This document shows, one piece after another, positions 1-64,000 of a stretch of 64,000 nucleotides of DNA. The number at the start of each line of letters is the position of its first letter. Position 1 is the first letter of the stretch. A model generated the notes under the pieces. It was given only the letters and a program-made list of their open reading frames with translations, searched no databases and was not told where the DNA came from. The position numbers and the translations under genes were made by a program. Origin of the DNA: Eubacteriaceae bacterium ES3 (GTDB lineage Bacteria; Bacillota; Clostridia; Eubacteriales; Eubacteriaceae); contig CP130741.1 in the NCBI GenBank assembly GCA_030586155.1, positions 1,916,680 to 1,980,679 on the forward strand, given 5' to 3'.

Positions 1-65
1 ATCAGCGCCTGTTTGACCGTTTCCTGACCGATGACCGCTGAAAAGGGATAACTACAGTAGGCCAT
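1..65 (-). CDS. Second ChlI/BchI-type chelatase AAA+ subunit, 5' end only
   Basis: Only the first 21 codons lie in the window; the gene runs off the left edge. The readable N-terminus is [21 protein letters not shown], closely parallel to the N-terminus of the upstream gene ([18 protein letters not shown]), so this is a paralogous magnesium-chelatase-type ATPase subunit. The ATG at 65-63 lies inside the last codons of the preceding gene (14-nt overlap), implying translational coupling. It could be another I subunit or an I-D fusion that also carries the D-subunit/VWA part; the visible part cannot decide. Confidence 0.7.
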
Positions 66-1107
66 ATTGTTGACTTCCGACCGTATTTACAATTTCCTGA
101 ACTCTGCTTAAATCAAAAGAGCCATCTTCAAACGGCGTTCGCCGCATCCGGTGTGGTAAAACAAGTTCAGCCGCTTCCATCATATCCTGAGCCGTCACTT
201 CGGTCGCTCCTCTAAAGGCGGCAATGGTCATCGCTGTCTTAATCATGGAAATATCCGCCCGATGGCCGTCAACCCCCAGTTCAATAGAGATATTAACGGC
301 AATTTCCAGCATCTCATCAGAGTAATGGACCTGGTTTAACAGTTTCTTGGCTTTTCGAATTTTTTCTTTTAAAGCTTCCTGATCGTTTTTAAAACTTTCG
401 GCAAAAGCCTCTTTATCTAATTCGTATTGAAGACGATTTTTGATAACTTTCATTCTCAATTCCGGGTCTGACTCACCAACCACATCGACAACCATGCCGA
501 AACGGTCTAAAAGCTGAGGTCGCAGGTCTCCCTCTTCCGGATTCATAGTCCCAACCAGAATAAAACGGGCCGGATGACAATAGGAAACACCTTCACGTTC
601 AATGGTGTTAATCCCCATAGCCGCTGAATCCAAAAGGACATCGACAATGTGGTCATCCAACAGATTAACTTCGTCCACATATAAAATATTTCTGTTTGCC
701 TGAGCCAGAATTCCCGGTTCAAATTTCTTTTCCCCTTCTTTAATGGCATGTTCGATATCAAGGGTTCCGACCACCCGGTCTTCGGTCGCAGAAACCGGCA
801 GATCAATCACTCTCATCGAACCAAAGCTTTCCACCAGGCTTTGGCCCCGATTTACTTTATCAAAACAATCCTGACACATCATCGCCGGCTCCCGCGGATC
901 ACACCCAAAAGAACATCCTTCGACCTGACTTCTTGAAGGCAGAAGTTCTGCCAGGGCCCGGACCGCCGTTGATTTTGCCGTTCCTTTTTCTCCGCGGATC
1001 AGAACACCACCCAATAAAGGATTGATGACATTGAGAATCAATGCCTTCTTCATGGTTTCCTGGCCAACGATTCCCGAAAACGGATATGATATTTGCTGAT
1101 TTTTCAT
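52..1107 (-). CDS. Magnesium/cobalt chelatase AAA+ subunit (ChlI/BchI-type)
   Basis: A 351-residue AAA+ ATPase of the ChlI/BchI/CobS-like group, which powers metal insertion by a large CobN/BchH subunit. Walker A is GEKGTAKST (about residues 39-47), Walker B is [10 protein letters not shown] (141-150), and the four cysteines at about 65, 69, 78 and 81 form an insert seen in some chelatase I subunits. Length fits the I-subunit family (about 330-370). It is the penultimate visible gene of the corrinoid operon, 14 nt after the ABC-2 permease and overlapping the next chelatase gene. Given the CobN-like partner at 3712-7458 and no chlorophyll genes, the substrate is more likely a corrinoid or another tetrapyrrole than a magnesium porphyrin (inference). 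Confidence 0.88.
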
Positions 1108-1121
1108 TTTTTTCCTCTTTT

Positions 1122-1856
1122 CTACTCAGTCTTCTTACAGACTTTTGCACCGATAATAAACAGAACAACAAAATAAGCCAACAATACCCCGACATGAAGC
1201 AGCTTCTGATTAAAGCTTTCCCCGACGGTTCTCATTGCCAGGTTTGTATGGGTCAGCGGTAAAATATAAATAAATCCGCGCAGAATGGTTGGCATCCGAT
1301 CAATGGGAAAGAAAGTCCCGCATAAGAAAGACATGGGTGTAATGACAAAGCTGGTGAATTTAGACATATCCGCATGGGATTTAACCAAAAGTCCCATCAG
1401 AAAACCCAGGGCCGAGAATGTAAAGCAGTTTAACAGGGCCACAAACAAAAAGTAAGGTGTAATAACCAGGTCTGATGTGAAAACCGAAACCATAATCATA
1501 ATTAATGATGCCGAATAGACACCGTAAAAGACCCCGCCGATAATTTTCCCAACCGCATAAACGGTCATATTAATCGGTGAAATCATATAGGCTTCAAAGG
1601 TCTTATAGAAGATCCTCGAGATATTAATAGTATTAGCCGTATTGTTAAAAGACATCATCATGGTGTTCATAGCGATAATCCCGGGGATCACATAGGCCAT
1701 ATAAGACATCCCGTCAACTTCCATGCCGTCACCCAGTCCCCAACCAAAGGCAATTAAATAAAGGAGTGGTGAAATCAAAGCAGAGGTCGTTGTCGCAAAG
1801 AATTTTCTCTTGAAAACAACGCTTTCCTGCCACAATATTCCGTATAATCCCTGCAT
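1122..1856 (-). CDS. ABC-2 type transporter permease
   Basis: A 244-residue integral membrane protein with about six hydrophobic segments and the typical ABC-2 layout: cytoplasmic N-terminus ([22 protein letters not shown]), a gate region, and a short amphipathic stretch before the last helices ([14 protein letters not shown]). ABC-2 permeases usually export drugs, polysaccharides or small hydrophobic molecules. Its start overlaps the stop of the ATPase gene at 1856 by one base, so the two form a half-transporter pair. Its place between a radical SAM gene and chelatase genes suggests export of a product or by-product of that pathway, but no substrate can be read from sequence. Confidence 0.85.
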
Positions 1857-2695
1857 TATGATTCCACCCTTCTGTTTGTAAATTTAAGAAATACGTCTTC
1901 CAGATTGGAAGAACGAATCCGCACGTCCCTTTCAATATCTTTTGCATAGTTGGCCGCCTGATCACGGTTATCGAAAAAGACTTCCTGAGTTGTTCCATTT
2001 TCAAAATACTCAACAACGACCTTACCGACTTCGTCGATCAGGTTGGCCGGTGTATCAATCTGAATCATTTTCCCCTTATTAATCAGGCCGACCCGATCAC
2101 ACAAAACTTCTGCTTCCTCAATATAATGAGTCGTTAATAATACCGTCAGGCCATCATTTTTAAGGTTCTTCAGCAGGTCCCACATTTTTCGTCTGGCACC
2201 GGCATCCAGGCCAACGGTCGGCTCATCCAATAAAAGGAGCTTGGGCTTATGCATCAAGGCTCTGGCAATCATCAGTTTTCGTTTCATCCCGCCGGAATAG
2301 GTTTTTGCCAGCGAATCCCGTCGGTCAGAAAGCTCGATAAAAGAAAGCAGCTCTTCAATCCGCTTATGTCTTTCTTCTTTTTTTAGACCATATAAAATAC
2401 CAATGACTTCCAGATTTTCCCAGGCCGACATCTCCGGCTCCAAATTATTCATCTGGGGGACTACCCCTATTTTTGCTTTGACAGAGGTCAGGTTTCTGTC
2501 CACGCTGTCTCCATCCACCTCGATATCGCCGGAATCCTTTGTGGTGATCGTTGAGATCATTCGGACTGTTGTAGTTTTTCCAGCCCCGTTGGGTCCCAGA
2601 AAACCAAAGAACTCTCCGTCTTTAATTTCCAGATTTAAATGGTCCACTGCTGTCAGTTTTCCAAATGTTTTTGTTAAATCAACCAGTTTAAGCAT
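1856..2695 (-). CDS. ABC transporter ATP-binding protein (ABC-2 exporter partner)
   Basis: A 279-residue nucleotide-binding subunit. Walker A is GPNGAGKTT (34-42), the signature is SGGMKRK (134-140) and Walker B is LLLLDEP (153-159), so all catalytic motifs are intact. It has the DrrA/CcmA-like organisation of exporters paired with ABC-2 permeases. It overlaps the radical SAM gene upstream by 8 nt and abuts the permease downstream by 1 nt, which implies coupled translation. Whether it exports a tetrapyrrole, a modified peptide or something unrelated cannot be told. Confidence 0.9.
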   Translation of the reverse strand: MLKLVDLTKTFGKLTAVDHLNLEIKDGEFFGFLGPNGAGKTTTVRMISTITTKDSGDIEVDGDSVDRNLTSVKAKIGVVPQMNNLEPEMSAWENLEVIGILYGLKKEERHKRIEELLSFIELSDRRDSLAKTYSGGMKRKLMIARALMHKPKLLLLDEPTVGLDAGARRKMWDLLKNLKNDGLTVLLTTHYIEEAEVLCDRVGLINKGKMIQIDTPANLIDEVGKVVVEYFENGTTQEVFFDNRDQAANYAKDIERDVRIRSSNLEDVFLKFTNRRVES

Positions 2696-3722
2696 GCTTC
2701 TCCTCTTCTTCCTTAATTATTTCAAATGCTGCTTTTCTTAGCGAACAGTCCTCAATACTGTCGGGCTTCTCACCTCCATTTATTATGCTTCTGGCCGGAC
2801 ATGACCCGGCACAGTAGTCTTCATATTGGCAGGCCTGACAACGCTGTGGTAAATCAGGCTTTAGTTTAACGATCCGGTAGGTCTCAGGCTGATACAGATT
2901 CCCCATATAATAGCTTTTATTGTTAATCAGTGTCCCGCAGGGATACATCTCCCCATCGGGAAGAACCACCAGGGCCTGACCCAGGGATGCATAACAGTAA
3001 TCCTTCTGGCTGCAGGCAGTTTTTAATCGTCTCCTGGCATCCTCAACTTCTCGGATAACAATCCTTTTTCCGGTTAGGGACTCCAGGTCTTTTGACCGCT
3101 TGTAGGCCAGCCGCAAATATTTTCTCAAATTCTGACAAGATGCCTTTTTTAGATTATTTTCCTTAACCCGCCTGGTCTCCCGCAGAAGATCAAGCCCGAT
3201 ACCGGCTACATTGCCCAGATAAAAGGCCATATCCACCAAATCCGGCAAGGTTTTAATAGTTTCATCGCTGATGACCGCATTCAAATTAACCTTTACGCCC
3301 TGACCACCGAGTTCTTTAACCCCTTTAACAACGCTAGCCGTTTTACCCCGCATTTTTTCATTAACCGCCGGCGGGCCGTCCAGGCTGATGCCCAGTCGAA
3401 CCCCCATTTTTTTTAAGGTGGTTGCCATTTTTTCATCGATTAATGAGCCATTGGTCTGAATTTGTATTTTAGTCTTAAGACTATTCTCTTTGACAAGCGC
3501 ATTAATTTCCTCAACCAGTTTAAAATTTAGCAGCGGCTCCCCTCCGGCTAACTGAAGTTTAAAAGGTCCACTCGGCAGCGATAGAGCTTTTTTTGCCGTC
3601 TCCAGATTCATATAATCCTTTTTCTTGCTGGCATCTGCATAGCAATACCTGCAGCCTAAATTACAGTCATCCGTTATCCACAAGACAAGATATGAGATAT
3701 CTTTAAAAATTTCACACTTCAC
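2688..3722 (-). CDS. Radical SAM protein with SPASM domain
   Basis: A radical SAM enzyme: the CxxxCxxC cluster motif is CNLGCRYC (C20, C24, C27 from the chosen start), followed by the glycine-rich LAGGEPLLN motif. The C-terminal third is SPASM-like, with cysteines in YPCGTL and the CQACQYEDYCAGSCPAR block that would bind auxiliary Fe-S clusters. SPASM proteins modify peptides, mature enzymes (anSME) or tailor tetrapyrroles (NirJ/AhbC/AhbD). I chose the GTG at 3722, which overlaps the chelatase stop by 11 nt and follows a GAAGAA purine run; the in-frame ATG at 3794 would overlap the chelatase by 83 nt. No small precursor peptide gene is seen nearby, so a peptide substrate is not obvious. Confidence 0.85.
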   Translation of the reverse strand: MKCEIFKDISYLVLWITDDCNLGCRYCYADASKKKDYMNLETAKKALSLPSGPFKLQLAGGEPLLNFKLVEEINALVKENSLKTKIQIQTNGSLIDEKMATTLKKMGVRLGISLDGPPAVNEKMRGKTASVVKGVKELGGQGVKVNLNAVISDETIKTLPDLVDMAFYLGNVAGIGLDLLRETRRVKENNLKKASCQNLRKYLRLAYKRSKDLESLTGKRIVIREVEDARRRLKTACSQKDYCYASLGQALVVLPDGEMYPCGTLINNKSYYMGNLYQPETYRIVKLKPDLPQRCQACQYEDYCAGSCPARSIINGGEKPDSIEDCSLRKAAFEIIKEEEEKHA

Positions 3723-6700
3723 CGTATTCTTCAATATCCCCTTCAATCTCCATATAAATGGCTTTGAGTTTATCCAAAGTTTCTTCTTTTGCATCCCACA
3801 TTTCTCTTTGGGCGGCTTCTAAAAGTCTTTCGGTCATGGCGTGAATGGCCCAGGGGTTAACTGAGTTAATCCATTCCCTTCGCTCTTCATTAAAAAGGAA
3901 GTTCTCACTGATTTTTTCATACATCCAGTCTTCGACTATATCTGCAGTTGCATCCCAGCCGAAAACAAAATCAACCATTCCGGAAATTTCCTGAGCCCCC
4001 TTGTAGCCATGTTCTTTAAGTCCGTCAAACCATTTTGGATTGAGGATACGTGAACGCATAATTTTGGCAGTCTGTTCTTTGGTCGTATTCATCTTAACTC
4101 GCAGCGGATCAGAGGTATCCCCACAATAAGACTCAGGTTTTTGACCAGAAGCGGTTCGCACCCCAGCAATCAGACCGCCGTGATAATTGTAGAAATCATC
4201 ACTTTCCAGCATATCAATCTCCATCGACGATTCATTTTTAACAGTAATCTGTGTTTTGGATAGCCGTCTTTTGAAGGTCTCAACCGCTTTTTTTCCATGA
4301 AATTTCTTACCATAAGCATTGCCGCCCCAGAAAGAATAAATTTCTCCCAGGTCGGTATAGGAATCCCAGTTTTTACTGTTAATCAGCTGAGTAACCCCAG
4401 CGCCGTAAGTTCCCGGCGGATCGGAGAAAATTCGCATTCCGGCATCTTCCTGGGCGGATTCAATCGATGCGCCATTGGCAATCAGATCTCTTATTTCTTC
4501 CTCGAAGTTCATTTTAATAAAATTCTCTTCGTAGGATTCATCCTGACTGGCCGCCATATTGATGGCTTCCTCAACCAGCTCAATCATATTGGGGAAGGTG
4601 TCTCTAAATAAGCCGGAAATTCTTAAGGTGACATCCACTCGCGGACGACCCAGTTTCTTAACTGGGATCACTTCCAGTCCGATAACCTTGTCAGAATTCT
4701 CCAGCCATTTGGGCCTTATTCCTATCAGATAGAGGATTTGGGCCAGATCATCGCCTGATGTTTTCATCGTTTCACCGCCGTATACAACAATAGCGACGGT
4801 TTTAGGAAATTCTCCATTATCTTTCTTATAGCGCTCGATCAGCTGATCGCCCAGCTGTTTTCCCACCTGCCAGGCCGCTCGAGTCGGGATAGCCGAAGGA
4901 TCGATGGCATAAAAATTTCGACCAGTTGGCAGGATTGAAACCTTGCCTCTAGTCGGTGCGCCAGACCCTCCCGGCGGTACAAACTGACCATTGATGCCTT
5001 TAACTAAATTATCCATTTCTTCGGTTGTATGCTTAACTTTTGGTTCAACCGACTCTTCGATAAACTTAAATACCTGTTTGATTGCTTCATTATCGCGACC
5101 CATCAGATTATTAGCTTCAATAATTGCTTGGGTCTTATTAAAATCCCACTCAACTTCATAAAAATCATGAATGAGTTTTCGACTCAAGCTCTCCACATCA
5201 TTCCACTTCATCAGGTTGGTAATGCCGGTGCCATCCACTTTTTCCGGCTTATCTTTCAGGTCTTCATAGTCAAATCCCATCAGATCACAGGTTGCCATAG
5301 TCAGTGACGGAACTTTGCCATTTGATAAACGGGTCAGGGCACAGATCATCAGCTCCAGCTTTTCTTCTTTAGGGGCATTGCCAAACATATGTAGGCCATC
5401 TTTAATCAGAGTATTTTTAATTTCTTCCACCCAGATATGCAGCTTTTCAATAAATTCCTTAAAATCTGCCTTCATTGATTCTTCATCGATATCCAGATCA
5501 AGCAAATAGTTTTCTTTGATTACGATTTCTTGGATTTCCTGCTGTAGGTATGGCAGTTTACCGGTATCCGTCGCCTGAGCCTGATAATACTGTTTTAAAA
5601 GATCATCCAGCTCTTCCATTTCTTCGTAAGTGTCACTCAGCGTCAAGGAAGGAATCAGATGGTCAAGAATCACCGCATAAGACCGGCGTTTAGCCTGAAT
5701 TCCCTCGCCTTCAACCGTGATGCTGTAAGGATAGAGATGGGGAATGCCGGAAATTGCCAGATCCGGGTAGCAGGATTCGGACAAACCAATTTCTTTACCC
5801 GGCAGCCATTCCAGGGTTCCGTGGGTCCCGACATGAATGACTACATTGGCCTTAAAACTGTATTTCAACCATTTATAGAATGACAAATAATGGTGGGGCG
5901 GAACAATATCCGAGCTGTGATAAACCTCTTCGGCCTTGTCTTCATATCCTCTTGGCGGCTGGAGTCCGATAAAAATATTGCCGTTTAATATTCCCGGAAC
6001 TGGCAATTTGTCATCGTGCACCATTTTCTCTCCGGGCGGGTTACCCCAATCCCGAATCATTTCTGTACGGTTCTTCCCACTAAAGTTTTCAAACCAGCTG
6101 CGATAAGTATCGCCAGTAATAATTTCACATGACCGTTCAATCACCTTTTCGGCCGGTAGCCATCGTTCATCATTGCTGACCGCGTCAATAATCCGGTTAA
6201 TGATGTCATCGCCGTCTGTAAAATCGTAGTCTGTCTGAATGCCGTCAGCATTAAAGGCCTTGACCATATCATATACTGATTTGGGCGTATCCAAGCCAAA
6301 GGCACAACCGATCATATCATTTCGCGGTGGCATGTTATGGAAGAGAATAGCCACTTTCTTATCTTCATTTTTAATATGCGTGAGTTTAGCCCAGCTGATC
6401 GCCAGCTCACAAAGTGATTTGACCCGATCGGCTATCGGCAGATGAATCCGCCTGTCACCAATTTCATCCTTTATAAATTTTGTATAGGCAAAAGTGAAAG
6501 AAATAATTTGCCCGTCAAATTCCGGATAGTAGACAGAACCGGGAAAGGACATGGCATCGATTCCGCGTAAATTGGTTTCCCAGTCTTCATAGGTCTGATA
6601 AGTCGAAAAGCCCTGAATAACCGGCACATCGATGGGTTCAAAAATACTTTTTTCCACCGTTCTTGAGCCATCACCCGGGTCAGACAGAATGCTTAAGGAA

Positions 6701-7458
6701 TAGCCCATGGTATTAATAATGGCATCAACGATTCTCTCACCATTCTGCATCAGGATATTGTCGACGACCCAATGGGCACCTTTGCAGCCAACAGCCGGAT
6801 TTGGTACGGATGCAGTATACACAGGAAGGGCAAAAGCACCCTGGGCATTCACTTCATCAATTAAGGCATCAACATGGGCCATATTGTTTTCGTGCATATA
6901 GCGGCTGTAAACCAGGATTCCAATAACCGGTTTATCGGTTTTTTGGGCTGCTTCAAGCAGGTCCTCCTTGGATTTTTGACCGTCCTTCTGGTAAATTCCC
7001 TCCCAGCTGGAATGAACCGCTTCTTCATAATCAATGGCCAGTTTTCCATAGACAGCAGCCAGATAATTGAATAAATTCAGACAATTAGTATCGCTGGGAT
7101 CCAGAGCATACTGGGCAACTTTGCTGTGCTCCAGGAGCGAAATGTTTGATTTTTTGAGGACCAGCTGATTTTCATCATCACAGCCAGACCAGATGAAAAA
7201 TCGTTTGTCGCTAAAGGTCTCCATAATCTCAGAAAAACTTCTAAACTGGGTCAGTCCGCCATGGATAAAGATGAAGATGAAATCCGCATCGGCTAAAATT
7301 TTATAAGCTTTTTGTCGTTTTTCCTGATCATCATCTGTTTCATACGAATTAAGGAAGTTGACCTGAATATCCGCAGTTTCTTCTCCTAGATTCTTTACTG
7401 CCTGTCGCATGGTATAGGAATTGTCCATGGGTGAGAAGATCATCGCTATTCGGTACAT
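3712..7458 (-). CDS. cobN: CobN/BchH-family metal chelatase large subunit
   Basis: A 1248-residue protein of the CobN/BchH superfamily, the porphyrin- or corrin-binding subunit of ATP-dependent metal chelatases. The family hallmark GTHGTLEWLPGKE lies near residue 545, and length fits CobN (about 1200-1400). CobN inserts Co2+ into hydrogenobyrinic acid diamide in the aerobic B12 pathway; anaerobes insert cobalt early with CbiK/CbiX, so CobN homologues in anaerobes often have unclear roles. The gene sits between cbiZ (13-nt overlap) and the radical SAM gene, with two ChlI-type ATPases downstream that could complete the complex. The operon is led by a cobalamin riboswitch. Cobalt, nickel or magnesium specificity cannot be told from sequence. 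Confidence 0.9.
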   Translation of the reverse strand: MYRIAMIFSPMDNSYTMRQAVKNLGEETADIQVNFLNSYETDDDQEKRQKAYKILADADFIFIFIHGGLTQFRSFSEIMETFSDKRFFIWSGCDDENQLVLKKSNISLLEHSKVAQYALDPSDTNCLNLFNYLAAVYGKLAIDYEEAVHSSWEGIYQKDGQKSKEDLLEAAQKTDKPVIGILVYSRYMHENNMAHVDALIDEVNAQGAFALPVYTASVPNPAVGCKGAHWVVDNILMQNGERIVDAIINTMGYSLSILSDPGDGSRTVEKSIFEPIDVPVIQGFSTYQTYEDWETNLRGIDAMSFPGSVYYPEFDGQIISFTFAYTKFIKDEIGDRRIHLPIADRVKSLCELAISWAKLTHIKNEDKKVAILFHNMPPRNDMIGCAFGLDTPKSVYDMVKAFNADGIQTDYDFTDGDDIINRIIDAVSNDERWLPAEKVIERSCEIITGDTYRSWFENFSGKNRTEMIRDWGNPPGEKMVHDDKLPVPGILNGNIFIGLQPPRGYEDKAEEVYHSSDIVPPHHYLSFYKWLKYSFKANVVIHVGTHGTLEWLPGKEIGLSESCYPDLAISGIPHLYPYSITVEGEGIQAKRRSYAVILDHLIPSLTLSDTYEEMEELDDLLKQYYQAQATDTGKLPYLQQEIQEIVIKENYLLDLDIDEESMKADFKEFIEKLHIWVEEIKNTLIKDGLHMFGNAPKEEKLELMICALTRLSNGKVPSLTMATCDLMGFDYEDLKDKPEKVDGTGITNLMKWNDVESLSRKLIHDFYEVEWDFNKTQAIIEANNLMGRDNEAIKQVFKFIEESVEPKVKHTTEEMDNLVKGINGQFVPPGGSGAPTRGKVSILPTGRNFYAIDPSAIPTRAAWQVGKQLGDQLIERYKKDNGEFPKTVAIVVYGGETMKTSGDDLAQILYLIGIRPKWLENSDKVIGLEVIPVKKLGRPRVDVTLRISGLFRDTFPNMIELVEEAINMAASQDESYEENFIKMNFEEEIRDLIANGASIESAQEDAGMRIFSDPPGTYGAGVTQLINSKNWDSYTDLGEIYSFWGGNAYGKKFHGKKAVETFKRRLSKTQITVKNESSMEIDMLESDDFYNYHGGLIAGVRTASGQKPESYCGDTSDPLRVKMNTTKEQTAKIMRSRILNPKWFDGLKEHGYKGAQEISGMVDFVFGWDATADIVEDWMYEKISENFLFNEERREWINSVNPWAIHAMTERLLEAAQREMWDAKEETLDKLKAIYMEIEGDIEEYGEV

Positions 7459-8555
7459 AATACCCGCCTCTCAATCCCTGCATTAAGCATCTGGGAAAGA
7501 TCTTGTATCGATTTCTCAATAAAAGAATCTTTATCTTGACTCCCTGAATAAGAAGCCTCCATCTCTACATCCAGACTTTCAGCCATTTGTTTAAATTGTT
7601 TTGAAATTTCATCTTCAATCTCGGCACTGCTTAAGAGTCCCCAGTTTAACTGGTCTAAAAGATGCACATAAAGAACTGATGCGACAACCAGTTCAGGGAT
7701 TCGATCAATTTTTTCTAAGGCTTCAATATAGTCAGGTTTTATAACCTGTTCTTTCCTGGCAAAAGCTTCCCATAGTTTTTCATGGCTGATCCCAAAACGC
7801 TGTGTTCTTCTAATCACACTTTTTTGCAGTTCCGGACATAAACCTGTCTGCAGATACAGGGCTTCTTTAACCGCTGATTTGACGGCTCGACCAATCAGCT
7901 CGCCTAGTTTACAGTGCTTGCCGGCGAAATTATAAATATTTTCTGACTCAGCATTGGCAATAACAATCGTCCCGTCAGTTCCCGACCCGGTGGCCAGGCC
8001 ATTGGAATACTTGCTGCCTTCCATCAATTCCTGGATGGCTGCAGTTTTAGCTTCCGTACAGGTTACCAGGGCTCTAGTCATGGTTTCTGCCGGCAGATTA
8101 CCGTTAATGTGAAGAATTATATTAATGGTCCCCGGTTTAACTTGCTCATGTTTGCCATTTTTTTCATGCCAGGAAGCGGAATCGCCGACCCGACCACCAT
8201 TGACTTCAATGCCACCGGTCACAATAGCCGTTACCTCAATTTCATCAAAGCTTTCTGCACGAATGGCCACATTATCCATCGAAGCCGCGGTTGCAATTCC
8301 GGCGGTAGTCTCAGGATCCAGACCAATCTCTTTTGTGATGATTTTCATATGCTCATCAATGGTATCGGCTTTCATTGAGCAGGCCATTCCGGCTCCCGGA
8401 TTGGAGTCATGGTTATAAACGCATCTCAGGTCCTCCTGATAACCCCCATTAATATGAGAAGTTGATAAAACACTGCGTTTTCCCGTAAAAGGTATGACGA
8501 TGCTTTTCAGATAGCGGTGAACTTTTTCACCAGTTGGTAAGGTATATATTATCAA
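7446..8555 (-). CDS. cbiZ: CbiZ-like adenosylcobinamide amidohydrolase
   Basis: The family signature is strong in the middle of the protein: GIATAASMDNVAI, GDSASWHE, PGTINIILHIN, TCTEAKTAAIQEL and ATGSGTDGTIVIAN. CbiZ cleaves the aminopropanol side chain from adenosylcobinamide (and from pseudo-B12 in some species) to give adenosylcobyric acid, so foreign corrinoids can be rebuilt with a preferred lower ligand. The protein has an extra 130 or so residues after the CbiZ core with no motif I recognise. I chose TTG at 8555, placed 7 nt after GAGGAG; a GTG at 8576 is also open. It overlaps cobN by 13 nt and follows the ABC importer, which fits salvage of imported corrinoids. Confidence 0.85.
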   Translation of the reverse strand: MIIYTLPTGEKVHRYLKSIVIPFTGKRSVLSTSHINGGYQEDLRCVYNHDSNPGAGMACSMKADTIDEHMKIITKEIGLDPETTAGIATAASMDNVAIRAESFDEIEVTAIVTGGIEVNGGRVGDSASWHEKNGKHEQVKPGTINIILHINGNLPAETMTRALVTCTEAKTAAIQELMEGSKYSNGLATGSGTDGTIVIANAESENIYNFAGKHCKLGELIGRAVKSAVKEALYLQTGLCPELQKSVIRRTQRFGISHEKLWEAFARKEQVIKPDYIEALEKIDRIPELVVASVLYVHLLDQLNWGLLSSAEIEDEISKQFKQMAESLDVEMEASYSGSQDKDSFIEKSIQDLSQMLNAGIERRVLCTE

Positions 8556-8575
8556 GCTTTTCTCCTCTTTCACCA

Positions 8576-9811
8576 CTATAACACCGCTCTCATCGGCATA
8601 ATTTCGGCTTCTTTCTGTTTTTCCATATGAACGTTCTTAATCAGATCACAAGATTTATCGCAGTGGATGACTTTGTGTTTTTTATCCTTAAAGATCTCGT
8701 CAATCTCCGTCTGCGACCGATAGGAAATAACGCTCTTCCCGGCTTTAATGGCTGCTTTTAGAAGATCCAAATTTTTCTCATTGATTTTTCTAATCGGAAA
8801 ACCAGAGTCGATCACCGTCTCAACTGTATCCATCATTTTGAGTGCCGCCCGATAACTAAGTTCACTGATTTCATCAAAAGCTTGTTCACTGCGGATGGTA
8901 ATTCCCATGGTTCTGGCAATTTCATAATCGATATCGTTTTCGTGGATGACCCCAGTGATCGTTCCAATCTGGTGTTTTGAGAGGGCCCGATAAATCGGGG
9001 TTCCGCTTCCATTTCCGCCTACTACAAAGACTGATGGTTTTTGTCTGTTTTCAATTTCAATGGTTCCCAAGAGATTATTAAAGGCCGCGTTTTTAATTCC
9101 ATACAATTCATTAATCATTTCTTCACTTACCACATCTTCCGGTTCTCCATAACCAAGAATCTTATTATTCTTTACCAGTAAGACCTTGTCACAACTTTTT
9201 AAGGCCAGATCAATTTCGTGCAGTGCCAGAATAACCGTGATATTTTTTTCCTTGCTGAGATTCTTTAGAATATCTATTAACTCCAGTCGATGACGAATAT
9301 CCAGATGGGTTGTCGGTTCATCAAGAACAATGACTTCCGGCTCCTGAACCAGGGCTCGGGCTACCATAACTTTCTGTTTTTCGCCATCGCTTAATTCTTC
9401 AAAATAGCGTTCTGACAGATAATCGGCATTAACCCGAATCAAGGCTTCTCGAACCAGGGCATGGTCACTTTCGCTTAAACTGCCAAACCGCCCAGTGTGA
9501 GGATATCGCCCCATGGCTGCCACATCGTAAACCTTCATCATACCGGCTGTAAACTTTTTCGTCAGAACAATGGCCATTTCTTTGGCCAGCTCTTTTTTGC
9601 GAATCGTTTTAATATCCTGCTGATTGATAAAAACTACCCCTTCAACAGGCTGTAAAAGACCTGATAAAGTTCTTAAAATAGTACTTTTACCAGCTCCGTT
9701 GGGCCCAAGAAGACAAAGAACCTGACCTCTAAAGCCACTGATTTCGACTGAATCAACAACCACTTTTTTGCCATAACCAACTTTTAAACCTTCAGTTTTT
9801 AAAGCAATCAT
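8576..9811 (-). CDS. BtuD/FepC-type ABC ATPase with extra C-terminal domain
   Basis: Residues 1-250 are a normal importer ATPase: Walker A GPNGAGKST (36-44), signature LSDGEKQK, and Walker B EVIVLDEPTTHLD. It pairs with the FecCD-type permease and the lipoprotein binding protein upstream. The remaining 150 residues (about 260-411) are an added domain that begins VFVVGGNGSGTPIYRAL, reads like a small nucleotide- or ligand-binding fold and ends in a CDKSCDLIKNVHMEKQ segment. I do not recognise that domain. It could regulate transport or add an enzyme activity to it. The gene overlaps the permease by 4 nt. Confidence 0.9.
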   Translation of the reverse strand: MIALKTEGLKVGYGKKVVVDSVEISGFRGQVLCLLGPNGAGKSTILRTLSGLLQPVEGVVFINQQDIKTIRKKELAKEMAIVLTKKFTAGMMKVYDVAAMGRYPHTGRFGSLSESDHALVREALIRVNADYLSERYFEELSDGEKQKVMVARALVQEPEVIVLDEPTTHLDIRHRLELIDILKNLSKEKNITVILALHEIDLALKSCDKVLLVKNNKILGYGEPEDVVSEEMINELYGIKNAAFNNLLGTIEIENRQKPSVFVVGGNGSGTPIYRALSKHQIGTITGVIHENDIDYEIARTMGITIRSEQAFDEISELSYRAALKMMDTVETVIDSGFPIRKINEKNLDLLKAAIKAGKSVISYRSQTEIDEIFKDKKHKVIHCDKSCDLIKNVHMEKQKEAEIMPMRAVL

Positions 9812-10836
9812 AAACTGGTCCTCCTTTTCATAATCAAAAATATTACAATCGGCGCGCCGATAAAGGCAGTCACTGCACTAATCGGCAATTCAACCGGCGA
9901 TACGATCGTTCTTGAAATCAAATCGCAAAATGCTGTTACAATTCCCCCCATCATAATGGAACCCGGTACCAACAAACGGTTATCTGATGATTTGAAAATC
10001 AGCCTTGTCAAATGCGGTACCGATAGTCCAATAAAGGAAACTGGTCCGGCAAAAGCAGTCACAACCGAGGTTAGAACACTGGTAATGGCAACCAAAGCAA
10101 TTCTGAATCCCTTGATATTAACTCCCATACTGATGGCATACTCCTCTCCCATCAAAAAAGCATTGAGTGGCTTAACCAAAAAAAATAGGGACACAAAAAT
10201 CGGGATTGAAAGAAAAAATAGAATTTTTACACCCGACCAGGTAAAGCCGGAAAAACTTCCCATGGTCCACATGGTAAAACCTTGTAGTTCTTCTGCCGAA
10301 GCAAAGGACTGAAGAATCATGGTCACCGCACTGCAAAGATAACCTACCATTAAACCAATAATCAAAAGCGTCACCACATCTTTTACCCGGGTCGCAAAAA
10401 TCAGGACAATCACCATAACGATAGAAGAACCAATCAATGCTGCAAAAAATACCACCAGAGATGCCGCCGCTCCCATCCCAAAAGTTACTCCTCCCAGAAC
10501 CACCAGGGCTACACAAAGTGTAGCTCCTGATGAAATCCCGAGGATATAGGGTTCAACAATCGGGTTTTTAAAGAATACCTGCAATAAAATCCCAGATACA
10601 GCCAGGGCTGAGCCGCCAAGCCAGGCACCTAAGGTTCTTGGAAAACGAATGTCCCAGACAATATCATGTAAAATCGGGTCATAATCACCTACTCCAAAAA
10701 CAATTTTAAACAGTTCTCCAAAACCGATTTTTATCGACCCAAAGCTGACACAGATGGCAAATGACAAGACAAAGGCTACTGCCAGTACAGTCATCAGCAC
10801 GACGGACCGGTAATCCTTTCTTCTAACTGTCTCCAT
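9808..10836 (-). CDS. FecCD/BtuC-family ABC transporter permease
   Basis: About 342 residues with roughly ten hydrophobic segments, matching the BtuC/FecCD permease fold. Typical sequences include GGSALAVSGILLQVFFKNPIVEPYILG near the N-terminus and FVGP-like SFIGLSVPHLTRLIF near the C-terminus, the coupling region for the ATPase. The ATG at 10836 is preferred; a TTG 15 nt upstream is open but lacks a better ribosome-binding site. It sits between the binding protein and the ATPase in the riboswitch-led operon, so corrinoid uptake is the likely job. Iron-chelate or heme uptake uses the same fold and is the main alternative. Confidence 0.9.
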   Translation of the reverse strand: METVRRKDYRSVVLMTVLAVAFVLSFAICVSFGSIKIGFGELFKIVFGVGDYDPILHDIVWDIRFPRTLGAWLGGSALAVSGILLQVFFKNPIVEPYILGISSGATLCVALVVLGGVTFGMGAAASLVVFFAALIGSSIVMVIVLIFATRVKDVVTLLIIGLMVGYLCSAVTMILQSFASAEELQGFTMWTMGSFSGFTWSGVKILFFLSIPIFVSLFFLVKPLNAFLMGEEYAISMGVNIKGFRIALVAITSVLTSVVTAFAGPVSFIGLSVPHLTRLIFKSSDNRLLVPGSIMMGGIVTAFCDLISRTIVSPVELPISAVTAFIGAPIVIFLIMKRRTSL

Positions 10837-10837
10837 T

Positions 10838-11947
10838 TTAGTATTGTACAAAATGGGTTACACTGCCATCACCATGGAAAATACTGTAAAGATCTTCTAT
10901 GATTTCATCGGTTTTATCCAGTGATTGCCAGTAATCTGCTCCCAAACACCAAACTTTCTGATTCTCAACCGCACTTAAGCCCTCTAAGACCGGTGCCTGA
11001 CCAACGACATATTCAAGACTCGGTGAGTAGGTAATCCCTGATGAATAGATTAAAACATCAGCATCTTTTGCTGAAGCATAAAACTCTTCAAGTGTAACGG
11101 TTCCGCTTCCCACATCTGCATCTTTGTAAATATAGTCGCCGCCAGCCAATTCAATCATTTTTGCTACATATGAATCCGGTTCAGCCACATAGACTTTTCC
11201 ACTGTAGACCATTGCCCAGGCAACAGTCGTTGCTTCTTCCGCGCTGGCCTCTTCAACCACGGTATCAATGTTGGTCATTGCCGCATCAAATGTCTCCAGA
11301 GCCTGGTCTTCCTTGTCAAAAAGTGCACCATAGAATTTCAGCCATTCCATTCGACCTCGTGGGTCTTCTTCCAGATACTCATTACAGACAACGTAATTAA
11401 TCCCCAGTTCGTCCAGCTTAGTCATCATATCCTGAAGTCCATAATCACCGGAATAAACAAATACCAGATCCGGATTCAGCGTTTTTATGAGTTCATAATC
11501 CGGCGCGTCATTGTCGCCAACAAAAGTGATCGTTCCATCACCAATGCCATCAGCAATTTCTTCAATCGTCCATGTATCCTGCTCTGCAGTAACAGCAGAA
11601 ATCGCCTCAAAGGCGTCAATTCCTCGCATCATACAACCTTGTGTGGTTGAGGCCAGCATCACATTTTCAATCGGTGCATCAATGATGATTGCATCCTCAT
11701 ATCCTTCTGGTATTTCTACACCTTCCGGAACTAACAGAAGCGTACGATCATCCGCGTCTACCAGTTTTGTAATATCATTATCCAGATACTCGACAGAAAA
11801 TTCTGTGGTATATTCTGTTTCTAATACTTTATTGTTACTGCTTGTTTCGGAAGCCTGCGAATCACTTGAACAGCCTGATATTAAAAACATCAGGAAAAAA
11901 CTTAAAATCAATACACCCAATACCGATAAATTCTTTTTGCTTTTCAT
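10838..11947 (-). CDS. Periplasmic-type corrinoid-binding lipoprotein (BtuF-like)
   Basis: A 369-residue ABC substrate-binding protein. It has a lipoprotein signal peptide with lipobox LISGC (C26 would be lipidated), a serine-rich linker, and the two-lobe BtuF/FhuD-type body with NPDLVFVYSGDYG and LEEFYASAKDADVLIYSSG. The ATG at 11947 follows GAGGAGAG. It is the first gene after the cobalamin riboswitch at 12165-12340 and is followed without gap by the permease and ATPase, which makes B12 or cobinamide the most likely ligand. Confidence 0.88.
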   Translation of the reverse strand: MKSKKNLSVLGVLILSFFLMFLISGCSSDSQASETSSNNKVLETEYTTEFSVEYLDNDITKLVDADDRTLLLVPEGVEIPEGYEDAIIIDAPIENVMLASTTQGCMMRGIDAFEAISAVTAEQDTWTIEEIADGIGDGTITFVGDNDAPDYELIKTLNPDLVFVYSGDYGLQDMMTKLDELGINYVVCNEYLEEDPRGRMEWLKFYGALFDKEDQALETFDAAMTNIDTVVEEASAEEATTVAWAMVYSGKVYVAEPDSYVAKMIELAGGDYIYKDADVGSGTVTLEEFYASAKDADVLIYSSGITYSPSLEYVVGQAPVLEGLSAVENQKVWCLGADYWQSLDKTDEIIEDLYSIFHGDGSVTHFVQY

Positions 11948-12059
11948 ATAACTCTCCTCAAATAATCATTAAAATAATTTCTGCCAATCAACTTGAACTG
12001 ATCTTGCAAGCAAAAACGCGCTTCCAATCTCAGCTCAGTTCGCTTTAAACTTACAGAAC

Positions 12060-12104
12060 AAAAAATTAAGCGACACCCCTCAATCAAGTGATCAAGAAGT
12101 GTCG
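12060..12104 (-). terminator. Rho-independent terminator, expression platform of riboswitch A
   Basis: On the minus strand a hairpin with outer arms GCGACAC and GTGTCGC (12068-12103) encloses a weaker inner stem and is followed by TTAATTTTTT. It lies between the cobalamin aptamer and the binding-protein start, so B12 binding would be expected to favour termination before the import/chelatase operon. Confidence 0.75.
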
Positions 12105-12164
12105 CACAACAAAAAAACCATGTTTTCCACGTATTCTTCCTCCATCCTCGTAGAGTTTTATATT

Positions 12165-12340
12165 TATCGAGGCAGGTCTTCTGGCTCAGGTCTCATCACT
12201 TACTTCTGCCTTCCCAACTAACAGTGGCATTCTTGAAGTAAACTCTTCCATTACAGCGGCGGGACCGCGCGGGATTTTCACCCAACTTCCCTTTTAATGA
12301 ATTCAAGCAACTTGTCTTAATTCAAACCTTGATAACTTTA
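12165..12340 (-). promoter_or_regulatory. Cobalamin riboswitch A (long class I form)
   Basis: Read on the minus strand, this has the core of the cobalamin aptamer in order: GGGAA, GGTGAAAATCCC, GCGGTCCCGCC, GAATGCCACTG, GGGAAGGC, and the B12 box AGCCAGAAGACCTGCC (about 12186-12170). It is followed by the ten bases ACTCTACGAG, which also follow riboswitch B. It precedes the 11947-to-window-edge operon. The edges are approximate because the P1 helix could not be fixed exactly. Confidence 0.93.
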
Positions 12341-12425
12341 ATATTAAATTGTCTCTTAATAACAACTATTGTCTTTCTTCCAATCTATTTAGCTTTCATT
12401 TTATAATAGCAAATACTGGCACAAC

Positions 12426-13181
12426 CTATTGAATAAAGTCCATCACTTCGCTAATTGATGAGGTCTGATTCTTAGCAATCACGTCCCGCCTTTCAATCAA
12501 AACAATTTTCATCCCCATGCTTTTGGCTGCTTTAATTTTTTCCATGACACTTTCGATATTGCCGCTTTCTTTGGTCACCAGAAATTTTGCATTTAAAAAC
12601 TTATAGATCTCCTTATTCAGTGACTCGTTAAAGGGGCCTCTCATGGCGACAATGTTTTTTCTATTAAAACCAATCTTTTCACATTTCAAAATTACATTTG
12701 AATCCGGCAGCACCCGTACACAGACACGCTCTTTGTAGTTGTCGATGCATGTATATGTTTCCAGGCGATTACTCCCCACCGTCAACAAAATATTTCCGCT
12801 GGTCTCATTTAAAACCTGGCAGGCCTGGCGATGCGATTCCACTTTAATAATATCCGGATCATCAAAGTCAGGTTGTTCTCGCAGAAAACGAATATAGGGA
12901 ACTTTTCGCTCTTCTGAAACTGATAGTACATTTTTAGTAATTTCTCCTGAATAAGGATTGGATGCATCAATAATACAATCCGGTTTGACTTTAGCTAATA
13001 AATCCGTAAAATTCTGTTTGTTGACTTTCCCCTGAAAAACTTCCAGTTTTTCTTGCTGATCAAGACTTGTCAGGCTCATCCGGTTGGTAATGGATACACA
13101 AACCTGATGTTTTTCTTCCATAATCCGATTGATGACCTGCATGGCATCTGCTGTTCCTGCTATGACTAGTACTTTTGCCAT
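12426..13181 (-). CDS. cobK: Precorrin-6A/cobalt-precorrin-6A reductase
   Basis: A 251-residue CobK/CbiJ reductase, which reduces precorrin-6A (or cobalt-precorrin-6A) with NAD(P)H during corrin ring synthesis. Family features are MAKVLVIAGTADA at the N-terminus, the IIDASNPYSGEIT motif, LLTVGSNRLE, MRGPF and FLVTKESG. The ATG at 13181 follows GGGAGGGG; an in-frame TTG at 13193 is part of that ribosome-binding site and is rejected as a start. The gene stands alone behind its own cobalamin riboswitch and terminator. Other cobalamin ring genes are not in the window. Confidence 0.9.
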   Translation of the reverse strand: MAKVLVIAGTADAMQVINRIMEEKHQVCVSITNRMSLTSLDQQEKLEVFQGKVNKQNFTDLLAKVKPDCIIDASNPYSGEITKNVLSVSEERKVPYIRFLREQPDFDDPDIIKVESHRQACQVLNETSGNILLTVGSNRLETYTCIDNYKERVCVRVLPDSNVILKCEKIGFNRKNIVAMRGPFNESLNKEIYKFLNAKFLVTKESGNIESVMEKIKAAKSMGMKIVLIERRDVIAKNQTSSISEVMDFIQ

Positions 13182-13194
13182 TTCCCCTCCCAAA

Positions 13195-13229
13195 TATAAA
13201 AAACTCCATTATTCAACGAATAACAGAGT
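13195..13229 (-). terminator. Rho-independent terminator, expression platform of riboswitch B
   Basis: Minus-strand stem AACTC-TG-TTATTC with loop GTT and GAATAA-TG-GAGTT, followed by six T. It ends a few bases before the cobK ribosome-binding site, so cobK is predicted to be switched by premature termination. Confidence 0.85.
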
Positions 13230-13284
13230 TAGATTATCTGCAAAAATGCATAAAAAATATAACCTCTCTATCACTCGTAGAGTA

Positions 13285-13455
13285 TCCGGTTCGTAAACAG
13301 GCAGGTCTCCTGGCTCAAGCGTTGGCATCACTCCTGCCTTCCCAATTCACAGTGGCATTCCTGGAGCAACTCTTCTTATACAGTGGCGGGACCGCGCGGG
13401 ACTTTCACCCGTCTTCCCTTTTAACCGATTCGCAATAGTATTCAATGCAATCGAC
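13285..13455 (-). promoter_or_regulatory. Cobalamin riboswitch B (upstream of cobK)
   Basis: The minus strand carries GGGAAGACGGGTGAAAGTCCC, GCGGTCCCGCCACTGTA, GAATGCCACTG, GGGAAGGC and a consensus B12 box AGCCAGGAGACCTGCCT (13315-13299). It is a full-length class I AdoCbl-type aptamer, followed by the terminator at 13195-13229 and then cobK. Edges are approximate. Confidence 0.95.
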
Positions 13456-13569
13456 ACCTATTTATATATTTATTCAATTATTTTACTATTTTAACATATT
13501 TCCATAACTTTGTCATCTTCTATTTTTAATTGATTACTCAATATATACAAATTTAATGCCTATATATTT

Positions 13570-14028
13570 CTAACCAAATTCAACAATATTGTCGATCTGT
13601 TTTTTTAACAACTCAATACCATCACCGGAAAAAGCGCTAACCGGAATAATTTCCGACTTTTTAACGCCAGCGTACTCAAGATATCGATAGGATCTTTTTA
13701 GGTTAGAGTTTTTATCATCAATCTTAGTGATCACACCCAATACAGGACGATTATAGGTTCTGATAAATTGAGGGGGTACTGAATTTTGACAATCAGTAGC
13801 CGAATTCACCAGAATAATCAGTCCGGCATCACAGGTAACATTAATCGCCTGGGGCCGAAAACAGGGCAGTTCCACAAACTCTCCCGGTGTGTCCAGAAAA
13901 TGTGGTGAGTAAGTAACCTGCTGCGTCTTTTGATACTTTAAAAATTCATTCGATAAACATTGAACCAATGTCGTTTTTCCACTGCCAATCCGACCAATCA
14001 GGGCAATTCGCCCTCTGTTATTTGCCAT
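13570..14028 (-). CDS. eutP: EutP/PduV-like small GTPase
   Basis: A 152-residue P-loop GTPase: GRIGSGKTTL (Walker A), DTPGEFVE (switch II) and ITKIDD (the NKxD position, here TKID). EutP/PduV proteins are small GTPases linked to ethanolamine and propanediol microcompartment operons. The ATG at 14028 follows GGAGGAGA; upstream in-frame codons run into the riboswitch and are rejected. It is alone here: no other eut or pdu genes are in view, and a transposon lies just upstream. Its leader is a compact cobalamin riboswitch, which fits control of a B12-dependent pathway. The precise role of EutP is not established. Confidence 0.78.
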   Translation of the reverse strand: MANNRGRIALIGRIGSGKTTLVQCLSNEFLKYQKTQQVTYSPHFLDTPGEFVELPCFRPQAINVTCDAGLIILVNSATDCQNSVPPQFIRTYNRPVLGVITKIDDKNSNLKRSYRYLEYAGVKKSEIIPVSAFSGDGIELLKKQIDNIVEFG

Positions 14029-14032
14029 TGTC

Positions 14033-14056
14033 TCCTCCTGTAAGGGACAGGTCAGG
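14033..14056 (-). promoter_or_regulatory. Ribosome-binding-site sequestering hairpin for eutP
   Basis: On the minus strand CCTGACCTGT-CCCTT-ACAGGAGG can fold so that CCTGT pairs with ACAGG and the upstream CCT pairs with the second AGG of AGGAGG. This would hide the eutP Shine-Dalgarno sequence. It is the likely translational expression platform of riboswitch C. Confidence 0.65.
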
Positions 14057-14104
14057 CACAACACATGTGTTGATGCACCGCTTCTGTCATCATTCGTGAC
14101 ACGG

Positions 14105-14196
14105 GCTTGCAAAAGAGGTATCTGACTAAAGACTTGCGTCTATCACAGTGGCGCGGCCGTTCCGGAATAAACACCGGATTCCCTGATTTTGCAAAC
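14105..14196 (-). promoter_or_regulatory. Cobalamin riboswitch C (compact form, upstream of eutP)
   Basis: A roughly 92-nt aptamer on the minus strand. P1 is GTTTGCAAAA (14196-14187) with TTTTGCAAGC (14114-14105). Inside are GGGAATCCGGTG, TTCCGGAACGG, CCGCGCCACTGTGA and the variant B12 box AGTCAGATACCTC. It lacks the second GCCACTG and GGGAAGGC segments seen in riboswitches A and B, matching the known short cobalamin riboswitches with an AGTCAGATAC box. Confidence 0.88.
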
Positions 14197-14213
14197 ACAG
14201 ATTTATCATCCCT

Positions 14214-14242
14214 ATCATATAGGGTATTTTATTTGTCTGCAA
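14214..14242 (-). promoter_or_regulatory. Predicted sigma-A promoter of the eutP riboswitch transcript
   Basis: Minus strand: -35 TTGCAG (14242-14237), 17-nt spacer, -10 TATGAT (14219-14214). Transcription would begin about 10 nt before the P1 helix of riboswitch C. Confidence 0.55.
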
Positions 14243-14343
14243 GAGATATTTTTTTTGCTTATCTGTTAATTAGCAAATTATAAATGTCAAAAGAGCCCTG
14301 AACTAATCAAATTATTCCGGCAAACCTGGCTTTTCAATTATGG

Positions 14344-14361
14344 TATAATGATTAATCATTA
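14344..14361 (+). promoter_or_regulatory. Extended -10 promoter with palindrome, transposon ORF1
   Basis: TGGTATAAT (extended -10; TATAAT at 14344-14349) is followed at once by the perfect 14-bp palindrome AATGATTAATCATT (14348-14361). The first transposon gene starts at 14385 after AAGGAAG. The palindrome is placed like an operator at the transcription start. Confidence 0.45.
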
Positions 14362-14384
14362 GTCACTTTAAGGAAGCACAAACC

Positions 14385-14921
14385 ATGGTTCATCTGGAAC
14401 ACTTTTCTGACCACCCGCTGGATTATATCACCGAATTCTACACCACTGAAAGAGTTCGTATTGACAGCTGTCCACATTGTTACACCCGCCATCGACTTCA
14501 TCTTCATGGTATCTATCACCGGCATGTGATCTGGTATGAGGATGTCTTCTCCATTCCGGTCCAACGTCATTACTGTATTCATTGCGGTAAGACAGTCAGT
14601 GTCCTGCCTTCTTTCTGTCATCCAGGATTTCAGCTGGCGCTTCCATTTCTGCTGGAACTGCTTTGGGCCTTCTTTAACGGGGCTCATTATGCCAATACTT
14701 TAGCGCATCAGCATCGTCGCTTTATCACCCGGCGTTTTTTACTTTGTCTGAACCGGCTGATTGAATTTTTTCGCATCTGCCATGATCCTTTAATCGACTT
14801 TCCTGATTTTTGGCATAAAAAAGCCATAAAGCTTCTTGAAATGGTCTACTCGGTGGGCAAGCCCCCCATCTTCGGCAAAAGATATCACGATCATTTTAAG
14901 AAAGGATTTATGGCACATTAA
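14385..14921 (+). CDS. Transposon-associated zinc-binding protein (DUF6431-like)
   Basis: 178 residues. The N-terminal third has the zinc-ribbon pattern SCPHCYTRHRLHLHG then HYCIHCGKTVSVLPSFC, a type found beside DDE transposases and often annotated DUF6431. The rest is helical, with basic stretches (HQHRRFITRRFLLCLNRL) suited to DNA binding. It is likely the DNA-recognition or regulatory subunit of the element. The next gene begins 148 nt downstream, after a hairpin. It could be an N-terminal relic of a longer transposase, but it is intact relative to others of its kind that I can recall. Confidence 0.7.
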   Translation: MVHLEHFSDHPLDYITEFYTTERVRIDSCPHCYTRHRLHLHGIYHRHVIWYEDVFSIPVQRHYCIHCGKTVSVLPSFCHPGFQLALPFLLELLWAFFNGAHYANTLAHQHRRFITRRFLLCLNRLIEFFRICHDPLIDFPDFWHKKAIKLLEMVYSVGKPPIFGKRYHDHFKKGFMAH

Positions 14922-15032
14922 TTGTACCATCCTTCCGCATTTTTTTGAAGAACTATTTAGCCCACAGAGCTTTTGCTTTGCCTTTTATCCATTGATCCGT
15001 TATGCTCTATTTACTGAGTTTTATGGATCCTT

Positions 15033-15066
15033 AAAACCTCAATTCTTTAAAAACGGAGGTTTTTTT
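15033..15066 (+). terminator. Hairpin with T-tract over the transposase ribosome-binding site
   Basis: AAAACCTC (15033-15040) pairs with GAGGTTTT (15056-15063), followed by further T. The right arm contains the GGAGG ribosome-binding site of the transposase at 15070. The structure may attenuate transcription and translation, keeping transposase low. Confidence 0.6.
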
Positions 15067-15069
15067 ACA

Positions 15070-16329
15070 ATGACTGAAAAAGACAAAGAACTGATTGCTT
15101 TATTTCGCTATGGCCTGATTGCGCCATTGCTTACGGATACCGTCTCGTCCCACGCCGCTTATCTGGATGAGATCAGTGCCAAAACCCATGATGTTCCGCA
15201 TTATGGCACGCGCACCTACAACCGCAAAACCCTGCTGGAATGGCTCCGTCTGTACCGGCGTCATGGTTTTGATGCGCTCAAGCCCAAGGTTCGGACAGAC
15301 AAGGGTTCTTCCCGGGCTTTATCAGCGGAATCGACTAAACTGCTCCTTACGTTACGAACGGAAAACATCCATTTATCGGTGAAGTTGTTCCATGAGTGGC
15401 TCATTCATGAAGGGCACTTCACCAGCTCTGACTGTTCCTATTCCACAGTGTATCGGCTGCTGAAAAAACATCAGCTGTTAAAGCCATCCCAGACGGATAC
15501 GGCTGACCGCCGCCGTTTTGCCCATGTTGATATCAACACCCTGTGGCAGACCGATGTTTCCCACGGCCCATATCTGACTCTTAACGGTAAAAAGCGCAAA
15601 ACCTATCTGATCGCTTTTATCGATGATGCTTCCCGGCGAATTACCGGGGCTCAGTTCATGCTGGCTGAAAAGAATGAAGATCTCCTTCATGTCCTTAAAT
15701 CTGCTTTACTTACCTGTGGCAAGCCCACCATGCTTTATGCTGATAATGGCAAGATTTTCCGTTCTCACCAACTGAATACTTCCTGTGCCACTCTGGGCAT
15801 TGCACTGGTCAATACCAGACCTTACGATCCCAAAAGCAAAGGCAAAATCGAGCGCTTTTTCAAAACCGTCCGCAGTCGTTTTTATCCGCTTTTGACGGAT
15901 TCCGACCTGATGGATCTGGATGTCCTCAACCAGCGCTTTGAGGCCTGGCTGGCCCGGGATTATCATCATAAGCTTCATTCAAGTCTCAATGAAGCACCGA
16001 TGGTCTTTTATATGCGGGGGAGCGACCGAATCAAACATTTCTCTGATCCCCGGATCATTGATGAAGCCTTTCTGATCCGGGCAACCAGAAAGGTCAAGTC
16101 GGATGCCACCATTTCGCTGCACAACGCCCTTTTCGAAGCTTCGCCAATGTTTATCGGCAAGAGCGTGGATATCCGCTATCCCAATGAATGCCCTGATGAG
16201 ATCTATCTTTATGAAAACAGTGTCCGGATTCTTACCTGCAAAAAAGTCATCATGGCGGACAATGCCATTGCCAAACGCAATAACAATGTTATCAGCTACA
16301 GCACGTTAGGCGGTGTTCCTCATGTATAA
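15070..16329 (+). CDS. DDE transposase (integrase-core, rve type)
   Basis: 419 residues. An N-terminal helix-turn-helix region (RTYNRKTLLEWLRLYRRHG) is followed by the retroviral-integrase-like core with the acidic triad in LWQTDVSHG, YADNGKIF and KSKGKIERFF. The last D-to-E spacing is about 35 residues, as in IS481/IS21/Mu-like enzymes. A beta-rich C-terminal domain follows. The ATG at 15070 follows GGAGG with an 8-9 nt gap; the longer in-frame upstream extension is rejected because it overlaps ORF1. It ends in an 8-nt overlap with the ATPase gene. No frameshift or stop is seen, so it may be active. Confidence 0.88.
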   Translation: MTEKDKELIALFRYGLIAPLLTDTVSSHAAYLDEISAKTHDVPHYGTRTYNRKTLLEWLRLYRRHGFDALKPKVRTDKGSSRALSAESTKLLLTLRTENIHLSVKLFHEWLIHEGHFTSSDCSYSTVYRLLKKHQLLKPSQTDTADRRRFAHVDINTLWQTDVSHGPYLTLNGKKRKTYLIAFIDDASRRITGAQFMLAEKNEDLLHVLKSALLTCGKPTMLYADNGKIFRSHQLNTSCATLGIALVNTRPYDPKSKGKIERFFKTVRSRFYPLLTDSDLMDLDVLNQRFEAWLARDYHHKLHSSLNEAPMVFYMRGSDRIKHFSDPRIIDEAFLIRATRKVKSDATISLHNALFEASPMFIGKSVDIRYPNECPDEIYLYENSVRILTCKKVIMADNAIAKRNNNVISYSTLGGVPHV

Positions 16330-17122
16330 ATCATTTTTCGGGTTCCGGCAGGCACCCTTTGACAAAAGCATTGATTCATCGATGCTCTTTCAGTCCGAAG
16401 CTTACAGGGAAGTTCTGGCCCGACTGGATTATCTCAAAACCACCAAAGGTTTTGGTCTGATTACCGGTGACCCCGGGGTTGGTAAAACATCGACCCTGCG
16501 GGTCTTTGCCGACAATTTGAATCCGTCCTTATATAAGGTCATGTATTTCCCGATGTCTTCCGGAACAACTATGGACTTTTACCGGGGTCTGGCCTTTTCG
16601 CTCGGGGAACAGCCGAAATTCCGCAAAGTGGAGCTGTTCTTTCAGATTCAGAACGCGATTATCGATCTTTATGATAAGCGCCGCATCACGCCTGTCTTTA
16701 TCCTCGATGAGATGCAGTCGGCTTCAGCTCAGTTTCTTCACGATCTGAGCATCATTTTTAACTTTGACATGGACAAACGCAATCCTTTTATTCTGATACT
16801 CACCGGTTTACCAACGCTGGCCAACCGCCTGGCTTTAAACCAGAACCGTTCGCTGGATCAGCGGCTGGTGACCCGTTTTCATTTTTCACCACTGACACCG
16901 GATGAGGTCAGAGACTATATCAAACACCGCTTTAAACATGCCGGTGTTTCACGAAATCTGATCAACGAGAATGCTTATGCAGCTATTTCGTCTTCGACTG
17001 GCGGTTATCCTCGATTAGTCGGCAATCTCGTTACCCAATGTCTGATTCTCGCCTTTCAAAAGCAAACTGATCTCATCGATGAAGAGATTGTTTTTGCCGC
17101 TTCGGCAGAAGCCGGGATTTAA
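16322..17122 (+). CDS. Transposon AAA ATPase (ExeA/TnsC/IstB-like)
   Basis: 266 residues. It starts with the ExeA-like YKSFFGFRQAPFDKS, has Walker A GDPGVGKTS, Walker B VFILDEMQSA and the arginine-rich RLVTRFHFSPLTPDEV region of type II secretion ATPase ExeA and transposition regulators. In such transposons the ATPase selects or activates the target for the DDE enzyme. The ATG at 16322 overlaps the transposase stop (8 nt), implying coupled translation. It ends right before a terminator. Confidence 0.85.
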   Translation: MYKSFFGFRQAPFDKSIDSSMLFQSEAYREVLARLDYLKTTKGFGLITGDPGVGKTSTLRVFADNLNPSLYKVMYFPMSSGTTMDFYRGLAFSLGEQPKFRKVELFFQIQNAIIDLYDKRRITPVFILDEMQSASAQFLHDLSIIFNFDMDKRNPFILILTGLPTLANRLALNQNRSLDQRLVTRFHFSPLTPDEVRDYIKHRFKHAGVSRNLINENAYAAISSSTGGYPRLVGNLVTQCLILAFQKQTDLIDEEIVFAASAEAGI

Positions 17123-17150
17123 CGCCTGACAGCGTTATCTCCCTTTTTTT
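17121..17150 (+). terminator. Rho-independent terminator after transposon genes
   Basis: AACGC-CTGACA-GCGTT followed by ATCTCCC and seven T, overlapping the stop codon of the ATPase gene. Confidence 0.8.
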
Positions 17151-17633
17151 CTGGAAAAATGGAACGTGATTATGTGATTAAAAACGAGATTTATATTCTT
17201 AATAAGCCATTATTTTCGCATTATTTCTTCCTTTTTCATCCGATTTATTGTGACTAATTCAGTCCGAAATAATGTGAAAATTTACACTTATCTTCTGTTA
17301 TTAAAATTCCAACTTTAAAACCTCTATATAAAAACAATGATTTTTAATCTAAATACCAAGAATTTGCTAGGATACATGCTGCATCAAGTATAATTTTTCT
17401 GAAGCCCAAAATTTAAGTTGAGCCATTATTTTTCGTCTGTATATCACGGCTATCTCTGAATCTCAAGGTCGGCTAAATAAATAATGAAAGCACAGTTTGT
17501 CGATCTTTTTAAAATTTGAAAAAAGTTTATATTTCTTATATATTTCTCGATATATTCCAAATTGTTGGGTATATAATATTCACATTCACAATTTTGTTTT
17601 TGTAAAAATATTTTATAGCTCAGGAGGTCACAA
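17151..17633. other. AT-rich intergenic region with probable transposon right end
   Basis: No coding gene is supported. It holds two inverted copies of AAATAATGYGAAAAT (17212-17226 and 17267-17281) that could be transposase-binding sites, and, near the chemoreceptor gene, a TATAAT at about 17571-17576 and the CAGGAGGT ribosome-binding site. Confidence 0.45.
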
Positions 17634-20600
17634 ATGAAAAGTATAAAAGCTAAGCTTATCCTATATTTTTCTGTAATCGTATTCATTGTCTGCCTAATTT
17701 TTATGCTGGTGTCAACAAACAATATTTCGAACATTGTCACCAGCGAGGCCGAAAACACCTTAGCGGTAAAAGCCCAGGATTCAGCTGAAATTATCAGCAG
17801 CCGTAATGAACAAAATTACATCTATCTTGAAGGGATTGCAGCCAGAAACTCTATTTCTTCATCAGCGGTCAGCATCGACGAAAAAATGACAGTCCTTCTT
17901 GATGAAGTAGCAAACTCAGATCGTTTTATTCGAATTGGCGTTTCTGATTTAGCAGGAAATCTCTATTTATCTGACTCTTACGGATTAAAGGGCTCAATTG
18001 TTGATATATCCGCCCGTGAGTATCTCCATGAATCGGTCAATGGAAACCGGGGCATTATGAATCCGGTCATCAGTGTTAACCCGGATGATAATGGAGCCCT
18101 GATTATGGCTTATTCGGTTCCTATTTATGAAAACAATCAAATCACCGGTGTGCTGGTTGCCGTCGCTAATGCCTGGTTTTTAAATGACATGACTGATGAC
18201 ATGTTATTTGGTGAATCTGGTTATACCTATATTATCGATTCAACAGGGACCATTATTTCATACCCGGATCGTACTTATGTGGAAAACGCCACCAACCCCA
18301 TCACTGAAGCAGAAAGTGATTCTGCATATGCTTCAGCTGCTGAAGCTTTCGCTTTTGCGATTGACTCCCAAACGGGTATCTGGCTCTATGATAACGCCGG
18401 TACCGACGTATACGTCGGCTTTGCCCCAATTGAAGGCATGGATGGTATTGTTATGGTTGAAGTCCAGAAAGACGAAATCCTGGCTGAAGTACCGGGGCTT
18501 ATCAGAAATAATATTCTTATTTCCATTGCCATCCTGCTGGTTAGTATTCTAGTCTGTTACCTGATTGCCAAACAATTGGCTAATCCAATCATTCAAGCCA
18601 ATCAGACAATCAGGGAAATTAATCTTGGCCATCTGAGCCATCGGGTCAATGTCAAATCAAAGGATGAAGTCGGACAGTTAAGCGCTTCACTTAATGAACT
18701 GGCCGATAATCTGCAAAATAAGATTGTCGGTCTGATGCAAAAAATTGCCCAGGGTGATGTATCTGATAACCTGGAAGTAGTCGACCAACAGGATGAGATT
18801 ACACCGGCGCTTAAAACCACCGTAGAAACCATTCGTTCACTGATCACCGAGTCGACCGGCTTAGTTGCTGCTGCCAAAGAAGGCAAATGGGAGAGCCGCG
18901 GCAATGATCAAAGCTTTTCCGGCGGCTTTAAAGAAATTGTTCAGGGATTCAACGAGACCCTGGATATTGTTGTGGATCAGATGGTCTGGTATGAAGCTAT
19001 TCTAGACTCTGTACCATTCCCCATTCACGTTACTGATAATGACATGAAATGGACCTTTATGAATGCCGCTTTTGAAGACACCATGATTCGAAACAATGTC
19101 ATCAAAGATCGAAAATCCGGCTATGGTATGGATTGTTACAATGCCAATGCCGATATCTGCCAGACCGAAGGCTGTGGTATCCGACGACTGGTTGATCAGG
19201 GACTGGCCGACAGCTACTTTGAATGGGATGGCCGCTACAACAAACAGGATACAGCCTATCTGAAAGATAAAGACGGCAATAACGTTGGGTTCGTTGAGAC
19301 AGTCACCGACCTGACACCAATGATTTCTGTCAGCAATTACACCAAAACCGAAGTCACCCGACTTGCTGCCAATCTCCATGGGCTGTCTCAAGGTAATCTT
19401 AATTTCGATCTTGAACTCGGTGAAACAAATGAGTACACCAATGATGTCAGCGCAGAATTTACCGAAATCAGAGACAGCCTGTCTGAGGTAAAAGAATCCA
19501 TTACCCGTCTCATCAATGATTCAACCATGATGGCCGATGCCGGAATTGAAGGACAGCTTGAAACCCGATCCGACACAAGTGCTCATCAGGGCGACTTTGC
19601 GAAAATTGTTGAAGGTCTTAACGGCATCATGGACGCCGTCGCCGCTCCAATCAGTGAAGCTTCTGCAACCCTTGCAGAACTGTCACAGGGAAATCTTAGT
19701 ACCGGAATGACAGGCGATTATAATGGTGCTTATGTCCAGATTAAAAATGACATGAACAATACCATCGCCTTCCTGAAGCGTTATGTTGATGAAATTTCCT
19801 TTACCCTTACTGAGATTGGCCAGGGTAATCTTGATATTGAAATCACTGATGAATACTTGGGCGATTTCCAGGCAATTAAAGATTCGATCAACGGCATTGC
19901 TGCCGAATTAAGCACAACCCTTTCCGACATTGGCGATGCTTCCGGCCAGGTTGAAGCCGGTGCCAATCAGATTTCAGACGGCGGCCAGGCGCTCTCTCAG
20001 GGGGCTACCGAACAGGCAGCTGCCATTGAACAGCTAAACGCCTCAATGGATGAAATTGCCGGCGATACCGGTAAAAATGCGACCAATGCCAACCGTGCCA
20101 ACGATCTTTCCATCGATGTTAAAAACAGCGCTGAAGCCGGTAACAGCCAAATGAATGAAATGGTAAATGCCATGTCCGATATCAATGATTCCTCACAAAA
20201 TATTTCAAAAATCATCAGAGTCATTGACGATATTGCCTTCCAGACCAATATTCTGGCCCTTAACGCCGCTGTTGAAGCTGCCCGGGCTGGACAACATGGT
20301 AAGGGCTTTGCCGTTGTTGCCGAAGAAGTACGAACCCTGGCTGCCAGAAGTGCAGAAGCTGCCAGAGAGACCACAGAACTCATTGAAGGTTCCATCAGTA
20401 AGGTTCAGGCCGGAACAACCATTGCCAACAACACGGCTGAAAGCCTGGAAGAAATTCTTCAAAAGATCGAAACAATGTCCGGTCTGGTCAATGAAATTGC
20501 CACAGCCTCCAATATGCAGGCAACAAAAATTAACGAGATCAATCAGGGTATTGAACAGGTTTCAAAAGTTGTTCAAACCAACTCGGCTACTGCAGAAGAA

Positions 20601-20804
20601 AGTGCTGCTGCCAGCGAAGAGCTGTCTGGCCAGGCAGAACTGCTGCAGAACAAGGTTAATGCCTTCAAACTAAAAAAGGCTTCCGGCAGCTTCAGTTCTA
20701 GCTCCAGGAGCTTTGCAAACTCTCCAAAACCAACACAAGTCGAACATTCTAAAGAAGAAGAACCATTCATTTCTTTAGACGATTTTGAAACAGATAAATA
20801 CTAA
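17634..20804 (+). CDS. Large methyl-accepting chemotaxis protein (dCache-HAMP-PAS-MCP)
   Basis: 1056 residues. Layout: transmembrane helix (about 8-30), extracellular double-Cache-like sensor (about 35-285, with [18 protein letters not shown] and [16 protein letters not shown]), second transmembrane helix (about 288-310), HAMP domain (to about 365) and a further HAMP-like linker. A PAS domain follows (about 455-570, [19 protein letters not shown], with cysteines [15 protein letters not shown]), then two more HAMP-like repeats containing LSQGNL, and the chemoreceptor signalling domain whose tip is [21 protein letters not shown]. It probably reports on an external ligand and an internal signal through CheA/CheW. 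No chemotaxis genes adjoin it. The start follows CAGGAGGT. Confidence 0.92.
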
Positions 20805-20805
20805 A

Positions 20806-20845
20806 AAGAGAAGGTCAGGAAAAATTATTTCCTGACCTTCTTTTT
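20806..20845 (+). terminator. Bidirectional terminator, chemoreceptor/gloA
   Basis: GAAGGTCAGGAAA (20810-20822) and TTTCCTGACCTTC (20828-20840) form a perfect 13-bp stem with T and A tracts on either side, between two convergent genes. Confidence 0.9.
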
Positions 20846-20853
20846 GCAATGTT

Positions 20854-21240
20854 TTAGTTTCTGATAATCTCGACCTTATATCCATCGGGATCTGTAATAA
20901 AGTAATAACGGGGTTTACCGTCTCCGCTTAAACCTTTTAGCGGGGTTGGTTTCAGGCCCAATTTTTCATGTTCTTCTCGCGAAGCTTCCAGGTCATCAAC
21001 GACAACCGCCAGGTGACCATAGGCTTCACCCATTTCATAAGGTTTTTCTTGATCATAGTTGTAAGTCAGTTCAAGCTGGTGTGTGCCTGTCCCATCGCCG
21101 AGAAAAACAAGGGTGAATTTGTAGTCTGGTTCATCGCGTCGTCTAATTTCCTCAAAACCCAGAACATCCTTGTAAAATGCCAGCGATTTGTCAAGATCCA
21201 GGACCCGAATCATCGTATGTGCCATTTGATATTTTCCCAT
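20854..21240 (-). CDS. gloA: Glyoxalase I / VOC family lyase
   Basis: 128 residues of the vicinal oxygen chelate fold. It has the glyoxalase I features MAHTMIRVLDLDKSLAFYKDVLGF, HQLELTYNYD, YGHLAVVVDD and the C-terminal TDPDGYKVEIIRN, with metal-binding His and Glu at the expected places. Glyoxalase I converts the methylglyoxal-thiol adduct to a lactoyl thioester; low-GC anaerobes often lack glutathione, so the thiol is uncertain. ATG at 21240 follows AAAGGAG. It is the last gene of the recO-side minus-strand run. Confidence 0.88.
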   Translation of the reverse strand: MGKYQMAHTMIRVLDLDKSLAFYKDVLGFEEIRRRDEPDYKFTLVFLGDGTGTHQLELTYNYDQEKPYEMGEAYGHLAVVVDDLEASREEHEKLGLKPTPLKGLSGDGKPRYYFITDPDGYKVEIIRN

Positions 21241-21251
21241 AATAATCTCCT

Positions 21252-22007
21252 TTATGTTGTTAGATTTTTCATTTCTTTATAGAATGTATAAGCTTTTGAA
21301 GCTTTGCCAACACAGTGACTTAAATAATGTTCCAGAATATCCATGGCCTTTTCAGCCATTTCATTGGGAACGTCCATATTCTTCAGCTTTTTAATAGGGT
21401 ATGCCAGCAAATCCTTAAAAAAGTCAGCTAACTGAGCATCAACCCGATAGGTATAGTGGCCCTCATAACGGCAGGACCGGCAAACCAGTCCGGAGCCTTC
21501 GATATCGAAAAAGAGTAAATCCTCGGTATTCTGACAGTTCATACAGGCATTTAATCCCGGCCGATAGCCAAGAAAAGAGACCAGCTTCATCTGAAAAGCA
21601 GCAATGATGACCAGATCATTTTTGGCCATATTCTCCGACAGATAATAGAGGCAATGCAAAAGCAGCTTTAAAATTTCCGGGCTTTCCTGGAAGATCTCAA
21701 AGGAATGATTGACCAAATCCAGTAAATAGGAACCCAATGTCATCTTATTCAAATCATTACGCAGAGCATAAAAGGATTCAATCAGATGGGCCTGCTGGAT
21801 ATTGCCAAAAGTCTTGCCCGGATAATAAATCAGTTCGCTGTAGGCAAACACCTGAGTGCTGGCCAGCAGCGGGCTTTTTTGTCTACGCACACCACGGGCA
21901 ATACACTGCACTTTTCCTTCTTTTTCGGTGAAAATCGTCAGTATTTTATCCTGGTCGCGGTAAGGCATTTCTTTAATGATAATGCCTTTTGTTTCAATTA
22001 AACCCAT
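21252..22007 (-). CDS. recO: DNA repair protein RecO
   Basis: 251 residues. The N-terminal OB fold begins ETKGIIIKEMPYRDQDKILTIFTEKEGKV, and the C-terminal part has the zinc knuckle CMNCQNTE...LVCRSC typical of Gram-positive RecO. RecO loads RecA on SSB-coated DNA with RecR in the RecFOR pathway. It lies directly after era (8 nt gap), a common order (ybeY-dgkA-era-recO) in Firmicutes. Confidence 0.94.
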   Translation of the reverse strand: MGLIETKGIIIKEMPYRDQDKILTIFTEKEGKVQCIARGVRRQKSPLLASTQVFAYSELIYYPGKTFGNIQQAHLIESFYALRNDLNKMTLGSYLLDLVNHSFEIFQESPEILKLLLHCLYYLSENMAKNDLVIIAAFQMKLVSFLGYRPGLNACMNCQNTEDLLFFDIEGSGLVCRSCRYEGHYTYRVDAQLADFFKDLLAYPIKKLKNMDVPNEMAEKAMDILEHYLSHCVGKASKAYTFYKEMKNLTT

Positions 22008-22015
22008 CTTTTAAC

Positions 22016-22909
22016 CTATTCAAAATATCCCAGATCCTTTAAATCGAAATTTTTTTCCCGCCAATCGGCTCTAACCTTAACCCACAACTGCAGATTAACC
22101 TGGGTTTTTAAGAAGAACTCAATGTTACGTCGGGCCTGTGACCCGATTTTAGTCAACATCGAGCCGCCTTTACCGATGATAATCCCTTTATGGGTTTTGC
22201 GTTCACAAAAGATTGTCGCTTCAATATCGATCAGATCCTTGTTTTTTCGGGGTTTCATCGAAGTGACTTCTACAGCCACCCCATGGGGCACCTCATCTTT
22301 TAAAAGATTTAAAGCCTTTTCTCTGATCAGCTCAGCGACAATAAAACGCTCGGACTGATCAATGATCATATCATCCGGGAAAAACTGCGGTCCCGGCTGC
22401 AGCTCCTTCTTTATTTCTGATACCAGCACATCAACCCCATCCCCGTTCTTTGCAGAAATCGGAATGATCGCTTCTAAAAAATCATAGTCTTCATAGAGCT
22501 TGATGGATCCCAATAATTCTTCTTTGGGCAAGCAGTCAATTTTATTCATTACCAGAATAACTGGCGTACCCAGTTCCTTTAACTTGTCCAGAATAAACTG
22601 ATCGCCCGGTCCAATTTTTGTTTCCGGCTCCACCAGATACAAGACCAGATCCACATCCGAGATGGTGTTTTCTGCAGCCTTTTGCATATAATCCCCAAGT
22701 TTATTTTTGGGTCGGTGCATGCCTGGGGTATCAATAAAAACCATCTGGGCTTCATCATCCGTATAGATGCAACGGATGGCATTTCTGGTCGTTTGCGGTT
22801 TATCCGATGTGATTAAGAGCTTCTCTCCCATAACCTGATTGAGTAAAGTCGATTTCCCCACATTCGGACGCCCTACCACACTGATAAAACCTGATTTAAA
22901 TTCTGACAT
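22016..22909 (-). CDS. era: GTPase Era
   Basis: 297 residues. GTPase motifs GRPNVGKSTL (G1), DTPGMHRPKN (G3) and NKID (G4) are followed by a C-terminal KH RNA-binding domain with GIIIGKGGSMLTKIG. Era binds 16S rRNA and assists 30S ribosome assembly. Length is the family norm. It is flanked by dgkA and recO, in the conserved arrangement. Confidence 0.96.
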   Translation of the reverse strand: MSEFKSGFISVVGRPNVGKSTLLNQVMGEKLLITSDKPQTTRNAIRCIYTDDEAQMVFIDTPGMHRPKNKLGDYMQKAAENTISDVDLVLYLVEPETKIGPGDQFILDKLKELGTPVILVMNKIDCLPKEELLGSIKLYEDYDFLEAIIPISAKNGDGVDVLVSEIKKELQPGPQFFPDDMIIDQSERFIVAELIREKALNLLKDEVPHGVAVEVTSMKPRKNKDLIDIEATIFCERKTHKGIIIGKGGSMLTKIGSQARRNIEFFLKTQVNLQLWVKVRADWREKNFDLKDLGYFE

Positions 22910-22945
22910 AATTCACTCCCTTTCTCTGATAAAAATATATTCCTC

Positions 22946-23311
22946 TTAGAGCTGAAAACAATTAAAGATTTTAGGCGCAAAAATAATCAGCCCCACACAA
23001 ACGGACATCACAGCGGCCACCAGGACTGCTCCGGCGGCAGTATCCTTGGCAACTTTGGCCAGATGATGATATTCCTCAGTATATAAGTCTACCAGGGTTT
23101 CGATTGCTGTATTTAAAATCTCTAAAATCAGTACAAAACAGATGACGATAATTAATGCCAGCCATTCCGGTGCGGAAATCTTAAACACAAATCCTGCTGT
23201 TACCGCAAGTGCTCCGACAATAAAATGAATGCGCATATTCTGCTGCGTTTTTAAAGTATAGAAAATTCCTCGCGTCGCAAATAAAAAACTTTTTTTCAGC
23301 TTCCGTCTCAT
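22946..23311 (-). CDS. dgkA: Diacylglycerol/undecaprenol kinase
   Basis: 121 residues with three membrane helices and the DgkA signature EILNTAIETLVDLYTEEYHHLAKVAKDTAAGAVL. The Gram-positive family members phosphorylate undecaprenol to recycle the cell-wall lipid carrier. It lies between ybeY (20 nt gap) and era (36 nt gap). Confidence 0.92.
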   Translation of the reverse strand: MRRKLKKSFLFATRGIFYTLKTQQNMRIHFIVGALAVTAGFVFKISAPEWLALIIVICFVLILEILNTAIETLVDLYTEEYHHLAKVAKDTAAGAVLVAAVMSVCVGLIIFAPKIFNCFQL

Positions 23312-23331
23312 TCCTGAATACCAGCTTTCTT

Positions 23332-23796
23332 TCAGTCTCCCATAATTTCTTTTTCTACTTTTCGCATTTCCAGCTTGTCCTCATCATCAAGATGGTCATA
23401 GCCCAGCAGGTGGAGGACACTGTGAACCGACAAATAGCAGATTTCTCTCAGGAAACCATGTCCGAATTCTTCCCCCTGGCTTTTAGCCTGGTCGGTATTA
23501 ATAATCACATCGCCTAACAGGATGGGATGAGCAGCCGCTGATTTTAAAATTTCTTCTTTATTGATCAGAAAATCTTCATACATGGGAAATGACAGGACAT
23601 CGGTCACCTGATCTTTTCCCCGATACTCAGCGTTTAAGCTTTTAATTTCCTCTGCCCCAACAAAGGAGTAGGAGATTTCACACTCCACCCCAATTTCCTC
23701 ATGTAAAAGGGTTCTGGTCATATAGCCTTCAATCTCTTCCAAAAGGCTTTCACTGACCTCTGTATCACTGCGATTGTCAAATATCGTCACTAACAT
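23332..23796 (-). CDS. ybeY: Endoribonuclease YbeY
   Basis: 154 residues. The metal-binding motif HSVLHLLGYDH (three histidines) is complete, and VTDVLSFPMYE is the other conserved block. YbeY is a single-strand endoribonuclease involved in 16S rRNA 3' maturation and ribosome quality control. It overlaps the phosphatase gene upstream by 20 nt and precedes dgkA. Confidence 0.95.
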   Translation of the reverse strand: MLVTIFDNRSDTEVSESLLEEIEGYMTRTLLHEEIGVECEISYSFVGAEEIKSLNAEYRGKDQVTDVLSFPMYEDFLINKEEILKSAAAHPILLGDVIINTDQAKSQGEEFGHGFLREICYLSVHSVLHLLGYDHLDDEDKLEMRKVEKEIMGD

Positions 23797-24418
23797 CTTT
23801 CACCTCGACTATCAGTTCATCATAGGGTGGTGTTCCCATATGGGTTAATTGAGCAAATCCGTCAAAAACATTGAGGGTCGTAATCGATCCAAGCTTGATG
23901 TCAAAATGCCATTTACTCTCAATCGGCAACTCCATCAGATTGGTAACCAGGCTGTGAATGGTTCCGCCATGGGCCACAATCAGATGGGTTTTTTCGGCTT
24001 CCAGTTCATCTAAAAAGGCCCGGCACAAGTTCTGATACTCCCGCTGACTCTGGCCCTTTGGCACCTGATAATCCAGATAATTGTCCATCCAGGCATCCCA
24101 TTCGCTTTGATGATCTCTAATGCTTTCATCTCTGGTTTTGCCTTCAAATATTCCAAAATTAAATTCTTTTAAGCGTTCATCAACGGTCACGTCTTTTGAC
24201 AGCTCACTGCCCACAGACTCGGCAATTTTATAGGCCCGTGATATCGGACTGGAAAAAATACTGTCAAAATTAAACTTCTGATCAAGCTCAACCAGATACT
24301 TAACCAGAATTTCTTTCATTTTTTCGCCTTTATCTGTATACTCAGATTCCGTATGGCCGTTTAAACGGCGCTCTACGTTACCGAAAGTCTCCACATGTCT
24401 TACTAAAACCAGTTTCAT
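23777..24418 (-). CDS. Histidine phosphatase family protein
   Basis: 213 residues of the phosphoglycerate mutase/histidine phosphatase superfamily. The RHG-type motif is LVRHVETFGN (RHV instead of RHG), and the second catalytic histidine is in IVAHGGTIHSL. Small members dephosphorylate alpha-ribazole phosphate (CobC), sugar phosphates or nucleotides. In this corrinoid-rich organism CobC is conceivable, but the neighbours (ybeY-recO) give no support. It is the first gene of the cluster, with its own promoter. Confidence 0.88.
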   Translation of the reverse strand: MKLVLVRHVETFGNVERRLNGHTESEYTDKGEKMKEILVKYLVELDQKFNFDSIFSSPISRAYKIAESVGSELSKDVTVDERLKEFNFGIFEGKTRDESIRDHQSEWDAWMDNYLDYQVPKGQSQREYQNLCRAFLDELEAEKTHLIVAHGGTIHSLVTNLMELPIESKWHFDIKLGSITTLNVFDGFAQLTHMGTPPYDELIVEVKDVSDDI

Positions 24419-24460
24419 ATTGTCTTCCTCTTCAAAATTGATAACTATAATCTGTAGTAT

Positions 24461-24489
24461 ATTATAACCTACTTTTTTTATTTGACCAA
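24461..24489 (-). promoter_or_regulatory. Predicted sigma-A promoter of the phosphatase-ybeY-dgkA-era-recO run
   Basis: Minus strand: -35 TTGGTC (24489-24484), 17-nt spacer, -10 TATAAT (24466-24461). Confidence 0.55.
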
Positions 24490-24494
24490 ATGTT

Positions 24495-24523
24495 TTGATT
24501 TATTCTTAATTATTCGTTATAAT
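24495..24523 (+). promoter_or_regulatory. Predicted sigma-A promoter of the DMT transporter gene
   Basis: Plus strand: -35 TTGATT (24495-24500), 17-nt spacer, -10 TATAAT (24518-24523), 45 nt before the start codon, divergent from the phosphatase promoter. Confidence 0.65.
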
Positions 24524-24567
24524 ATAACATCTTATGCGCTAATCATCCATTTACAAAGGAGTAAAAT

Positions 24568-25512
24568 ATGGAAAAAAATAATAAGCAAAAACTGCTGGCA
24601 GACCTGACCTTATTTGTGGTCGCCTTTATCTGGGGCAGCGGTTTTGTCTCTTCTAAAGCAGCCCTCTCATACATGAGTCCAATGATGCTGATGGCCATTC
24701 GTTTCTTAATTGCAGCCGCCGCTTCAGGGCTGATTTTTCATAAACATCTTAAAAAAATCGACCGCGAAACGCTAAAGGCCGGATGTATTGTCGGCTTTTT
24801 TCTGTTTTCTGCTTTTGCCACGCAGATGATCGGCTTGCAGTTTATGCTGGCTGGTAAACAGTCCTTTTTAACCGCAACCTATGTTATTATGGTTCCCTTT
24901 ATTTTCTGGGCTTTTAAAAAGCAACGGCCTGACCGTTACAATTTTGTCGCGGCCTTTGTCATGCTGGCCGGTATCGCCCTTTTAACAAGCAACCAGTCTG
25001 GCTCAAGCTCAGGTTTAGGCCCGGGCGATATTTTAACCCTGATCTGCGCCTTTCTTTACGCCTGTCAGATTGTCAGTATTGATCATTATTCGAAAAAACA
25101 CGATCCCATTGTACTGACTGTTATTCAGCTGACTTTTTCAGCAGTCCTGTCTGTCATATTTGTCATTTTTTCCGGACAGGTCACCATGAATATTGAAACA
25201 AACGGTTTGCTGAATGCCCTTTATCTGGGCTTAATCTGTACTTTCCTGACCTTTCTCGGTCAGACAATCGCACAAAAGTACACTTCGTCAACCCATGCCG
25301 CCATTATTATGAGTCTGGAGTCAGTTTTTGGCACCCTGCTATCGATCCTTATTCTCAGTGAATCCTTTACTCTGGTCATGCTGCTGGGCTGTCTGGTTAT
25401 TTTTATGGGCATCATTACCGCCGAAACCAAGTGGGAGTTTTTGCGAAAAAAGAAAAGCCTACCGGTAAATACTACGCACTCCGAACTAAATGACAGTCCC
25501 CCCAATTCTTAA
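24568..25512 (+). CDS. DMT/EamA family transporter
   Basis: 314 residues with about ten membrane helices arranged as two EamA repeats (first FIWGSGFVSSKAAL..., second GDILTLICAFLYACQIVS...). Such proteins export amino acids, nucleotides or related metabolites; the substrate is not readable. It follows AAGGAG and a good promoter, and stands alone. The tail after the last helix is hydrophilic and basic (KKSLPVNTTHSEL). Confidence 0.9.
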   Translation: MEKNNKQKLLADLTLFVVAFIWGSGFVSSKAALSYMSPMMLMAIRFLIAAAASGLIFHKHLKKIDRETLKAGCIVGFFLFSAFATQMIGLQFMLAGKQSFLTATYVIMVPFIFWAFKKQRPDRYNFVAAFVMLAGIALLTSNQSGSSSGLGPGDILTLICAFLYACQIVSIDHYSKKHDPIVLTVIQLTFSAVLSVIFVIFSGQVTMNIETNGLLNALYLGLICTFLTFLGQTIAQKYTSSTHAAIIMSLESVFGTLLSILILSESFTLVMLLGCLVIFMGIITAETKWEFLRKKKSLPVNTTHSELNDSPPNS

Positions 25513-25593
25513 AACTTTTCGATACCCTTTACACCTTTTGGTTAAATATGCTATGATTACCTCCAGTCGCATTATTGTTACAGGAGGTTTTTT

Positions 25594-26658
25594 TTGAACT
25601 TTAAAATCGGAAATCTGGAATTTCCAAAACCCATCGTTCAGGGTGGTATGGGCATCGGAGTTTCACTCTCAAGCCTTGCCGGAACGGTTTCCAAATTCGG
25701 AGGTCTGGGTGTACTTTCCGGTGTGGAAATGGGTTACGCTGAACCAGATTATAAAAAAAATCCAAAACTGGCCAATCGCCGGGCTTTGGAAAAACATTTC
25801 AGCAGAGCCAAGGAAATAGCTGAAAATCGGCCAATCGGCATCAATATTATGGTCGCCCTTTCGCAATATGAAGAAATTGTTAAAAACGCCGTCCAGACCG
25901 GTGTTGACATTATTTTTGCCGGAGCAGGTCTGCCGCTTACACTGCCGGATCTGACCAGAGACTCAATGACTAAAATCGCTCCGATAATTTCTTCGAAAAG
26001 AGTTGCCAAACTGATTCTTAAACACTGGTGGCGTCACTATGAAGCAATTCCCGATGCCATTGTCCTGGAAGGCCCATTAGCCGGTGGACATCTGGGCTTT
26101 AAAAGAGAAGAACTGCTGCCTGAAAGTCTTAAAAATTTGTCGCTGACCAAAATAATCCCTGGCGTTCTCGAGGAAATTAAGGCCTACGAAGATAAAATCG
26201 GCAGAGCAATTCCTTTAATTGCCGGCGGTGGCATTATCACAGCAGGCGATGTCAAAGCGGTCATTGATGCCGGTGCATCAGCTGTCCAGTTAGGTTCCCG
26301 TTTTGTCGCAACGAATGAATGTGACGCCAGCGCGGCCTTTAAACAGACCATGATAGACGCCAGCAAAGAGGATATTATCATTATCGACAGTCCAGCCGGA
26401 CTTCCTGGTCGGGCGATTAAAAATGATTTTCTCGAAGATGTCAAAAAAGGGCTTAAACATCCTAAAAACTGCCCCATGAACTGTCTTAAAACCTGTGATT
26501 ATAAAACCACTCCCTACTGTATAGGTATGGCTTTAATTGCCGGTCAGGAGGGTGACCTGGAAAACGGATATGTTTTTTCCGGCGCCAACGCTGATCAGAT
26601 TCATGAAATAATATCAGTCGAAGCCCTGATGGATGAACTGGTTTCTCAATTAAATTAA
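25594..26658 (+). CDS. FabK-like NAD(P)H flavin oxidoreductase (2-nitropropane dioxygenase family)
   Basis: 354 residues of the FMN TIM-barrel group that contains FabK and nitronate monooxygenase. Motifs are QGGMGIGVSLSSLAG, GLGVLSGVEMGY, GGHLGF and IAGGGIITAGDVKAVIDAGASAVQLGSRF. A cysteine-rich stretch near the C-terminus (CPMNCLKTCDYKTTPYC) is not part of the usual FabK and could bind metal or a cluster. It starts with TTG after AGGAGG. It lies just upstream of the fab operon, which has its own FabK, so this copy may reduce other enoyl or nitro compounds. Confidence 0.82.
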   Translation: MNFKIGNLEFPKPIVQGGMGIGVSLSSLAGTVSKFGGLGVLSGVEMGYAEPDYKKNPKLANRRALEKHFSRAKEIAENRPIGINIMVALSQYEEIVKNAVQTGVDIIFAGAGLPLTLPDLTRDSMTKIAPIISSKRVAKLILKHWWRHYEAIPDAIVLEGPLAGGHLGFKREELLPESLKNLSLTKIIPGVLEEIKAYEDKIGRAIPLIAGGGIITAGDVKAVIDAGASAVQLGSRFVATNECDASAAFKQTMIDASKEDIIIIDSPAGLPGRAIKNDFLEDVKKGLKHPKNCPMNCLKTCDYKTTPYCIGMALIAGQEGDLENGYVFSGANADQIHEIISVEALMDELVSQLN

Positions 26659-26706
26659 AAGAAAACTTAAAAATGTCCAAACTTTTCTGGCTTTCAGCCG
26701 ATTTCC

Positions 26707-26754
26707 TTGACAAATATTTTTTTAAGCATATAATTAGTTAGACTATCTAATTAT
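26707..26754 (+). promoter_or_regulatory. fab operon promoter with overlapping palindromic operator
   Basis: -35 TTGACA (26707-26712), 16-nt spacer, -10 TATAAT (26729-26734). A near-perfect 25-bp palindrome covers 26730-26754: ATAATTAG, then nine bases TTAGACTAT, then CTAATTAT, with only one mismatched pair besides the centre. It overlaps the -10 box and start point, just before the MarR/FabT-like gene, and is the obvious candidate site for repression by that protein. Confidence 0.75.
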
Positions 26755-26770
26755 TTATGGAGGTGAAAGC

Positions 26771-27238
26771 TTGGACCTTTTTAGTTCCCAGCTCAATGAA
26801 ATTCTGGTTGATACGTTTAATCATATTCTCCAGTATGAAGAAGATCTGATTAAACACTCTGAAAACATCGATTTATCAATCGGTGAAATGCATTTACTTG
26901 AGACTGTGGGAAAAAACAACAATAACGGAAAAACCATCAGTGATCTTGCTCAAGCACAAAATGTTACACTCCCCTCAATGACTATTGCAATTAATAAACT
27001 AGTCCGAAAGGATTATGTAATTAAAGAAAAAAGTCCCAATGACGGACGGGTTGTCCTGGTTCGCCTGACAAAAAAAGGTCTTCGAATTGAGCGCATCCAT
27101 CAATATTTTCACCGTCGGATGGTCGATGAGGTTGCAAAAGAGATGAGTGATCATGAAAAAGAAGTACTGATCCACGGCATGGAAAAACTGAATACCTTTT
27201 TTAAAGGGAAACTCTCAAACATCCATGACCATGAATAG
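26771..27238 (+). CDS. fabT: MarR-family regulator of fatty-acid synthesis (FabT-like)
   Basis: 155 residues of the winged helix-turn-helix MarR family: GKTISDLAQAQNVTLPSMTIAINKLVRKDYV is the DNA-recognition region and SPNDGRVVLVRLTKKG the wing. As the first gene of the fatty-acid operon it matches FabT, which in streptococci represses fab genes with acyl-ACP as co-repressor. It starts with TTG 5 nt after GGAGGTGAAAGC. The palindrome over the promoter suggests autoregulation. The symbol rests on position and family. Confidence 0.82.
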   Translation: MDLFSSQLNEILVDTFNHILQYEEDLIKHSENIDLSIGEMHLLETVGKNNNNGKTISDLAQAQNVTLPSMTIAINKLVRKDYVIKEKSPNDGRVVLVRLTKKGLRIERIHQYFHRRMVDEVAKEMSDHEKEVLIHGMEKLNTFFKGKLSNIHDHE

Positions 27239-27261
27239 TTTTTTCGAAACCCGGAGGAATT

Positions 27262-28233
27262 ATGTCCTTTTCAATTATCGGTACGGGTTCTGCCCTGCCC
27301 AAAACTGTACAAACCAATAATGATCTTGCCGAGTTTCTCGATACCTCCCATGAGTGGATTTTTTCGCGAACCGGTATTGAATCAAGACACGTCTGTGTCG
27401 AAGAAACTATTCTTGATTTGGCCCTGGCGGCCAGCAAACAGGCTCTTGAGAATGCAAAGTTAGAAATTGCTGATCTGGACCTGATTATCTGCCCGACTTT
27501 AGGCGGTGATAACATTACACCATCTTTGGCCTGTCAGATTCAGGAAGCACTAAAAGCCACCTGTCCCTGTTTTGATGTCAATGCTGCCTGCTCCGGATTC
27601 GTTTATGGTCTGGATATAGCAGATGCCTACTACAGCCGTAACCCCAACCTTAATGTTTTAGTGGTTGCTGTGGACGCCATGTCAAAACTGGTTGACTGGC
27701 AGGATCGTTCCACCGCCGTTTTATTTGGCGATGGTGCCGGAGCTGCTGTTCTTTCAGCAGGAAATGATCTCTTATCAATTCGCCTGACTTCAACAGGTAA
27801 TACCCATGCTTTAACCATTCCCTGGAGGAAAGGAAATCATCCCTTTAATCAGGCGGGTTTGCCCCTTCCCTATCTTGAAATGGATGGTGCCGAAGTTTAT
27901 CGATTTGCTGTCTCGGCGATCTGTAATGACTTAAAAGCCGTTACCGAAATGGCCGGAATCAGTATTTCCGATCTTGATTTAATTGTCCCCCACCAGGCCA
28001 ATGCCCGGATTATTGAGGGGGCTGCCAAAAGACTGAAGTTACCCCTTGAGAAATTTGCCATGCAGGTTTCAACAGTCGGCAACACTTCAGCTGCCAGCGT
28101 CCCGCTGGTACTCGATTCACTAAACCGCTCCGGTCTTTTAAAAGCCGGCAGTTTAATAGGCTTAACCGCTTTCGGCGGTGGACTGACAACAGGAGCCTGT
28201 ATTTTAAAATGGTCTAATGACCAACTCAATTGA
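27262..28233 (+). CDS. fabH: Beta-ketoacyl-ACP synthase III
   Basis: 323 residues. FabH condenses acetyl-CoA (or branched acyl-CoA) with malonyl-ACP to start type II fatty-acid synthesis. The catalytic Cys is C110 in FDVNAACSGF, the His is in VPHQANARI and the Asn in VGNTSAASVP. Length is normal. It follows fabT by 23 nt and has its own GGAGG ribosome-binding site. Confidence 0.95.
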   Translation: MSFSIIGTGSALPKTVQTNNDLAEFLDTSHEWIFSRTGIESRHVCVEETILDLALAASKQALENAKLEIADLDLIICPTLGGDNITPSLACQIQEALKATCPCFDVNAACSGFVYGLDIADAYYSRNPNLNVLVVAVDAMSKLVDWQDRSTAVLFGDGAGAAVLSAGNDLLSIRLTSTGNTHALTIPWRKGNHPFNQAGLPLPYLEMDGAEVYRFAVSAICNDLKAVTEMAGISISDLDLIVPHQANARIIEGAAKRLKLPLEKFAMQVSTVGNTSAASVPLVLDSLNRSGLLKAGSLIGLTAFGGGLTTGACILKWSNDQLN

Positions 28234-28260
28234 AATTATTAAAACTTGGAGGAAAACAAA

Positions 28261-28482
28261 ATGGTATTTGAAAAAGTTGTAGAGATTTTAAGAAATTATA
28301 AGGATGAACCTGAACTGGCAATTGAAATGACTTCGACCTTCGAAGAACTGGAGCTGGATTCTTTAGATACAGTTGAACTGGTTATGGAAATTGAAGAAGC
28401 TTTCGATACAAGTATCGAAATGGATGGTTCTCTGGAAACTATTGGCCAAGTGGTTGCTTTAATCGAATCAGCCATTGCTTAG
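28261..28482 (+). CDS. acpP: Acyl carrier protein
   Basis: 73 residues, acidic, with the phosphopantetheine site DSL at residues 33-35 (Ser34) in LELDSLDTVELVMEIEE. It carries acyl chains through the cycle encoded around it. The ATG at 28261 follows GGAGG; an in-frame TTG 15 nt upstream is part of that ribosome-binding site and is rejected. Confidence 0.96.
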   Translation: MVFEKVVEILRNYKDEPELAIEMTSTFEELELDSLDTVELVMEIEEAFDTSIEMDGSLETIGQVVALIESAIA

Positions 28483-28490
28483 GTGAACTG

Positions 28491-29438
28491 ATGATTCTCA
28501 CACCTTTATGCGAGCTTTTAGACATTGAAGTCCCCATTCTTCAGGGAGGAATGGCCTGGATTTCAGATGCCGAACTGGCAGCAGCGGTTTCAAATGCTGG
28601 CGGACTTGGCATCATCTCATCGATGAATGCAGATGAAAACTGGCTGCGGGCTGAAATTCATAAAGTCAAAGAATTAACCACAAAGCCTTTCGGCGTCAAT
28701 GTCATGCTGATGAATCCCCATGTTGAAAAGATTGCCCAAGTTCTGATTGATGAAAAAGTTCCGGTTGTCACAACTGGGGCCGGCAATCCTGCTAAATTTA
28801 TGAAAAGCTGGATTCAGGCAGGTATTAAAGTAATTCCTGTTGTCCCTTCAAGCGGACTGGCTAAATTTTCTGAACGAGCCGGAGCAACTGCCGTTATCGC
28901 AGAAGGTGGTGAGTCAGGGGGTCATGTCGGAGAACTTTCCACCATGCCCCTGGTCCCCCAGGTTTGCAATGCGGTTTCAATTCCGGTCATTGCCGCAGGC
29001 GGTATTGGCGACGGACGAGGAATCGCCGCGGCCTTGATGCTCGGCGCCGTTGGTGTCCAACTGGGTACCCGCTTTTTAGTCGCCGAAGAAACCAATATTC
29101 ACGAAAATTATAAAGACAAAATCATTAAGGCAAAAGATATCGACACGATTCTTTCAGGCAGAAGTCTGGGACATCCAGTTCGATCATTAAAAACACCTTT
29201 TTCCAAAGATTTTGTGAAAATAGAAAACGATCCGAATACTCCGGCAGAAGTCATTGAAGAATATGGCCGGGGAGCTTTAAGAATGGCTGCTCAGGAAGGT
29301 GATCACGCCAAGGGCTGTTTTATGGCTGGCCAGATTTCTGGAATGCTAAGCAAGAAAGAACCTGTCGCCGACATTATTAAAAGCCTGATTGCAGAAACCG
29401 AAGAAAGCCTTAAAGGAGGCTTGCAATGGGTAAAATAG
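28491..29438 (+). CDS. fabK: Enoyl-ACP reductase II (FMN-dependent)
   Basis: 315 residues, FabK type: QGGMAWISDAELAAAVSNAGGLGIIS, GESGGHVGELSTMPLVPQV, AAGGIGDGRGIAAALMLGAVGVQLGTRFL. It reduces the enoyl-ACP double bond with NAD(P)H and FMN, replacing FabI. It starts 8 nt after acpP and overlaps fabD by 13 nt. Confidence 0.94.
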   Translation: MILTPLCELLDIEVPILQGGMAWISDAELAAAVSNAGGLGIISSMNADENWLRAEIHKVKELTTKPFGVNVMLMNPHVEKIAQVLIDEKVPVVTTGAGNPAKFMKSWIQAGIKVIPVVPSSGLAKFSERAGATAVIAEGGESGGHVGELSTMPLVPQVCNAVSIPVIAAGGIGDGRGIAAALMLGAVGVQLGTRFLVAEETNIHENYKDKIIKAKDIDTILSGRSLGHPVRSLKTPFSKDFVKIENDPNTPAEVIEEYGRGALRMAAQEGDHAKGCFMAGQISGMLSKKEPVADIIKSLIAETEESLKGGLQWVK

Positions 29439-30331
29439 CTTTTCTTTTTCCCGGACAGGGCGCACAGTATGTCGGTATGGGAAAAGAGTCAGCTTCCCGC
29501 TTTAAGTCCGCTCAGGCGATTTTTGAAAAAGCAGACAGCTTAAAAGAAGGCCTGTCAGAACTGTGTTTTGAAGGGCCTCTTGAAGTACTGAATCAGACCA
29601 TTAATACCCAACCCTGTATTTTTACGGTGGAAATTGCCACTTTATATGCTTTAAAAGAAATCGGCTTAACCCCAATGGGATTCGCCGGTTTCTCATTAGG
29701 TGAAATAAGCGGACTGGTAGCCGCCGGCCACCTGGATTTATCTGAAGGCTTTAAATTAATTGAAGAACGCAGCAGGGCCATGTCTTTGGCTACAAAAGAT
29801 TTTGATGCCATGATGATCGCTGTTTTAAAACTCTCTAACGAGACCGTCCTGTCTATCTGTGACGGCTTTGAAATGGCTTATCCGGTCAACTATAACTGCC
29901 CGGGACAGCTGGTTGTCTCGCTTTTAAAAAATGATGAAAAAGAATTTTTAAAAAGGGTTAAAGAAGCTGGCGGTCGCGGAATGCCCTTAAAAGTTTCCGG
30001 TGGTTTTCATTCGCCTTTTATGGCTTCTGCAAAGGCTCCATTTGAAGACTCTCTTAAAACGATTGATTTCAAAAAAGCCGAATTCTCTCTTTATGGCAAT
30101 GCAAATGCCCTTCCCTATCCGGATGATCCGCAATTAATCAGAGAAACAGTGCTCAATCAAATCAGTCATCCTGTCATGTGGGAAAAGACCATCAGACAGA
30201 TGATCGCTGATGGTTATGATCATTTTATCGAAGTTGGTCCGGGAAAAACACTTTCCGGCTTTATGAAGAAAATCGATCCGGAAATCAAATGTGATCATGC
30301 TGATGACCTGTTAAAAAACGCAGACGTTTAA
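29426..30331 (+). CDS. fabD: Malonyl-CoA:ACP transacylase
   Basis: 301 residues. The catalytic serine is S90 in GFSLGE; other family blocks are LFPGQGAQYVGMGKE and VSGGFHSPFM (catalytic His). It transfers malonyl from CoA to ACP. It overlaps fabK by 13 nt; the ATG follows AAAGGAGG. Confidence 0.94.
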   Translation: MGKIAFLFPGQGAQYVGMGKESASRFKSAQAIFEKADSLKEGLSELCFEGPLEVLNQTINTQPCIFTVEIATLYALKEIGLTPMGFAGFSLGEISGLVAAGHLDLSEGFKLIEERSRAMSLATKDFDAMMIAVLKLSNETVLSICDGFEMAYPVNYNCPGQLVVSLLKNDEKEFLKRVKEAGGRGMPLKVSGGFHSPFMASAKAPFEDSLKTIDFKKAEFSLYGNANALPYPDDPQLIRETVLNQISHPVMWEKTIRQMIADGYDHFIEVGPGKTLSGFMKKIDPEIKCDHADDLLKNADV

Positions 30332-30347
30332 AATGAAAGGAATCCCC

Positions 30348-31088
30348 ATGCTTAAAAATAAAACTGCCCTGATTACCGGTGCCGCTCGTGGCATCGGAAA
30401 AGGCATTGCCCTTAAAATGGCCGAGAATGGCGCTAATATAGCTTTGGTTTATCGCGGGAGCGAGGACAAAGCCAAGGAAACCTGTGATGAGTTAACGGCT
30501 TTAGGCGTTGAAGCTAAAATCTATCAGTGTGACGTTGCTGACTTTGACGCGACAAAAAAACTGGTTGCCCAGGTCGTCAGTGATTTCGGAACTTTTGAAA
30601 TCCTGGTTAACAATGCTGGTATCACCAGAGACAAGCTATTACTCATCATGAAAGAAGATGATTTTGATGCGGTCATCAACACCAATCTAAAAGGTGCTTT
30701 TAACATGACCAAGCACGCTGGTGCCCATCTGCTTAAAAAGCGAAAAGGTTCAATCATCAATATATCTTCCATTTCCGGAATGATGGGAAATATTGGTCAA
30801 TGTAATTATGCTGCGGCTAAAGCCGGTCTGATTGGACTGACCAAATCCTCCGCGAAAGAAATGGCCATGCGGGGTGTGACCTGCAACGCAATCGCCCCTG
30901 GTTTTATCAAGACCGATATGACCGACGCTTTAAAACCGGAAATGCTAGAAGAAATTTTAAAAAATATCCCCTTAAGCCGCTTCGGCTCAATTGAGGACAT
31001 TGCCAATATGTGTGTTTACCTTGGCAGTGATCTGGCGGGATACATTACTGGAGAAGTCATTAAAATTGATGGCGGTCTCTATATATAG
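30348..31088 (+). CDS. fabG: 3-oxoacyl-ACP reductase
   Basis: 246 residues, classical short-chain dehydrogenase: TGAARGIGKGIA (NADPH site), NNAGITRD, and the Ser (NISSISG), Tyr and Lys of CNYAAAKAG near residue 154. It reduces beta-ketoacyl-ACP. The ATG at 30348 follows AAAGGAATCCCC; an ATG 15 nt upstream is open but would lack a good ribosome-binding site. Confidence 0.94.
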   Translation: MLKNKTALITGAARGIGKGIALKMAENGANIALVYRGSEDKAKETCDELTALGVEAKIYQCDVADFDATKKLVAQVVSDFGTFEILVNNAGITRDKLLLIMKEDDFDAVINTNLKGAFNMTKHAGAHLLKKRKGSIINISSISGMMGNIGQCNYAAAKAGLIGLTKSSAKEMAMRGVTCNAIAPGFIKTDMTDALKPEMLEEILKNIPLSRFGSIEDIANMCVYLGSDLAGYITGEVIKIDGGLYI

Positions 31089-31096
31089 GAGTACAT

Positions 31097-32347
31097 ATGA
31101 AACGAAGAGTTGTAATTACCGGCCTTGGAGCCGTAACACCCATAGGAAGCAATATTGAAACTTTTTGGAATAACCTGCAGGCAGGAACTTGCGGAATCGA
31201 AGTGATCGATAACTTTGACACCTCTGATCTAAAAGTAACCGTCGCAGCCCAGGTTGAAGGGTACGATCCCCTTGATTACATTAAGAAAAATGAAATCAGA
31301 AAGAATGATTTATTCACCCAGTACGGTATTGCCGCGGCTGCCCAGGCAGTTGCCGACAGCGACATCGCTGGAAAAATCGACCCGACCAGATTTGGTGTCT
31401 ATATGGGTTCCGGGATTGGCGGTATTCACACTTTTGTTTCGGAATGTGAAAAAATAAATACAAAAGGCCCCGGCCGTGTATCCCCTCATTTTATACCGAT
31501 GCTGATTTCCAATATCGCAGCTGGTTCGATTGCTATCAGACATAATGCCCAGGGGCCCTGTCTGCCTGTCGTTACTGCCTGTGCGACTTCAACCCACGCC
31601 ATTGGCGAAGCCTATCGAGCCATTCATCATGGTTATGCCGATGCAATTATAGCTGGCGGAACAGAAGGTTCAATCAACCGTCTGTCGATTGCCGGATTTA
31701 CTAATTGTATGGCCTTAACCACCGCCAGTGATCCGCTCCAGGCCTCAATTCCTTTTGATAAAAGACGAAGCGGTTTTGTTATGGGTGAAGGTGCCGGCGC
31801 CATGATTCTTGAAGATCTGGAGTCAGCCTTAAACAGAGGGGCTAAAATATACGGCGAAATCGTCGGTTATTCCAATACCTGTGACGCTTACCATATTACG
31901 GCTCCTCATCCGGAAGCGATTGGTGCGACCAGAGCTATCAAGGAAACGGTCGATCAGGCTGTTGCTTCAGGGATTGATCTGGATTCTTCCAATGTTTACG
32001 TCAATGCCCACGGAACCTCTACCCCGCTTAATGACAAGTCTGAAACACTGGCGATTAAAAATGCTTTTGGTGAACATATCAGCCAGGTCCTGGTTTCTTC
32101 GACCAAATCTATGACCGGACATATGCTGGGTGCTGCCGGAGCAGTCGAAGCCATCGCCTCAGTCCTGGCTGTTAGAGATGGTGTCGTTCCGCCAACAATT
32201 GGTTATCAAGAATCTGATCCCGAATGCGACCTTGATTATGTGCCCAATGAAAAACGGGCTCAACAGCTGGATTTCGCGCTTTCCACCTCTTTAGGATTTG
32301 GTGGCCACAACGGTTGTCTGGCCTTTAAAGCCTATAAAGGAGAGTAA
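31097..32347 (+). CDS. fabF: Beta-ketoacyl-ACP synthase II
   Basis: 416 residues. The catalytic Cys (near 162) lies in VVTACATSTHAIGEAY; the two catalytic histidines are in NAHGTSTPLND and GHMLGAAGAVEA. FabF elongates acyl-ACP with malonyl-ACP. It starts 8 nt after fabG and ends 2 nt before accB. Confidence 0.95.
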   Translation: MKRRVVITGLGAVTPIGSNIETFWNNLQAGTCGIEVIDNFDTSDLKVTVAAQVEGYDPLDYIKKNEIRKNDLFTQYGIAAAAQAVADSDIAGKIDPTRFGVYMGSGIGGIHTFVSECEKINTKGPGRVSPHFIPMLISNIAAGSIAIRHNAQGPCLPVVTACATSTHAIGEAYRAIHHGYADAIIAGGTEGSINRLSIAGFTNCMALTTASDPLQASIPFDKRRSGFVMGEGAGAMILEDLESALNRGAKIYGEIVGYSNTCDAYHITAPHPEAIGATRAIKETVDQAVASGIDLDSSNVYVNAHGTSTPLNDKSETLAIKNAFGEHISQVLVSSTKSMTGHMLGAAGAVEAIASVLAVRDGVVPPTIGYQESDPECDLDYVPNEKRAQQLDFALSTSLGFGGHNGCLAFKAYKGE

Positions 32348-32349
32348 TT

Positions 32350-32826
32350 ATGGAATTAACAATTGAAACCATTGATGCCTTGTCACAAATCATGAAAAGA
32401 GACCAGCTCAGCAGCTTATCTCTTGACCAGGGTCATCTTAAGATAGAATTAAAACGCGAAGCTTTAACAGCCGAAGCCGCAACTTCAACAAGCAAAGCAG
32501 TCATGACTGAATCTGTCGTAACCGCCAGCCCCAAGCCGGTGGAAGCAGCTTCGGAAAAAGTCCAGACTGTACAGTCTGATGCCAATGTAATTGATATCAC
32601 CTCGCCAATGGTTGGTGTTTTTTATGAAAGCAGCCAACCGGGCAAACCGGCTTATGTTTCTGTCGGTCAAAGTTTTAAGGAAGGCGATACCCTGTGTATT
32701 GTTGAAGCTATGAAATTGATGAACGAAATTACTGCCGAATTTAGTGGGAAAATCGTGGAAATCTGTGTTGCCAACGAAGAAGTCGTTGAATTCGGACAAG
32801 TCTTATTCCGCGTCGAAAGGGTTTAA
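32350..32826 (+). CDS. accB: Acetyl-CoA carboxylase biotin carboxyl carrier protein
   Basis: 158 residues. The biotin site is Lys122 in VEAMKLMNE in a C-terminal lipoyl-like domain, preceded by a flexible Ala/Glu/Ser-rich linker (about 45-80). It carries CO2 between AccC and AccAD. It is 2 nt from both fabF and fabZ. Confidence 0.95.
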   Translation: MELTIETIDALSQIMKRDQLSSLSLDQGHLKIELKREALTAEAATSTSKAVMTESVVTASPKPVEAASEKVQTVQSDANVIDITSPMVGVFYESSQPGKPAYVSVGQSFKEGDTLCIVEAMKLMNEITAEFSGKIVEICVANEEVVEFGQVLFRVERV

Positions 32827-32828
32827 AA

Positions 32829-33242
32829 ATGGATCGAGAAGCACTTAAAAACTTGCTGCCCCACCGCGAACCCATGCTCTTAGTTGACGAAGCCGAAAAA
32901 ATCGATGACGAGAATGCGACCGGAAAGTACCATGTTAAAGGCGATGAATATTTCCTTCAGGGTCATTTTCCGGGCAATCCGGTTGTTCCGGGCGTGATTC
33001 TTTGTGAAATGATGGCTCAAACCTGTTGTGTCTTATTTTCTGATACTGAAAATAAAAAAACACCTTATTTTACCGGTTTGAATAAAGTAAAGTTTCGCGA
33101 AAAGGTTCTGCCGGGAAATACCTTAGAGATTACCTGTACCATAACGGCTTCCAAACCACCTTTTTATTTTGCCAAAGGAATTGGCCGAGTTAATGGAAAA
33201 ATTGCGGTTTCTGGAGAATTCTCTTTCGCTTTAGTAGAATAG
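32829..33242 (+). CDS. fabZ: 3-hydroxyacyl-ACP dehydratase
   Basis: 137 residues, hot-dog fold, with LPHREPMLLVD at the N-terminus and the catalytic motif GHFPGNPVVPGVILCEMMAQ (active His, then the following Glu). It dehydrates beta-hydroxyacyl-ACP. It is 2 nt from accB and 10 nt before accC. Confidence 0.95.
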   Translation: MDREALKNLLPHREPMLLVDEAEKIDDENATGKYHVKGDEYFLQGHFPGNPVVPGVILCEMMAQTCCVLFSDTENKKTPYFTGLNKVKFREKVLPGNTLEITCTITASKPPFYFAKGIGRVNGKIAVSGEFSFALVE

Positions 33243-33252
33243 GAGGGATTAT

Positions 33253-34623
33253 TTGTTTTCCAAAGTTCTTATTGCCAATCGGGGAGAAATTGCCCTGCGA
33301 ATTATACGCGCCTGCAAGGAGATGGGAATCGCCACCGTTGCGGTTTTTTCCACAGCCGACGCCACCAGTCTCCATGTTAGTCTGGCCGATGAAAGTATTT
33401 GTATTGGCCCAGCCAATGTGGCAGACAGCTATCTGAATATTTCCGCCATTCTTTCCGCTGCAGTTTTATCGGGAGCCGAAGCCATTCACCCCGGCTATGG
33501 ACTTTTATCGGAAAATCCCAAGTTTGCCCGCCTCTGCCGCGAGTGCGGGATTGCCTTTATAGGTCCTTCTGCTGAACTTATCGAAAAAATGGGGGATAAA
33601 GACCAGGCTCGGGCAACCATGAAAAAAGCCGGTGTTCCAGTTGTTCCCGGAACCGATATCGTTGACGATCCCCTTCATGCTCAGAAAATGGCCGACAAAA
33701 TCGGTTATCCCCTCCTGGTTAAGGCCCGTTCAGGCGGTGGTGGAAAAGGCATCAGGCTGGTTGAATCCAGTGATGAATTCATTCATGCTTTTAATATGGC
33801 CAGACAGGAAGCTAAAGCTTCCTTTAACGATGACGGGGTTTATCTGGAAAAATTTCTGACCGATGTCAAACATATTGAAATCCAGCTCTTATGCGATAAG
33901 CATCAGAATGTTGTTGCCCTGGGCGAACGGGAGTGTTCGGTCCAGCGAAAAAATCAGAAGCTTCTGGAAGAAAGTCCTTCCCCCAGTTTATCAGAGGAAA
34001 CCCGTCAGACAATGATGGCGGTTTCGACCAAGGCGGCTCACTTTATCGGTTATGAAAATGCCGGTACCATTGAGTTTTTGCTCGATCAGAAGGGTGACTT
34101 CTATTTTATGGAAATGAATACCCGCCTACAGGTTGAACACCCAATTACCGAAATGGTAACGGGTATTGATATTGTAAAATGGCAGATCCGAATTGCTGCC
34201 GGCCTGCCGCTGACTTTTACCCAAAGTGATATTAAAATCCAGGGCTGTGCCATCGAGTGCCGGATCAACGCTGAAAACCCGGCCCTTGACTTTCGTCCCA
34301 ACTGTGGTACAATCAAATTTCTTCACATTCCTGGCGGTCCCTGGGTGCGATTTGATACAAACCTGTATCATGGCTATCAGATTCCCCCTTATTACGATTC
34401 TATGGTCGGAAAACTCATTGTTCATTCTAAAACCAGAGAACTGACCATCAGAAAAATGAAAGCAGCCCTATGTGAGCTGGTTATTGAGGGAATCGACCAT
34501 ACCAGTGAAGTGCAGCAGGAAATTCTAAGTCATCCGTCTTTCGTATCGGGCAAATATACAACACACTTTATGGAAAATGATTTTTTCCCCATGAAGAGTC
34601 GGGAGGAAAGCTTAAATGATTAA
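33253..34623 (+). CDS. accC: Biotin carboxylase subunit of acetyl-CoA carboxylase
   Basis: 456 residues. ATP-grasp biotin carboxylase with GGGGKGIRLVES, EKFLTDVKHIEIQ, MNTRLQVEHPITEMVTGID and HPGYGLLSENPKFA. It carboxylates biotin on AccB using ATP and bicarbonate. It starts with TTG after AGGAGG and overlaps accD by 8 nt. Confidence 0.95.
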   Translation: MFSKVLIANRGEIALRIIRACKEMGIATVAVFSTADATSLHVSLADESICIGPANVADSYLNISAILSAAVLSGAEAIHPGYGLLSENPKFARLCRECGIAFIGPSAELIEKMGDKDQARATMKKAGVPVVPGTDIVDDPLHAQKMADKIGYPLLVKARSGGGGKGIRLVESSDEFIHAFNMARQEAKASFNDDGVYLEKFLTDVKHIEIQLLCDKHQNVVALGERECSVQRKNQKLLEESPSPSLSEETRQTMMAVSTKAAHFIGYENAGTIEFLLDQKGDFYFMEMNTRLQVEHPITEMVTGIDIVKWQIRIAAGLPLTFTQSDIKIQGCAIECRINAENPALDFRPNCGTIKFLHIPGGPWVRFDTNLYHGYQIPPYYDSMVGKLIVHSKTRELTIRKMKAALCELVIEGIDHTSEVQQEILSHPSFVSGKYTTHFMENDFFPMKSREESLND

Positions 34624-35485
34624 TCGAAGCTTATTCAAAAAACCTAAAAATGAATTGGAATCATCAAGCCGTTCAGGCGCCAAAAATGATCCCACCATCC
34701 CCCATCAATTGTGTCAAAAATGTCCTGACTGCGGTACCCTGAATTTTACCACAGATTTAGATGTCAATAATTATATCTGCTCTAAATGCGGCTACCATTT
34801 TCCCTTTAATGCCCGTCAGAGAATTGAGTTAATCTGCGATGCCGATTCTTTTTCAGAACTATTTGCACAAATTAATTCAGAAAACACCCTTGATTTTCCC
34901 GGATATTCTGATAAACTAGTAAAAGCACAAGTAACCAGCCATGAGAACGAAGGTGTCATTACCGGGACTGCTCTAATTGAAAATAAAAAAGTAGCGCTTT
35001 TCATTATGGAAGGTAATTTTATGATGGGCAGCATGGGCCAGGTTGTCGGCGAAAAGATAACTAAACTATTTGAATACGCGACTGAAGAAAAACTGCCGGT
35101 CATTGGTTACACTATTTCAGGCGGTGCCAGAATGCAGGAAGGGATGCTTGCTTTAATGCAGATGGCCAAGACCAGTGGCGGAGTCAAACGTCATAACGAC
35201 GCCGGTCTTCTTTATATTGCCGTTCTTACCCACCCCACAACAGGCGGTGTTACAGCCAGTTTCGCTATGGAAGGCGATATTATTCTGGCTGAACCTGGTG
35301 CCCTGATTGCCTTTGCCGGACCTCGGGTCATCGAACAGACAATTCGTCAACGATTACCAAAAGGATTCCAAAGAGCAGAGTTTTTACAGGAAAAAGGTTT
35401 TTTAGATGGGATTGTTCCCCGTTTTGACCAGAAATCGCGGCTTAATCTTTTGCTGTCCCTCCACTCTATTCAGGAGGTGTCTTAA
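34616..35485 (+). CDS. accD: Acetyl-CoA carboxylase carboxyltransferase beta subunit
   Basis: 289 residues. The N-terminal zinc ribbon is [12 protein letters not shown]...YICSKCGYH, followed by the crotonase-like carboxyltransferase fold with SGGARMQEG and [12 protein letters not shown]. It partners AccA. It overlaps accC by 8 nt and accA by 1 nt. Confidence 0.95.
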
Positions 35486-36264
35486 TGGAAGCTTATAAAC
35501 GCGTTCAACTGGCGAGAAAGAAAAACCGTCCAACCAGTGTAGACTATATTGAACATATTTTTACTGACTTCATCGAACTCCATGGTGATCGGCAATTTGC
35601 CGATGATCCTTCAATGATTACCGGTCTTGGTTTTTTGATGGATATGCCAGTCACGGTTATTGCTCAGGAACGGGGCAAAAACACTAAATCAAGAGTCCGC
35701 AGAAACTTTGGTTCCAGCCATCCTGAAGGCTATCGCAAGGCGCTAAGACAGATGAAACAGGCGGAAAAATTTAACCGTCCAATTGTCTGCCTGATTGATA
35801 CTTCCGGTGCTTATTGCGGGATTGGAGCTGAAGAACGAGGTCAGGGACACGCTATTGCCACTAATTTGATGGAGATGATGACCTTAAAGGTTCCAATTAT
35901 TTCCATTGTTATCGGTGAAGGCGGCAGCGGCGGTGCTTTAGCACTTGGAGTTGCCGATGAGGTCTGGATGCTGGAAAATGCCATTTATTCAGTCATTTCA
36001 CCCGAGGGCTGTGCCAGTATCCTCTGGAAAGATGCCAGTCGTACTAAAGAAGCAGCAACTCAACTTAAGCTAACTGCTCCCGATTTAAAAGAACTCAAAG
36101 TGATCGATCAGATTATTACTGAAGCTCATCGGGATTTTAAATATATTTTTAGTGAAATTCAGGTTAATCTCTATCAGACATTTCTTAAAAATAAAAAAGT
36201 ACCTGTCGATGAACTGGTGGATAAGCGCTATCAGCGTTTTCGACAGTTTGGTCAACAGACCTGA
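35485..36264 (+). CDS. accA: Acetyl-CoA carboxylase carboxyltransferase alpha subunit
   Basis: 259 residues, on the short side of the family (about 255-320). Motifs are [30 protein letters not shown] and [20 protein letters not shown]. Last gene of the fatty-acid operon, starting at the stop of accD and followed by a strong terminator. Confidence 0.95.
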
Positions 36265-36317
36265 ACTTAATATGGTTCATAGCATCCAATGCTTTGAATA
36301 AATTTTTACCATCTAAA

Positions 36318-36350
36318 AAAGAACTGCCCCTCTGGAGCAGTTCTTTTTTT
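36318..36350 (+). terminator. Terminator after accA
   Basis: AAAGAACTGC and GCAGTTCTTT (36318-36327 and 36337-36346) around loop CCCTCTGGA, followed by T. It also lies at the end of the minus-strand zinc-ribbon gene and can work in both directions. Confidence 0.9.
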
Positions 36351-36351
36351 T

Positions 36352-36834
36352 CTAATAATACATCATCGAACCCATAGTACTTACAAATATCGCTGCAAAT
36401 AATAAAGAAAAAATAATTGATAAAACAATACCTATTCCCATAAAAATAAGTTGTGCCTGTGCAAAATGCCGCTTACTAGGGTTGGTTCCAGAATCAGCAC
36501 TCCAGATAATCAACATGACCAGATTTACAATTGGTATAATCAGCAGCAAGAGGGTCAACATCCATTCCCCAAGTGACAGGACCGGAGACATCTCTTCTTT
36601 TTTTGAAGGTTTTGGGGATACAGCACTTGTTGTATTATATGAATCAGTCTTCTCATCAGTCTGCTTGTCATTTTCCCAACTAGCGTCTTCCATAATTGGT
36701 TCTGCCAGAGGAGCTTCTGCTTCCAGGGCAATTTCAGTACTCTTGTTATTGTCTATTAACGAAGCTCCGCAATTACTGCAGACCTGATCATCATCGCCAA
36801 CACCCGCATAACAATTTGGACAATATTTTCCCAT
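36352..36834 (-). CDS. Zinc-ribbon membrane protein of unknown function
   Basis: 160 residues. N-terminal zinc ribbon CPNCYAGVGDDDQVCSNCG, an acidic and serine/threonine-rich linker (about 25-85), then two hydrophobic helices (WMLTLLLLIIPIVNLVMLII and LIFMGIGIVLSIIFSLLFAA). This zinc-ribbon-plus-two-helix design is common in Firmicutes proteins of unknown job. ATG at 36834 follows AAAGGAAG; a GTG 9 nt upstream is open but less likely. Confidence 0.8.
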   Translation of the reverse strand: MGKYCPNCYAGVGDDDQVCSNCGASLIDNNKSTEIALEAEAPLAEPIMEDASWENDKQTDEKTDSYNTTSAVSPKPSKKEEMSPVLSLGEWMLTLLLLIIPIVNLVMLIIWSADSGTNPSKRHFAQAQLIFMGIGIVLSIIFSLLFAAIFVSTMGSMMYY

Positions 36835-36897
36835 TATTATCACTTCCTTTAATTTTTAATTGTATATACCCCATAAAACCGGGTATTAAACAACTAA

Positions 36898-37377
36898 TTA
36901 TTCGGATAACTTTTCAATTTTTTTAATTTTCTGTTCTTCCATTGGTTTGTCAGAGTAATCGCGTTTAACAGAGACAATCGCATCGGCTGCTTCTATTCCT
37001 TCAATAACTTTACCAAAGGCTGCATACTGACCATCCAGATGTGGCGCATCTTCGACCATGATAAAGAACTGTGAACCTGCTGAATCAGGTTGTCCCGAAC
37101 GAGCCATAGAAATGACACCACGGCTGTGTTTCAAATTATTTTCAACGCCATTTGCTGAAAATTCACCAAGAATAGTATGTCCTGGTCCACCGGTTCCTGT
37201 TCCTAAAGGACATCCGCCCTGAATCATAAATCCGGGTATTACCCGATGAAATATCAGGCCATCATAAAATCCATCTTCTACGAGGGTTAAAAAATTTTCA
37301 ACTGTTTTTGGGGCAACTTCTGGATATAGCTCAATCACCATGGATTGACCATTATCCATTTCTAATTTGACTTTCAT
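36898..37377 (-). CDS. Peptidyl-prolyl cis-trans isomerase (cyclophilin type)
   Basis: 159 residues, cyclophilin family: FHRVIPGFMIQGGCP, GVISMARSGQPDSAGSQFFIM (active site) and FGKVIEGIEAADAI. No signal peptide, so it is cytoplasmic. It speeds proline isomerisation in folding. It stands alone between the zinc-ribbon gene and the Fur-family gene. Confidence 0.93.
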   Translation of the reverse strand: MKVKLEMDNGQSMVIELYPEVAPKTVENFLTLVEDGFYDGLIFHRVIPGFMIQGGCPLGTGTGGPGHTILGEFSANGVENNLKHSRGVISMARSGQPDSAGSQFFIMVEDAPHLDGQYAAFGKVIEGIEAADAIVSVKRDYSDKPMEEQKIKKIEKLSE

Positions 37378-37440
37378 AAATTTCCTCCAATATTCATTTA
37401 TACCTTATCACTATACACCAAATCACTAAAATTTGAAAGA

Positions 37441-37477
37441 AAAAACAGAGTGTCTTAAGTTATCCACTCTGTTTTTT
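37441..37477 (-). terminator. Bidirectional terminator after the Fur-family gene
   Basis: CAGAGTG and CACTCTG with A and T tracts on each side (37441-37477). In the minus direction it ends the Fur-family transcript. Confidence 0.85.
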
Positions 37478-37512
37478 AATCACTTCTAAGAATTTTTTCA
37501 GTTACTGCCTTC

Positions 37513-37926
37513 TTAAGTAAAAAGGGATACTTCCATACGATTCAAAGAAAAGTCTGAAGAAAGCTTATTCTTGAAATAATCAGCTAAGATCACTTCAAGT
37601 TCCGGATCAAACAGGTCTTCAATCCGATTATCATCATGATTGTAGATATGAACATGAAAGTTTGTTGTTGCATCAAACCGCATGACTTCCTGATTATCTT
37701 TCAATTTAAGAATCAGTCCTTTTTCAGAAAATGTTTCCAGAATATTATAAATTGTCCCAACCGACATTACATATCCTTGTTCCTCCAAAGCCTCCATCAG
37801 CATTTCTGCACTGGGATGACTATCCATTTCAGACAGTACTTTTAGGACGCTGATGCGCTGTGGTGTAGCTTTGAGACCAGCCCCCCTAATCATATCGGTA
37901 TACATTTGTATCTTTTTATTTCTCAT
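37513..37926 (-). CDS. Fur-family transcriptional regulator (PerR-like)
   Basis: 137 residues with the Fur winged helix (GLKATPQRISVLKVLSEMDSHPSAEMLMEAL, then SVGTIYNILETFSEKGLI). The dimerisation part is NFHVHIYNHDDNRIEDLFDPELE. There are no cysteines at all, so the structural CxxC zinc site of Fur/PerR is missing. Such short forms occur among PerR/Zur-like proteins; the metal is not clear. A 12-bp perfect palindrome ATATTATAATAT (37958-37969) lies 31 nt upstream of the start and resembles the AT-rich half-sites of PerR boxes. Confidence 0.85.
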   Translation of the reverse strand: MRNKKIQMYTDMIRGAGLKATPQRISVLKVLSEMDSHPSAEMLMEALEEQGYVMSVGTIYNILETFSEKGLILKLKDNQEVMRFDATTNFHVHIYNHDDNRIEDLFDPELEVILADYFKNKLSSDFSLNRMEVSLFT

Positions 37927-37957
37927 AACAAAGAATCACTCCTAATAAATTTATTAT

Positions 37958-37969
37958 ATATTATAATAT
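37958..37969 (-). promoter_or_regulatory. AT-rich palindrome, possible Fur-family operator
   Basis: ATATTATAATAT is a perfect 12-bp palindrome in a longer AT-rich tract just upstream of the Fur-family gene. Placement suggests autoregulation; AT-richness makes chance occurrence possible. Confidence 0.35.
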
Positions 37970-38023
37970 GTAAGTGCCTCAATGTCAAGAAATCTAAGCA
38001 ATTCCATAATATATTCGATATAA

Positions 38024-38055
38024 ATAGCGCCTGTATCAATATACAGGCGCCAATT
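38024..38055 (-). terminator. Hairpin after the CoA-disulfide-reductase-like gene
   Basis: GCGCCTGTAT (38027-38036) and ATACAGGCGC (38041-38050) form a perfect 10-bp stem with a 4-base loop just after the gene. The T tract is weak. Confidence 0.6.
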
Positions 38056-38060
38056 TCTAT

Positions 38061-40568
38061 TTAAACAAACAGTGAGGTACCAACATTTTCATTGCTGGCA
38101 ATGTATGTTCCAACACCGGCATATTCAATGCCCTCAATCAGCTCTTCCTTATGGATTCCCATCAAATCCATACTCATGGTACAGGCAATCATTTTAACAC
38201 CTGCCTTCTGAGCTTTTTTGATCATGGTATCAATATCATCTACCTTTTTCTTTTTCATGATGCCTTTAATCATTGCTGGTCCCATTCCCAACATGTTCAT
38301 ATTAGATAAGGGTAGTTTCTTCGAACCTTTTGGCATCATAGCCCCAAACATTTTCTCGATGAAAGTCTTGTCTGTAACATGAGAATCCTGTTTTCTAAGG
38401 GCATTCAGGCCCCAGAAGGTAAAGAACATAGTTACACTTTTACCCTGAGCAGCTGCTCCCTGAGCAATAATCAGCGAAGCCAAAACTTTGTCCATTTCGC
38501 CACTGAAAACAACCAGAGTCGCATTCTTCTGTGTCATAGGTGTTCCCATCAGCTGACAGGATTCACCGGTATCGCCCTTTTGGATAATACTGATATACTT
38601 GTTTCCTTCCGTTTCCTGAGATACCAGCTGATGACCGTTAGTTTCACACCAGCTTTTGATATCGGAAACAAAGCCATAGTCAGTAGCAATTATTTTAACC
38701 TGATCGCCATTTTCCACGCTCTGAATAGCATCATAGGTTGCCATTAAAGGGCCTGGACACTGAAGTCCTTCAACATTTACTGTTTTTAGTGTCATTGTTT
38801 TTATCTCACTCCCACTTCCACCTGAATCAATATCTCCGCTTTCTTCTTCTACGCTGATATTACAAACACCTGGTGTAAAATTAAGTTCAGCCAACTTATA
38901 ATGTGCGGCCTTATAGGTGCTGTATCCTCCAGACAGGTTATAAATATTTGTAAATCCATTGCCTTCAAGAATTCGAATTGCCAGATATGCCCGCTGTCCC
39001 ACCTGACAGGTTACATAGATCGGTTGGTCCTTGCCGATTGTTATCTCGTCAATTCGCTCTCTTAAGTCATCTAAGGGAATATTAACGGCTCCTTTAACGG
39101 CTCCAGCCTGATTTTCAACTGGTGTTCTGACATCCAGCAACAATCCGCCTTTTTCAATAATTTCATCAATTTCATTCCATTGAACGGTTTTATATACCCC
39201 GGTATTAATATTTTGGGCAATATAACCCACAATATTGATCGGATCTTTTGCTGATGAAAAAGGAGGGGCGTAGCAAAGTTCCAAGTCCTGCAGGGCTTCA
39301 ATGGTTGCGCCAAGCTTTATGGCCGTTGCCAGGACATCAATTCGTTTTTCTGTGCCATCCTGACCAACTGCCTGACCGCCTAAAATTTTCATTGTTTTAG
39401 GGTCATAGAGAACTTTCATGGCAATTGAAGAAGAACCTGGATAGTATCCTGCATGGTTGGCCCGATGAGCATGGATTACCTGGTAATCCATATTCTTCAT
39501 ATCCAGCTGAGCAGCATTGTTCCCTGTCGTTGCTACCACTTTTTTGAAGACTTTAAGGACAGATGTACCCTGAATTCCTTCGTTCACAATCTCCATTCCG
39601 TTGATATAGTCGGCAACAATTCGTCCCTGACGATTTGCCGGCCAGGCTAACGGAACAGCTGTTTGGGTTTTTGAAATGAAATCAATGACTTCGACGGCAT
39701 CACCGATGGCAAATACATCAGGATTAACTTTTTCTGTTTCACCATCCAAAACTTCATAATTTTTACTGGTTACAATATGGCCTCTTGGACCCATTTTTAA
39801 GTTAGCCGCTTTAGCAAGCCCATTTTCAGGCGCGACGCCAATGGCCAGAATAACCAGATCGGCATCCAGTACCTGTCCTGATTCAAGCGCGACTTTATGA
39901 CCATTATTTTCAAAATGATCGACACCATCGCCTAAAATCAAATTAACGCAATTGGCATTAAGTTCCTGATGAATAATCTGCGCCATTTCAAAATCAAGGG
40001 GTTTTAAAACCTGATCCAATTTTTCAACAAGGGTTACCTTGATACCCAGGTCAGCAAGATTTTCTGCCATTTCTACACCGATAAAGCCGCCACCGACGAC
40101 AACCGCTCGACCTGGCGCCTTACTCATAACCATCTCTTTAATCCGGTCAGTATCTGGCACATTTCGAAGCGTATAGACATTATCGGCTTCCGACAGCCCC
40201 TTAATTGGTGGTGCGATTGGTTTGGCTCCTGGTGATAAAATCAGTTTGTCAAATGATTCCTGATAGACTTCGCCAGTCTGATGATTTTTAACTTCAACAG
40301 TTTTAGCGTCTGTATCGATTGCAGTAACTTCACTGAAATTTCTGATATCAAGATTAAACCGCTTCGACATCCCTTCAACAGTCTGAACTAATAGTTTTTG
40401 ACGATCCGTAATGACATCACCAATATAGTAAGGAAGTCCACAATTTGCAAAAGAGATATATTCATCTCGTTCAAAAAGAATAATCTCGTCTTCTTCACTC
40501 AGTCTTCTCAGTCTGGCTGCTGCAGTCGCTCCACCAGCTACACCACCAACAATTAAAATCTTTTTCAT
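38061..40568 (-). CDS. CoA-disulfide reductase/rhodanese/TusA/DsrE fusion protein
   Basis: 835 residues in four parts. Residues 1-450 are a pyridine nucleotide-disulfide oxidoreductase: FAD site GGVAGGATAAARLRR, redox cysteine in SFANCGLPYYIG, NAD site GGGFIGVEMAENL. Residues about 460-560 are a rhodanese domain with active-site Cys in VTCQVGQRAY. Residues about 590-665 are a TusA-like domain with CPGP. The last 160 residues are a DsrE/DsrF-like domain. Such fusions handle persulfides, CoA-disulfide and polysulfide reduction in the cytoplasm. It overlaps the ArsR regulator gene by 4 nt, so the pair is co-transcribed. Substrate and direction cannot be fixed. Confidence 0.9.
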   Translation of the reverse strand: MKKILIVGGVAGGATAAARLRRLSEEDEIILFERDEYISFANCGLPYYIGDVITDRQKLLVQTVEGMSKRFNLDIRNFSEVTAIDTDAKTVEVKNHQTGEVYQESFDKLILSPGAKPIAPPIKGLSEADNVYTLRNVPDTDRIKEMVMSKAPGRAVVVGGGFIGVEMAENLADLGIKVTLVEKLDQVLKPLDFEMAQIIHQELNANCVNLILGDGVDHFENNGHKVALESGQVLDADLVILAIGVAPENGLAKAANLKMGPRGHIVTSKNYEVLDGETEKVNPDVFAIGDAVEVIDFISKTQTAVPLAWPANRQGRIVADYINGMEIVNEGIQGTSVLKVFKKVVATTGNNAAQLDMKNMDYQVIHAHRANHAGYYPGSSSIAMKVLYDPKTMKILGGQAVGQDGTEKRIDVLATAIKLGATIEALQDLELCYAPPFSSAKDPINIVGYIAQNINTGVYKTVQWNEIDEIIEKGGLLLDVRTPVENQAGAVKGAVNIPLDDLRERIDEITIGKDQPIYVTCQVGQRAYLAIRILEGNGFTNIYNLSGGYSTYKAAHYKLAELNFTPGVCNISVEEESGDIDSGGSGSEIKTMTLKTVNVEGLQCPGPLMATYDAIQSVENGDQVKIIATDYGFVSDIKSWCETNGHQLVSQETEGNKYISIIQKGDTGESCQLMGTPMTQKNATLVVFSGEMDKVLASLIIAQGAAAQGKSVTMFFTFWGLNALRKQDSHVTDKTFIEKMFGAMMPKGSKKLPLSNMNMLGMGPAMIKGIMKKKKVDDIDTMIKKAQKAGVKMIACTMSMDLMGIHKEELIEGIEYAGVGTYIASNENVGTSLFV

Positions 40569-40855
40569 TCGTTTACCTCACTGTATAAAATTTTTATCAG
40601 ATCTTTTACTTTCTCATTAACCAATTCATAATTGATTTCATTCCCATTACGGGTGCCCTTGACAATTCCAGCATTTTTAAGTTTTCCAAGATGCTGCGAT
40701 ATGGTTGGCTGAGAAACCCCCAGACACTCTTCCATATATGAAACATTGCAACATTCTTTGGTCAATAAACCTTTAACAATACATAAACGGACAGGATGTG
40801 CCAATGCCTTTAACAGCTCAGCATTTTCCTCAAATTCAAAAAGATTCTTATCCAT
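40565..40855 (-). CDS. ArsR-family regulator, likely persulfide or redox sensing
   Basis: 96 residues, ArsR-type winged helix: LLKALAHPVRLCIVKGLL, then GVSQPTISQHLGKLKNAGIVKGTRNGNEINYEL. Cysteines are at about 25, 35, 36 and 44 (RLC, ECC, EEC), clustered around the helices used for ligand sensing in ArsR proteins. Its 4-nt overlap with the sulfurtransferase fusion suggests a SqrR/BigR-like persulfide sensor, but a metal is also possible. It probably represses its own operon through the repeat at 40889-40900. Confidence 0.85.
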   Translation of the reverse strand: MDKNLFEFEENAELLKALAHPVRLCIVKGLLTKECCNVSYMEECLGVSQPTISQHLGKLKNAGIVKGTRNGNEINYELVNEKVKDLIKILYSEVNE

Positions 40856-40885
40856 CTCTCCCTCCCCGTTCTATATTCTATTATT

Positions 40886-40913
40886 ATTATATTACAATAT
40901 CCTAATATGTCAA
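40886..40913 (-). promoter_or_regulatory. Promoter and inverted repeat upstream of the ArsR gene
   Basis: Minus strand: -35 TTGACA (40913-40908), 16-nt spacer, -10 TATAAT (40891-40886). The spacer and -10 contain ATATT-GT-AATAT (40900-40889), a good candidate operator for the ArsR protein. Confidence 0.7.
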
Positions 40914-40928
40914 GTAGTTTGTGAAATA

Positions 40929-41453
40929 TCAATCATATTCTTTAAATGAACTAACCAATTCATCAAAAATCTGAACTTCATCGTATTCCGGATTTTCTTT
41001 AATAATCACCAGTACTGCCTTGCCAATAAAATAGAGCAGATCATCAGTTGAAATATCAAAGCCTTCTTCTCTGGCTATTTCAGAAAGACGTTCAAATAAG
41101 TGATGTCTTTTACTTTCTTCCTGGCTAAGAAGGTGTTCCTCCACGCTTTCATGATAAATCAATTCATCAAATTTCTGAACCAGCCGATCTTTAAGGCTGA
41201 TTTTTTCACCATCTAATTCACTTATTCTTTCAAGTTTTTTTGCGGATTTTTCGTCCAGCTCAACAATTTTTTGAAGTAATTCATCTTCAATTGTTTCGGG
41301 AATCATTGGTAAACCATAATATACATTTGTCACCGTCATGGGTTCTGCAAAAGCAAAACTTCCACTCTTTAAAAGCCTTTCGTTATATGCTTCTAATGCC
41401 TCCCGATTTTTATTTAATTCATTCATAAAACGTTGCACTTCAGATAATGCCAT
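40929..41453 (-). CDS. Nif11-like helical protein of unknown function
   Basis: 174 residues with no cysteine. The start, MALSEVQRFMNELNKNREALEAY, and a later block, LFERLSEIAREEGFDISTDDLLYFIGKA, each look like parts of the Nif11 domain found in nitrogen-fixation-related and leader-peptide proteins. They are separated by about 90 residues of charged helix. I cannot assign a function. No core peptide or modifying enzyme is nearby, so it is probably not a natural-product precursor. Confidence 0.6.
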   Translation of the reverse strand: MALSEVQRFMNELNKNREALEAYNERLLKSGSFAFAEPMTVTNVYYGLPMIPETIEDELLQKIVELDEKSAKKLERISELDGEKISLKDRLVQKFDELIYHESVEEHLLSQEESKRHHLFERLSEIAREEGFDISTDDLLYFIGKAVLVIIKENPEYDEVQIFDELVSSFKEYD

Positions 41454-41528
41454 AGTCTTTTACTCCTTTCGTATCAAATCTTTTGTTAAATAGGAATTAT
41501 GTCATTTATTATATATACATACCCCTAA

Positions 41529-41557
41529 TTGAAAAAGTTATTGAATTTTGGTATAAT
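41529..41557 (+). promoter_or_regulatory. Predicted sigma-A promoter of the YczE-like gene
   Basis: -35 TTGAAA (41529-41534), 17-nt spacer, -10 TATAAT (41552-41557). The gene starts 27 nt later. Confidence 0.7.
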
Positions 41558-41583
41558 AATGAAAAAATATTAAGTGTGAATTA

Positions 41584-42282
41584 ATGAAATCTTATCTTTT
41601 TCGCTTTTTAAAACTCAATTTCGGTCTTTTTTTATACGGCCTGGGCATCATAGTAACGATGAAAGCCAATATTGGCTATGCGCCATGGGAGGTTCTCCAT
41701 AGCGGTTTAAGCCAAACGCTGGGAATCAGCATTGGTCTGATCAATACCAGTGTCGGGGCTTTAATTGTTTTGCTTGTCTTTTTGCTGGGCGAAAAGATTG
41801 GACTGGGGACAATTTTCAATATGTTTATGATTGGTCTTTTTATGGACCTGATCCTGTATCTTAATATTATCCCGACGACTAATCACTTCCTGATCGGTGT
41901 ACCGGTGCTAATCTTAGGTCTGTTTATCATTGCATTTGGAACTTATTTTTATATCTCTTCTGCTTTTGGCGCCGGACCCAGAGATAGCCTGATGGTTGCC
42001 GTTACCAGAAAAACCGGCTGGCCAGTTGGTCTCTGTCGCGGTCTTCTTGAAGTCAGCGTTGTCATCATTGGCTTTTTCCTTGGCGGGATGGTCGGGCTAG
42101 GCACCGTCATTTCTGCTTTTGCCATCGGATTTTGTGTGCAAATCACCTTCAGGATTATGCATTTTGATCCCACCCAAACCAGGCATGAGACTTTTGCCAT
42201 TATGCTGGAGAATATTAAAGGACTCAAAAAAAACAAAAAAACGGAAGGGTCCACCCATGAAAATGGGTTCCCTCCCGAGTAA
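41584..42282 (+). CDS. YczE/YitT-like membrane protein
   Basis: 232 residues with about five membrane helices. Family features are GLGIIVTMKANIGYAPWEVLHSGLSQ and GAGPRDSLMVAVTRKTGWPVGLCRGLLE. YczE-like proteins have no firm biochemical role. The hydrophilic tail (about 210-232) is charged and ends in a short coding hairpin. No strong ribosome-binding site is visible before the ATG at 41584. Confidence 0.85.
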   Translation: MKSYLFRFLKLNFGLFLYGLGIIVTMKANIGYAPWEVLHSGLSQTLGISIGLINTSVGALIVLLVFLLGEKIGLGTIFNMFMIGLFMDLILYLNIIPTTNHFLIGVPVLILGLFIIAFGTYFYISSAFGAGPRDSLMVAVTRKTGWPVGLCRGLLEVSVVIIGFFLGGMVGLGTVISAFAIGFCVQITFRIMHFDPTQTRHETFAIMLENIKGLKKNKKTEGSTHENGFPPE

Positions 42283-42376
42283 ATAACAATTTGTTAAATT
42301 TGGTGAGCAGTTTTTTTAACTGATACTGTTTAATCCCTCATTAGACATAAATTAATTAAAGATTATCAAACTGCAG

Positions 42377-43498
42377 TTATTTTGTCAGCGTTTCGCTGAC
42401 TTTTTTTAATTCGTCTATAATCGCTATATGCTGCGGACAGACTTTTTCACATTCGCCACAGGCAACACACTCAGCTGCCGGCTTTCTTCCATGTCCGCCA
42501 ACAAGCCAACCGGCCTGATGGATAGCCCGGTCCTTGCTTCCATATAAAGTTAGAGAATTCATAGCTGTGAATGAGCCAGAAATACCGATATCCTTAGGAC
42601 AGACTTTTGCACAATAGTCGCAGGAGGTACAGGGAATTAAAGGAATCTTACTCATCACTTCCTGTGCTTTACTTAAAGTCTGTTTTTCTTCTTCCGATAA
42701 ACCGCTAAAGCCATTAAAGGTCTTAAGATTTTCATCCATTTGCTCCAGGTTGCTCATCCCAGAAAGGACTGTAATAATCCCTTCCAGATCCGCTGCAAAA
42801 CGAAGCGCCCAGGACGAAGGCGAAGCATTGGGATCAGCGGCCCTGAAAATCTCTGTCACCTGGTCCGGTGGAGTAGCCAGCATACCGCCTTTAACCGGTT
42901 CCATAATAATGACCGGTTTATTGTATTTCCGGGCCATCTCATAACACGCTCGCGACTGAATAGCGGGACTCTCCCAATCCGCATAATTAATCTGAAGTTG
43001 AACAAACTCCATTTCCGGATGAGCTTTTAAGATCGGCTCCAATTCATCAACTGTTGAGTGAAAAGAAAAACCGACGTGTTTAATCAGACCTTCTTTTTTC
43101 TTTTCCTGAACAAATTCCCACATATTAAAATCGTCAAAAGGTTGGGTCCGGCCTTCTCCCAGATTGTGAAGCAGGTAATAGTCAAAATAACCGGCTCCAG
43201 ACTGTTTAAGAGATGTCTCAAACTGGTCAATTGCATCCTCCCTGGACTTGCATTTAATCCATGCCGCATTTTTTGTTGCTAACTGAAACGATTCTCTTGG
43301 ATATCGCTCTACCAAAGCTTGTCTGATGGCGTCTTCACTTCCCTGATAAGCCCAGGCCGTATCAAAGTAAGTATACCCTGCCTCCATAAAACGATCGACC
43401 ATTGCTTTAACCTGTTCAATGTCAATCACTTTATCTTTTTTAGGTAACCGCATCAATCCAAAGCCCAGTTTTTTAATTTCTTCTCCCAGATATGACAT
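42377..43498 (-). CDS. Aldo/keto reductase with C-terminal ferredoxin domain (copy 1)
   Basis: 373 residues. The AKR TIM barrel has YFDTAWAYQGSE (catalytic Asp and Tyr region), LATKNAAW and MEPVKGGML. The C-terminal 100 residues hold two [4Fe-4S] motifs: CTSCDYCAKVCP and CVACGECEKVCP. These ferredoxin-AKR proteins are common in anaerobes and probably reduce carbonyl or unsaturated compounds with electrons from or to clusters; the substrate is unknown. The ATG at 43498 follows AAAGAAGG; an upstream GTG is less likely. A plus-strand terminator lies in its last codons. Confidence 0.9.
   Translation of the reverse strand: MSYLGEEIKKLGFGLMRLPKKDKVIDIEQVKAMVDRFMEAGYTYFDTAWAYQGSEDAIRQALVERYPRESFQLATKNAAWIKCKSREDAIDQFETSLKQSGAGYFDYYLLHNLGEGRTQPFDDFNMWEFVQEKKKEGLIKHVGFSFHSTVDELEPILKAHPEMEFVQLQINYADWESPAIQSRACYEMARKYNKPVIIMEPVKGGMLATPPDQVTEIFRAADPNASPSSWALRFAADLEGIITVLSGMSNLEQMDENLKTFNGFSGLSEEEKQTLSKAQEVMSKIPLIPCTSCDYCAKVCPKDIGISGSFTAMNSLTLYGSKDRAIHQAGWLVGGHGRKPAAECVACGECEKVCPQHIAIIDELKKVSETLTK
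42384..42407 (+). terminator. Terminator of the YczE-like gene, inside the AKR 3' end
   Basis: GTCAGCG (42384-42390), TTT loop, CGCTGAC (42394-42400), then seven T. It works on the plus strand and overlaps the last codons of the convergent aldo/keto reductase gene. Confidence 0.75.
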
Positions 43499-43634
43499 TT
43501 TTCCTTCTTTCCCTGACACTATCTATTTCTGTGTCAGAATGATTAATATTTTTTCTGGTTCATATTAGCGTTAGTTTGTTTCCCAATTGATTATACTTAG
43601 ATAAAAATCGATTATTCCATACTTTTTCAATCTT

Positions 43635-44012
43635 TCAATTATCCCATTTAAGAATCCCAGTTTCTTCTGCTTCTTCATAAACGCGAATCTTATAGTTAAG
43701 TCGATCCAGTGTTTTTTGCATGTCAGCCATTTTATCCTCTATTTTTTTACGTTCTTCGGTTAAAAGCTCTTTTCTGGCAATAATGGTTTCATCGCCCTGC
43801 TGGGTTAAAGCAGAATATTCAATCAAAGCTTCAATCGGAATCCCTGCAGAACGCATGCAAATAACCAGTTCAATCCAGGAACAGGATTGTTCATCATAGT
43901 CACGATTGCCATTTTTCGCCCTGGGAACCGGCGGGATCAGACCGACTCGCTCATAATATCTTAAAGTATCCTGGCTAATATTATATCTTTTACTGACTTC
44001 AGAAATTGTCAT
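43635..44012 (-). CDS. MerR-family regulator
   Basis: 125 residues. MerR helix-turn-helix TISEVSKRYNISQDTLRYYERVGLIPPVPR is followed by the coiled-coil dimer helix (about 85-115) and no cysteine metal site. It resembles the MerR regulators of aldehyde or electrophile genes (AdhR-like). It is 23 nt downstream of an aldo/keto reductase whose promoter (45248-45278) has a classical MerR operator. Confidence 0.9.
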   Translation of the reverse strand: MTISEVSKRYNISQDTLRYYERVGLIPPVPRAKNGNRDYDEQSCSWIELVICMRSAGIPIEALIEYSALTQQGDETIIARKELLTEERKKIEDKMADMQKTLDRLNYKIRVYEEAEETGILKWDN

Positions 44013-44035
44013 CGTATCACCTGCTTTATAATCTT

Positions 44036-45160
44036 CTAAGACACTTCAAAAGTTTTAGCCACTTCTTTCAGTTCTTTAATAATCTCAATATGCTGAGGAC
44101 AGGAATCTTCACACTTTCCGCATTCAATGCAGTCAGAAGCCTTTCCATGCTCCTTAATCAGATTATTGTAATAAACCTTTTGCGTTGAAAACACCTGGGG
44201 GATAGACTGTTTTTCGGCGTTATAAAGGGCAAAATAGTCAGGTATCGCTATATCTTCTGGGCATCCATCAACACAATATTGACAGGCCGTACAAGGCACC
44301 GCAATTGCTTCATTAATAATCTCGACTGTTTTAGAAACCAGCTCTTTTTCTTTATCATTTAAAGGTTTAAAATCACGCATGTATTCCGTATTATCAAGAA
44401 GCTGATCATAATCTGACATTCCGCTCAAAACTACCATTACCTGTTCAAGGCTGGCGGCATAACGAATGGCCCAGGAAGGAATAGACATCTCCGGATTTGA
44501 TGCTTTTAAAAGGGCAACTGCGTTTTCAGGAATATTAGCTAGGGTTCCACCTTTAACCGGCTCCATAACAATTACTTTTTTACCGTGTTTTACCGCCACT
44601 TCATAACATTTTCGGGATTGAATGCTTTTGTTGTCCCAATCCAGATAGTTGATCTGCAGCTGAACAAAATCTACTTCCGGGTGTGCAGTCAGAATTTCAT
44701 CAAGGAGCTGAGCACAATCATGATAGGAAAAACCAATTTCTCTAATCTGACCAGCAGCTTTTTTATCACTGATAAATTTAAAAGCATCGGTGTCCTTTGC
44801 AATTTTATAGTGAGAGACATTTAGATTATGCAGCATATAATAATCAAAGTATTCAACACCACATTTTTCCAACTGTTCGTTAAAAATTCTTGGTAAGTCT
44901 TCTTTTGTTTTAAGAAACATGGTTGGTAGCTTCGTAGCAACCGTAAATGAGTCGCGAGGGTGTCGTTTGACCAGCGCTTCTCTTAAGGCAATTTCACTGG
45001 TAAAGTTATGGTACATATAGGCTGTATCAAAATATGTGAAACCTCTTTGCAGAAAAGTATCAACCATTTTTTCAAGTTGATTCATATCGATACTTTTAGA
45101 ATCCTCTGCATTTAAAAGCGGCAGACGCATAAATCCAAAGCCGAGTTTTTTTTGATCCAT
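44036..45160 (-). CDS. Aldo/keto reductase with C-terminal ferredoxin domain (copy 2)
   Basis: 374 residues, paralogous to the copy at 42377-43498. AKR barrel motifs are [11 protein letters not shown] and [10 protein letters not shown]; cluster motifs are [12 protein letters not shown] and [15 protein letters not shown] at 45160 follows AAAGGAG. It is the first gene after a MerR-type promoter and is followed by the merR gene, which suggests an inducible detoxification or redox role. Confidence 0.9.
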
Positions 45161-45247
45161 TTTTGCTCCTTTTTTCTATTTAGTTAAATAATCTCTAATA
45201 AAGACACTTGTTTCAATTGGGCGCTAAATTTTATTCTCTCATATAAT

Positions 45248-45278
45248 ACTTTAACACTTGGAGCCGGCTCTAAGTCAA
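45248..45278 (-). promoter_or_regulatory. MerR-type promoter with 19-bp spacer
   Basis: Minus strand: -35 TTGACT (45278-45273), 19-nt spacer, -10 TAAAGT (45253-45248). Between them is the 20-bp palindrome ACTTGGAGCCGGCTCTAAGT (45256-45275, one mismatch). This matches the operators of MerR regulators of aldehyde-type genes, in which a long spacer is corrected by regulator twisting. It would drive the AKR-merR pair. Confidence 0.8.
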
Positions 45279-45294
45279 GTGTTTTAATCTTTAT

Positions 45295-46665
45295 TTAAGC
45301 CTTTTTACGGTTTCTGACAGCAACGCCCATAATAAGTGCAGTAAAGGCTAAAACCGGAACAATGATTTCCCAGATTGGTTCAGATTCCTGATAAACCGTT
45401 GGAACTCCTGTCAGTTTACCATAAGCCTCACCCATAAGAAGATGGGCATAAGTATCGCTGTCAGATTCTTTGACTGCTGTCATTTCAAAACCGGCATCCT
45501 TTTGGAAAATCATGACGTAATCTGATCCGCCAAACAAAAAATATCCCAGCATATCACCCTTTTCGACAACTGTTCCTGATTGAATGTTATCTTCAAAAAG
45601 TACCGATGACACCTGTGACATACCGACCGGCAACAAAGCGACCAGACCATATTCATTAGTTTCCATAATAACACAACCCCGGGTCTCTACAGCCTGCCAT
45701 CCATACTCCTCAGCATTGAGCATATATCGACTAGCTTCTTCATCCCAATAGGTTATGCCGCCAACAGCATCATCCTGATAGATCGTTCGAACTTCCAGAA
45801 TTGTGCCACTGACCGGGAAATGAAAGCGGTGGTAATCCTGAACATTTAAAAAGGTATGGGTTAATATCCCGCCGGCAAATGCATCTGCATAATCACTTCC
45901 TTCTCCTAAAAGTGATTCGATGGAATCAAAAGTCATCGATTTAATTTTTACGCCATCACCAACCACTCGGGAATCTTCGTCAATATTCCATACTCCCTGG
46001 GGAACAGAATCTGCTGGGGAAACAACAATTGAATCGTCATCCGACGAATCAATCGGACGTTCATCTGGTGATTTCAGATAACGGCTGAAAAAATCGTTAA
46101 AACTGTGCCAGTTAGATGGATCTTCATACCAGCCATTTTGCAGCCCAAAATCCGGATTATCATAAGCTGTCTGATAATAGCTTTCATTCCATGAATCAGA
46201 GGTACTTAGATATTCACCCCACTCTTTAGTGAACTTGATCATCCAGGATCGATAGGGTTCATAATACTGAAGAGAGTTGTTGTAGAACCCCATCCCTTCC
46301 AAAGCATCCAGAGGCTGGTCTGTCAGAAAATAAAAATAATCCAGACTTTGATCAATCTGATCATAAAGCCCCGGATATGAGTCCCCAACTCCTGGTAGTA
46401 TGGTCCAAGGCATGGCTTTTGATGCCCAGTCAATATAATCATAAAATTCGTCCAGTGACTGAACCGGGTTTGAATCTTTGTCTGGATTAGCCACTTTTGC
46501 CAGGTTAATAGATTCAACCAGCAATTCTTCAAGTTCCGGGTTATGTTCTACCATCAGAATCAATTCTTCAGTAATTTGTTCATGCGTTGCTGTTTCAGCC
46601 AAAACAAGCGAAAAACTAGCCAGCCATAAACAGATTGTCATAAAAGCAAGGACTTTCTTTTTCAT
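45295..46665 (-). CDS. Exported phosphatidylserine-decarboxylase-like protein
   Basis: 456 residues. It has a signal peptide (KKKVLAFMTICLWLASFSLVLAE), a N-terminal region of about 150 residues, then blocks of the phosphatidylserine decarboxylase (PSD) family: WHSFNDFFSRYLK, VVSPADS, ILTHTFLNVQDYHRFHFPVSG and GYFLFGGSDYVMIF, where the serine of GGS would be the self-cleavage residue (GST in most PSDs). A final membrane helix (about 435-452) ends in RNRKKA. Known PSDs are cytoplasmic-face membrane enzymes without a signal peptide, so an outer-surface PSD-like enzyme is unusual. Substrate unknown; self-cleavage is not proven. Confidence 0.8.
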   Translation of the reverse strand: MKKKVLAFMTICLWLASFSLVLAETATHEQITEELILMVEHNPELEELLVESINLAKVANPDKDSNPVQSLDEFYDYIDWASKAMPWTILPGVGDSYPGLYDQIDQSLDYFYFLTDQPLDALEGMGFYNNSLQYYEPYRSWMIKFTKEWGEYLSTSDSWNESYYQTAYDNPDFGLQNGWYEDPSNWHSFNDFFSRYLKSPDERPIDSSDDDSIVVSPADSVPQGVWNIDEDSRVVGDGVKIKSMTFDSIESLLGEGSDYADAFAGGILTHTFLNVQDYHRFHFPVSGTILEVRTIYQDDAVGGITYWDEEASRYMLNAEEYGWQAVETRGCVIMETNEYGLVALLPVGMSQVSSVLFEDNIQSGTVVEKGDMLGYFLFGGSDYVMIFQKDAGFEMTAVKESDSDTYAHLLMGEAYGKLTGVPTVYQESEPIWEIIVPVLAFTALIMGVAVRNRKKA

Positions 46666-46773
46666 ATTTTCACCCCTTAAAAAATAGCAGTTTGAGTAGA
46701 TTTATAATCGGACTAATAATAAACTGCGTATAACTTTCCCTAATTTCTTACCCTGTGATTACAAAAATATAAC

Positions 46774-46796
46774 AAAAAAGAGCTTATTAAGCTCTT
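46774..46796 (-). terminator. Terminator after the GNAT gene
   Basis: Minus strand: AAGAGCTT-AAT-AAGCTCTT followed by TTTT. It separates the acetyltransferase gene from the PSD-like gene. Confidence 0.8.
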
Positions 46797-46866
46797 AAAT
46801 CCATCCAGTCAGGCCTTATCCTTTTTGGCTCTTTAGTCACATATTCCTTCAAACACCTTATATTAG

Positions 46867-47379
46867 TCAGCAATCCCTAATTAAAGCGTAAAGACACATA
46901 TCTTCAAACTGCCCATTTTTATAGGCATACTTTCTCATAATTCCTTCCAGGTTAAAACCAGCCTTTTCAAGAACCCTGCGGGAAGCAGCATTTCTGGAAA
47001 ATGGCTCTGCAAAAATTCGAACAATATCAGATTCTAAAAATATCTTATCGCAGATTTGCTCAACAGCCTTAGTACAGACACCCTTTCCCCAAAAGGGTTC
47101 ACCGATAAAGTAACCCATTTCACCGGAACGAAAATGAATATTTTCCTGTCTAAAAATGCCAATATTTCCTACAATCCCATCATTTTCATCAACTATCGCA
47201 TAAACATATGACTTGCCAAGCTCCGTATCCTCGACCATCTCTATATAGTTTCTGGCATCCTCAAGGGTATAGGGAAAAGGCAAACCATCTCGCAAATTGT
47301 CATGAATCCTTTTGTTATTGATCACCTGCATCAGGCCGTAGGCATCATCCATTTTCCATTTCCGCAAATGTGTTTTCAA
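46867..47379 (-). CDS. GNAT acetyltransferase (RimJ/RimL-like)
   Basis: 170 residues. GNAT fold of the RimJ/RimL subgroup: YFIGEPFWGKGVCTKAVEQI is the acetyl-CoA pyrophosphate-binding loop region (Q/RxxGxG-like), and RNAASRRVLEKAGFNLEG the later motif. It acetylates an amine, possibly an antibiotic, peptide N-terminus or ribosomal protein; the substrate is not known. Confidence 0.88.
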   Translation of the reverse strand: MKTHLRKWKMDDAYGLMQVINNKRIHDNLRDGLPFPYTLEDARNYIEMVEDTELGKSYVYAIVDENDGIVGNIGIFRQENIHFRSGEMGYFIGEPFWGKGVCTKAVEQICDKIFLESDIVRIFAEPFSRNAASRRVLEKAGFNLEGIMRKYAYKNGQFEDMCLYALIRDC

Positions 47380-47448
47380 TTATTCCTCTCCTTTTTACAA
47401 AAGCATGTTCAGTTCTTTTCAGATCTCCAATCACATGAAAGAGATATA

Positions 47449-49989
47449 TCAAGAAACATTTTCGACTGCATTCTTAACAATAATTGTTTGATCTTTAATT
47501 GATTTAACAAATAGATATGCTAGTTCTGGATCAAATTGCCTTCCTGACTCTTCCTGGATAATTTTCAATGCACTACTAACTGAGTATGCTTTTTTATAGG
47601 ACCGCTCTGAGATCATCGCATCAAATGAATCGACAATACATAATATCCTAGCCATTAGAGGAATATCCTGTTTTGCTATCTTTCGAGGATAACCTAAGCC
47701 ATCATACCGCTCATGATGTCCCATAACGGCTGGAATAACGTAATCAAGTGAAGGTAAATGCCTGATAATTTCGATGGAACTTTCTACATGGCCTTTCATT
47801 ATTTCATATTCTTCTTCCGTTAACGCACCGGGCTTATTTAGAATTTGTTCCGGAATGCCAATTTTCCCAATATCATGGAGCAACGCCGCTTCTTTAATTA
47901 TTTCTGCACTTTCTTCACTCATTCCAAATGCATATGCCAATTCGACAGCATAATAGGCTACATTATTTGAATGATTAAAGGTGTAATGATCTTTTGTATC
48001 GATGGCAGCTGTAAGTGCATAGATTGTTGCTTCATACTCAGAATAAACATTTTCTCTTATATCAGTTCTACTGGTTGCTTTACCTCGAAAAGCAATAGAA
48101 TCGCGTTCTGAATAAATCATGATTGCATTCTTTCCGTGCCGTTTAATATGATAAATTGCTCTTTCTACATTATCAATTAATTCTTTGACACTACTGGCTG
48201 CGAAAGGAATACCGCTGATACCAACACTAACTGTTAATGTTTTTAAACGTATTCTTATTTCCTTTTCATTCATTTCTAAAATCTGCAACTGGATATTTTC
48301 AGCCAGATTTTTTGCTCCCAGTAAATCATATTGTGGCAATATTGCAGCAAATTCTTTTCCATTATAACGTGCTGCATAACCGTTTTCACCAACTGATGCT
48401 CTAATTATATCAGCAATTCTCTGAAGTGCAACATCCCCTTCCTTGTTTCCATATAACTGGTTGTATAACTTAAAATCATCTATATTGAACATTACCAAAG
48501 CAAGAGACTGGTCTTTTTTATTTTCAAATACTTCCTTTAGTGTTTCATAAAAATATTTGCGGTTTAAAAGACCTGTTAATTCGTCAGTTTGAGCTTCACG
48601 ACATGCTTTTTCATAAAGCCTTGAATTGCTTACCGCAATAGAAGCAATTGAATTGATGGACGCTAAAAAATTAATCTCATTATAAGAGTATGATTTTCGA
48701 CCTACACGATCAGCCAGCAAAATCATTCCTACTAGTTCAGGTCCATCTGTTAAAGCAACTAAACATTCTATCCCAAGATCATCAAGTTCTTTTTTCTCTG
48801 TCTCCCACAACGATTTATAATCTATTGAGTGTTTAAACTCCTTTATCAGTAAATATCCTTCATCCTTTTGAAGCCGTTTAACAAGCGGATTATCATTACG
48901 AATACTCCAATCTCTTCTGTCTAGAGGACTTGTACTGTGAACAATCTCAAATTGGACATTATTTTCATTAAGAATGCAAATATATACTTTTTTAACTTTG
49001 ATCGCATCCAGCAAAACATCCTGAACTTCTGTGAGAATCTCTTTAATTTCTAATGTCTTTGATATTTTCGAACTAAATTTTTTCAAACTTTCAGCATAAA
49101 AAAGTTCATCTTTTGTAAAGACTTTGTCAAGAAATCGTTTCATTGCGTAATATATACCTGATGTACTGGCAGCAAATAAAACTGCAATGATTAGAACACT
49201 ATGGTCTCGATAAGCAGAAAAATTATTATCGATAAATGTTTGAAACAGTCCCACTAAGTTTGAAAAAAGTAAGAGCGACAGAGCTGCTGACAGCCCATAA
49301 CAGGTTCCTCTTGAAACCAGTAAAGTCAAATTAAACAAATTCTGTTTATACAAAGCATAAAAGAGAAAAAAAGAAAATAACACTCCTGACAATATATCTG
49401 TCGGAAATCCCTTAAAAATAGGAATAAATAATGCCATATGTCCAATAACAATCGTTAAAACCCCTAAAATTATTGGTCTGAACTGTTTACCCGCAATTGG
49501 CTTTTTTTTACTGAACCGAAAGATTAAAAATAAGGCATGAAATGTGATCAACCCACAAATTAGAAAGAGAAAAACCACAGTCCATGAAACATCATAAATA
49601 AATGCAGTCCTACCTATTTCTGTAATAACAACTGTTGGTGGTGGTAAAAAAAAGTCTGTTATAATATTGATAAGATTAATTATTCCTATACTAATTAAAT
49701 AAAATCGCGAAAAGAAATAGTCTTTTACTCCAATGAATTCGGTGATAAAGCGAAAAAATGAAAATGGCATCAGACATAATCCTAATACAGATAAATGATA
49801 CCAAAGCTCAAAAGAAGGCCACAATTCCAGTCTCATACAAAGAGAACCACCGGTCCATAAGATCATTGCCATTAAAAACAATAAGAAAGAATTGATCAAT
49901 TTGCTCTTTTTCGCAGCCATAAAAGCCATAAACAAAAAGCTGTAACAACATAAAGCAATGATTGGTATAAATACGTAATTATCCATCAT
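47449..49989 (-). CDS. Membrane signalling protein: 7TM-GAF-GGDEF-HD-GYP
   Basis: 846 residues. N-terminal seven-helix sensor of the histidine-kinase 7TM type (about 5-290), a GAF domain (about 315-455), a GGDEF domain (about 465-620) whose motif is YNGKEF (about 541) in place of GGDEF, and an HD-GYP domain (about 660-840) with LLHDIGKIGIP (about 703) and HHERYDGLGYP (about 760). The HD-GYP motifs are intact, so it may break down cyclic di-GMP. The changed GGDEF is probably not a cyclase but could bind GTP. Its ATG overlaps the GH3 stop by 4 nt. Confidence 0.9.
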   Translation of the reverse strand: MMDNYVFIPIIALCCYSFLFMAFMAAKKSKLINSFLLFLMAMILWTGGSLCMRLELWPSFELWYHLSVLGLCLMPFSFFRFITEFIGVKDYFFSRFYLISIGIINLINIITDFFLPPPTVVITEIGRTAFIYDVSWTVVFLFLICGLITFHALFLIFRFSKKKPIAGKQFRPIILGVLTIVIGHMALFIPIFKGFPTDILSGVLFSFFLFYALYKQNLFNLTLLVSRGTCYGLSAALSLLLFSNLVGLFQTFIDNNFSAYRDHSVLIIAVLFAASTSGIYYAMKRFLDKVFTKDELFYAESLKKFSSKISKTLEIKEILTEVQDVLLDAIKVKKVYICILNENNVQFEIVHSTSPLDRRDWSIRNDNPLVKRLQKDEGYLLIKEFKHSIDYKSLWETEKKELDDLGIECLVALTDGPELVGMILLADRVGRKSYSYNEINFLASINSIASIAVSNSRLYEKACREAQTDELTGLLNRKYFYETLKEVFENKKDQSLALVMFNIDDFKLYNQLYGNKEGDVALQRIADIIRASVGENGYAARYNGKEFAAILPQYDLLGAKNLAENIQLQILEMNEKEIRIRLKTLTVSVGISGIPFAASSVKELIDNVERAIYHIKRHGKNAIMIYSERDSIAFRGKATSRTDIRENVYSEYEATIYALTAAIDTKDHYTFNHSNNVAYYAVELAYAFGMSEESAEIIKEAALLHDIGKIGIPEQILNKPGALTEEEYEIMKGHVESSIEIIRHLPSLDYVIPAVMGHHERYDGLGYPRKIAKQDIPLMARILCIVDSFDAMISERSYKKAYSVSSALKIIQEESGRQFDPELAYLFVKSIKDQTIIVKNAVENVS

Positions 49990-51629
49990 GCCCTCCCGAA
50001 ATTCACCTGAATAACCTGGCCATAATTTTCGGTATCCAGAAGCTCTCTGATTTGATGTGTAAAAGGATTGATCCGTCTAATTTCAGAACTATTTCTTTTC
50101 TTATATCGTTCAAAGGTCCCGCATTTTAAAATTGTAATTTCCAATGGGTCTATTCCCAAAATTTTTTTTAAATCCTTATAGTCTTGATCTACGTATTTGA
50201 AATATACTGTTAAATGTTCTTTTAAGATTTCCCGACTGATTGCATGATTAACTAAAGACTGCGCTTTCATTTCAACATATAGATGCAGAAATGGCCGTGA
50301 ATTTTGATTATATTCTTTTGCGGCAACCCAATCCTTAATGTCAATCCCAGATAAATCAATGGCGGTCCCAATTGAATGCTCAGTAATCCTAGTAAATCCG
50401 GCAATGTCAATTATTTCTGGAACTCTATCTATATATTTGAAACGGGGAATATTTGTCTGGTCATTTGCATTTTTTAACCCGACACAGCGGTATACATCAC
50501 CGACACGATATCGCATAAAAGCACCGCCTTTAAACACAGATACAACTAATTCGTACTTTTCTCCTTCTTCAACTTCATTCATTAAGACAGTCTTAGGTTG
50601 ATATTTAGGGTTGTTGTAACTAAGATTCATTTCCCTTTCAGAAATAAATTCATAAAAACAGGCATCTGGGAAAAAGTACATACCATCTCTAGTCCAGGTT
50701 TCTGTACCAATACAAGTTGGTTCTGTTCCAGCAAATATTTCCATTGGGCGAACACCCCATAAATCTTCCAGATCATCTTTATAACATTCATTATCAGTAC
50801 CGGCAACCATAAAACCTTTTAATTTAAAAAGATCCTTTGGTTTAATTTCTCTATTTTCATTCTTGCAACGGATTTTAGCTATTAAATATCTACCTATCAT
50901 GGAAAATGAATAATTTTTAAAGATGTCTCGATTTTCTGTTTTCCCAGCTTGTACACGATTCATCTTCGATAAACTTAAACTTACAAAATAAGTAACGCTC
51001 CCTAATCCAAAAAAATAATCAATATTTTTTTTAAGTCCAAGTTTAAAACCTTTTTTATTTCGTTCACTGAATGTCATTTTTTCCGCTTCTTTGACAGGTG
51101 GTAAGAATTCGATTCCAATTTCTTCATTAAAAACCAGAGGAAGTAACCCCGTTGCATAAGGTAGAGGTGCGAGTCCGTAAAGAATAGTATCATTAGCAGT
51201 AACGTCGAAGTGACCTTTTTCAAAACTTGTCGAAAGCATTAGACATGCCATAGTATTATTTCGATATGTATCCATCATCCCTTTTGTATACGGTGCTATT
51301 TTAAGAGGTTGTTTGCCCCCCTCCCAAGTTGTCTGGATCCATAATAATGGTTGTTCTGGTAGCATTTCGTCTTTTTTTTGCAACAGTATACCGGCATAGT
51401 CACTATATGTTGTCAGCGGTAATAAATGTCTGAAATTTTCGATTGAAGTTGGATTTTTTCCTTTAAGAATCTGTTTTCCCAGCTCAGATCGGCCCCAGAG
51501 ACTAATCTGTTCTTCCATCAATCTATTTTGGATCTCCATATAACCATTTAGATCTAAATCTAGAAATCCACAATACTCATTCCAGATCTCATCTCTACGC
51601 TGTTTTTTTAACTTCTCCTCAAATTTCAT
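49986..51629 (-). CDS. GH3-family acyl-adenylate-forming protein
   Basis: 547 residues of the GH3 family, known in plants for acyl-acid amido synthetases that conjugate jasmonate, auxin or salicylate to amino acids. Family blocks here include SYSFSMIG-like FSMIGRYLIAK, EIFAGTEPTCIGTETWTRDG, ELVVSVFKGGAFMRYRVGDVYRC and FKYIDRVPEIIDIAGFTRITE. Bacterial GH3 proteins are poorly described. It lies 2 nt from the methyltransferase-like gene and overlaps the HD-GYP gene by 4 nt, so the three proteins are made together. The acid and amine substrates are unknown. Confidence 0.85.
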   Translation of the reverse strand: MKFEEKLKKQRRDEIWNEYCGFLDLDLNGYMEIQNRLMEEQISLWGRSELGKQILKGKNPTSIENFRHLLPLTTYSDYAGILLQKKDEMLPEQPLLWIQTTWEGGKQPLKIAPYTKGMMDTYRNNTMACLMLSTSFEKGHFDVTANDTILYGLAPLPYATGLLPLVFNEEIGIEFLPPVKEAEKMTFSERNKKGFKLGLKKNIDYFFGLGSVTYFVSLSLSKMNRVQAGKTENRDIFKNYSFSMIGRYLIAKIRCKNENREIKPKDLFKLKGFMVAGTDNECYKDDLEDLWGVRPMEIFAGTEPTCIGTETWTRDGMYFFPDACFYEFISEREMNLSYNNPKYQPKTVLMNEVEEGEKYELVVSVFKGGAFMRYRVGDVYRCVGLKNANDQTNIPRFKYIDRVPEIIDIAGFTRITEHSIGTAIDLSGIDIKDWVAAKEYNQNSRPFLHLYVEMKAQSLVNHAISREILKEHLTVYFKYVDQDYKDLKKILGIDPLEITILKCGTFERYKKRNSSEIRRINPFTHQIRELLDTENYGQVIQVNFGRA

Positions 51630-51631
51630 AT

Positions 51632-52201
51632 TTACTCCATCTCCGAATGCCAGGATTTACAACAGACCCTGAAACTATTTTTGTTTGGAATAAGAAAAGG
51701 AGTGTTCCTTTGATAGTCCTTATAATCCTCAAATAAATTTGTAAACGTCCATGAATCTTGAAAAATCACATAAATCAAATTACATATATTAAATATCAAA
51801 CCCATCCAAAAAAGTTGCAGAGAATCAAATGCCAGCCAAATAAAGAAGTAAAATCCAGCAAAAAACAATACTCCAGGATGTCTGCAAAGCGCGTAAATTC
51901 CAGTTTGACAAATTTTATTAGGTCCATCAACATACGTTTCTTTAAAAGGTAAAGCAAAGAAAAGTGTGTAAATCAATAACCCTAACATAACAATTGAAAT
52001 AATTCCAAAAGCAATCATTCTAGAGGCAATAAATCCATTTTTTATTAACTCAGAACAAATCGCCCAACTCGTCGAAAAAACAAGCATTATAATACCGATG
52101 AAAAAAAATTGTTTAAATAGTTTTCGTTTTAAGATAATACTATTAATATCATATAATACAAAGAATAAAAATGCAGTTACACCAAGACTAATCATTATCA
52201 T
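51632..52201 (-). CDS. ICMT-like membrane methyltransferase family protein
   Basis: 189 residues with about five membrane helices and the motif CQTGIYALCRHPGVLFFAGFYFFIW, then FEDYKDYQRNTPFLIPN, matching the isoprenylcysteine carboxyl methyltransferase/phospholipid methyltransferase family (RHP and E/DxxY...Y regions). It may methylate a lipid or a carboxyl group. It is the first gene of the GH3/HD-GYP operon. A GGAGG ribosome-binding site precedes the ATG. Confidence 0.78.
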   Translation of the reverse strand: MIMISLGVTAFLFFVLYDINSIILKRKLFKQFFFIGIIMLVFSTSWAICSELIKNGFIASRMIAFGIISIVMLGLLIYTLFFALPFKETYVDGPNKICQTGIYALCRHPGVLFFAGFYFFIWLAFDSLQLFWMGLIFNICNLIYVIFQDSWTFTNLFEDYKDYQRNTPFLIPNKNSFRVCCKSWHSEME

Positions 52202-52281
52202 TATATTCCTCCAGGAAAATATGAATAAAGTTCGTAATTTCTATCATTAAAATGCATTTTACAAAAGTTGGTACAAATATA

Positions 52282-52310
52282 ATGATACTATCATTTTAAA
52301 TATTTTGCAA
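52282..52310 (-). promoter_or_regulatory. Predicted promoter of the ICMT-GH3-HD-GYP operon
   Basis: Minus strand: -35 TTGCAA (52310-52305), 17-nt spacer, -10 TATCAT (52287-52282). The leader to the first ATG is about 75 nt. Confidence 0.4.
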
Positions 52311-52334
52311 ACCTTTTATAGCTGACAAAATAGC

Positions 52335-52442
52335 TGTTTAGGAGGCTTTTTTAGTGCGGGAAGATTATTAATTTGGTAAACATAACTAGAAAAGTTCACA
52401 CCAAAGCCTCTGAAACAAGCGTTTGAGTGGGAACTTTTTTTA
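52335..52442 (-). terminator. Hairpin region after the chemoreceptor gene
   Basis: Two inverted repeats occur: AAAGTTC/GAACTTT (about 52391-52440), flanked by T and A tracts, and GAGGCTTT/AAAGCCTC (about 52340-52414). They overlap and cannot both form. They probably end the FIST-chemoreceptor transcript and isolate it from the GH3 operon. Confidence 0.5.
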
Positions 52443-52471
52443 ACTATTTTTTATCTTTGAAAATGACTATT

Positions 52472-53407
52472 TTACACTTCATCAAGCATATTCTCCATCT
52501 GCTGCAAAAAGTCTATAACACTGCAAATAATACTGGATTTTTTACTCATTTTTATATTAAGTGTGTCTATTTTTTCACCAAAAGAATCTACTACCTGAGA
52601 AATCGCCCCAAATCCTTCAGCAGCGCCATTAATCCGATTGCTGGTACTTTCAATCCCGTCAATGATCTGATGACTGAAATTTTTGATGTCAGCAGTACAC
52701 CCTTCCACTTCACTTGTGTTTTGTTTTACATCTTCTACTTTCTTTAGGCTAGCCCTACTGATTGATTTTGAATTGATGATCTCCTTTTTAACATCTTCAA
52801 TACTTTTAAGCATTGCCATTAAATTGTCGTCTATCCCCTCCACCAGATCTTTGGTGGACTTAGACAGCCTTCCCATTTCTTCGGCGACAACCGCAAAAGC
52901 CATTCCAGCACTTCCGGCCCGTTCAGATTCAATTGAAGCGTTAAACGCCAGTAGTTTTGATTGCATCGCAATGCTGTTAATACCATTGGATAGATTTCTG
53001 ATATTTGAAAAATCAGCTTCCAGCCGATTGAAAACATTTGTTATATTATCGAGCTGATCATTTGTTGTATGAATATTTTCAGCCAGTTCATCAACATTAG
53101 ATTCAGTGTGATCAATCACTTCCATCGAATGATCAATAATCTCATTTATCTGATTGGCATAAGACCCAAAATTTTTAAAATCGTCATTGATTTTTCCAGT
53201 CATATCTCCGATATTTGAAATTTGAGAATATGTATCGGCAACATCTTCAAGGTAATCGGATACCTCGATCTCCTCCTGCATCAACTGATCGATTTTTTCT
53301 TCAATATGTTGAACGCCGAACTGCAGACTTGAACAGGTTTTATTTAAATTCTCAGCCCTCAGATCGCCTTCACTGTTGTTATCTCTTTGTAAGAATTCCT
53401 TGTTCAT
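52472..53407 (-). CDS. Soluble methyl-accepting chemotaxis protein
   Basis: 311 residues, no membrane helix and no HAMP domain. The signalling tip is near SIAMQSKLLAFNASIESERAGSAGMAFAVVAEEMGRLS, a variant of the usual [15 protein letters not shown]. It has long coiled-coil helices before and after. It follows the FIST gene by 12 nt, so FIST probably supplies the sensing part. I chose the ATG at 53407, nine bases after AGGAG; an ATG at 53416 is also open. Confidence 0.85.
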   Translation of the reverse strand: MNKEFLQRDNNSEGDLRAENLNKTCSSLQFGVQHIEEKIDQLMQEEIEVSDYLEDVADTYSQISNIGDMTGKINDDFKNFGSYANQINEIIDHSMEVIDHTESNVDELAENIHTTNDQLDNITNVFNRLEADFSNIRNLSNGINSIAMQSKLLAFNASIESERAGSAGMAFAVVAEEMGRLSKSTKDLVEGIDDNLMAMLKSIEDVKKEIINSKSISRASLKKVEDVKQNTSEVEGCTADIKNFSHQIIDGIESTSNRINGAAEGFGAISQVVDSFGEKIDTLNIKMSKKSSIICSVIDFLQQMENMLDEV

Positions 53408-53419
53408 TAATTTCATCTC

Positions 53420-54520
53420 CTACTCAAATACTGCCAAAATCATGGTCTGATTAAAATGCTGCTCTCTCAGCTGCTCCCCATATCCCGAGAATCCTACATA
53501 ATTGCCAACGGTATTCCCTACTATTTTAGCAAATTCATTGAGAAACCCTTCTGACTCAAATAACATTGAACGAGCCAGACAGTTGACCATCAAGGTCAAT
53601 GAGGGTTTTGGGCAATCATTTTTAACCTGTTCAAGGGTTTTTCTAATTACTGCCCGATAATCGTCTGGTTCTAAAAGCACAATCTGTGAATTATTATAGA
53701 TTCTTGCGTGATATTCCATCGCTCTTCCATCGACTACCTGATTATTGGCAACTATAAACATCTCATTTCCAATAATTCTTCCTAAAGGATATTTATCCAG
53801 TAGCCCTGGCATTTCTCTAACACTGACTCCCAAGGCATCGGCCATCACATTTGCAGCCGGCTTCTGATTATATTCTCTCACGACTCGACTTCTTACATCA
53901 ACCGAGGTGGATTTAAAGGAATGCTTTGTCGGCTTATAGATATTTTCCCGATAAAATCTTATTTTTCCACCCTGATTTTCTATCATTACAAATACAGAAG
54001 CATCCTGATAAGTTATCCCGTTTAAGGCTATCATTGTTTCTTCAGCATTACCATGATCACCAGATGATCCGCCGAATACCGGAATTTTCTTTTTTACCAA
54101 AACTGCGTTCAGAGTTGATAACACCAGTTCTTCACAGCGAATCAAAGCACTGGAAAATTCCAGACAAAAGGTATTTTCTGGCCGGTTAAAGTCTCTGGAT
54201 GCCGCTTCAACTCGGCTAAAATTTTTTAGCGGATATTTATCAGCATTCTCAAGTATACCGGCCTTACAGCGAATACCATCTTCAAAACCAATTATCATCA
54301 ATGTTTCCTTATAAGCACCGTCTTTGCAAAATGCGGCAAAAGTGGTTGCGCCCATGGTAATCGCTTCCGGAAACTGCTCACTAATGCGTTTGGTATACTC
54401 AGGGAAATCCTCAACCCCCGAGAAATAGAGTACAAGCTTAGGATGACGTAGTTCTCTGCAAGCTTCACTGAGTGCAAGCTCCGGTTGAGAATTGTTGCTA
54501 AAACCTATTCGATAATTCAT
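53420..54520 (-). CDS. FIST domain sensor protein
   Basis: 366 residues containing FIST N and FIST C domains. Features are LVLYFSGVEDFPEYTKRISEQFP, MGATTFAAFCKDG, VPVFGGSSGDHG, SVREMPGLLDKYPLGRII and NCLARSMLFESEGFLNEF, GNYVGFSGYGE. FIST domains are thought to sense small ligands, often amino acids, in signal transduction. No membrane helix is seen. Co-transcribed with the soluble chemoreceptor, it likely feeds a cytoplasmic chemosensory signal. Confidence 0.88.
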   Translation of the reverse strand: MNYRIGFSNNSQPELALSEACRELRHPKLVLYFSGVEDFPEYTKRISEQFPEAITMGATTFAAFCKDGAYKETLMIIGFEDGIRCKAGILENADKYPLKNFSRVEAASRDFNRPENTFCLEFSSALIRCEELVLSTLNAVLVKKKIPVFGGSSGDHGNAEETMIALNGITYQDASVFVMIENQGGKIRFYRENIYKPTKHSFKSTSVDVRSRVVREYNQKPAANVMADALGVSVREMPGLLDKYPLGRIIGNEMFIVANNQVVDGRAMEYHARIYNNSQIVLLEPDDYRAVIRKTLEQVKNDCPKPSLTLMVNCLARSMLFESEGFLNEFAKIVGNTVGNYVGFSGYGEQLREQHFNQTMILAVFE

Positions 54521-54631
54521 ATAATGTTCCTTTCGCCTTGATTCTGTTCCATTTAAGTATTTTTATTAGTATACTATAAAGATCAAGTGAAAAAAACCGT
54601 AATATTGTAAAGTTTTTGGTTTAAATAAATA

Positions 54632-54657
54632 CAAAAGCAGGTGATTGCTCACCTGCT
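54632..54657 (-). terminator. Terminator after the P-type ATPase
   Basis: Minus strand: AGCAGGTG, loop AGCAAT, CACCTGCT (54657-54636), then TTTTG. Confidence 0.85.
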
Positions 54658-54667
54658 GTATAAATCA

Positions 54668-57328
54668 TTATTGGAAAAATTTCCTGCGAATCATGCCACC
54701 GAACAGTTTTGTCAGCTCTACTATTACAATCGGCATAAGTGATGCAATAACAACGATCAGCCATTGTGTTGCATTTAAACTGACAACATCAAAAATCGGC
54801 TGAGCTGCCGGTATCAGGATTACTGCTAACTGCAGCACCAGTGATATCCCAATTGCCCCCCATAAATATGGATTTGAAAACAAATCCGGTCCAAAAATTG
54901 ATTTTTTTTCTGAACGAACATTGATCACATGTGCCAACTGCGAAAGCCCAAGTACTGCAAAGCACATAGTTCTGGCAACATCAATTCCATATGATAAAAG
55001 ATCCATCTCAAAGACAAACAGCGAAATAACTGCCAGTATCACACCCTGATAAATGATGCGTCCACCCAGTCCATGAGAAAAAATACTTTCTGTTAACCTT
55101 CTTGGTTTTTCATTCATAATTTTAGATTCTTTTTTCTCTACCCCCAGGGCTAAGGCCGGAAGGCTATCGGTAATCAAGTTAATCCATAAAATATGAACCG
55201 GTAAAAGCGGCTGCATCCAGCCCACCAATGAAGCAGTAAACAGAATCAGAATTTCTGCAATGTTGCAGGACAATAGAAAATGAATTGCCTTTCGGATATT
55301 GGCATAGATCCCTCTACCTTCCTCGACTGCGGTAACAATGGTTGAAAAGTTATCATCTGTCAAAATCATTTCAGCTGCTTCTTTTGAGACATCCGTCCCA
55401 GTGATTCCCATTGCACATCCAATATTGGCTTTTTTAAGAGCAGGCGCATCATTAACACCATCTCCTGTCATCGCCACTACTTCACCTTTTCGCTGCCAGG
55501 CATCTACTATTCGAACCTTGTGTTCAGGGGCTACACGGGCATAAACAGCAATATTTTCGATTTTCTGATCAAGTTCTTCATCGCTCATCTTCGATAATTC
55601 AATACCGGTAAAGGCCAGGCTCTTTTTCTCAAAAATCCCCAATTCTTTTGCTATAGCAACCGCTGTATTCTTATGATCACCGGTTATCATTACTGTTCTG
55701 ATGCCGGCTTTTTTACACTTTTTAATCGAATCCTTAACTTCCTCACGAGGCGGGTCAATCATCCCGGTCAGGCCGCAAAATATCAGATTGTCTTCAAGAT
55801 TTTCGGTGTTTACTTCGGGCATTTCATCAAATTTCTTATAGCCATAGGCAATAACCCGATAAGCCTGATCAGATAAATGATTATTCTCAGCCTGAAGTTT
55901 TTCATTAACCGCTTCATTACATTCAATTATTGTTTCACCAGAAAAGATATGGGAACTTCGATTTAAAATAATATCCGGCGCGCCCTTGGTAAAACTGTAA
56001 TAGGCGTCACCGATCTGGTGAACAGTGGTCATTAATTTTCGGTCGGAATCAAAGGGTAGTTCACCTACTCTTTGATGTTTTTCTTCCTGGCTGGATTTCT
56101 GGTAATTATAACGATTAGCCAGAGCGATCATCGCGACTTCCGTGGGATCTCCAATTTCCTGAGTGCCAGTCTTACTTTCTACAATATTTGAGTCATTACA
56201 CAATAAACCAATTTCAACAACCAGCTTCTGTGCCGGACTCAAGGAATCCTTAGTCAGATTATTGACATCAGTAATCTGGTCATCAGCAAATATTTTTTCA
56301 ATGGTCATCTTGTTCTGGGTTAGTGTTCCTGTTTTATCAGAACATATAACTGAAGCACAACCCAAAGTTTCCACTGCTGGCAGTTTTCTGATAATAGCAT
56401 GTTTGGAAACCAGTCGCTGCACTCCTATCGCCAAAACGACTGTTACAATCGCTGGTAATCCTTCTGGGATTGCAGCAACCGCCAGGCTGATTGCAGTCAT
56501 AAATAACAGGAGTGGATCTCCACCTCTAACCATACCAATGCCGAAGACCAATGCACAGGCAATAAGTGCTCCGATTGCCAGCGTTTTTCCCAGCTCTTCC
56601 AGTTTTTTCTGAAGCGGTGTCTGCAGTGATTTCGTTCCCTGAATCATCCCGGCAATTTTTCCTATTTCAGTTTTCATTCCAGTTGCCGTAACAATAAAAC
56701 GACCACGCCCATAATTAACCAGGCTACTGGAATAAACTGAGTTTACCCGATCTCCCAAGGGTGTATCAGGATCCGAAATATCGATCAGTTCCTTTTCGAC
56801 AGGAACTGATTCTCCAGTCAGTGATGACTCAGTAATTTTTAATGAGGCTGCATCAATTAAGCGACCATCTGCAGGAACTATATCACCGGCATCAAGAAAA
56901 ACAATATCACCTGGAACCAGGTCTTCCGATTTAACGACCTTTTGTTCGCCATTACGAAAAACTTTAGCTTCCGGAATCGTCATCTGCTTTAATGCTTCCA
57001 TAGAGCTTTCGGCTTTTTTCTCCTGGATAGCACCAATCAGAGCATTAACAATCACAATTATTATAATCAGGATTGCATCGCTTAATTCACCTACAAATCC
57101 AGAAACAATTGCTGCAACCAGCAAAACAATGATCAGGAAATCTTTAAACTGGGACAAAAACATCTCAATAAATGTTCGACGTTTTCCTTCATTCAGTTTG
57201 TTGACACCAAACTCTTGCTGCCGTTTTTTAACGTCATCAGAATCCAGACCTTTTGTCTGATCCACCTCATAAACTTTTTCTAATTCCTCACTGGCAATTA
57301 GAAAACTTTCCTCTTTGTTCAAATGCAC
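54668..57328 (-). CDS. P-type cation ATPase (Ca2+/Mn2+ type)
   Basis: 886 residues of the P-type IIA (SERCA/PMCA-like) group: actuator loop LTGESVPVEK, phosphorylation site CSDKTGTLTQNK (Asp near 331), nucleotide-binding KGAPD and hinge TGDGVNDAPALKKANIGCAMG, with about ten membrane helices. Group IIA enzymes are annotated as calcium pumps. The gene sits behind a yybP-ykoY riboswitch, which senses Mn2+ and in Lactococcus controls the related ATPase YoaB. A manganese exporter is therefore more likely than a calcium pump (inference). A long repeat-rich leader separates the riboswitch and start codon. Confidence 0.9.
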   Translation of the reverse strand: MHLNKEESFLIASEELEKVYEVDQTKGLDSDDVKKRQQEFGVNKLNEGKRRTFIEMFLSQFKDFLIIVLLVAAIVSGFVGELSDAILIIIIVIVNALIGAIQEKKAESSMEALKQMTIPEAKVFRNGEQKVVKSEDLVPGDIVFLDAGDIVPADGRLIDAASLKITESSLTGESVPVEKELIDISDPDTPLGDRVNSVYSSSLVNYGRGRFIVTATGMKTEIGKIAGMIQGTKSLQTPLQKKLEELGKTLAIGALIACALVFGIGMVRGGDPLLLFMTAISLAVAAIPEGLPAIVTVVLAIGVQRLVSKHAIIRKLPAVETLGCASVICSDKTGTLTQNKMTIEKIFADDQITDVNNLTKDSLSPAQKLVVEIGLLCNDSNIVESKTGTQEIGDPTEVAMIALANRYNYQKSSQEEKHQRVGELPFDSDRKLMTTVHQIGDAYYSFTKGAPDIILNRSSHIFSGETIIECNEAVNEKLQAENNHLSDQAYRVIAYGYKKFDEMPEVNTENLEDNLIFCGLTGMIDPPREEVKDSIKKCKKAGIRTVMITGDHKNTAVAIAKELGIFEKKSLAFTGIELSKMSDEELDQKIENIAVYARVAPEHKVRIVDAWQRKGEVVAMTGDGVNDAPALKKANIGCAMGITGTDVSKEAAEMILTDDNFSTIVTAVEEGRGIYANIRKAIHFLLSCNIAEILILFTASLVGWMQPLLPVHILWINLITDSLPALALGVEKKESKIMNEKPRRLTESIFSHGLGGRIIYQGVILAVISLFVFEMDLLSYGIDVARTMCFAVLGLSQLAHVINVRSEKKSIFGPDLFSNPYLWGAIGISLVLQLAVILIPAAQPIFDVVSLNATQWLIVVIASLMPIVIVELTKLFGGMIRRKFFQ

Positions 57329-57340
57329 CCTCCTCTTTCA

Positions 57341-57354
57341 TCCGGCTTACGCCG
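57341..57354. repeat. Short perfect hairpin in the ATPase leader
   Basis: CCGGC-TTAC-GCCGG just upstream of the ATPase start codon. It is in the transcribed leader and may be an isolated member of the GC-rich repeat family downstream of the riboswitch. Confidence 0.4.
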
Positions 57355-57422
57355 GTTTACCACCAAATGAATTGAATAAACTATTACAATAAGTCATAGA
57401 CGCGTTTGTGAAAAATGTTGCC

Positions 57423-57706
57423 AGGCATTCGTCAGTGCTAATGCGCCGACTCATCGCGGGCTTCGCCGTATGCTTTAAGCCGGGTACTCGTCGGTGCTGA
57501 CACACCGACTCATCACGGGCTTCGCCGTTTGTCTTAAGCCGGGCACGAGTTGGTGCTGACGCACCAACTCGTCGCGGGCTTCGCCGTTTGTCTTAAGCCG
57601 GGCACGAGTTGGTGCTGACGCACCAACTCGTCGCGGGCTTCGCCGTTTGTCTTAAGCCGGGCACGAGTTGGTGCTGACGCACCAACTCGTCGCGGGCTTC
57701 GCCCGC
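57423..57706. repeat. Five tandem copies of a 59-bp hairpin-forming repeat
   Basis: Copies begin at 57423, 57482, 57541, 57600 and 57659. Copies 3 and 4 are identical, and copy 5 is identical until it diverges near 57704. Each has a 12-bp stem (ACGAGTTGGTGC and GCACCAACTCGT, loop TGAC in copies 3-5) followed by CGCGGGCTTCGCCG and CTTAAGCC. Copy 2 has GTCGGTG/CACCGAC in place of GTTGGTG/CACCAAC, a compensatory change. Copies 1 and 2 are less alike. It is in the leader of the ATPase transcript. Confidence 0.93.
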
Positions 57707-57707
57707 C

Positions 57708-57772
57708 GCAGGTGTGTGTTTTAATTCCGTCTTGAAAGCGAGCTTTCATCCTGAATTAAAACACACACCTGC
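57708..57772. repeat. 19-bp perfect inverted repeat with nested hairpin
   Basis: GCAGGTGTGTGTTTTAATT (57708-57726) and its exact reverse complement (57754-57772) enclose a 27-base loop that holds GAAAGC-GA-GCTTTC (57734-57747). It directly follows the 59-bp repeats. Structure alone does not show whether it is a terminator-like leader element or a miniature mobile element. Confidence 0.85.
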
Positions 57773-57792
57773 GCCCGGCTTCATTTTTCGCG

Positions 57793-57840
57793 CAAAAAAA
57801 CCTTTACCCCCACAGAGATGGTTACTGTGGAAATAAAGGT
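57793..57840 (-). terminator. Terminator of the Mn2+ riboswitch
   Basis: Minus strand: ACCTTTA...CCACAG, loop, CTGTGG...TAAAGGT followed by seven T. The 5' arm ACCTTTA (57840-57834) is also the 3' strand of the aptamer P1 helix (GACCTTTA). The two structures exclude each other, so metal binding should disrupt the terminator and switch the ATPase on. Confidence 0.85.
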
Positions 57841-57940
57841 CTGACTCCAAGATTACTTGTTATTTAGCCGGGGTAATTGGTTATTACCCGTATTGACGAC
57901 TAAACAAATCCTTTCGGTGAGCTACTCCCCTTTAGGTTTA
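57834..57940 (-). promoter_or_regulatory. yybP-ykoY (manganese) riboswitch
   Basis: Minus strand: AAAGGGGAGTAGC (57933-57921), then GTCGTCAATACG, a GGTAAT...ATTACC stem, CCGGCTAAATAAC and GACCTTTA. These are the conserved blocks of the yybP-ykoY family as known from Lactococcus yoaB (GTCGTCAAT, CCGGCTTTGTTGAC). P1 pairs AAAGG with CCTTT. It lies upstream of a P-type ATPase, as in that known case. -10 box TATAAT at 57958-57953. Confidence 0.92.
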
Positions 57941-57995
57941 TTCTTTATGTGAATTATATTAACATATTTTATAGATTTAAAAAAGTCATTTTTGA

Positions 57996-60644
57996 TTAAA
58001 CTTTAAAATAATTAAGTCGTTCCTGAACTTTTTCCATTGTTTCTTCATACTGTCGTTTCTTTTCACGTTCAGCTTCTACTACTTTTTCCGGAGCTTTATC
58101 TGTAAAGCCTTTATTTGAGAGTTTCTGGTTGACACGGTCAATCTCTTTTTGAAGTTTAGACGCTTCTGCTTCCAGTCGGGCTATTTCTTTTTCTTTATCA
58201 ACCAGTTCATCAAGATCAATAAAGATCTCCAGATCATTAACAACAGCTGACACATAATTTTCTTTAACATCTGATTTTTCGATGGCTTTAATATCAGAAA
58301 CTGAAGCCAGTTTCATTAAATAATCCAAAGAATTTTCCATCAGTTTTGTCGTTTCATCTCGATCTGAAATAAACAAAAGCTGTGATTTTTTGGAATTAGG
58401 TACATCCATCTCTGCCCGGATATTTCTGATACTTCTGATTACATCCATTAAGAAGATAACTTCCTTTTCGTCCTCAGGATAGCTTTTTTCAGCTTTTTCA
58501 TGTGGCCATTGAGCAATAATAATATCGCCTTGAGTACCTGGTAAATAGCTGTTTATTTCTTCCGTAATAAATGGTGTGAAAGGATGTAACAAACGTAAGA
58601 TCCCATCAAGTACTTCATGCAGCGTAACCTGAGCCGCTGTCTTAGATGGTGAATCCTCACTGTATAATCTTGGTTTTACCAGTTCAATATACCAATCACA
58701 GTATTCGTTCCACGCAAAATCGTAGATTTTTGAGGCCGCAATCCCCAGCTCATATTTTTCCATATTATGGTTAACTTCAGAAATAAGATTATTAAGTCTG
58801 CTGATAATCCATCGATCGGTATTTTCAAGATTATCTTCTGCCACCGATTTTTGATCCATGATATTCTCATCCAGATTCATCAGCACAAAGCGGGCTGCAT
58901 TCCAGATTTTATTTAAGAAGTTACGGCTGGACTCCATTTTGTCATCCTGCCATCTGATATCATTACCGGCTGAATTTCCGGTAATAATTGTAAAACGTAA
59001 GGCATCAGCGCTATAATCAGCAATCAGTTCAAGTGGATCAATTCCGTTACCCAAAGACTTACTCATCTTACGTCCCTGAGAATCCCGTACCAATCCATGG
59101 ATATAAACATCCTTGAAAGGCGTTTCTTTCATCTCAAAGAGTCCCATAAAGATCATTCGGGCAACCCAGAAGAAAATAATGTCGTAGCCGGTCACTAGAA
59201 CTGATGTCGGATAATGTTTTTTCAGGTCTTCAGTATTCTCAGGCCATCCTAATGTCGAAAACGGCCACAAACCTGATGAAAACCAGGTATCTAAAACATC
59301 TTCATCCTGATTGAAAGTGTCATTGCCACAATGCGGGCATTTAGTCGGTGCTTCTTTAGCGACAACCATTTCGCCACATTTTGTACAGTAATAAGCTGGA
59401 ATCCGGTGTCCCCACCATAATTGTCTTGAAATACACCAATCGCGAATATTCTCCAGCCAATTGTAATATATTTTACTAAACCGATCCGGTACAAATTCTG
59501 TATCACGATTTCGAACAGCTTCAAGCGCCGGTAATGCCAGATCTTCCATTTTAACAAACCACTGTTCCGAGGTCATTGTTTCAACAGTTGTCGAACATCT
59601 GTAACACTCGCCAACATTATGCTCATGGTCCTCAATACGTTCCAGCAGTCCTAATTCTTCCAGATCTTTTACAACCGCTTTACGGCACTCATAACGATCC
59701 ATACCAGCATATTTTCCAGCCAGTTCGTTCATGGTTCCATCGTCGTTCATAACCCGAATCTGCTCCAGATTGTGACGAAGACCAACTTCATAATCGTTGG
59801 GATCATGGGCAGGAGTCATTTTAACCACACCAGTACCAAATTCCATATCTACATAAGCATCGGCTACAATAGGAATCTCCTTATCAAGAAGCGGTAAAAT
59901 TATTGTTTTACCAACTAAATGAGCATAACGTTCATCTTCGGGATTAACTGCAACCCCAGAGTCACCAAGCATTGTTTCCGGTCGAGTGGTTGCAACCACC
60001 AGATAGCCTTCGCCTTCTGCTAATGGATACCGAATATGCCAGAGATTTCCCTGTCTGGTTTCATACTCTACTTCTGCTTCCGAGAGTGCGGTTTTACAAT
60101 CCGGACACCAGTTGATAATTCTGCGGCCTTTATAAATCAGCCCTTTTTCATAGAGGTTTACAAAAGCTTCATTAACTGCTTTTGAGCATCCTTCATCCAT
60201 GGTAAACCGTTCGCGGCTCCAGTCGCAAGACGCTCCCAGCTCTTTTAGCTGATTGGTTATTCTACTTTTATAAGTCAGAGCCCAATCCCAGGCGCGTTCA
60301 AGAAAAGCCTCACGACCAATATCCATTTTTGTTTTGCCTTCATCCTCACGAAGCTTGTCTACAACCTTTACCTCTGTAGCGATACTGGCATGATCGGTAC
60401 CAGGAAGCCATAGTGCTGCATAACCGTCCATTCGCTTATAACGGGTTAAAACGTCCTGTAATGTTCCGTCAAAAGCATGGCCCATATGAAGCTGTCCGGT
60501 AATATTGGGAGGCGGCATTACGATAGTGAAAGGTTTTCCCTCTGGATGTACTTCCGGTTTAAAGTATCCCTTCTCCTGCCATTTCTGATATGTTTTTTTT
60601 TCAACCTCTTTCGGGCTGTACGTTTTTGACATTTCTTTTTTCAT
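57996..60644 (-). CDS. valS: Valyl-tRNA synthetase
   Basis: 882 residues, class I synthetase: [14 protein letters not shown] holds HMGH (53-56), and [11 protein letters not shown] near 526 is KMSKS. The editing domain and the C-terminal coiled coil (about 815-882, [25 protein letters not shown]) are present. It charges tRNA-Val. It is 2 nt from the glycosyltransferase gene, so they may share a transcript. The Mn2+ riboswitch follows downstream. Confidence 0.96.
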
Positions 60645-60646
60645 TT

Positions 60647-61786
60647 TTACTCACCTGCTGATTTCCTGTTTTTGTTGCTGATGAGGCTTTCACATAATTC
60701 CACGGTTTTTTCCATTGAGCGATTTAAAGCCTCTTCAGACATATTTTCTGACATATTTTTGATGATATATTTGTTCTCAAACAGGAAATTGACCGTATCA
60801 GTCAAATCCTTTATTTTATCTACTTTTATTGCCATTCCACCGTCGACCAGATAATCAGCATTTTCCTCTTCCTGACCGGGATAATAATAAGGAATGATCA
60901 TTGGAATATTTTTTACAATTGCTTCGGTTGTTGTCAGTCCACCGGGTTTTGAAATAATTGCATCTGACTCATCCATCAGTTCTGATACATTTTCTACAAA
61001 GCCAAATATTTCGACAGCTTTTCCATCCGAATTTCTGGCTTTATTTAAAATCTGCATTTCTTTTTCAATCCGTCTGTTATTACCACAAACCGCTATAATT
61101 TTAATATTTTCCTTGACTTTAAGCAGGGCTAGAAATGCTTTTTCCATCTGTCTGCTGCCCAAACTTCCAGCCATTAAAAGAACCGTACCAGCCAGAGCAG
61201 ATTCTGACTTCTTTGGTTCCAGATGATTATTAGTTAAAAAAGCCTGGCGCACCGGGATTCCATAAGCATAGATAATATCCGGACTGACCCCTTTTTCAAT
61301 CATTGTGTTTTTGGTATACTCACTGCCTACCACATAGGCATCAATCATTCTCTGTATATATAGGGTATGAATCTTATAATCAGTAACCACTGACAGAACC
61401 GGTATATCAAAAGCACCATGCTCTTTAATGGTCCCTAACACATTTGTAACAAAAGGATGGGTAGAAATTATAAGATCAGGATTGCCTTTTTGAACCATTG
61501 GTACAATGTCAGGGTTCATAATTCGGGTCAGAACATGGAACATTCCCTGCTGAAACCGGTTCATATGATTAAACTGATTATACATCTGTTCATATAATTT
61601 CGGAGCTGTTGCTACCATTTGCTGGTATCCTTTTGAAATCAACCGATCCAGAGTCACACTGGTCTCTTTAAAGGCATCAAATATTTCTGTCTCCAATCCT
61701 GCATTATCCAGGGATTCTTTCAAAGAATGGGCTGCCAGGTTATGGCCGGCCCCAGTCGAAGCTGAAAATATATAAATCTTCGCCAT
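60647..61786 (-). CDS. MGDG-synthase-type glycosyltransferase
   Basis: 379 residues. Monogalactosyldiacylglycerol synthase/UgtP family: [19 protein letters not shown] at the N-terminus, [12 protein letters not shown], and the donor-site block [35 protein letters not shown]. It likely transfers glucose or galactose from UDP-sugar to a lipid (diacylglycerol) at the inner membrane face. It starts just after a small membrane protein and ends 2 nt before valS. Confidence 0.88.
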
Positions 61787-61794
61787 AAGTCAGC

Positions 61795-61950
61795 CTAGTT
61801 ATCAAATTCTCTGGAGAACCGATAATTAACACGTACCAGTTTTCCACCGACTTCTTTTTCCTGTCTCTTTTCCACAAAATAAAAACCGCCAAAGACCATC
61901 AACATGGCTGCTGCCACAACCGAGGATCCCATTAGTATTCTTTTTAACAT
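61795..61950 (-). CDS. Small single-span membrane protein
   Basis: 51 residues: MLKRILMGSSVVAAAMLMVFGGFYFVEK is one hydrophobic helix, followed by a short charged tail (RQEKEVGGKLVRVNYRFSREFDN). The ATG at 61950 follows GGAGG and overlaps none of proB. Location between proB and the glycosyltransferase suggests one operon. No function can be assigned. Confidence 0.65.
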   Translation of the reverse strand: MLKRILMGSSVVAAAMLMVFGGFYFVEKRQEKEVGGKLVRVNYRFSREFDN

Positions 61951-61951
61951 C

Positions 61952-62788
61952 TCAAACCTCCACTTGTTCTTCTGAATTTCTGGCTGGATTAGTGTCACTC
62001 AAAAAAATCGTTCCAATTTCCTGACCTTCAAGAATCTCATATAGCACATCACAGTGCGCTCCAGAAGCGATAATAACATCTATGCCACAATCTGTAGCAT
62101 ACTGGGCTGCTCCCAGTTTAGTTATCATTCCACCAGTACCAAGACCGGAAGAACTTGCACCCGCCAATTTCATCAGATCCTGATCAACCTGATAAACCGT
62201 GCGAATCAGTTTTGCATCCTGATTTTTGACAGGATTATCATCGTATAGTCCATCGACATCTGAAAGAATAATCAGTAAATCAGCACCAACAATATCAGCC
62301 GTCATCGCTGAAAGTATATCATTATCACCAAAACATTCTTCCTGAATTTCATCAGTTGCCACACAGTCATTCTCATTAACAATAGGGATAATACCATTTT
62401 CAATCAGGGCATTAAATGTATTTGTTACGTTGCTTCTTTTAATCGAATGTTTGAAAACATCCTTAGTCAAAAGGATTTGACCTACTGTCTGATTAAACTC
62501 ATCAAACAGCTTCTGATACACCCGCATCAGAAGCCCCTGACCAACCGAAGCCGCCGCCTGTTTGTCTCTCAGGATTTTTGGTCGCTCCTTTAGTCCCATC
62601 CGGTTCATCCCGGCACCAATCGCGCCCGATGAAACAAGTACCATTCTTTTACCGCTGTTTTCGAGATCGGTTAAAACTCTGGCCAGACGTTCCATCTTTC
62701 TCAAATCAAGGGTGCCATTTTCATGGGTGACTGAGGTTGTTCCCATTTTAACAACAATTCGTTTTGCTTCTTTAACTTTACTTCGCAT
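61952..62788 (-). CDS. proB: Glutamate 5-kinase
   Basis: 278 residues, amino-acid-kinase fold: KRIVVKMGTTSVTHENG, LVSSGAIGAGMNRMGL, NENDCVATDEI and GTGGMITKLGAAQ. It phosphorylates glutamate in proline synthesis. It has no C-terminal PUA domain (E. coli ProB is 367 residues), as is common in some Firmicutes. proA is not adjacent, at least in this window. Confidence 0.92.
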   Translation of the reverse strand: MRSKVKEAKRIVVKMGTTSVTHENGTLDLRKMERLARVLTDLENSGKRMVLVSSGAIGAGMNRMGLKERPKILRDKQAAASVGQGLLMRVYQKLFDEFNQTVGQILLTKDVFKHSIKRSNVTNTFNALIENGIIPIVNENDCVATDEIQEECFGDNDILSAMTADIVGADLLIILSDVDGLYDDNPVKNQDAKLIRTVYQVDQDLMKLAGASSSGLGTGGMITKLGAAQYATDCGIDVIIASGAHCDVLYEILEGQEIGTIFLSDTNPARNSEEQVEV

Positions 62789-62861
62789 TTATTTCTCCTG
62801 ATTGATTATCCTAGTCTTTTATTATATCAAAGAAACATCAAATCCTCAAAATCTTTTTTGA

Positions 62862-64000
62862 TCAGCTGCAACCCGTTGTCGTACCGCAATCCAGACATAC
62901 CTTGCAAGTACCGTTGCGCATTAAACGATCACTTCCACAATGGCTGCAAACCTCGCCATACAGCATCTCACCCTGAATATCCTGCTGATAATGGGTAGTA
63001 TTTTGTTCTTTTTCTTTTATATCACTGCTTACACTGTCAATCCCGTTAATTTCATTCATAACAGTAAAGCTTTTTGGTTTTACCTGACAATTAGAAAAGT
63101 CACCGTGTTCAATATCAATAACCTTACTGATCAGATCAGAAATTGATGAAGCAAATTTAATGTATGGATGACGGGAAACAAATCCTGACGGCTCATATTT
63201 CTGTCCGCGCAGCATTTTTGAAATCTGATCAGGCGGAATATGGTATTGCAGCATATTAGAAATTGATTTCGACAAGGAAGCCAGTAAACCCTTGACTACA
63301 GTCCCCTCTTTGTCAGTCGATACGAAAATCTCGGCAATTCCACCATCTTCATAAAAACCAATTGTTATATACAGTTCAATATCGCCAATCTTAGCCGCAT
63401 GAGTTCGACTTAAACGCATTCCATCAGGTCTGATTCGGGTCGGCTGTTTACTACAGTCTTCTTTTGCAATTTCCAGCAGTTCCTGATACGTATATTCTTC
63501 CAACTGTCGTTCGTGATCTTCTGCCATTCCTGAACTCAAAGGCTGTGAAGCCTTACAACCATCACGATAAACCGCTATCGCTTTGGTTCCCGTTGCATAG
63601 GCTAATAAGTGAATGTTGGCTACCTCTTCCACTGTAGCTTCATGTGGCAGGTTAACTGTTTTCGAAACTGACCCGCTGATCATCGGCGTAATGGCCGAAA
63701 CCATTAAAACATGGCCCATCGGAGAAATTGTATTGGCTGTATCAAATACATTTCTGTGTTCTTTTTTAAGATGCGGTGCTCCAGCTATTCCATCATGAAC
63801 AAAGTAGCCTTCTTCATCCTTTTGAAGCATATAAGAAAGAATATCGCTTATTTCATTTTCCTGATATCCCAGATTTGCCAGGGCTGTTTCAATGACAGGA
63901 TTAACAATTTCCATCGAACCGCCGCCAATGAGCTTTTTGAACACAACATGATTATAAAATGGTTCTACTGAAGTTGCCCCGCAGTCCATGGCAAAAGAAA
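62862..64000 (-). CDS. nrdJ: Vitamin-B12-dependent ribonucleotide reductase, 3' part
   Basis: The gene runs off the right edge; 379 codons are visible in frame to base 64000. It matches the C-terminal part of NrdJ: HRNVFDTANTISPMGHVLMVSAITPMISGSVSKTVNLP, ATVEEVANIHLLAYATGTKAIAVYRDGCKASQPLS, a TSCPD-type domain, and a C-terminal cysteine-rich tail CSHCGSDRLMRNGTCKVCLDCGTTTGCS. NrdJ reduces ribonucleotides with adenosylcobalamin and needs no oxygen. It ties the corrinoid genes at the other end of the window to DNA synthesis. Confidence 0.9.
   Translation of the reverse strand, partial: SFAMDCGATSVEPFYNHVVFKKLIGGGSMEIVNPVIETALANLGYQENEISDILSYMLQKDEEGYFVHDGIAGAPHLKKEHRNVFDTANTISPMGHVLMVSAITPMISGSVSKTVNLPHEATVEEVANIHLLAYATGTKAIAVYRDGCKASQPLSSGMAEDHERQLEEYTYQELLEIAKEDCSKQPTRIRPDGMRLSRTHAAKIGDIELYITIGFYEDGGIAEIFVSTDKEGTVVKGLLASLSKSISNMLQYHIPPDQISKMLRGQKYEPSGFVSRHPYIKFASSISDLISKVIDIEHGDFSNCQVKPKSFTVMNEINGIDSVSSDIKEKEQNTTHYQQDIQGEMLYGEVCSHCGSDRLMRNGTCKVCLDCGTTTGCS

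Follow-up and report, generated by a model that had tools for sequence, protein, structure and literature searches.

A conserved three-gene operon of ICMT/PEMT-like, GH3-like and HD-GYP sensor proteins in Bacillota, a candidate chemosensory unit

Results and discussion

Three adjacent minus-strand genes at positions 47449-52201 of the window, i.e. the whole analysed stretch of 64,000 nucleotides from Eubacteriaceae bacterium ES3, encode an ICMT/PEMT-like membrane protein, a GH3-like protein and a membrane sensor with an HD-GYP domain (Table 1). This arrangement is beyond chance, because it is kept across many families. Whether the operon constitutes a self-contained chemosensory unit, in which a lipophilic molecule derived from an acid is made or edited by the two enzymes and read by the sensor, is in our judgement an evenly balanced matter. 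The intergenic gaps are +2 and -4, and the three-gene operon described with these gaps in the first-pass annotation was confirmed on the open reading frames; the end coordinate given there, 52310, takes in 109 nt ahead of the first start codon.

Table 1. Positions in the window of the three genes and of their domains and motifs
Feature	Positions	Strand	Basis or remark
Gene 1, ICMT/PEMT-superfamily integral membrane protein, probable methyltransferase, 189 aa	51632..52201	-	family profiles, fold
RHPG, residues 107-110	51872..51883	-	in 48/48 members seen
Gln-Asp, residues 148-149	51755..51760	-	mostly QD; QE in some members and ED in a single one
Gene 2, divergent GH3-like protein, probably adenylate-forming ligase, 547 aa	49986..51629	-	Pfam, fold
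Motif I position, TTWEGG, residues 100-105	51315..51332	-	GH3 enzymes: (S/T)SGT(S/T)xG
Motif II, FAGTE, residues 299-303	50721..50735	-	
Motif III, RYRVGD, residues 373-378	50496..50513	-	
Gene 3, membrane sensor with GAF-like, degenerate GGDEF and HD-GYP domains, 846 aa	47449..49989	-	
HisKA_7TM (PF16927) region, residues 12-221	49327..49956	-	Pfam
GAF-like domain, residues 314-455	48625..49050	-	below cut-off in window protein
GKEF replacing GGDEF, residues 544-547	48349..48360	-	
HD-GYP (HD_5), residues 662-823, with HDIGKIG and HHERYDGLGYP	47521..48006	-	

The genes bordering the module vary between loci, even inside the genus, and none recurs as a fourth gene in the neighbourhoods listed, as judged by lack of recurrence, the flanks not all being annotated. 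A larger operon of four or more genes including the upstream MCP/FIST pair (52472-54520) was rejected, since G012 (L130) lacks this pair at the corresponding site, and so was membership of the downstream GNAT gene, which recurs only in L028/L130 and L131. The conserved unit holds neither an exporter nor a transcription regulator. Rfam at gathering scores gave no riboswitch or other known RNA upstream (region 44000-58000), and PLSDB gave no match for plasmid-borne copies. The promoter scan (27 found, 27.0 expected) and the terminator scan (4 found, 3.1 expected) were at chance level and were not used.

Co-inheritance of the three genes

The three genes are inherited as a single unit. A failure to co-occur in relatives had been named beforehand as a result that would refute the proposal; the neighbourhood check for GH3, ICMT and HD-GYP gave instead the same order (methyltransferase-like, GH3-like, sensor) in 50 distinct loci, collected via the GH3-like gene, as far as contig ends permit. 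The methyltransferase is visible in 48 of them, and a 49th locus has one on another contig. Carriers include the gut species [Clostridium] clostridioforme and [Clostridium] asparagiforme. In 398 Bacillota genomes, the strong matches to the GH3-type and to the methyltransferase-type profiles fall in the identical set of 13 genomes, a coincidence of 1.2e-24 if genomes are taken as independent, while those compared here are related. The sensor is present in the same 13 genomes, as one close orphan without the two enzymes (in G407) and as weaker relatives. Pairwise protein distances of the three genes correlate (Spearman 0.81-0.93) over 44 loci, L045, L049, L053, L055, L090 and L134 having been left out.

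An apparent fusion of the GH3-like and sensor genes in G202 (1388-aa open frame) was discarded, as an in-frame TAG splits the genes. Searches around G058 and G306 returned 1 and 13 genomes, all already known, and added nothing. The genome searches scored part of the first-look candidates, so weak relatives may be missed. In 4 of the 50 loci a broken gene was left as found: the GH3-like gene of L049 and of L053, and the sensor gene of L045 and of L134. The locus table omits L004-L010 and L028, which are represented by the window and L130-L135, as well as L093, located on the same contig as L029. The GH3-like alignment A1 was made without L004 (the window itself), L007, L049, L053 and L055 and includes both L005 and L028, one and the same contig; the methyltransferase-like alignment A2 leaves out L004, L007, L028 and L055, the sensor alignment A3 the truncated L004-L010 and L045, and the tree L049, L053, L055 and L090. 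Deep joins in the tree are unsure because of long branches, above all that of L091.

The GH3-like protein

The product of gene 2 scores above the Pfam cut-offs for GH3_M (56.0 bits) and GH3_C (24.8 bits), and below for the GH3 N-terminal domain (17.6 bits, cut-off 23.6). In the aligned family, GH3_M is matched in 33/33 members and GH3_C in 25/33 at E <= 0.01. The fold, with both N- and C-terminal domains, is that of GH3 enzymes (Z 27.7, rmsd 5.1 and 490 residues aligned with plant GH3.6, 9fwd). Motifs II (F/Y-x-G-T-E, once YGCTE) and III (RYR[VT]GD) are present wherever visible, and a DIAGFTR hinge is invariant among the 33 aligned close members. Motif I, (S/T)SGT(S/T)xGxxK in GH3 enzymes (PMC12493201), has been rewritten in 43 of 47 members with this region visible: TTWEGG in 38, TTWKGG in 4 and TTWECG in 1, the remaining 4 having TSG and then K or R.

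In OlsH, a bacterial GH3 protein of Singulisphaera described as forming N-acyl ornithine from free fatty acid, a single Ser-to-Ala change in motif I abolishes activity, according to the cited sections (PMC12493201). Adenylation could thus be lost or altered in the present family, because its motif I is rewritten. This could mean that the GH3-like protein is a former enzyme, now serving to regulate the sensor through acyl or nucleotide binding. We find this very improbable: the altered motif I shows strict conservation of its own, TSG is retained in four distant members, motifs II and III and the hinge are kept, and the methyltransferase-like gene adjoins the GH3-like gene in 49 of the 50 loci. 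The GH3-like protein is probably an adenylate-forming ligase.

The ICMT/PEMT-like membrane protein

In typical ICMT/PEMT enzymes the motif pattern is RHPxY...EE...YxxY...PxF, with Glu-Glu where gene 1 encodes Gln-Asp. The gene 1 family keeps RHP and YxxY...P; the Tyr is replaced and EE has become QD, QE or, once, ED. The ICMT label given in the first-pass annotation rests on family profiles and fold, because the window protein itself stays under the cut-off for Pfam PEMT (18.5 bits, cut-off 25) and NCBIfam has no match for it, nor for the GH3-like protein. At E <= 0.1, PEMT matches 12 of 34 family members, ICMT 10 and DUF1295 8, with best E values of 7e-5 to 6e-4 over the three profiles. The AlphaFold model (pLDDT 92.4) was compared using VIA-align, which placed six entries of the ICMT/steroid-reductase fold at Z 8.3-9.8, the next entry being at 6.3: 5vg9 (Z 9.8, rmsd 3.3, 131 aligned), 4a2n (Z 9.6, rmsd 3.9, 143 aligned) and steroid and sterol reductases (Z 8.3-9.2). 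Foldseek alone gave a best E of 0.18, and the superfamily was separated only by VIA-align. The ICMT fold is thereby recognized, a fold that also houses NADPH reductases, and judging from profiles and model the gene 1 product is a probable methyltransferase.

The PEMT matches would also fit a role in membrane lipid tailoring. Here the GH3-like protein would form a lyso-amino-lipid, namely an N-acyl amino acid, whose head group the ICMT/PEMT-like protein would methylate, and the sensor would tune cyclic di-GMP to the state of the envelope rather than to a diffusible signal. OlsH initiates the synthesis of ornithine lipid, which the same organism also methylates, as reported in the cited sections (PMC12493201). 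In the neighbourhoods listed, where flanking genes were judged by recurrence and not all annotated, no O-acyltransferase or other lipid gene recurs beside the module, and such a pathway would need no cyclic di-GMP enzyme of its own in each lineage. We consider this explanation unlikely.

The membrane sensor

Pfam recognizes HisKA_7TM (39.9 bits, cut-off 28.6), GGDEF (121.8) and HD_5 (144.8) in the gene 3 product. GAF_3 stays under its cut-off (22.5 bits against 27), GAF models each matching 8-9 of 30 sensor members. Two points of the architecture first proposed, 7TM-GAF-GGDEF-HD-GYP, need correction. Averaged over the family, hydropathy has about nine peaks, of which seven lie within the 7TM region of Pfam and two in stretches following it, to about residue 285; and the GGDEF motif reads NGKEF. 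Papers found under the domain name HisKA_7TM are, by their titles, surveys of histidine kinases from archaea and eukaryotes.

The GG(D/E)EF cyclase signature is replaced by xxKEF in 40 of the 50 sensors, the window protein included; the 10 with (D/E)EF are all distant members. HD-GYP is present in 49, with the full HDxGK...HHExxDGxGYP signature in 48. The L091 sensor has HDIGLIA and an insert ahead of GYP. That of L089 has no HD-GYP and retains the GGDEF signature, so that a cyclic di-GMP domain is found in 50/50. The GGDEF domain is probably devoid of cyclase activity, and the sensor is likely to act by breaking down cyclic di-GMP, because HD-GYP is kept where GGDEF has become xxKEF; the earlier suggestion that the protein may degrade cyclic di-GMP is thus supported.

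Outside relatives and sister operons

The 7TM-GAF domain is not confined to the unit, since 93 of the 398 genomes have some match to its profile and G407 carries the orphan sensor. Its near outside relatives are found in four loci, sampled from four genomes in two families only, as 7TM-GAF histidine kinases behind a beta-ketoacyl synthase gene, with a methyltransferase in front in 3/4 and a REC-HD-GYP regulator (Pfam) in 2/4. These sister operons follow the same logic as the three-gene module.

Plant GH3 enzymes inactivate hormones by conjugation, and the module might likewise inactivate an acid from outside: the sensor would detect a host- or plant-derived (e.g. aromatic) acid or ester, and the enzymes would conjugate and methylate it, so ending the response or detoxifying the compound. 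Several named carriers derive from samples of gut or rumen, and in G407 a distance of 68 nt separates the orphan sensor gene from an aromatic-acid-exporter-like gene. This exporter link is a single case, however, and the beta-ketoacyl synthase of the sister loci is a builder, not an inactivator; we hold the explanation to be improbable.

Proposed mechanism and its significance

For the enzyme pair and its sensor we propose the following scheme. The GH3-like enzyme would adenylate a fatty or aromatic carboxylic acid and hand it to an acceptor, for which an amino acid is the most likely candidate. Capping of the product, or of a carboxyl group in the pathway, by the membrane methyltransferase would yield a neutral molecule able to permeate membranes. 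This capped molecule, which may act between cells, would bind to the many-helix membrane domain of the sensor, and a relay through GAF and GGDEF would control cyclic di-GMP hydrolysis by HD-GYP. Against this scheme stand the rewritten motif I, the missing typical Glu-Glu, the sub-cut-off Pfam scores of the methyltransferase and the NADPH reductases that share its fold, the orphan sensor of G407 and the wider spread of the 7TM-GAF domain, the small sample of sister operons, and a unit that comprises no exporter or transcription regulator. The initial idea, in which a small acid signal would be produced or inactivated and its presence reported, agrees with the gene make-up and the sister operons; given the rewritten motif I, adenylation is likely rather than established.

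More tentatively, the product could be an acyl- or aryl-amide methyl ester autoinducer of a new class, made by the GH3-like and ICMT-like proteins of gut Lachnospiraceae and other Clostridia and read by a dedicated membrane receptor that itself hydrolyses cyclic di-GMP. As part of this same proposal, possible rather than probable, the module would belong to a wider group of systems with a methyltransferase, an acyl enzyme, a 7TM-GAF sensor and HD-GYP.

If true, a small-molecule signalling system of anaerobic Gram-positive bacteria, gut species included, would have been missed because its enzymes resemble the hormone ligases of plants and the methyltransferases of lipids. Cyclic di-GMP control in these bacteria would gain a chemically defined input, and a compact three-gene cassette would be at hand for finding a HisKA_7TM ligand. 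The first-pass annotation knew of no described system with this make-up, and we found no description of the three-gene module in open-licence PMC papers.

Comparison with known systems

The reading of an enzyme pair with its sensor is drawn by analogy with RpfF/RpfR and PhcB/PhcS, which use other enzymes. RpfF is a crotonase-fold enzyme, RpfR a PAS-GGDEF-EAL protein and RpfG a REC-HD-GYP protein. Like RpfF/RpfR and RpfF/RpfC/RpfG (DSF), the module would link a signal-making enzyme to a sensor with cyclic di-GMP hydrolysis as output, and the RpfG architecture is also that found in the sister operons. In contrast to Rpf, the enzymes are GH3-like and ICMT-like and the many-helix membrane domain is fused to HD-GYP; a crotonase-fold synthase is absent from the cluster, the three proteins being GH3-like, ICMT-like and sensor by Pfam and a recurring fourth gene being absent from the neighbourhoods listed. 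In Burkholderia, binding of the fatty-acid signal BDSF is described as raising the phosphodiesterase activity of RpfR (PMC8846402).

The PhcB/PhcS/PhcR/PhcQ system of Ralstonia likewise links a methyltransferase to a sensor: the cited sections describe a fatty acid methyl ester produced by the methyltransferase and read by the linked sensor (PMC8578825, PMC11960443). As described there, PhcS differs in being a histidine kinase whose target is the regulator PhcA, the regulators PhcR and PhcQ are soluble and lack a DNA-binding domain, and the operon has no ligase gene.

OlsH with OlsI offers the likeness of a bacterial GH3-like acyl-amino acid synthetase. Its motif I is TSGTTQGATK against TTWEGG in the module, its partner OlsI is an O-acyltransferase, and a sensor is not named in the cited sections, where almost 90% of the OlsH BLAST matches are assigned to Bacteroidota and the rest mainly to Pseudomonadota and Planctomycetota (PMC12493201). 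The plant amido synthetases JAR1, GH3.6 and GH3.12 share the fold with the gene 2 product over 467-490 residues (Z 26-28, full-length rows; other GH3 rows 348-422 residues, Z 24.6-26.7), and motifs II and III in common; they differ by an identity of 13-18% and an unlike motif I. Finally, an altered GGDEF within a phosphodiesterase is reminiscent of FimX, whose activity is raised by GTP and whose GGDEF motif is changed, according to the cited sections (PMC8846402). FimX is an EAL protein, whereas the gene 3 product carries HD-GYP.

Conservation and joint inheritance of the three genes

The operon consists of three genes on the minus strand of the window, with intergenic gaps of +2 and -4 nt. 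When genome contigs were scanned for the GH3-like protein, 30 loci matched at 60–80% identity. All three genes are present at 29 of these, and the contig of the last one, L055, starts within the GH3 gene. Within the family of the window the operon occurs in 7 of 40 genomes, and every carrier belongs to the window's genus (7/19 genomes there). Distant members were sought by profile searches in 398 Bacillota genomes and in 391 genomes of the class, 6 of the latter having the operon type. They reach down to about 34% GH3 identity, and their neighbourhoods present the order ICMT-like, GH3-like, sensor within the reach of the contigs. Removal of duplicates left 50 loci. The methyltransferase is seen at 48 of them; at L090 (genome G326) it sits with the GH3 N-terminus on a different contig, and at L055 the contig end precludes seeing it.

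Coordinates and assignments of the operon genes, the orphan sensor and the sister gene sets
Feature	Location	Strand	Evidence or content
ICMT-like membrane protein	window 51632-52201	-	Pfam PEMT 18.5 bits, cut-off 25
GH3-like ligase	window 49986-51629	-	Pfam GH3_M 56.0 and GH3_C 24.8 bits; GH3 N-terminal domain under its cut-off
Membrane GGDEF/HD-GYP sensor	window 47449-49989	-	Pfam supports 7TM, GGDEF and HD domains
Orphan sensor, G407	L175 7642-10784	-	motif SGKVF
Sister set, G403	L177 7580-14426	+	beta-ketoacyl synthase, 7TM-GAF-PAS histidine kinase, GAF-PAS kinase, REC-HD-GYP by profile
Sister set, G085	L178 332-7491	+	methyltransferase, beta-ketoacyl synthase, kinases; masked and cut
Sister set	L179 4943-12559	-	methyltransferase, beta-ketoacyl synthase, 7TM-GAF-PAS and GAF-PAS kinases, REC-HD-GYP (Pfam)
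Sister set	L180 7194-14860	+	methyltransferase, beta-ketoacyl synthase, 7TM-GAF-PAS and GAF-PAS kinases, REC-HD-GYP (Pfam)

The methyltransferase profile matched 46 of the 398 Bacillota genomes (E ≤ 0.001), with 13 strong matches (92.7–242.6 bits; next 42.5). These 13 genomes are precisely those with the operon-type GH3 gene; 22 genomes have any GH3 match, and the 9 without the operon type reach just 26–50 bits. The 7TM-GAF profile of the sensor matched 93 genomes, the 13 operon genomes at 205–636 bits. An orphan sensor in genome G407 scores 353 bits, and neither an operon-type GH3 gene nor an ICMT-like gene was found when looked for in that genome. Further relatives score 164, 121, 108, 94, 57 bits and lower. 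Both enzymes are therefore restricted to the operon, whereas the sensor domain is more widespread. Protein distances over 44 loci are correlated (ICMT-GH3 0.81, ICMT-sensor 0.85, GH3-sensor 0.93; maximum after permutation 0.31), and the neighbours flanking the operon vary among lineages, also inside the window's genus. Together with the co-occurrence, this means that the three genes are passed on as a single unit.

A gene pair for an MCP-signal protein and a FIST/NosP-like protein (window 52472-54520, minus strand) separates the operon from a P-type ATPase gene, and is missing at the corresponding site of locus L130. Another window gene (45295-46665, minus strand) encodes a phosphatidylserine-decarboxylase-like domain (135.7 bits) with, by eye, an apparent signal peptide and a C-terminal membrane helix. 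The operon G+C content is about 0.33–0.34 (window about 48000-52200) versus about 0.40–0.45 over much of the window, and is likewise low in L130 (0.31–0.36 versus 0.41–0.43 for the larger flanking genes), which may reflect old lateral transfer.

Predicted activities of the encoded proteins

Motifs II (FxGTE or YGGTE, one YGCTE) and III (RYR[VT]GD) of the GH3-like protein are kept. Motif I, visible in 47 members, reads TTWEGG in 38, TTWKGG in 4 and TTWECG in 1; the other 4 have TSG and then K or R. This corresponds to two changes on the GH3 tree with the lone TTWECG row grouped with TTWEGG. The motif I serine is essential in the bacterial GH3-like protein OlsH (PMC12493201). The structure predicted for the operon's GH3-like protein (pLDDT 81.3) aligns with plant GH3 enzymes over 467–490 residues in full-length rows (Z 26–28), and with PaaK-type ligases at Z up to 26.5 over mostly shorter stretches. 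The kept motifs and the fold match suggest that adenylation is likely despite the changed motif I; that the protein is a pseudoenzyme seems very unlikely to us. The window's own genome also contains two tandem GH3 family genes at about 2.62 Mb on C1 (L099 9045-12407, minus strand), which score 273 and 177 bits against the N-terminal domain of GH3; two genes of ~580 codons come after them.

Pfam support for the window methyltransferase is weak, and family members match PEMT (12/34), ICMT (10/34) or DUF1295 (8/34) at E ≤ 0.1. Six entries of the fold shared by ICMT and the steroid and sterol reductases match the AlphaFold model of the window protein (pLDDT 92.4) at Z 8.3–9.8, and the next entry reaches 6.3; Foldseek by itself gave only E ≥ 0.18. 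A methyltransferase is likelier than a reductase because of the C-terminal YxxY...PF pattern, which we take to be a methyltransferase motif. Tailoring of lipids by this enzyme and the GH3-like protein is an unlikely function.

The HD-GYP domain is kept in 49 of 50 sensors, with a variant signature in L091, and the distant member L089 lacks it and has a GGDEF signature; thus the product of the third gene has a cyclic di-GMP domain at every locus. The GGDEF site reads xxKEF in 40/50 (mainly SGKEF or NGKEF) and (D/E)EF in 10/50, all distant members, one change on the GH3 tree (46 rows). Judging from these signatures, the sensor of the window's clade most probably acts as a phosphodiesterase whose GGDEF domain is inactive. 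As the window's genome has 64 GGDEF matches, this sensor would be one input among many.

Relatives of the sensor domain outside the operon

Among relatives of the sensor domain outside the operon, the G407 orphan and a broken copy from G164 rank first, followed by 7TM-GAF-PAS histidine kinases of G403, G085, G083 and G339. In all four sister loci the kinase gene is preceded by a beta-ketoacyl synthase gene, whose product keeps the Cys and has the second His replaced by Asn; these are presumably catalytic positions. A class I methyltransferase gene stands in front of the set in three loci, and none was seen in G403. The sets of G083 and G339 end in a REC-HD-GYP regulator by Pfam; at this position G403 has an open frame matching the family HD profile (profile match only), and the G085 contig is masked and ends. 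The sister sets look like another signal-and-sensor set without earlier description. Given their make-up, the operon's logic of methyltransferase, acyl-handling enzyme, 7TM-GAF sensor and HD-GYP domain seems to have been put together there from different enzymes. The G407 orphan precedes an aromatic-acid-exporter-like gene (ArAE_1/FUSC_2) by 68 nt; this one case gives a hint that the sensor ligand is an acid.

Proposed mechanism and comparison with known systems

The likeliest reading, to which we give an even chance, is a scheme in which the GH3-like enzyme would activate an acid and couple it to an acceptor, the methyltransferase would cap the product, and the sensor would detect the capped product and alter cyclic di-GMP. 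Alternatively the enzymes might inactivate an acid of outside origin, which we find rather improbable. Among the matches listed in open-licence PMC text, no paper describes an operon of this make-up, and the functions of bacterial GH3 proteins are still open according to the OlsH paper (PMC12493201). In the proposed signal-making scheme the operon would work like RpfF/RpfR (PMC8846402) and PhcB/PhcS (PMC8578825, PMC11960443), two systems in which the enzyme that makes the signal is coupled to a sensor of its own, yet it is not a member of either. An enzyme with a cyclic di-GMP-linked receptor is a known principle; the autoinducer reading of this operon is the bold case.
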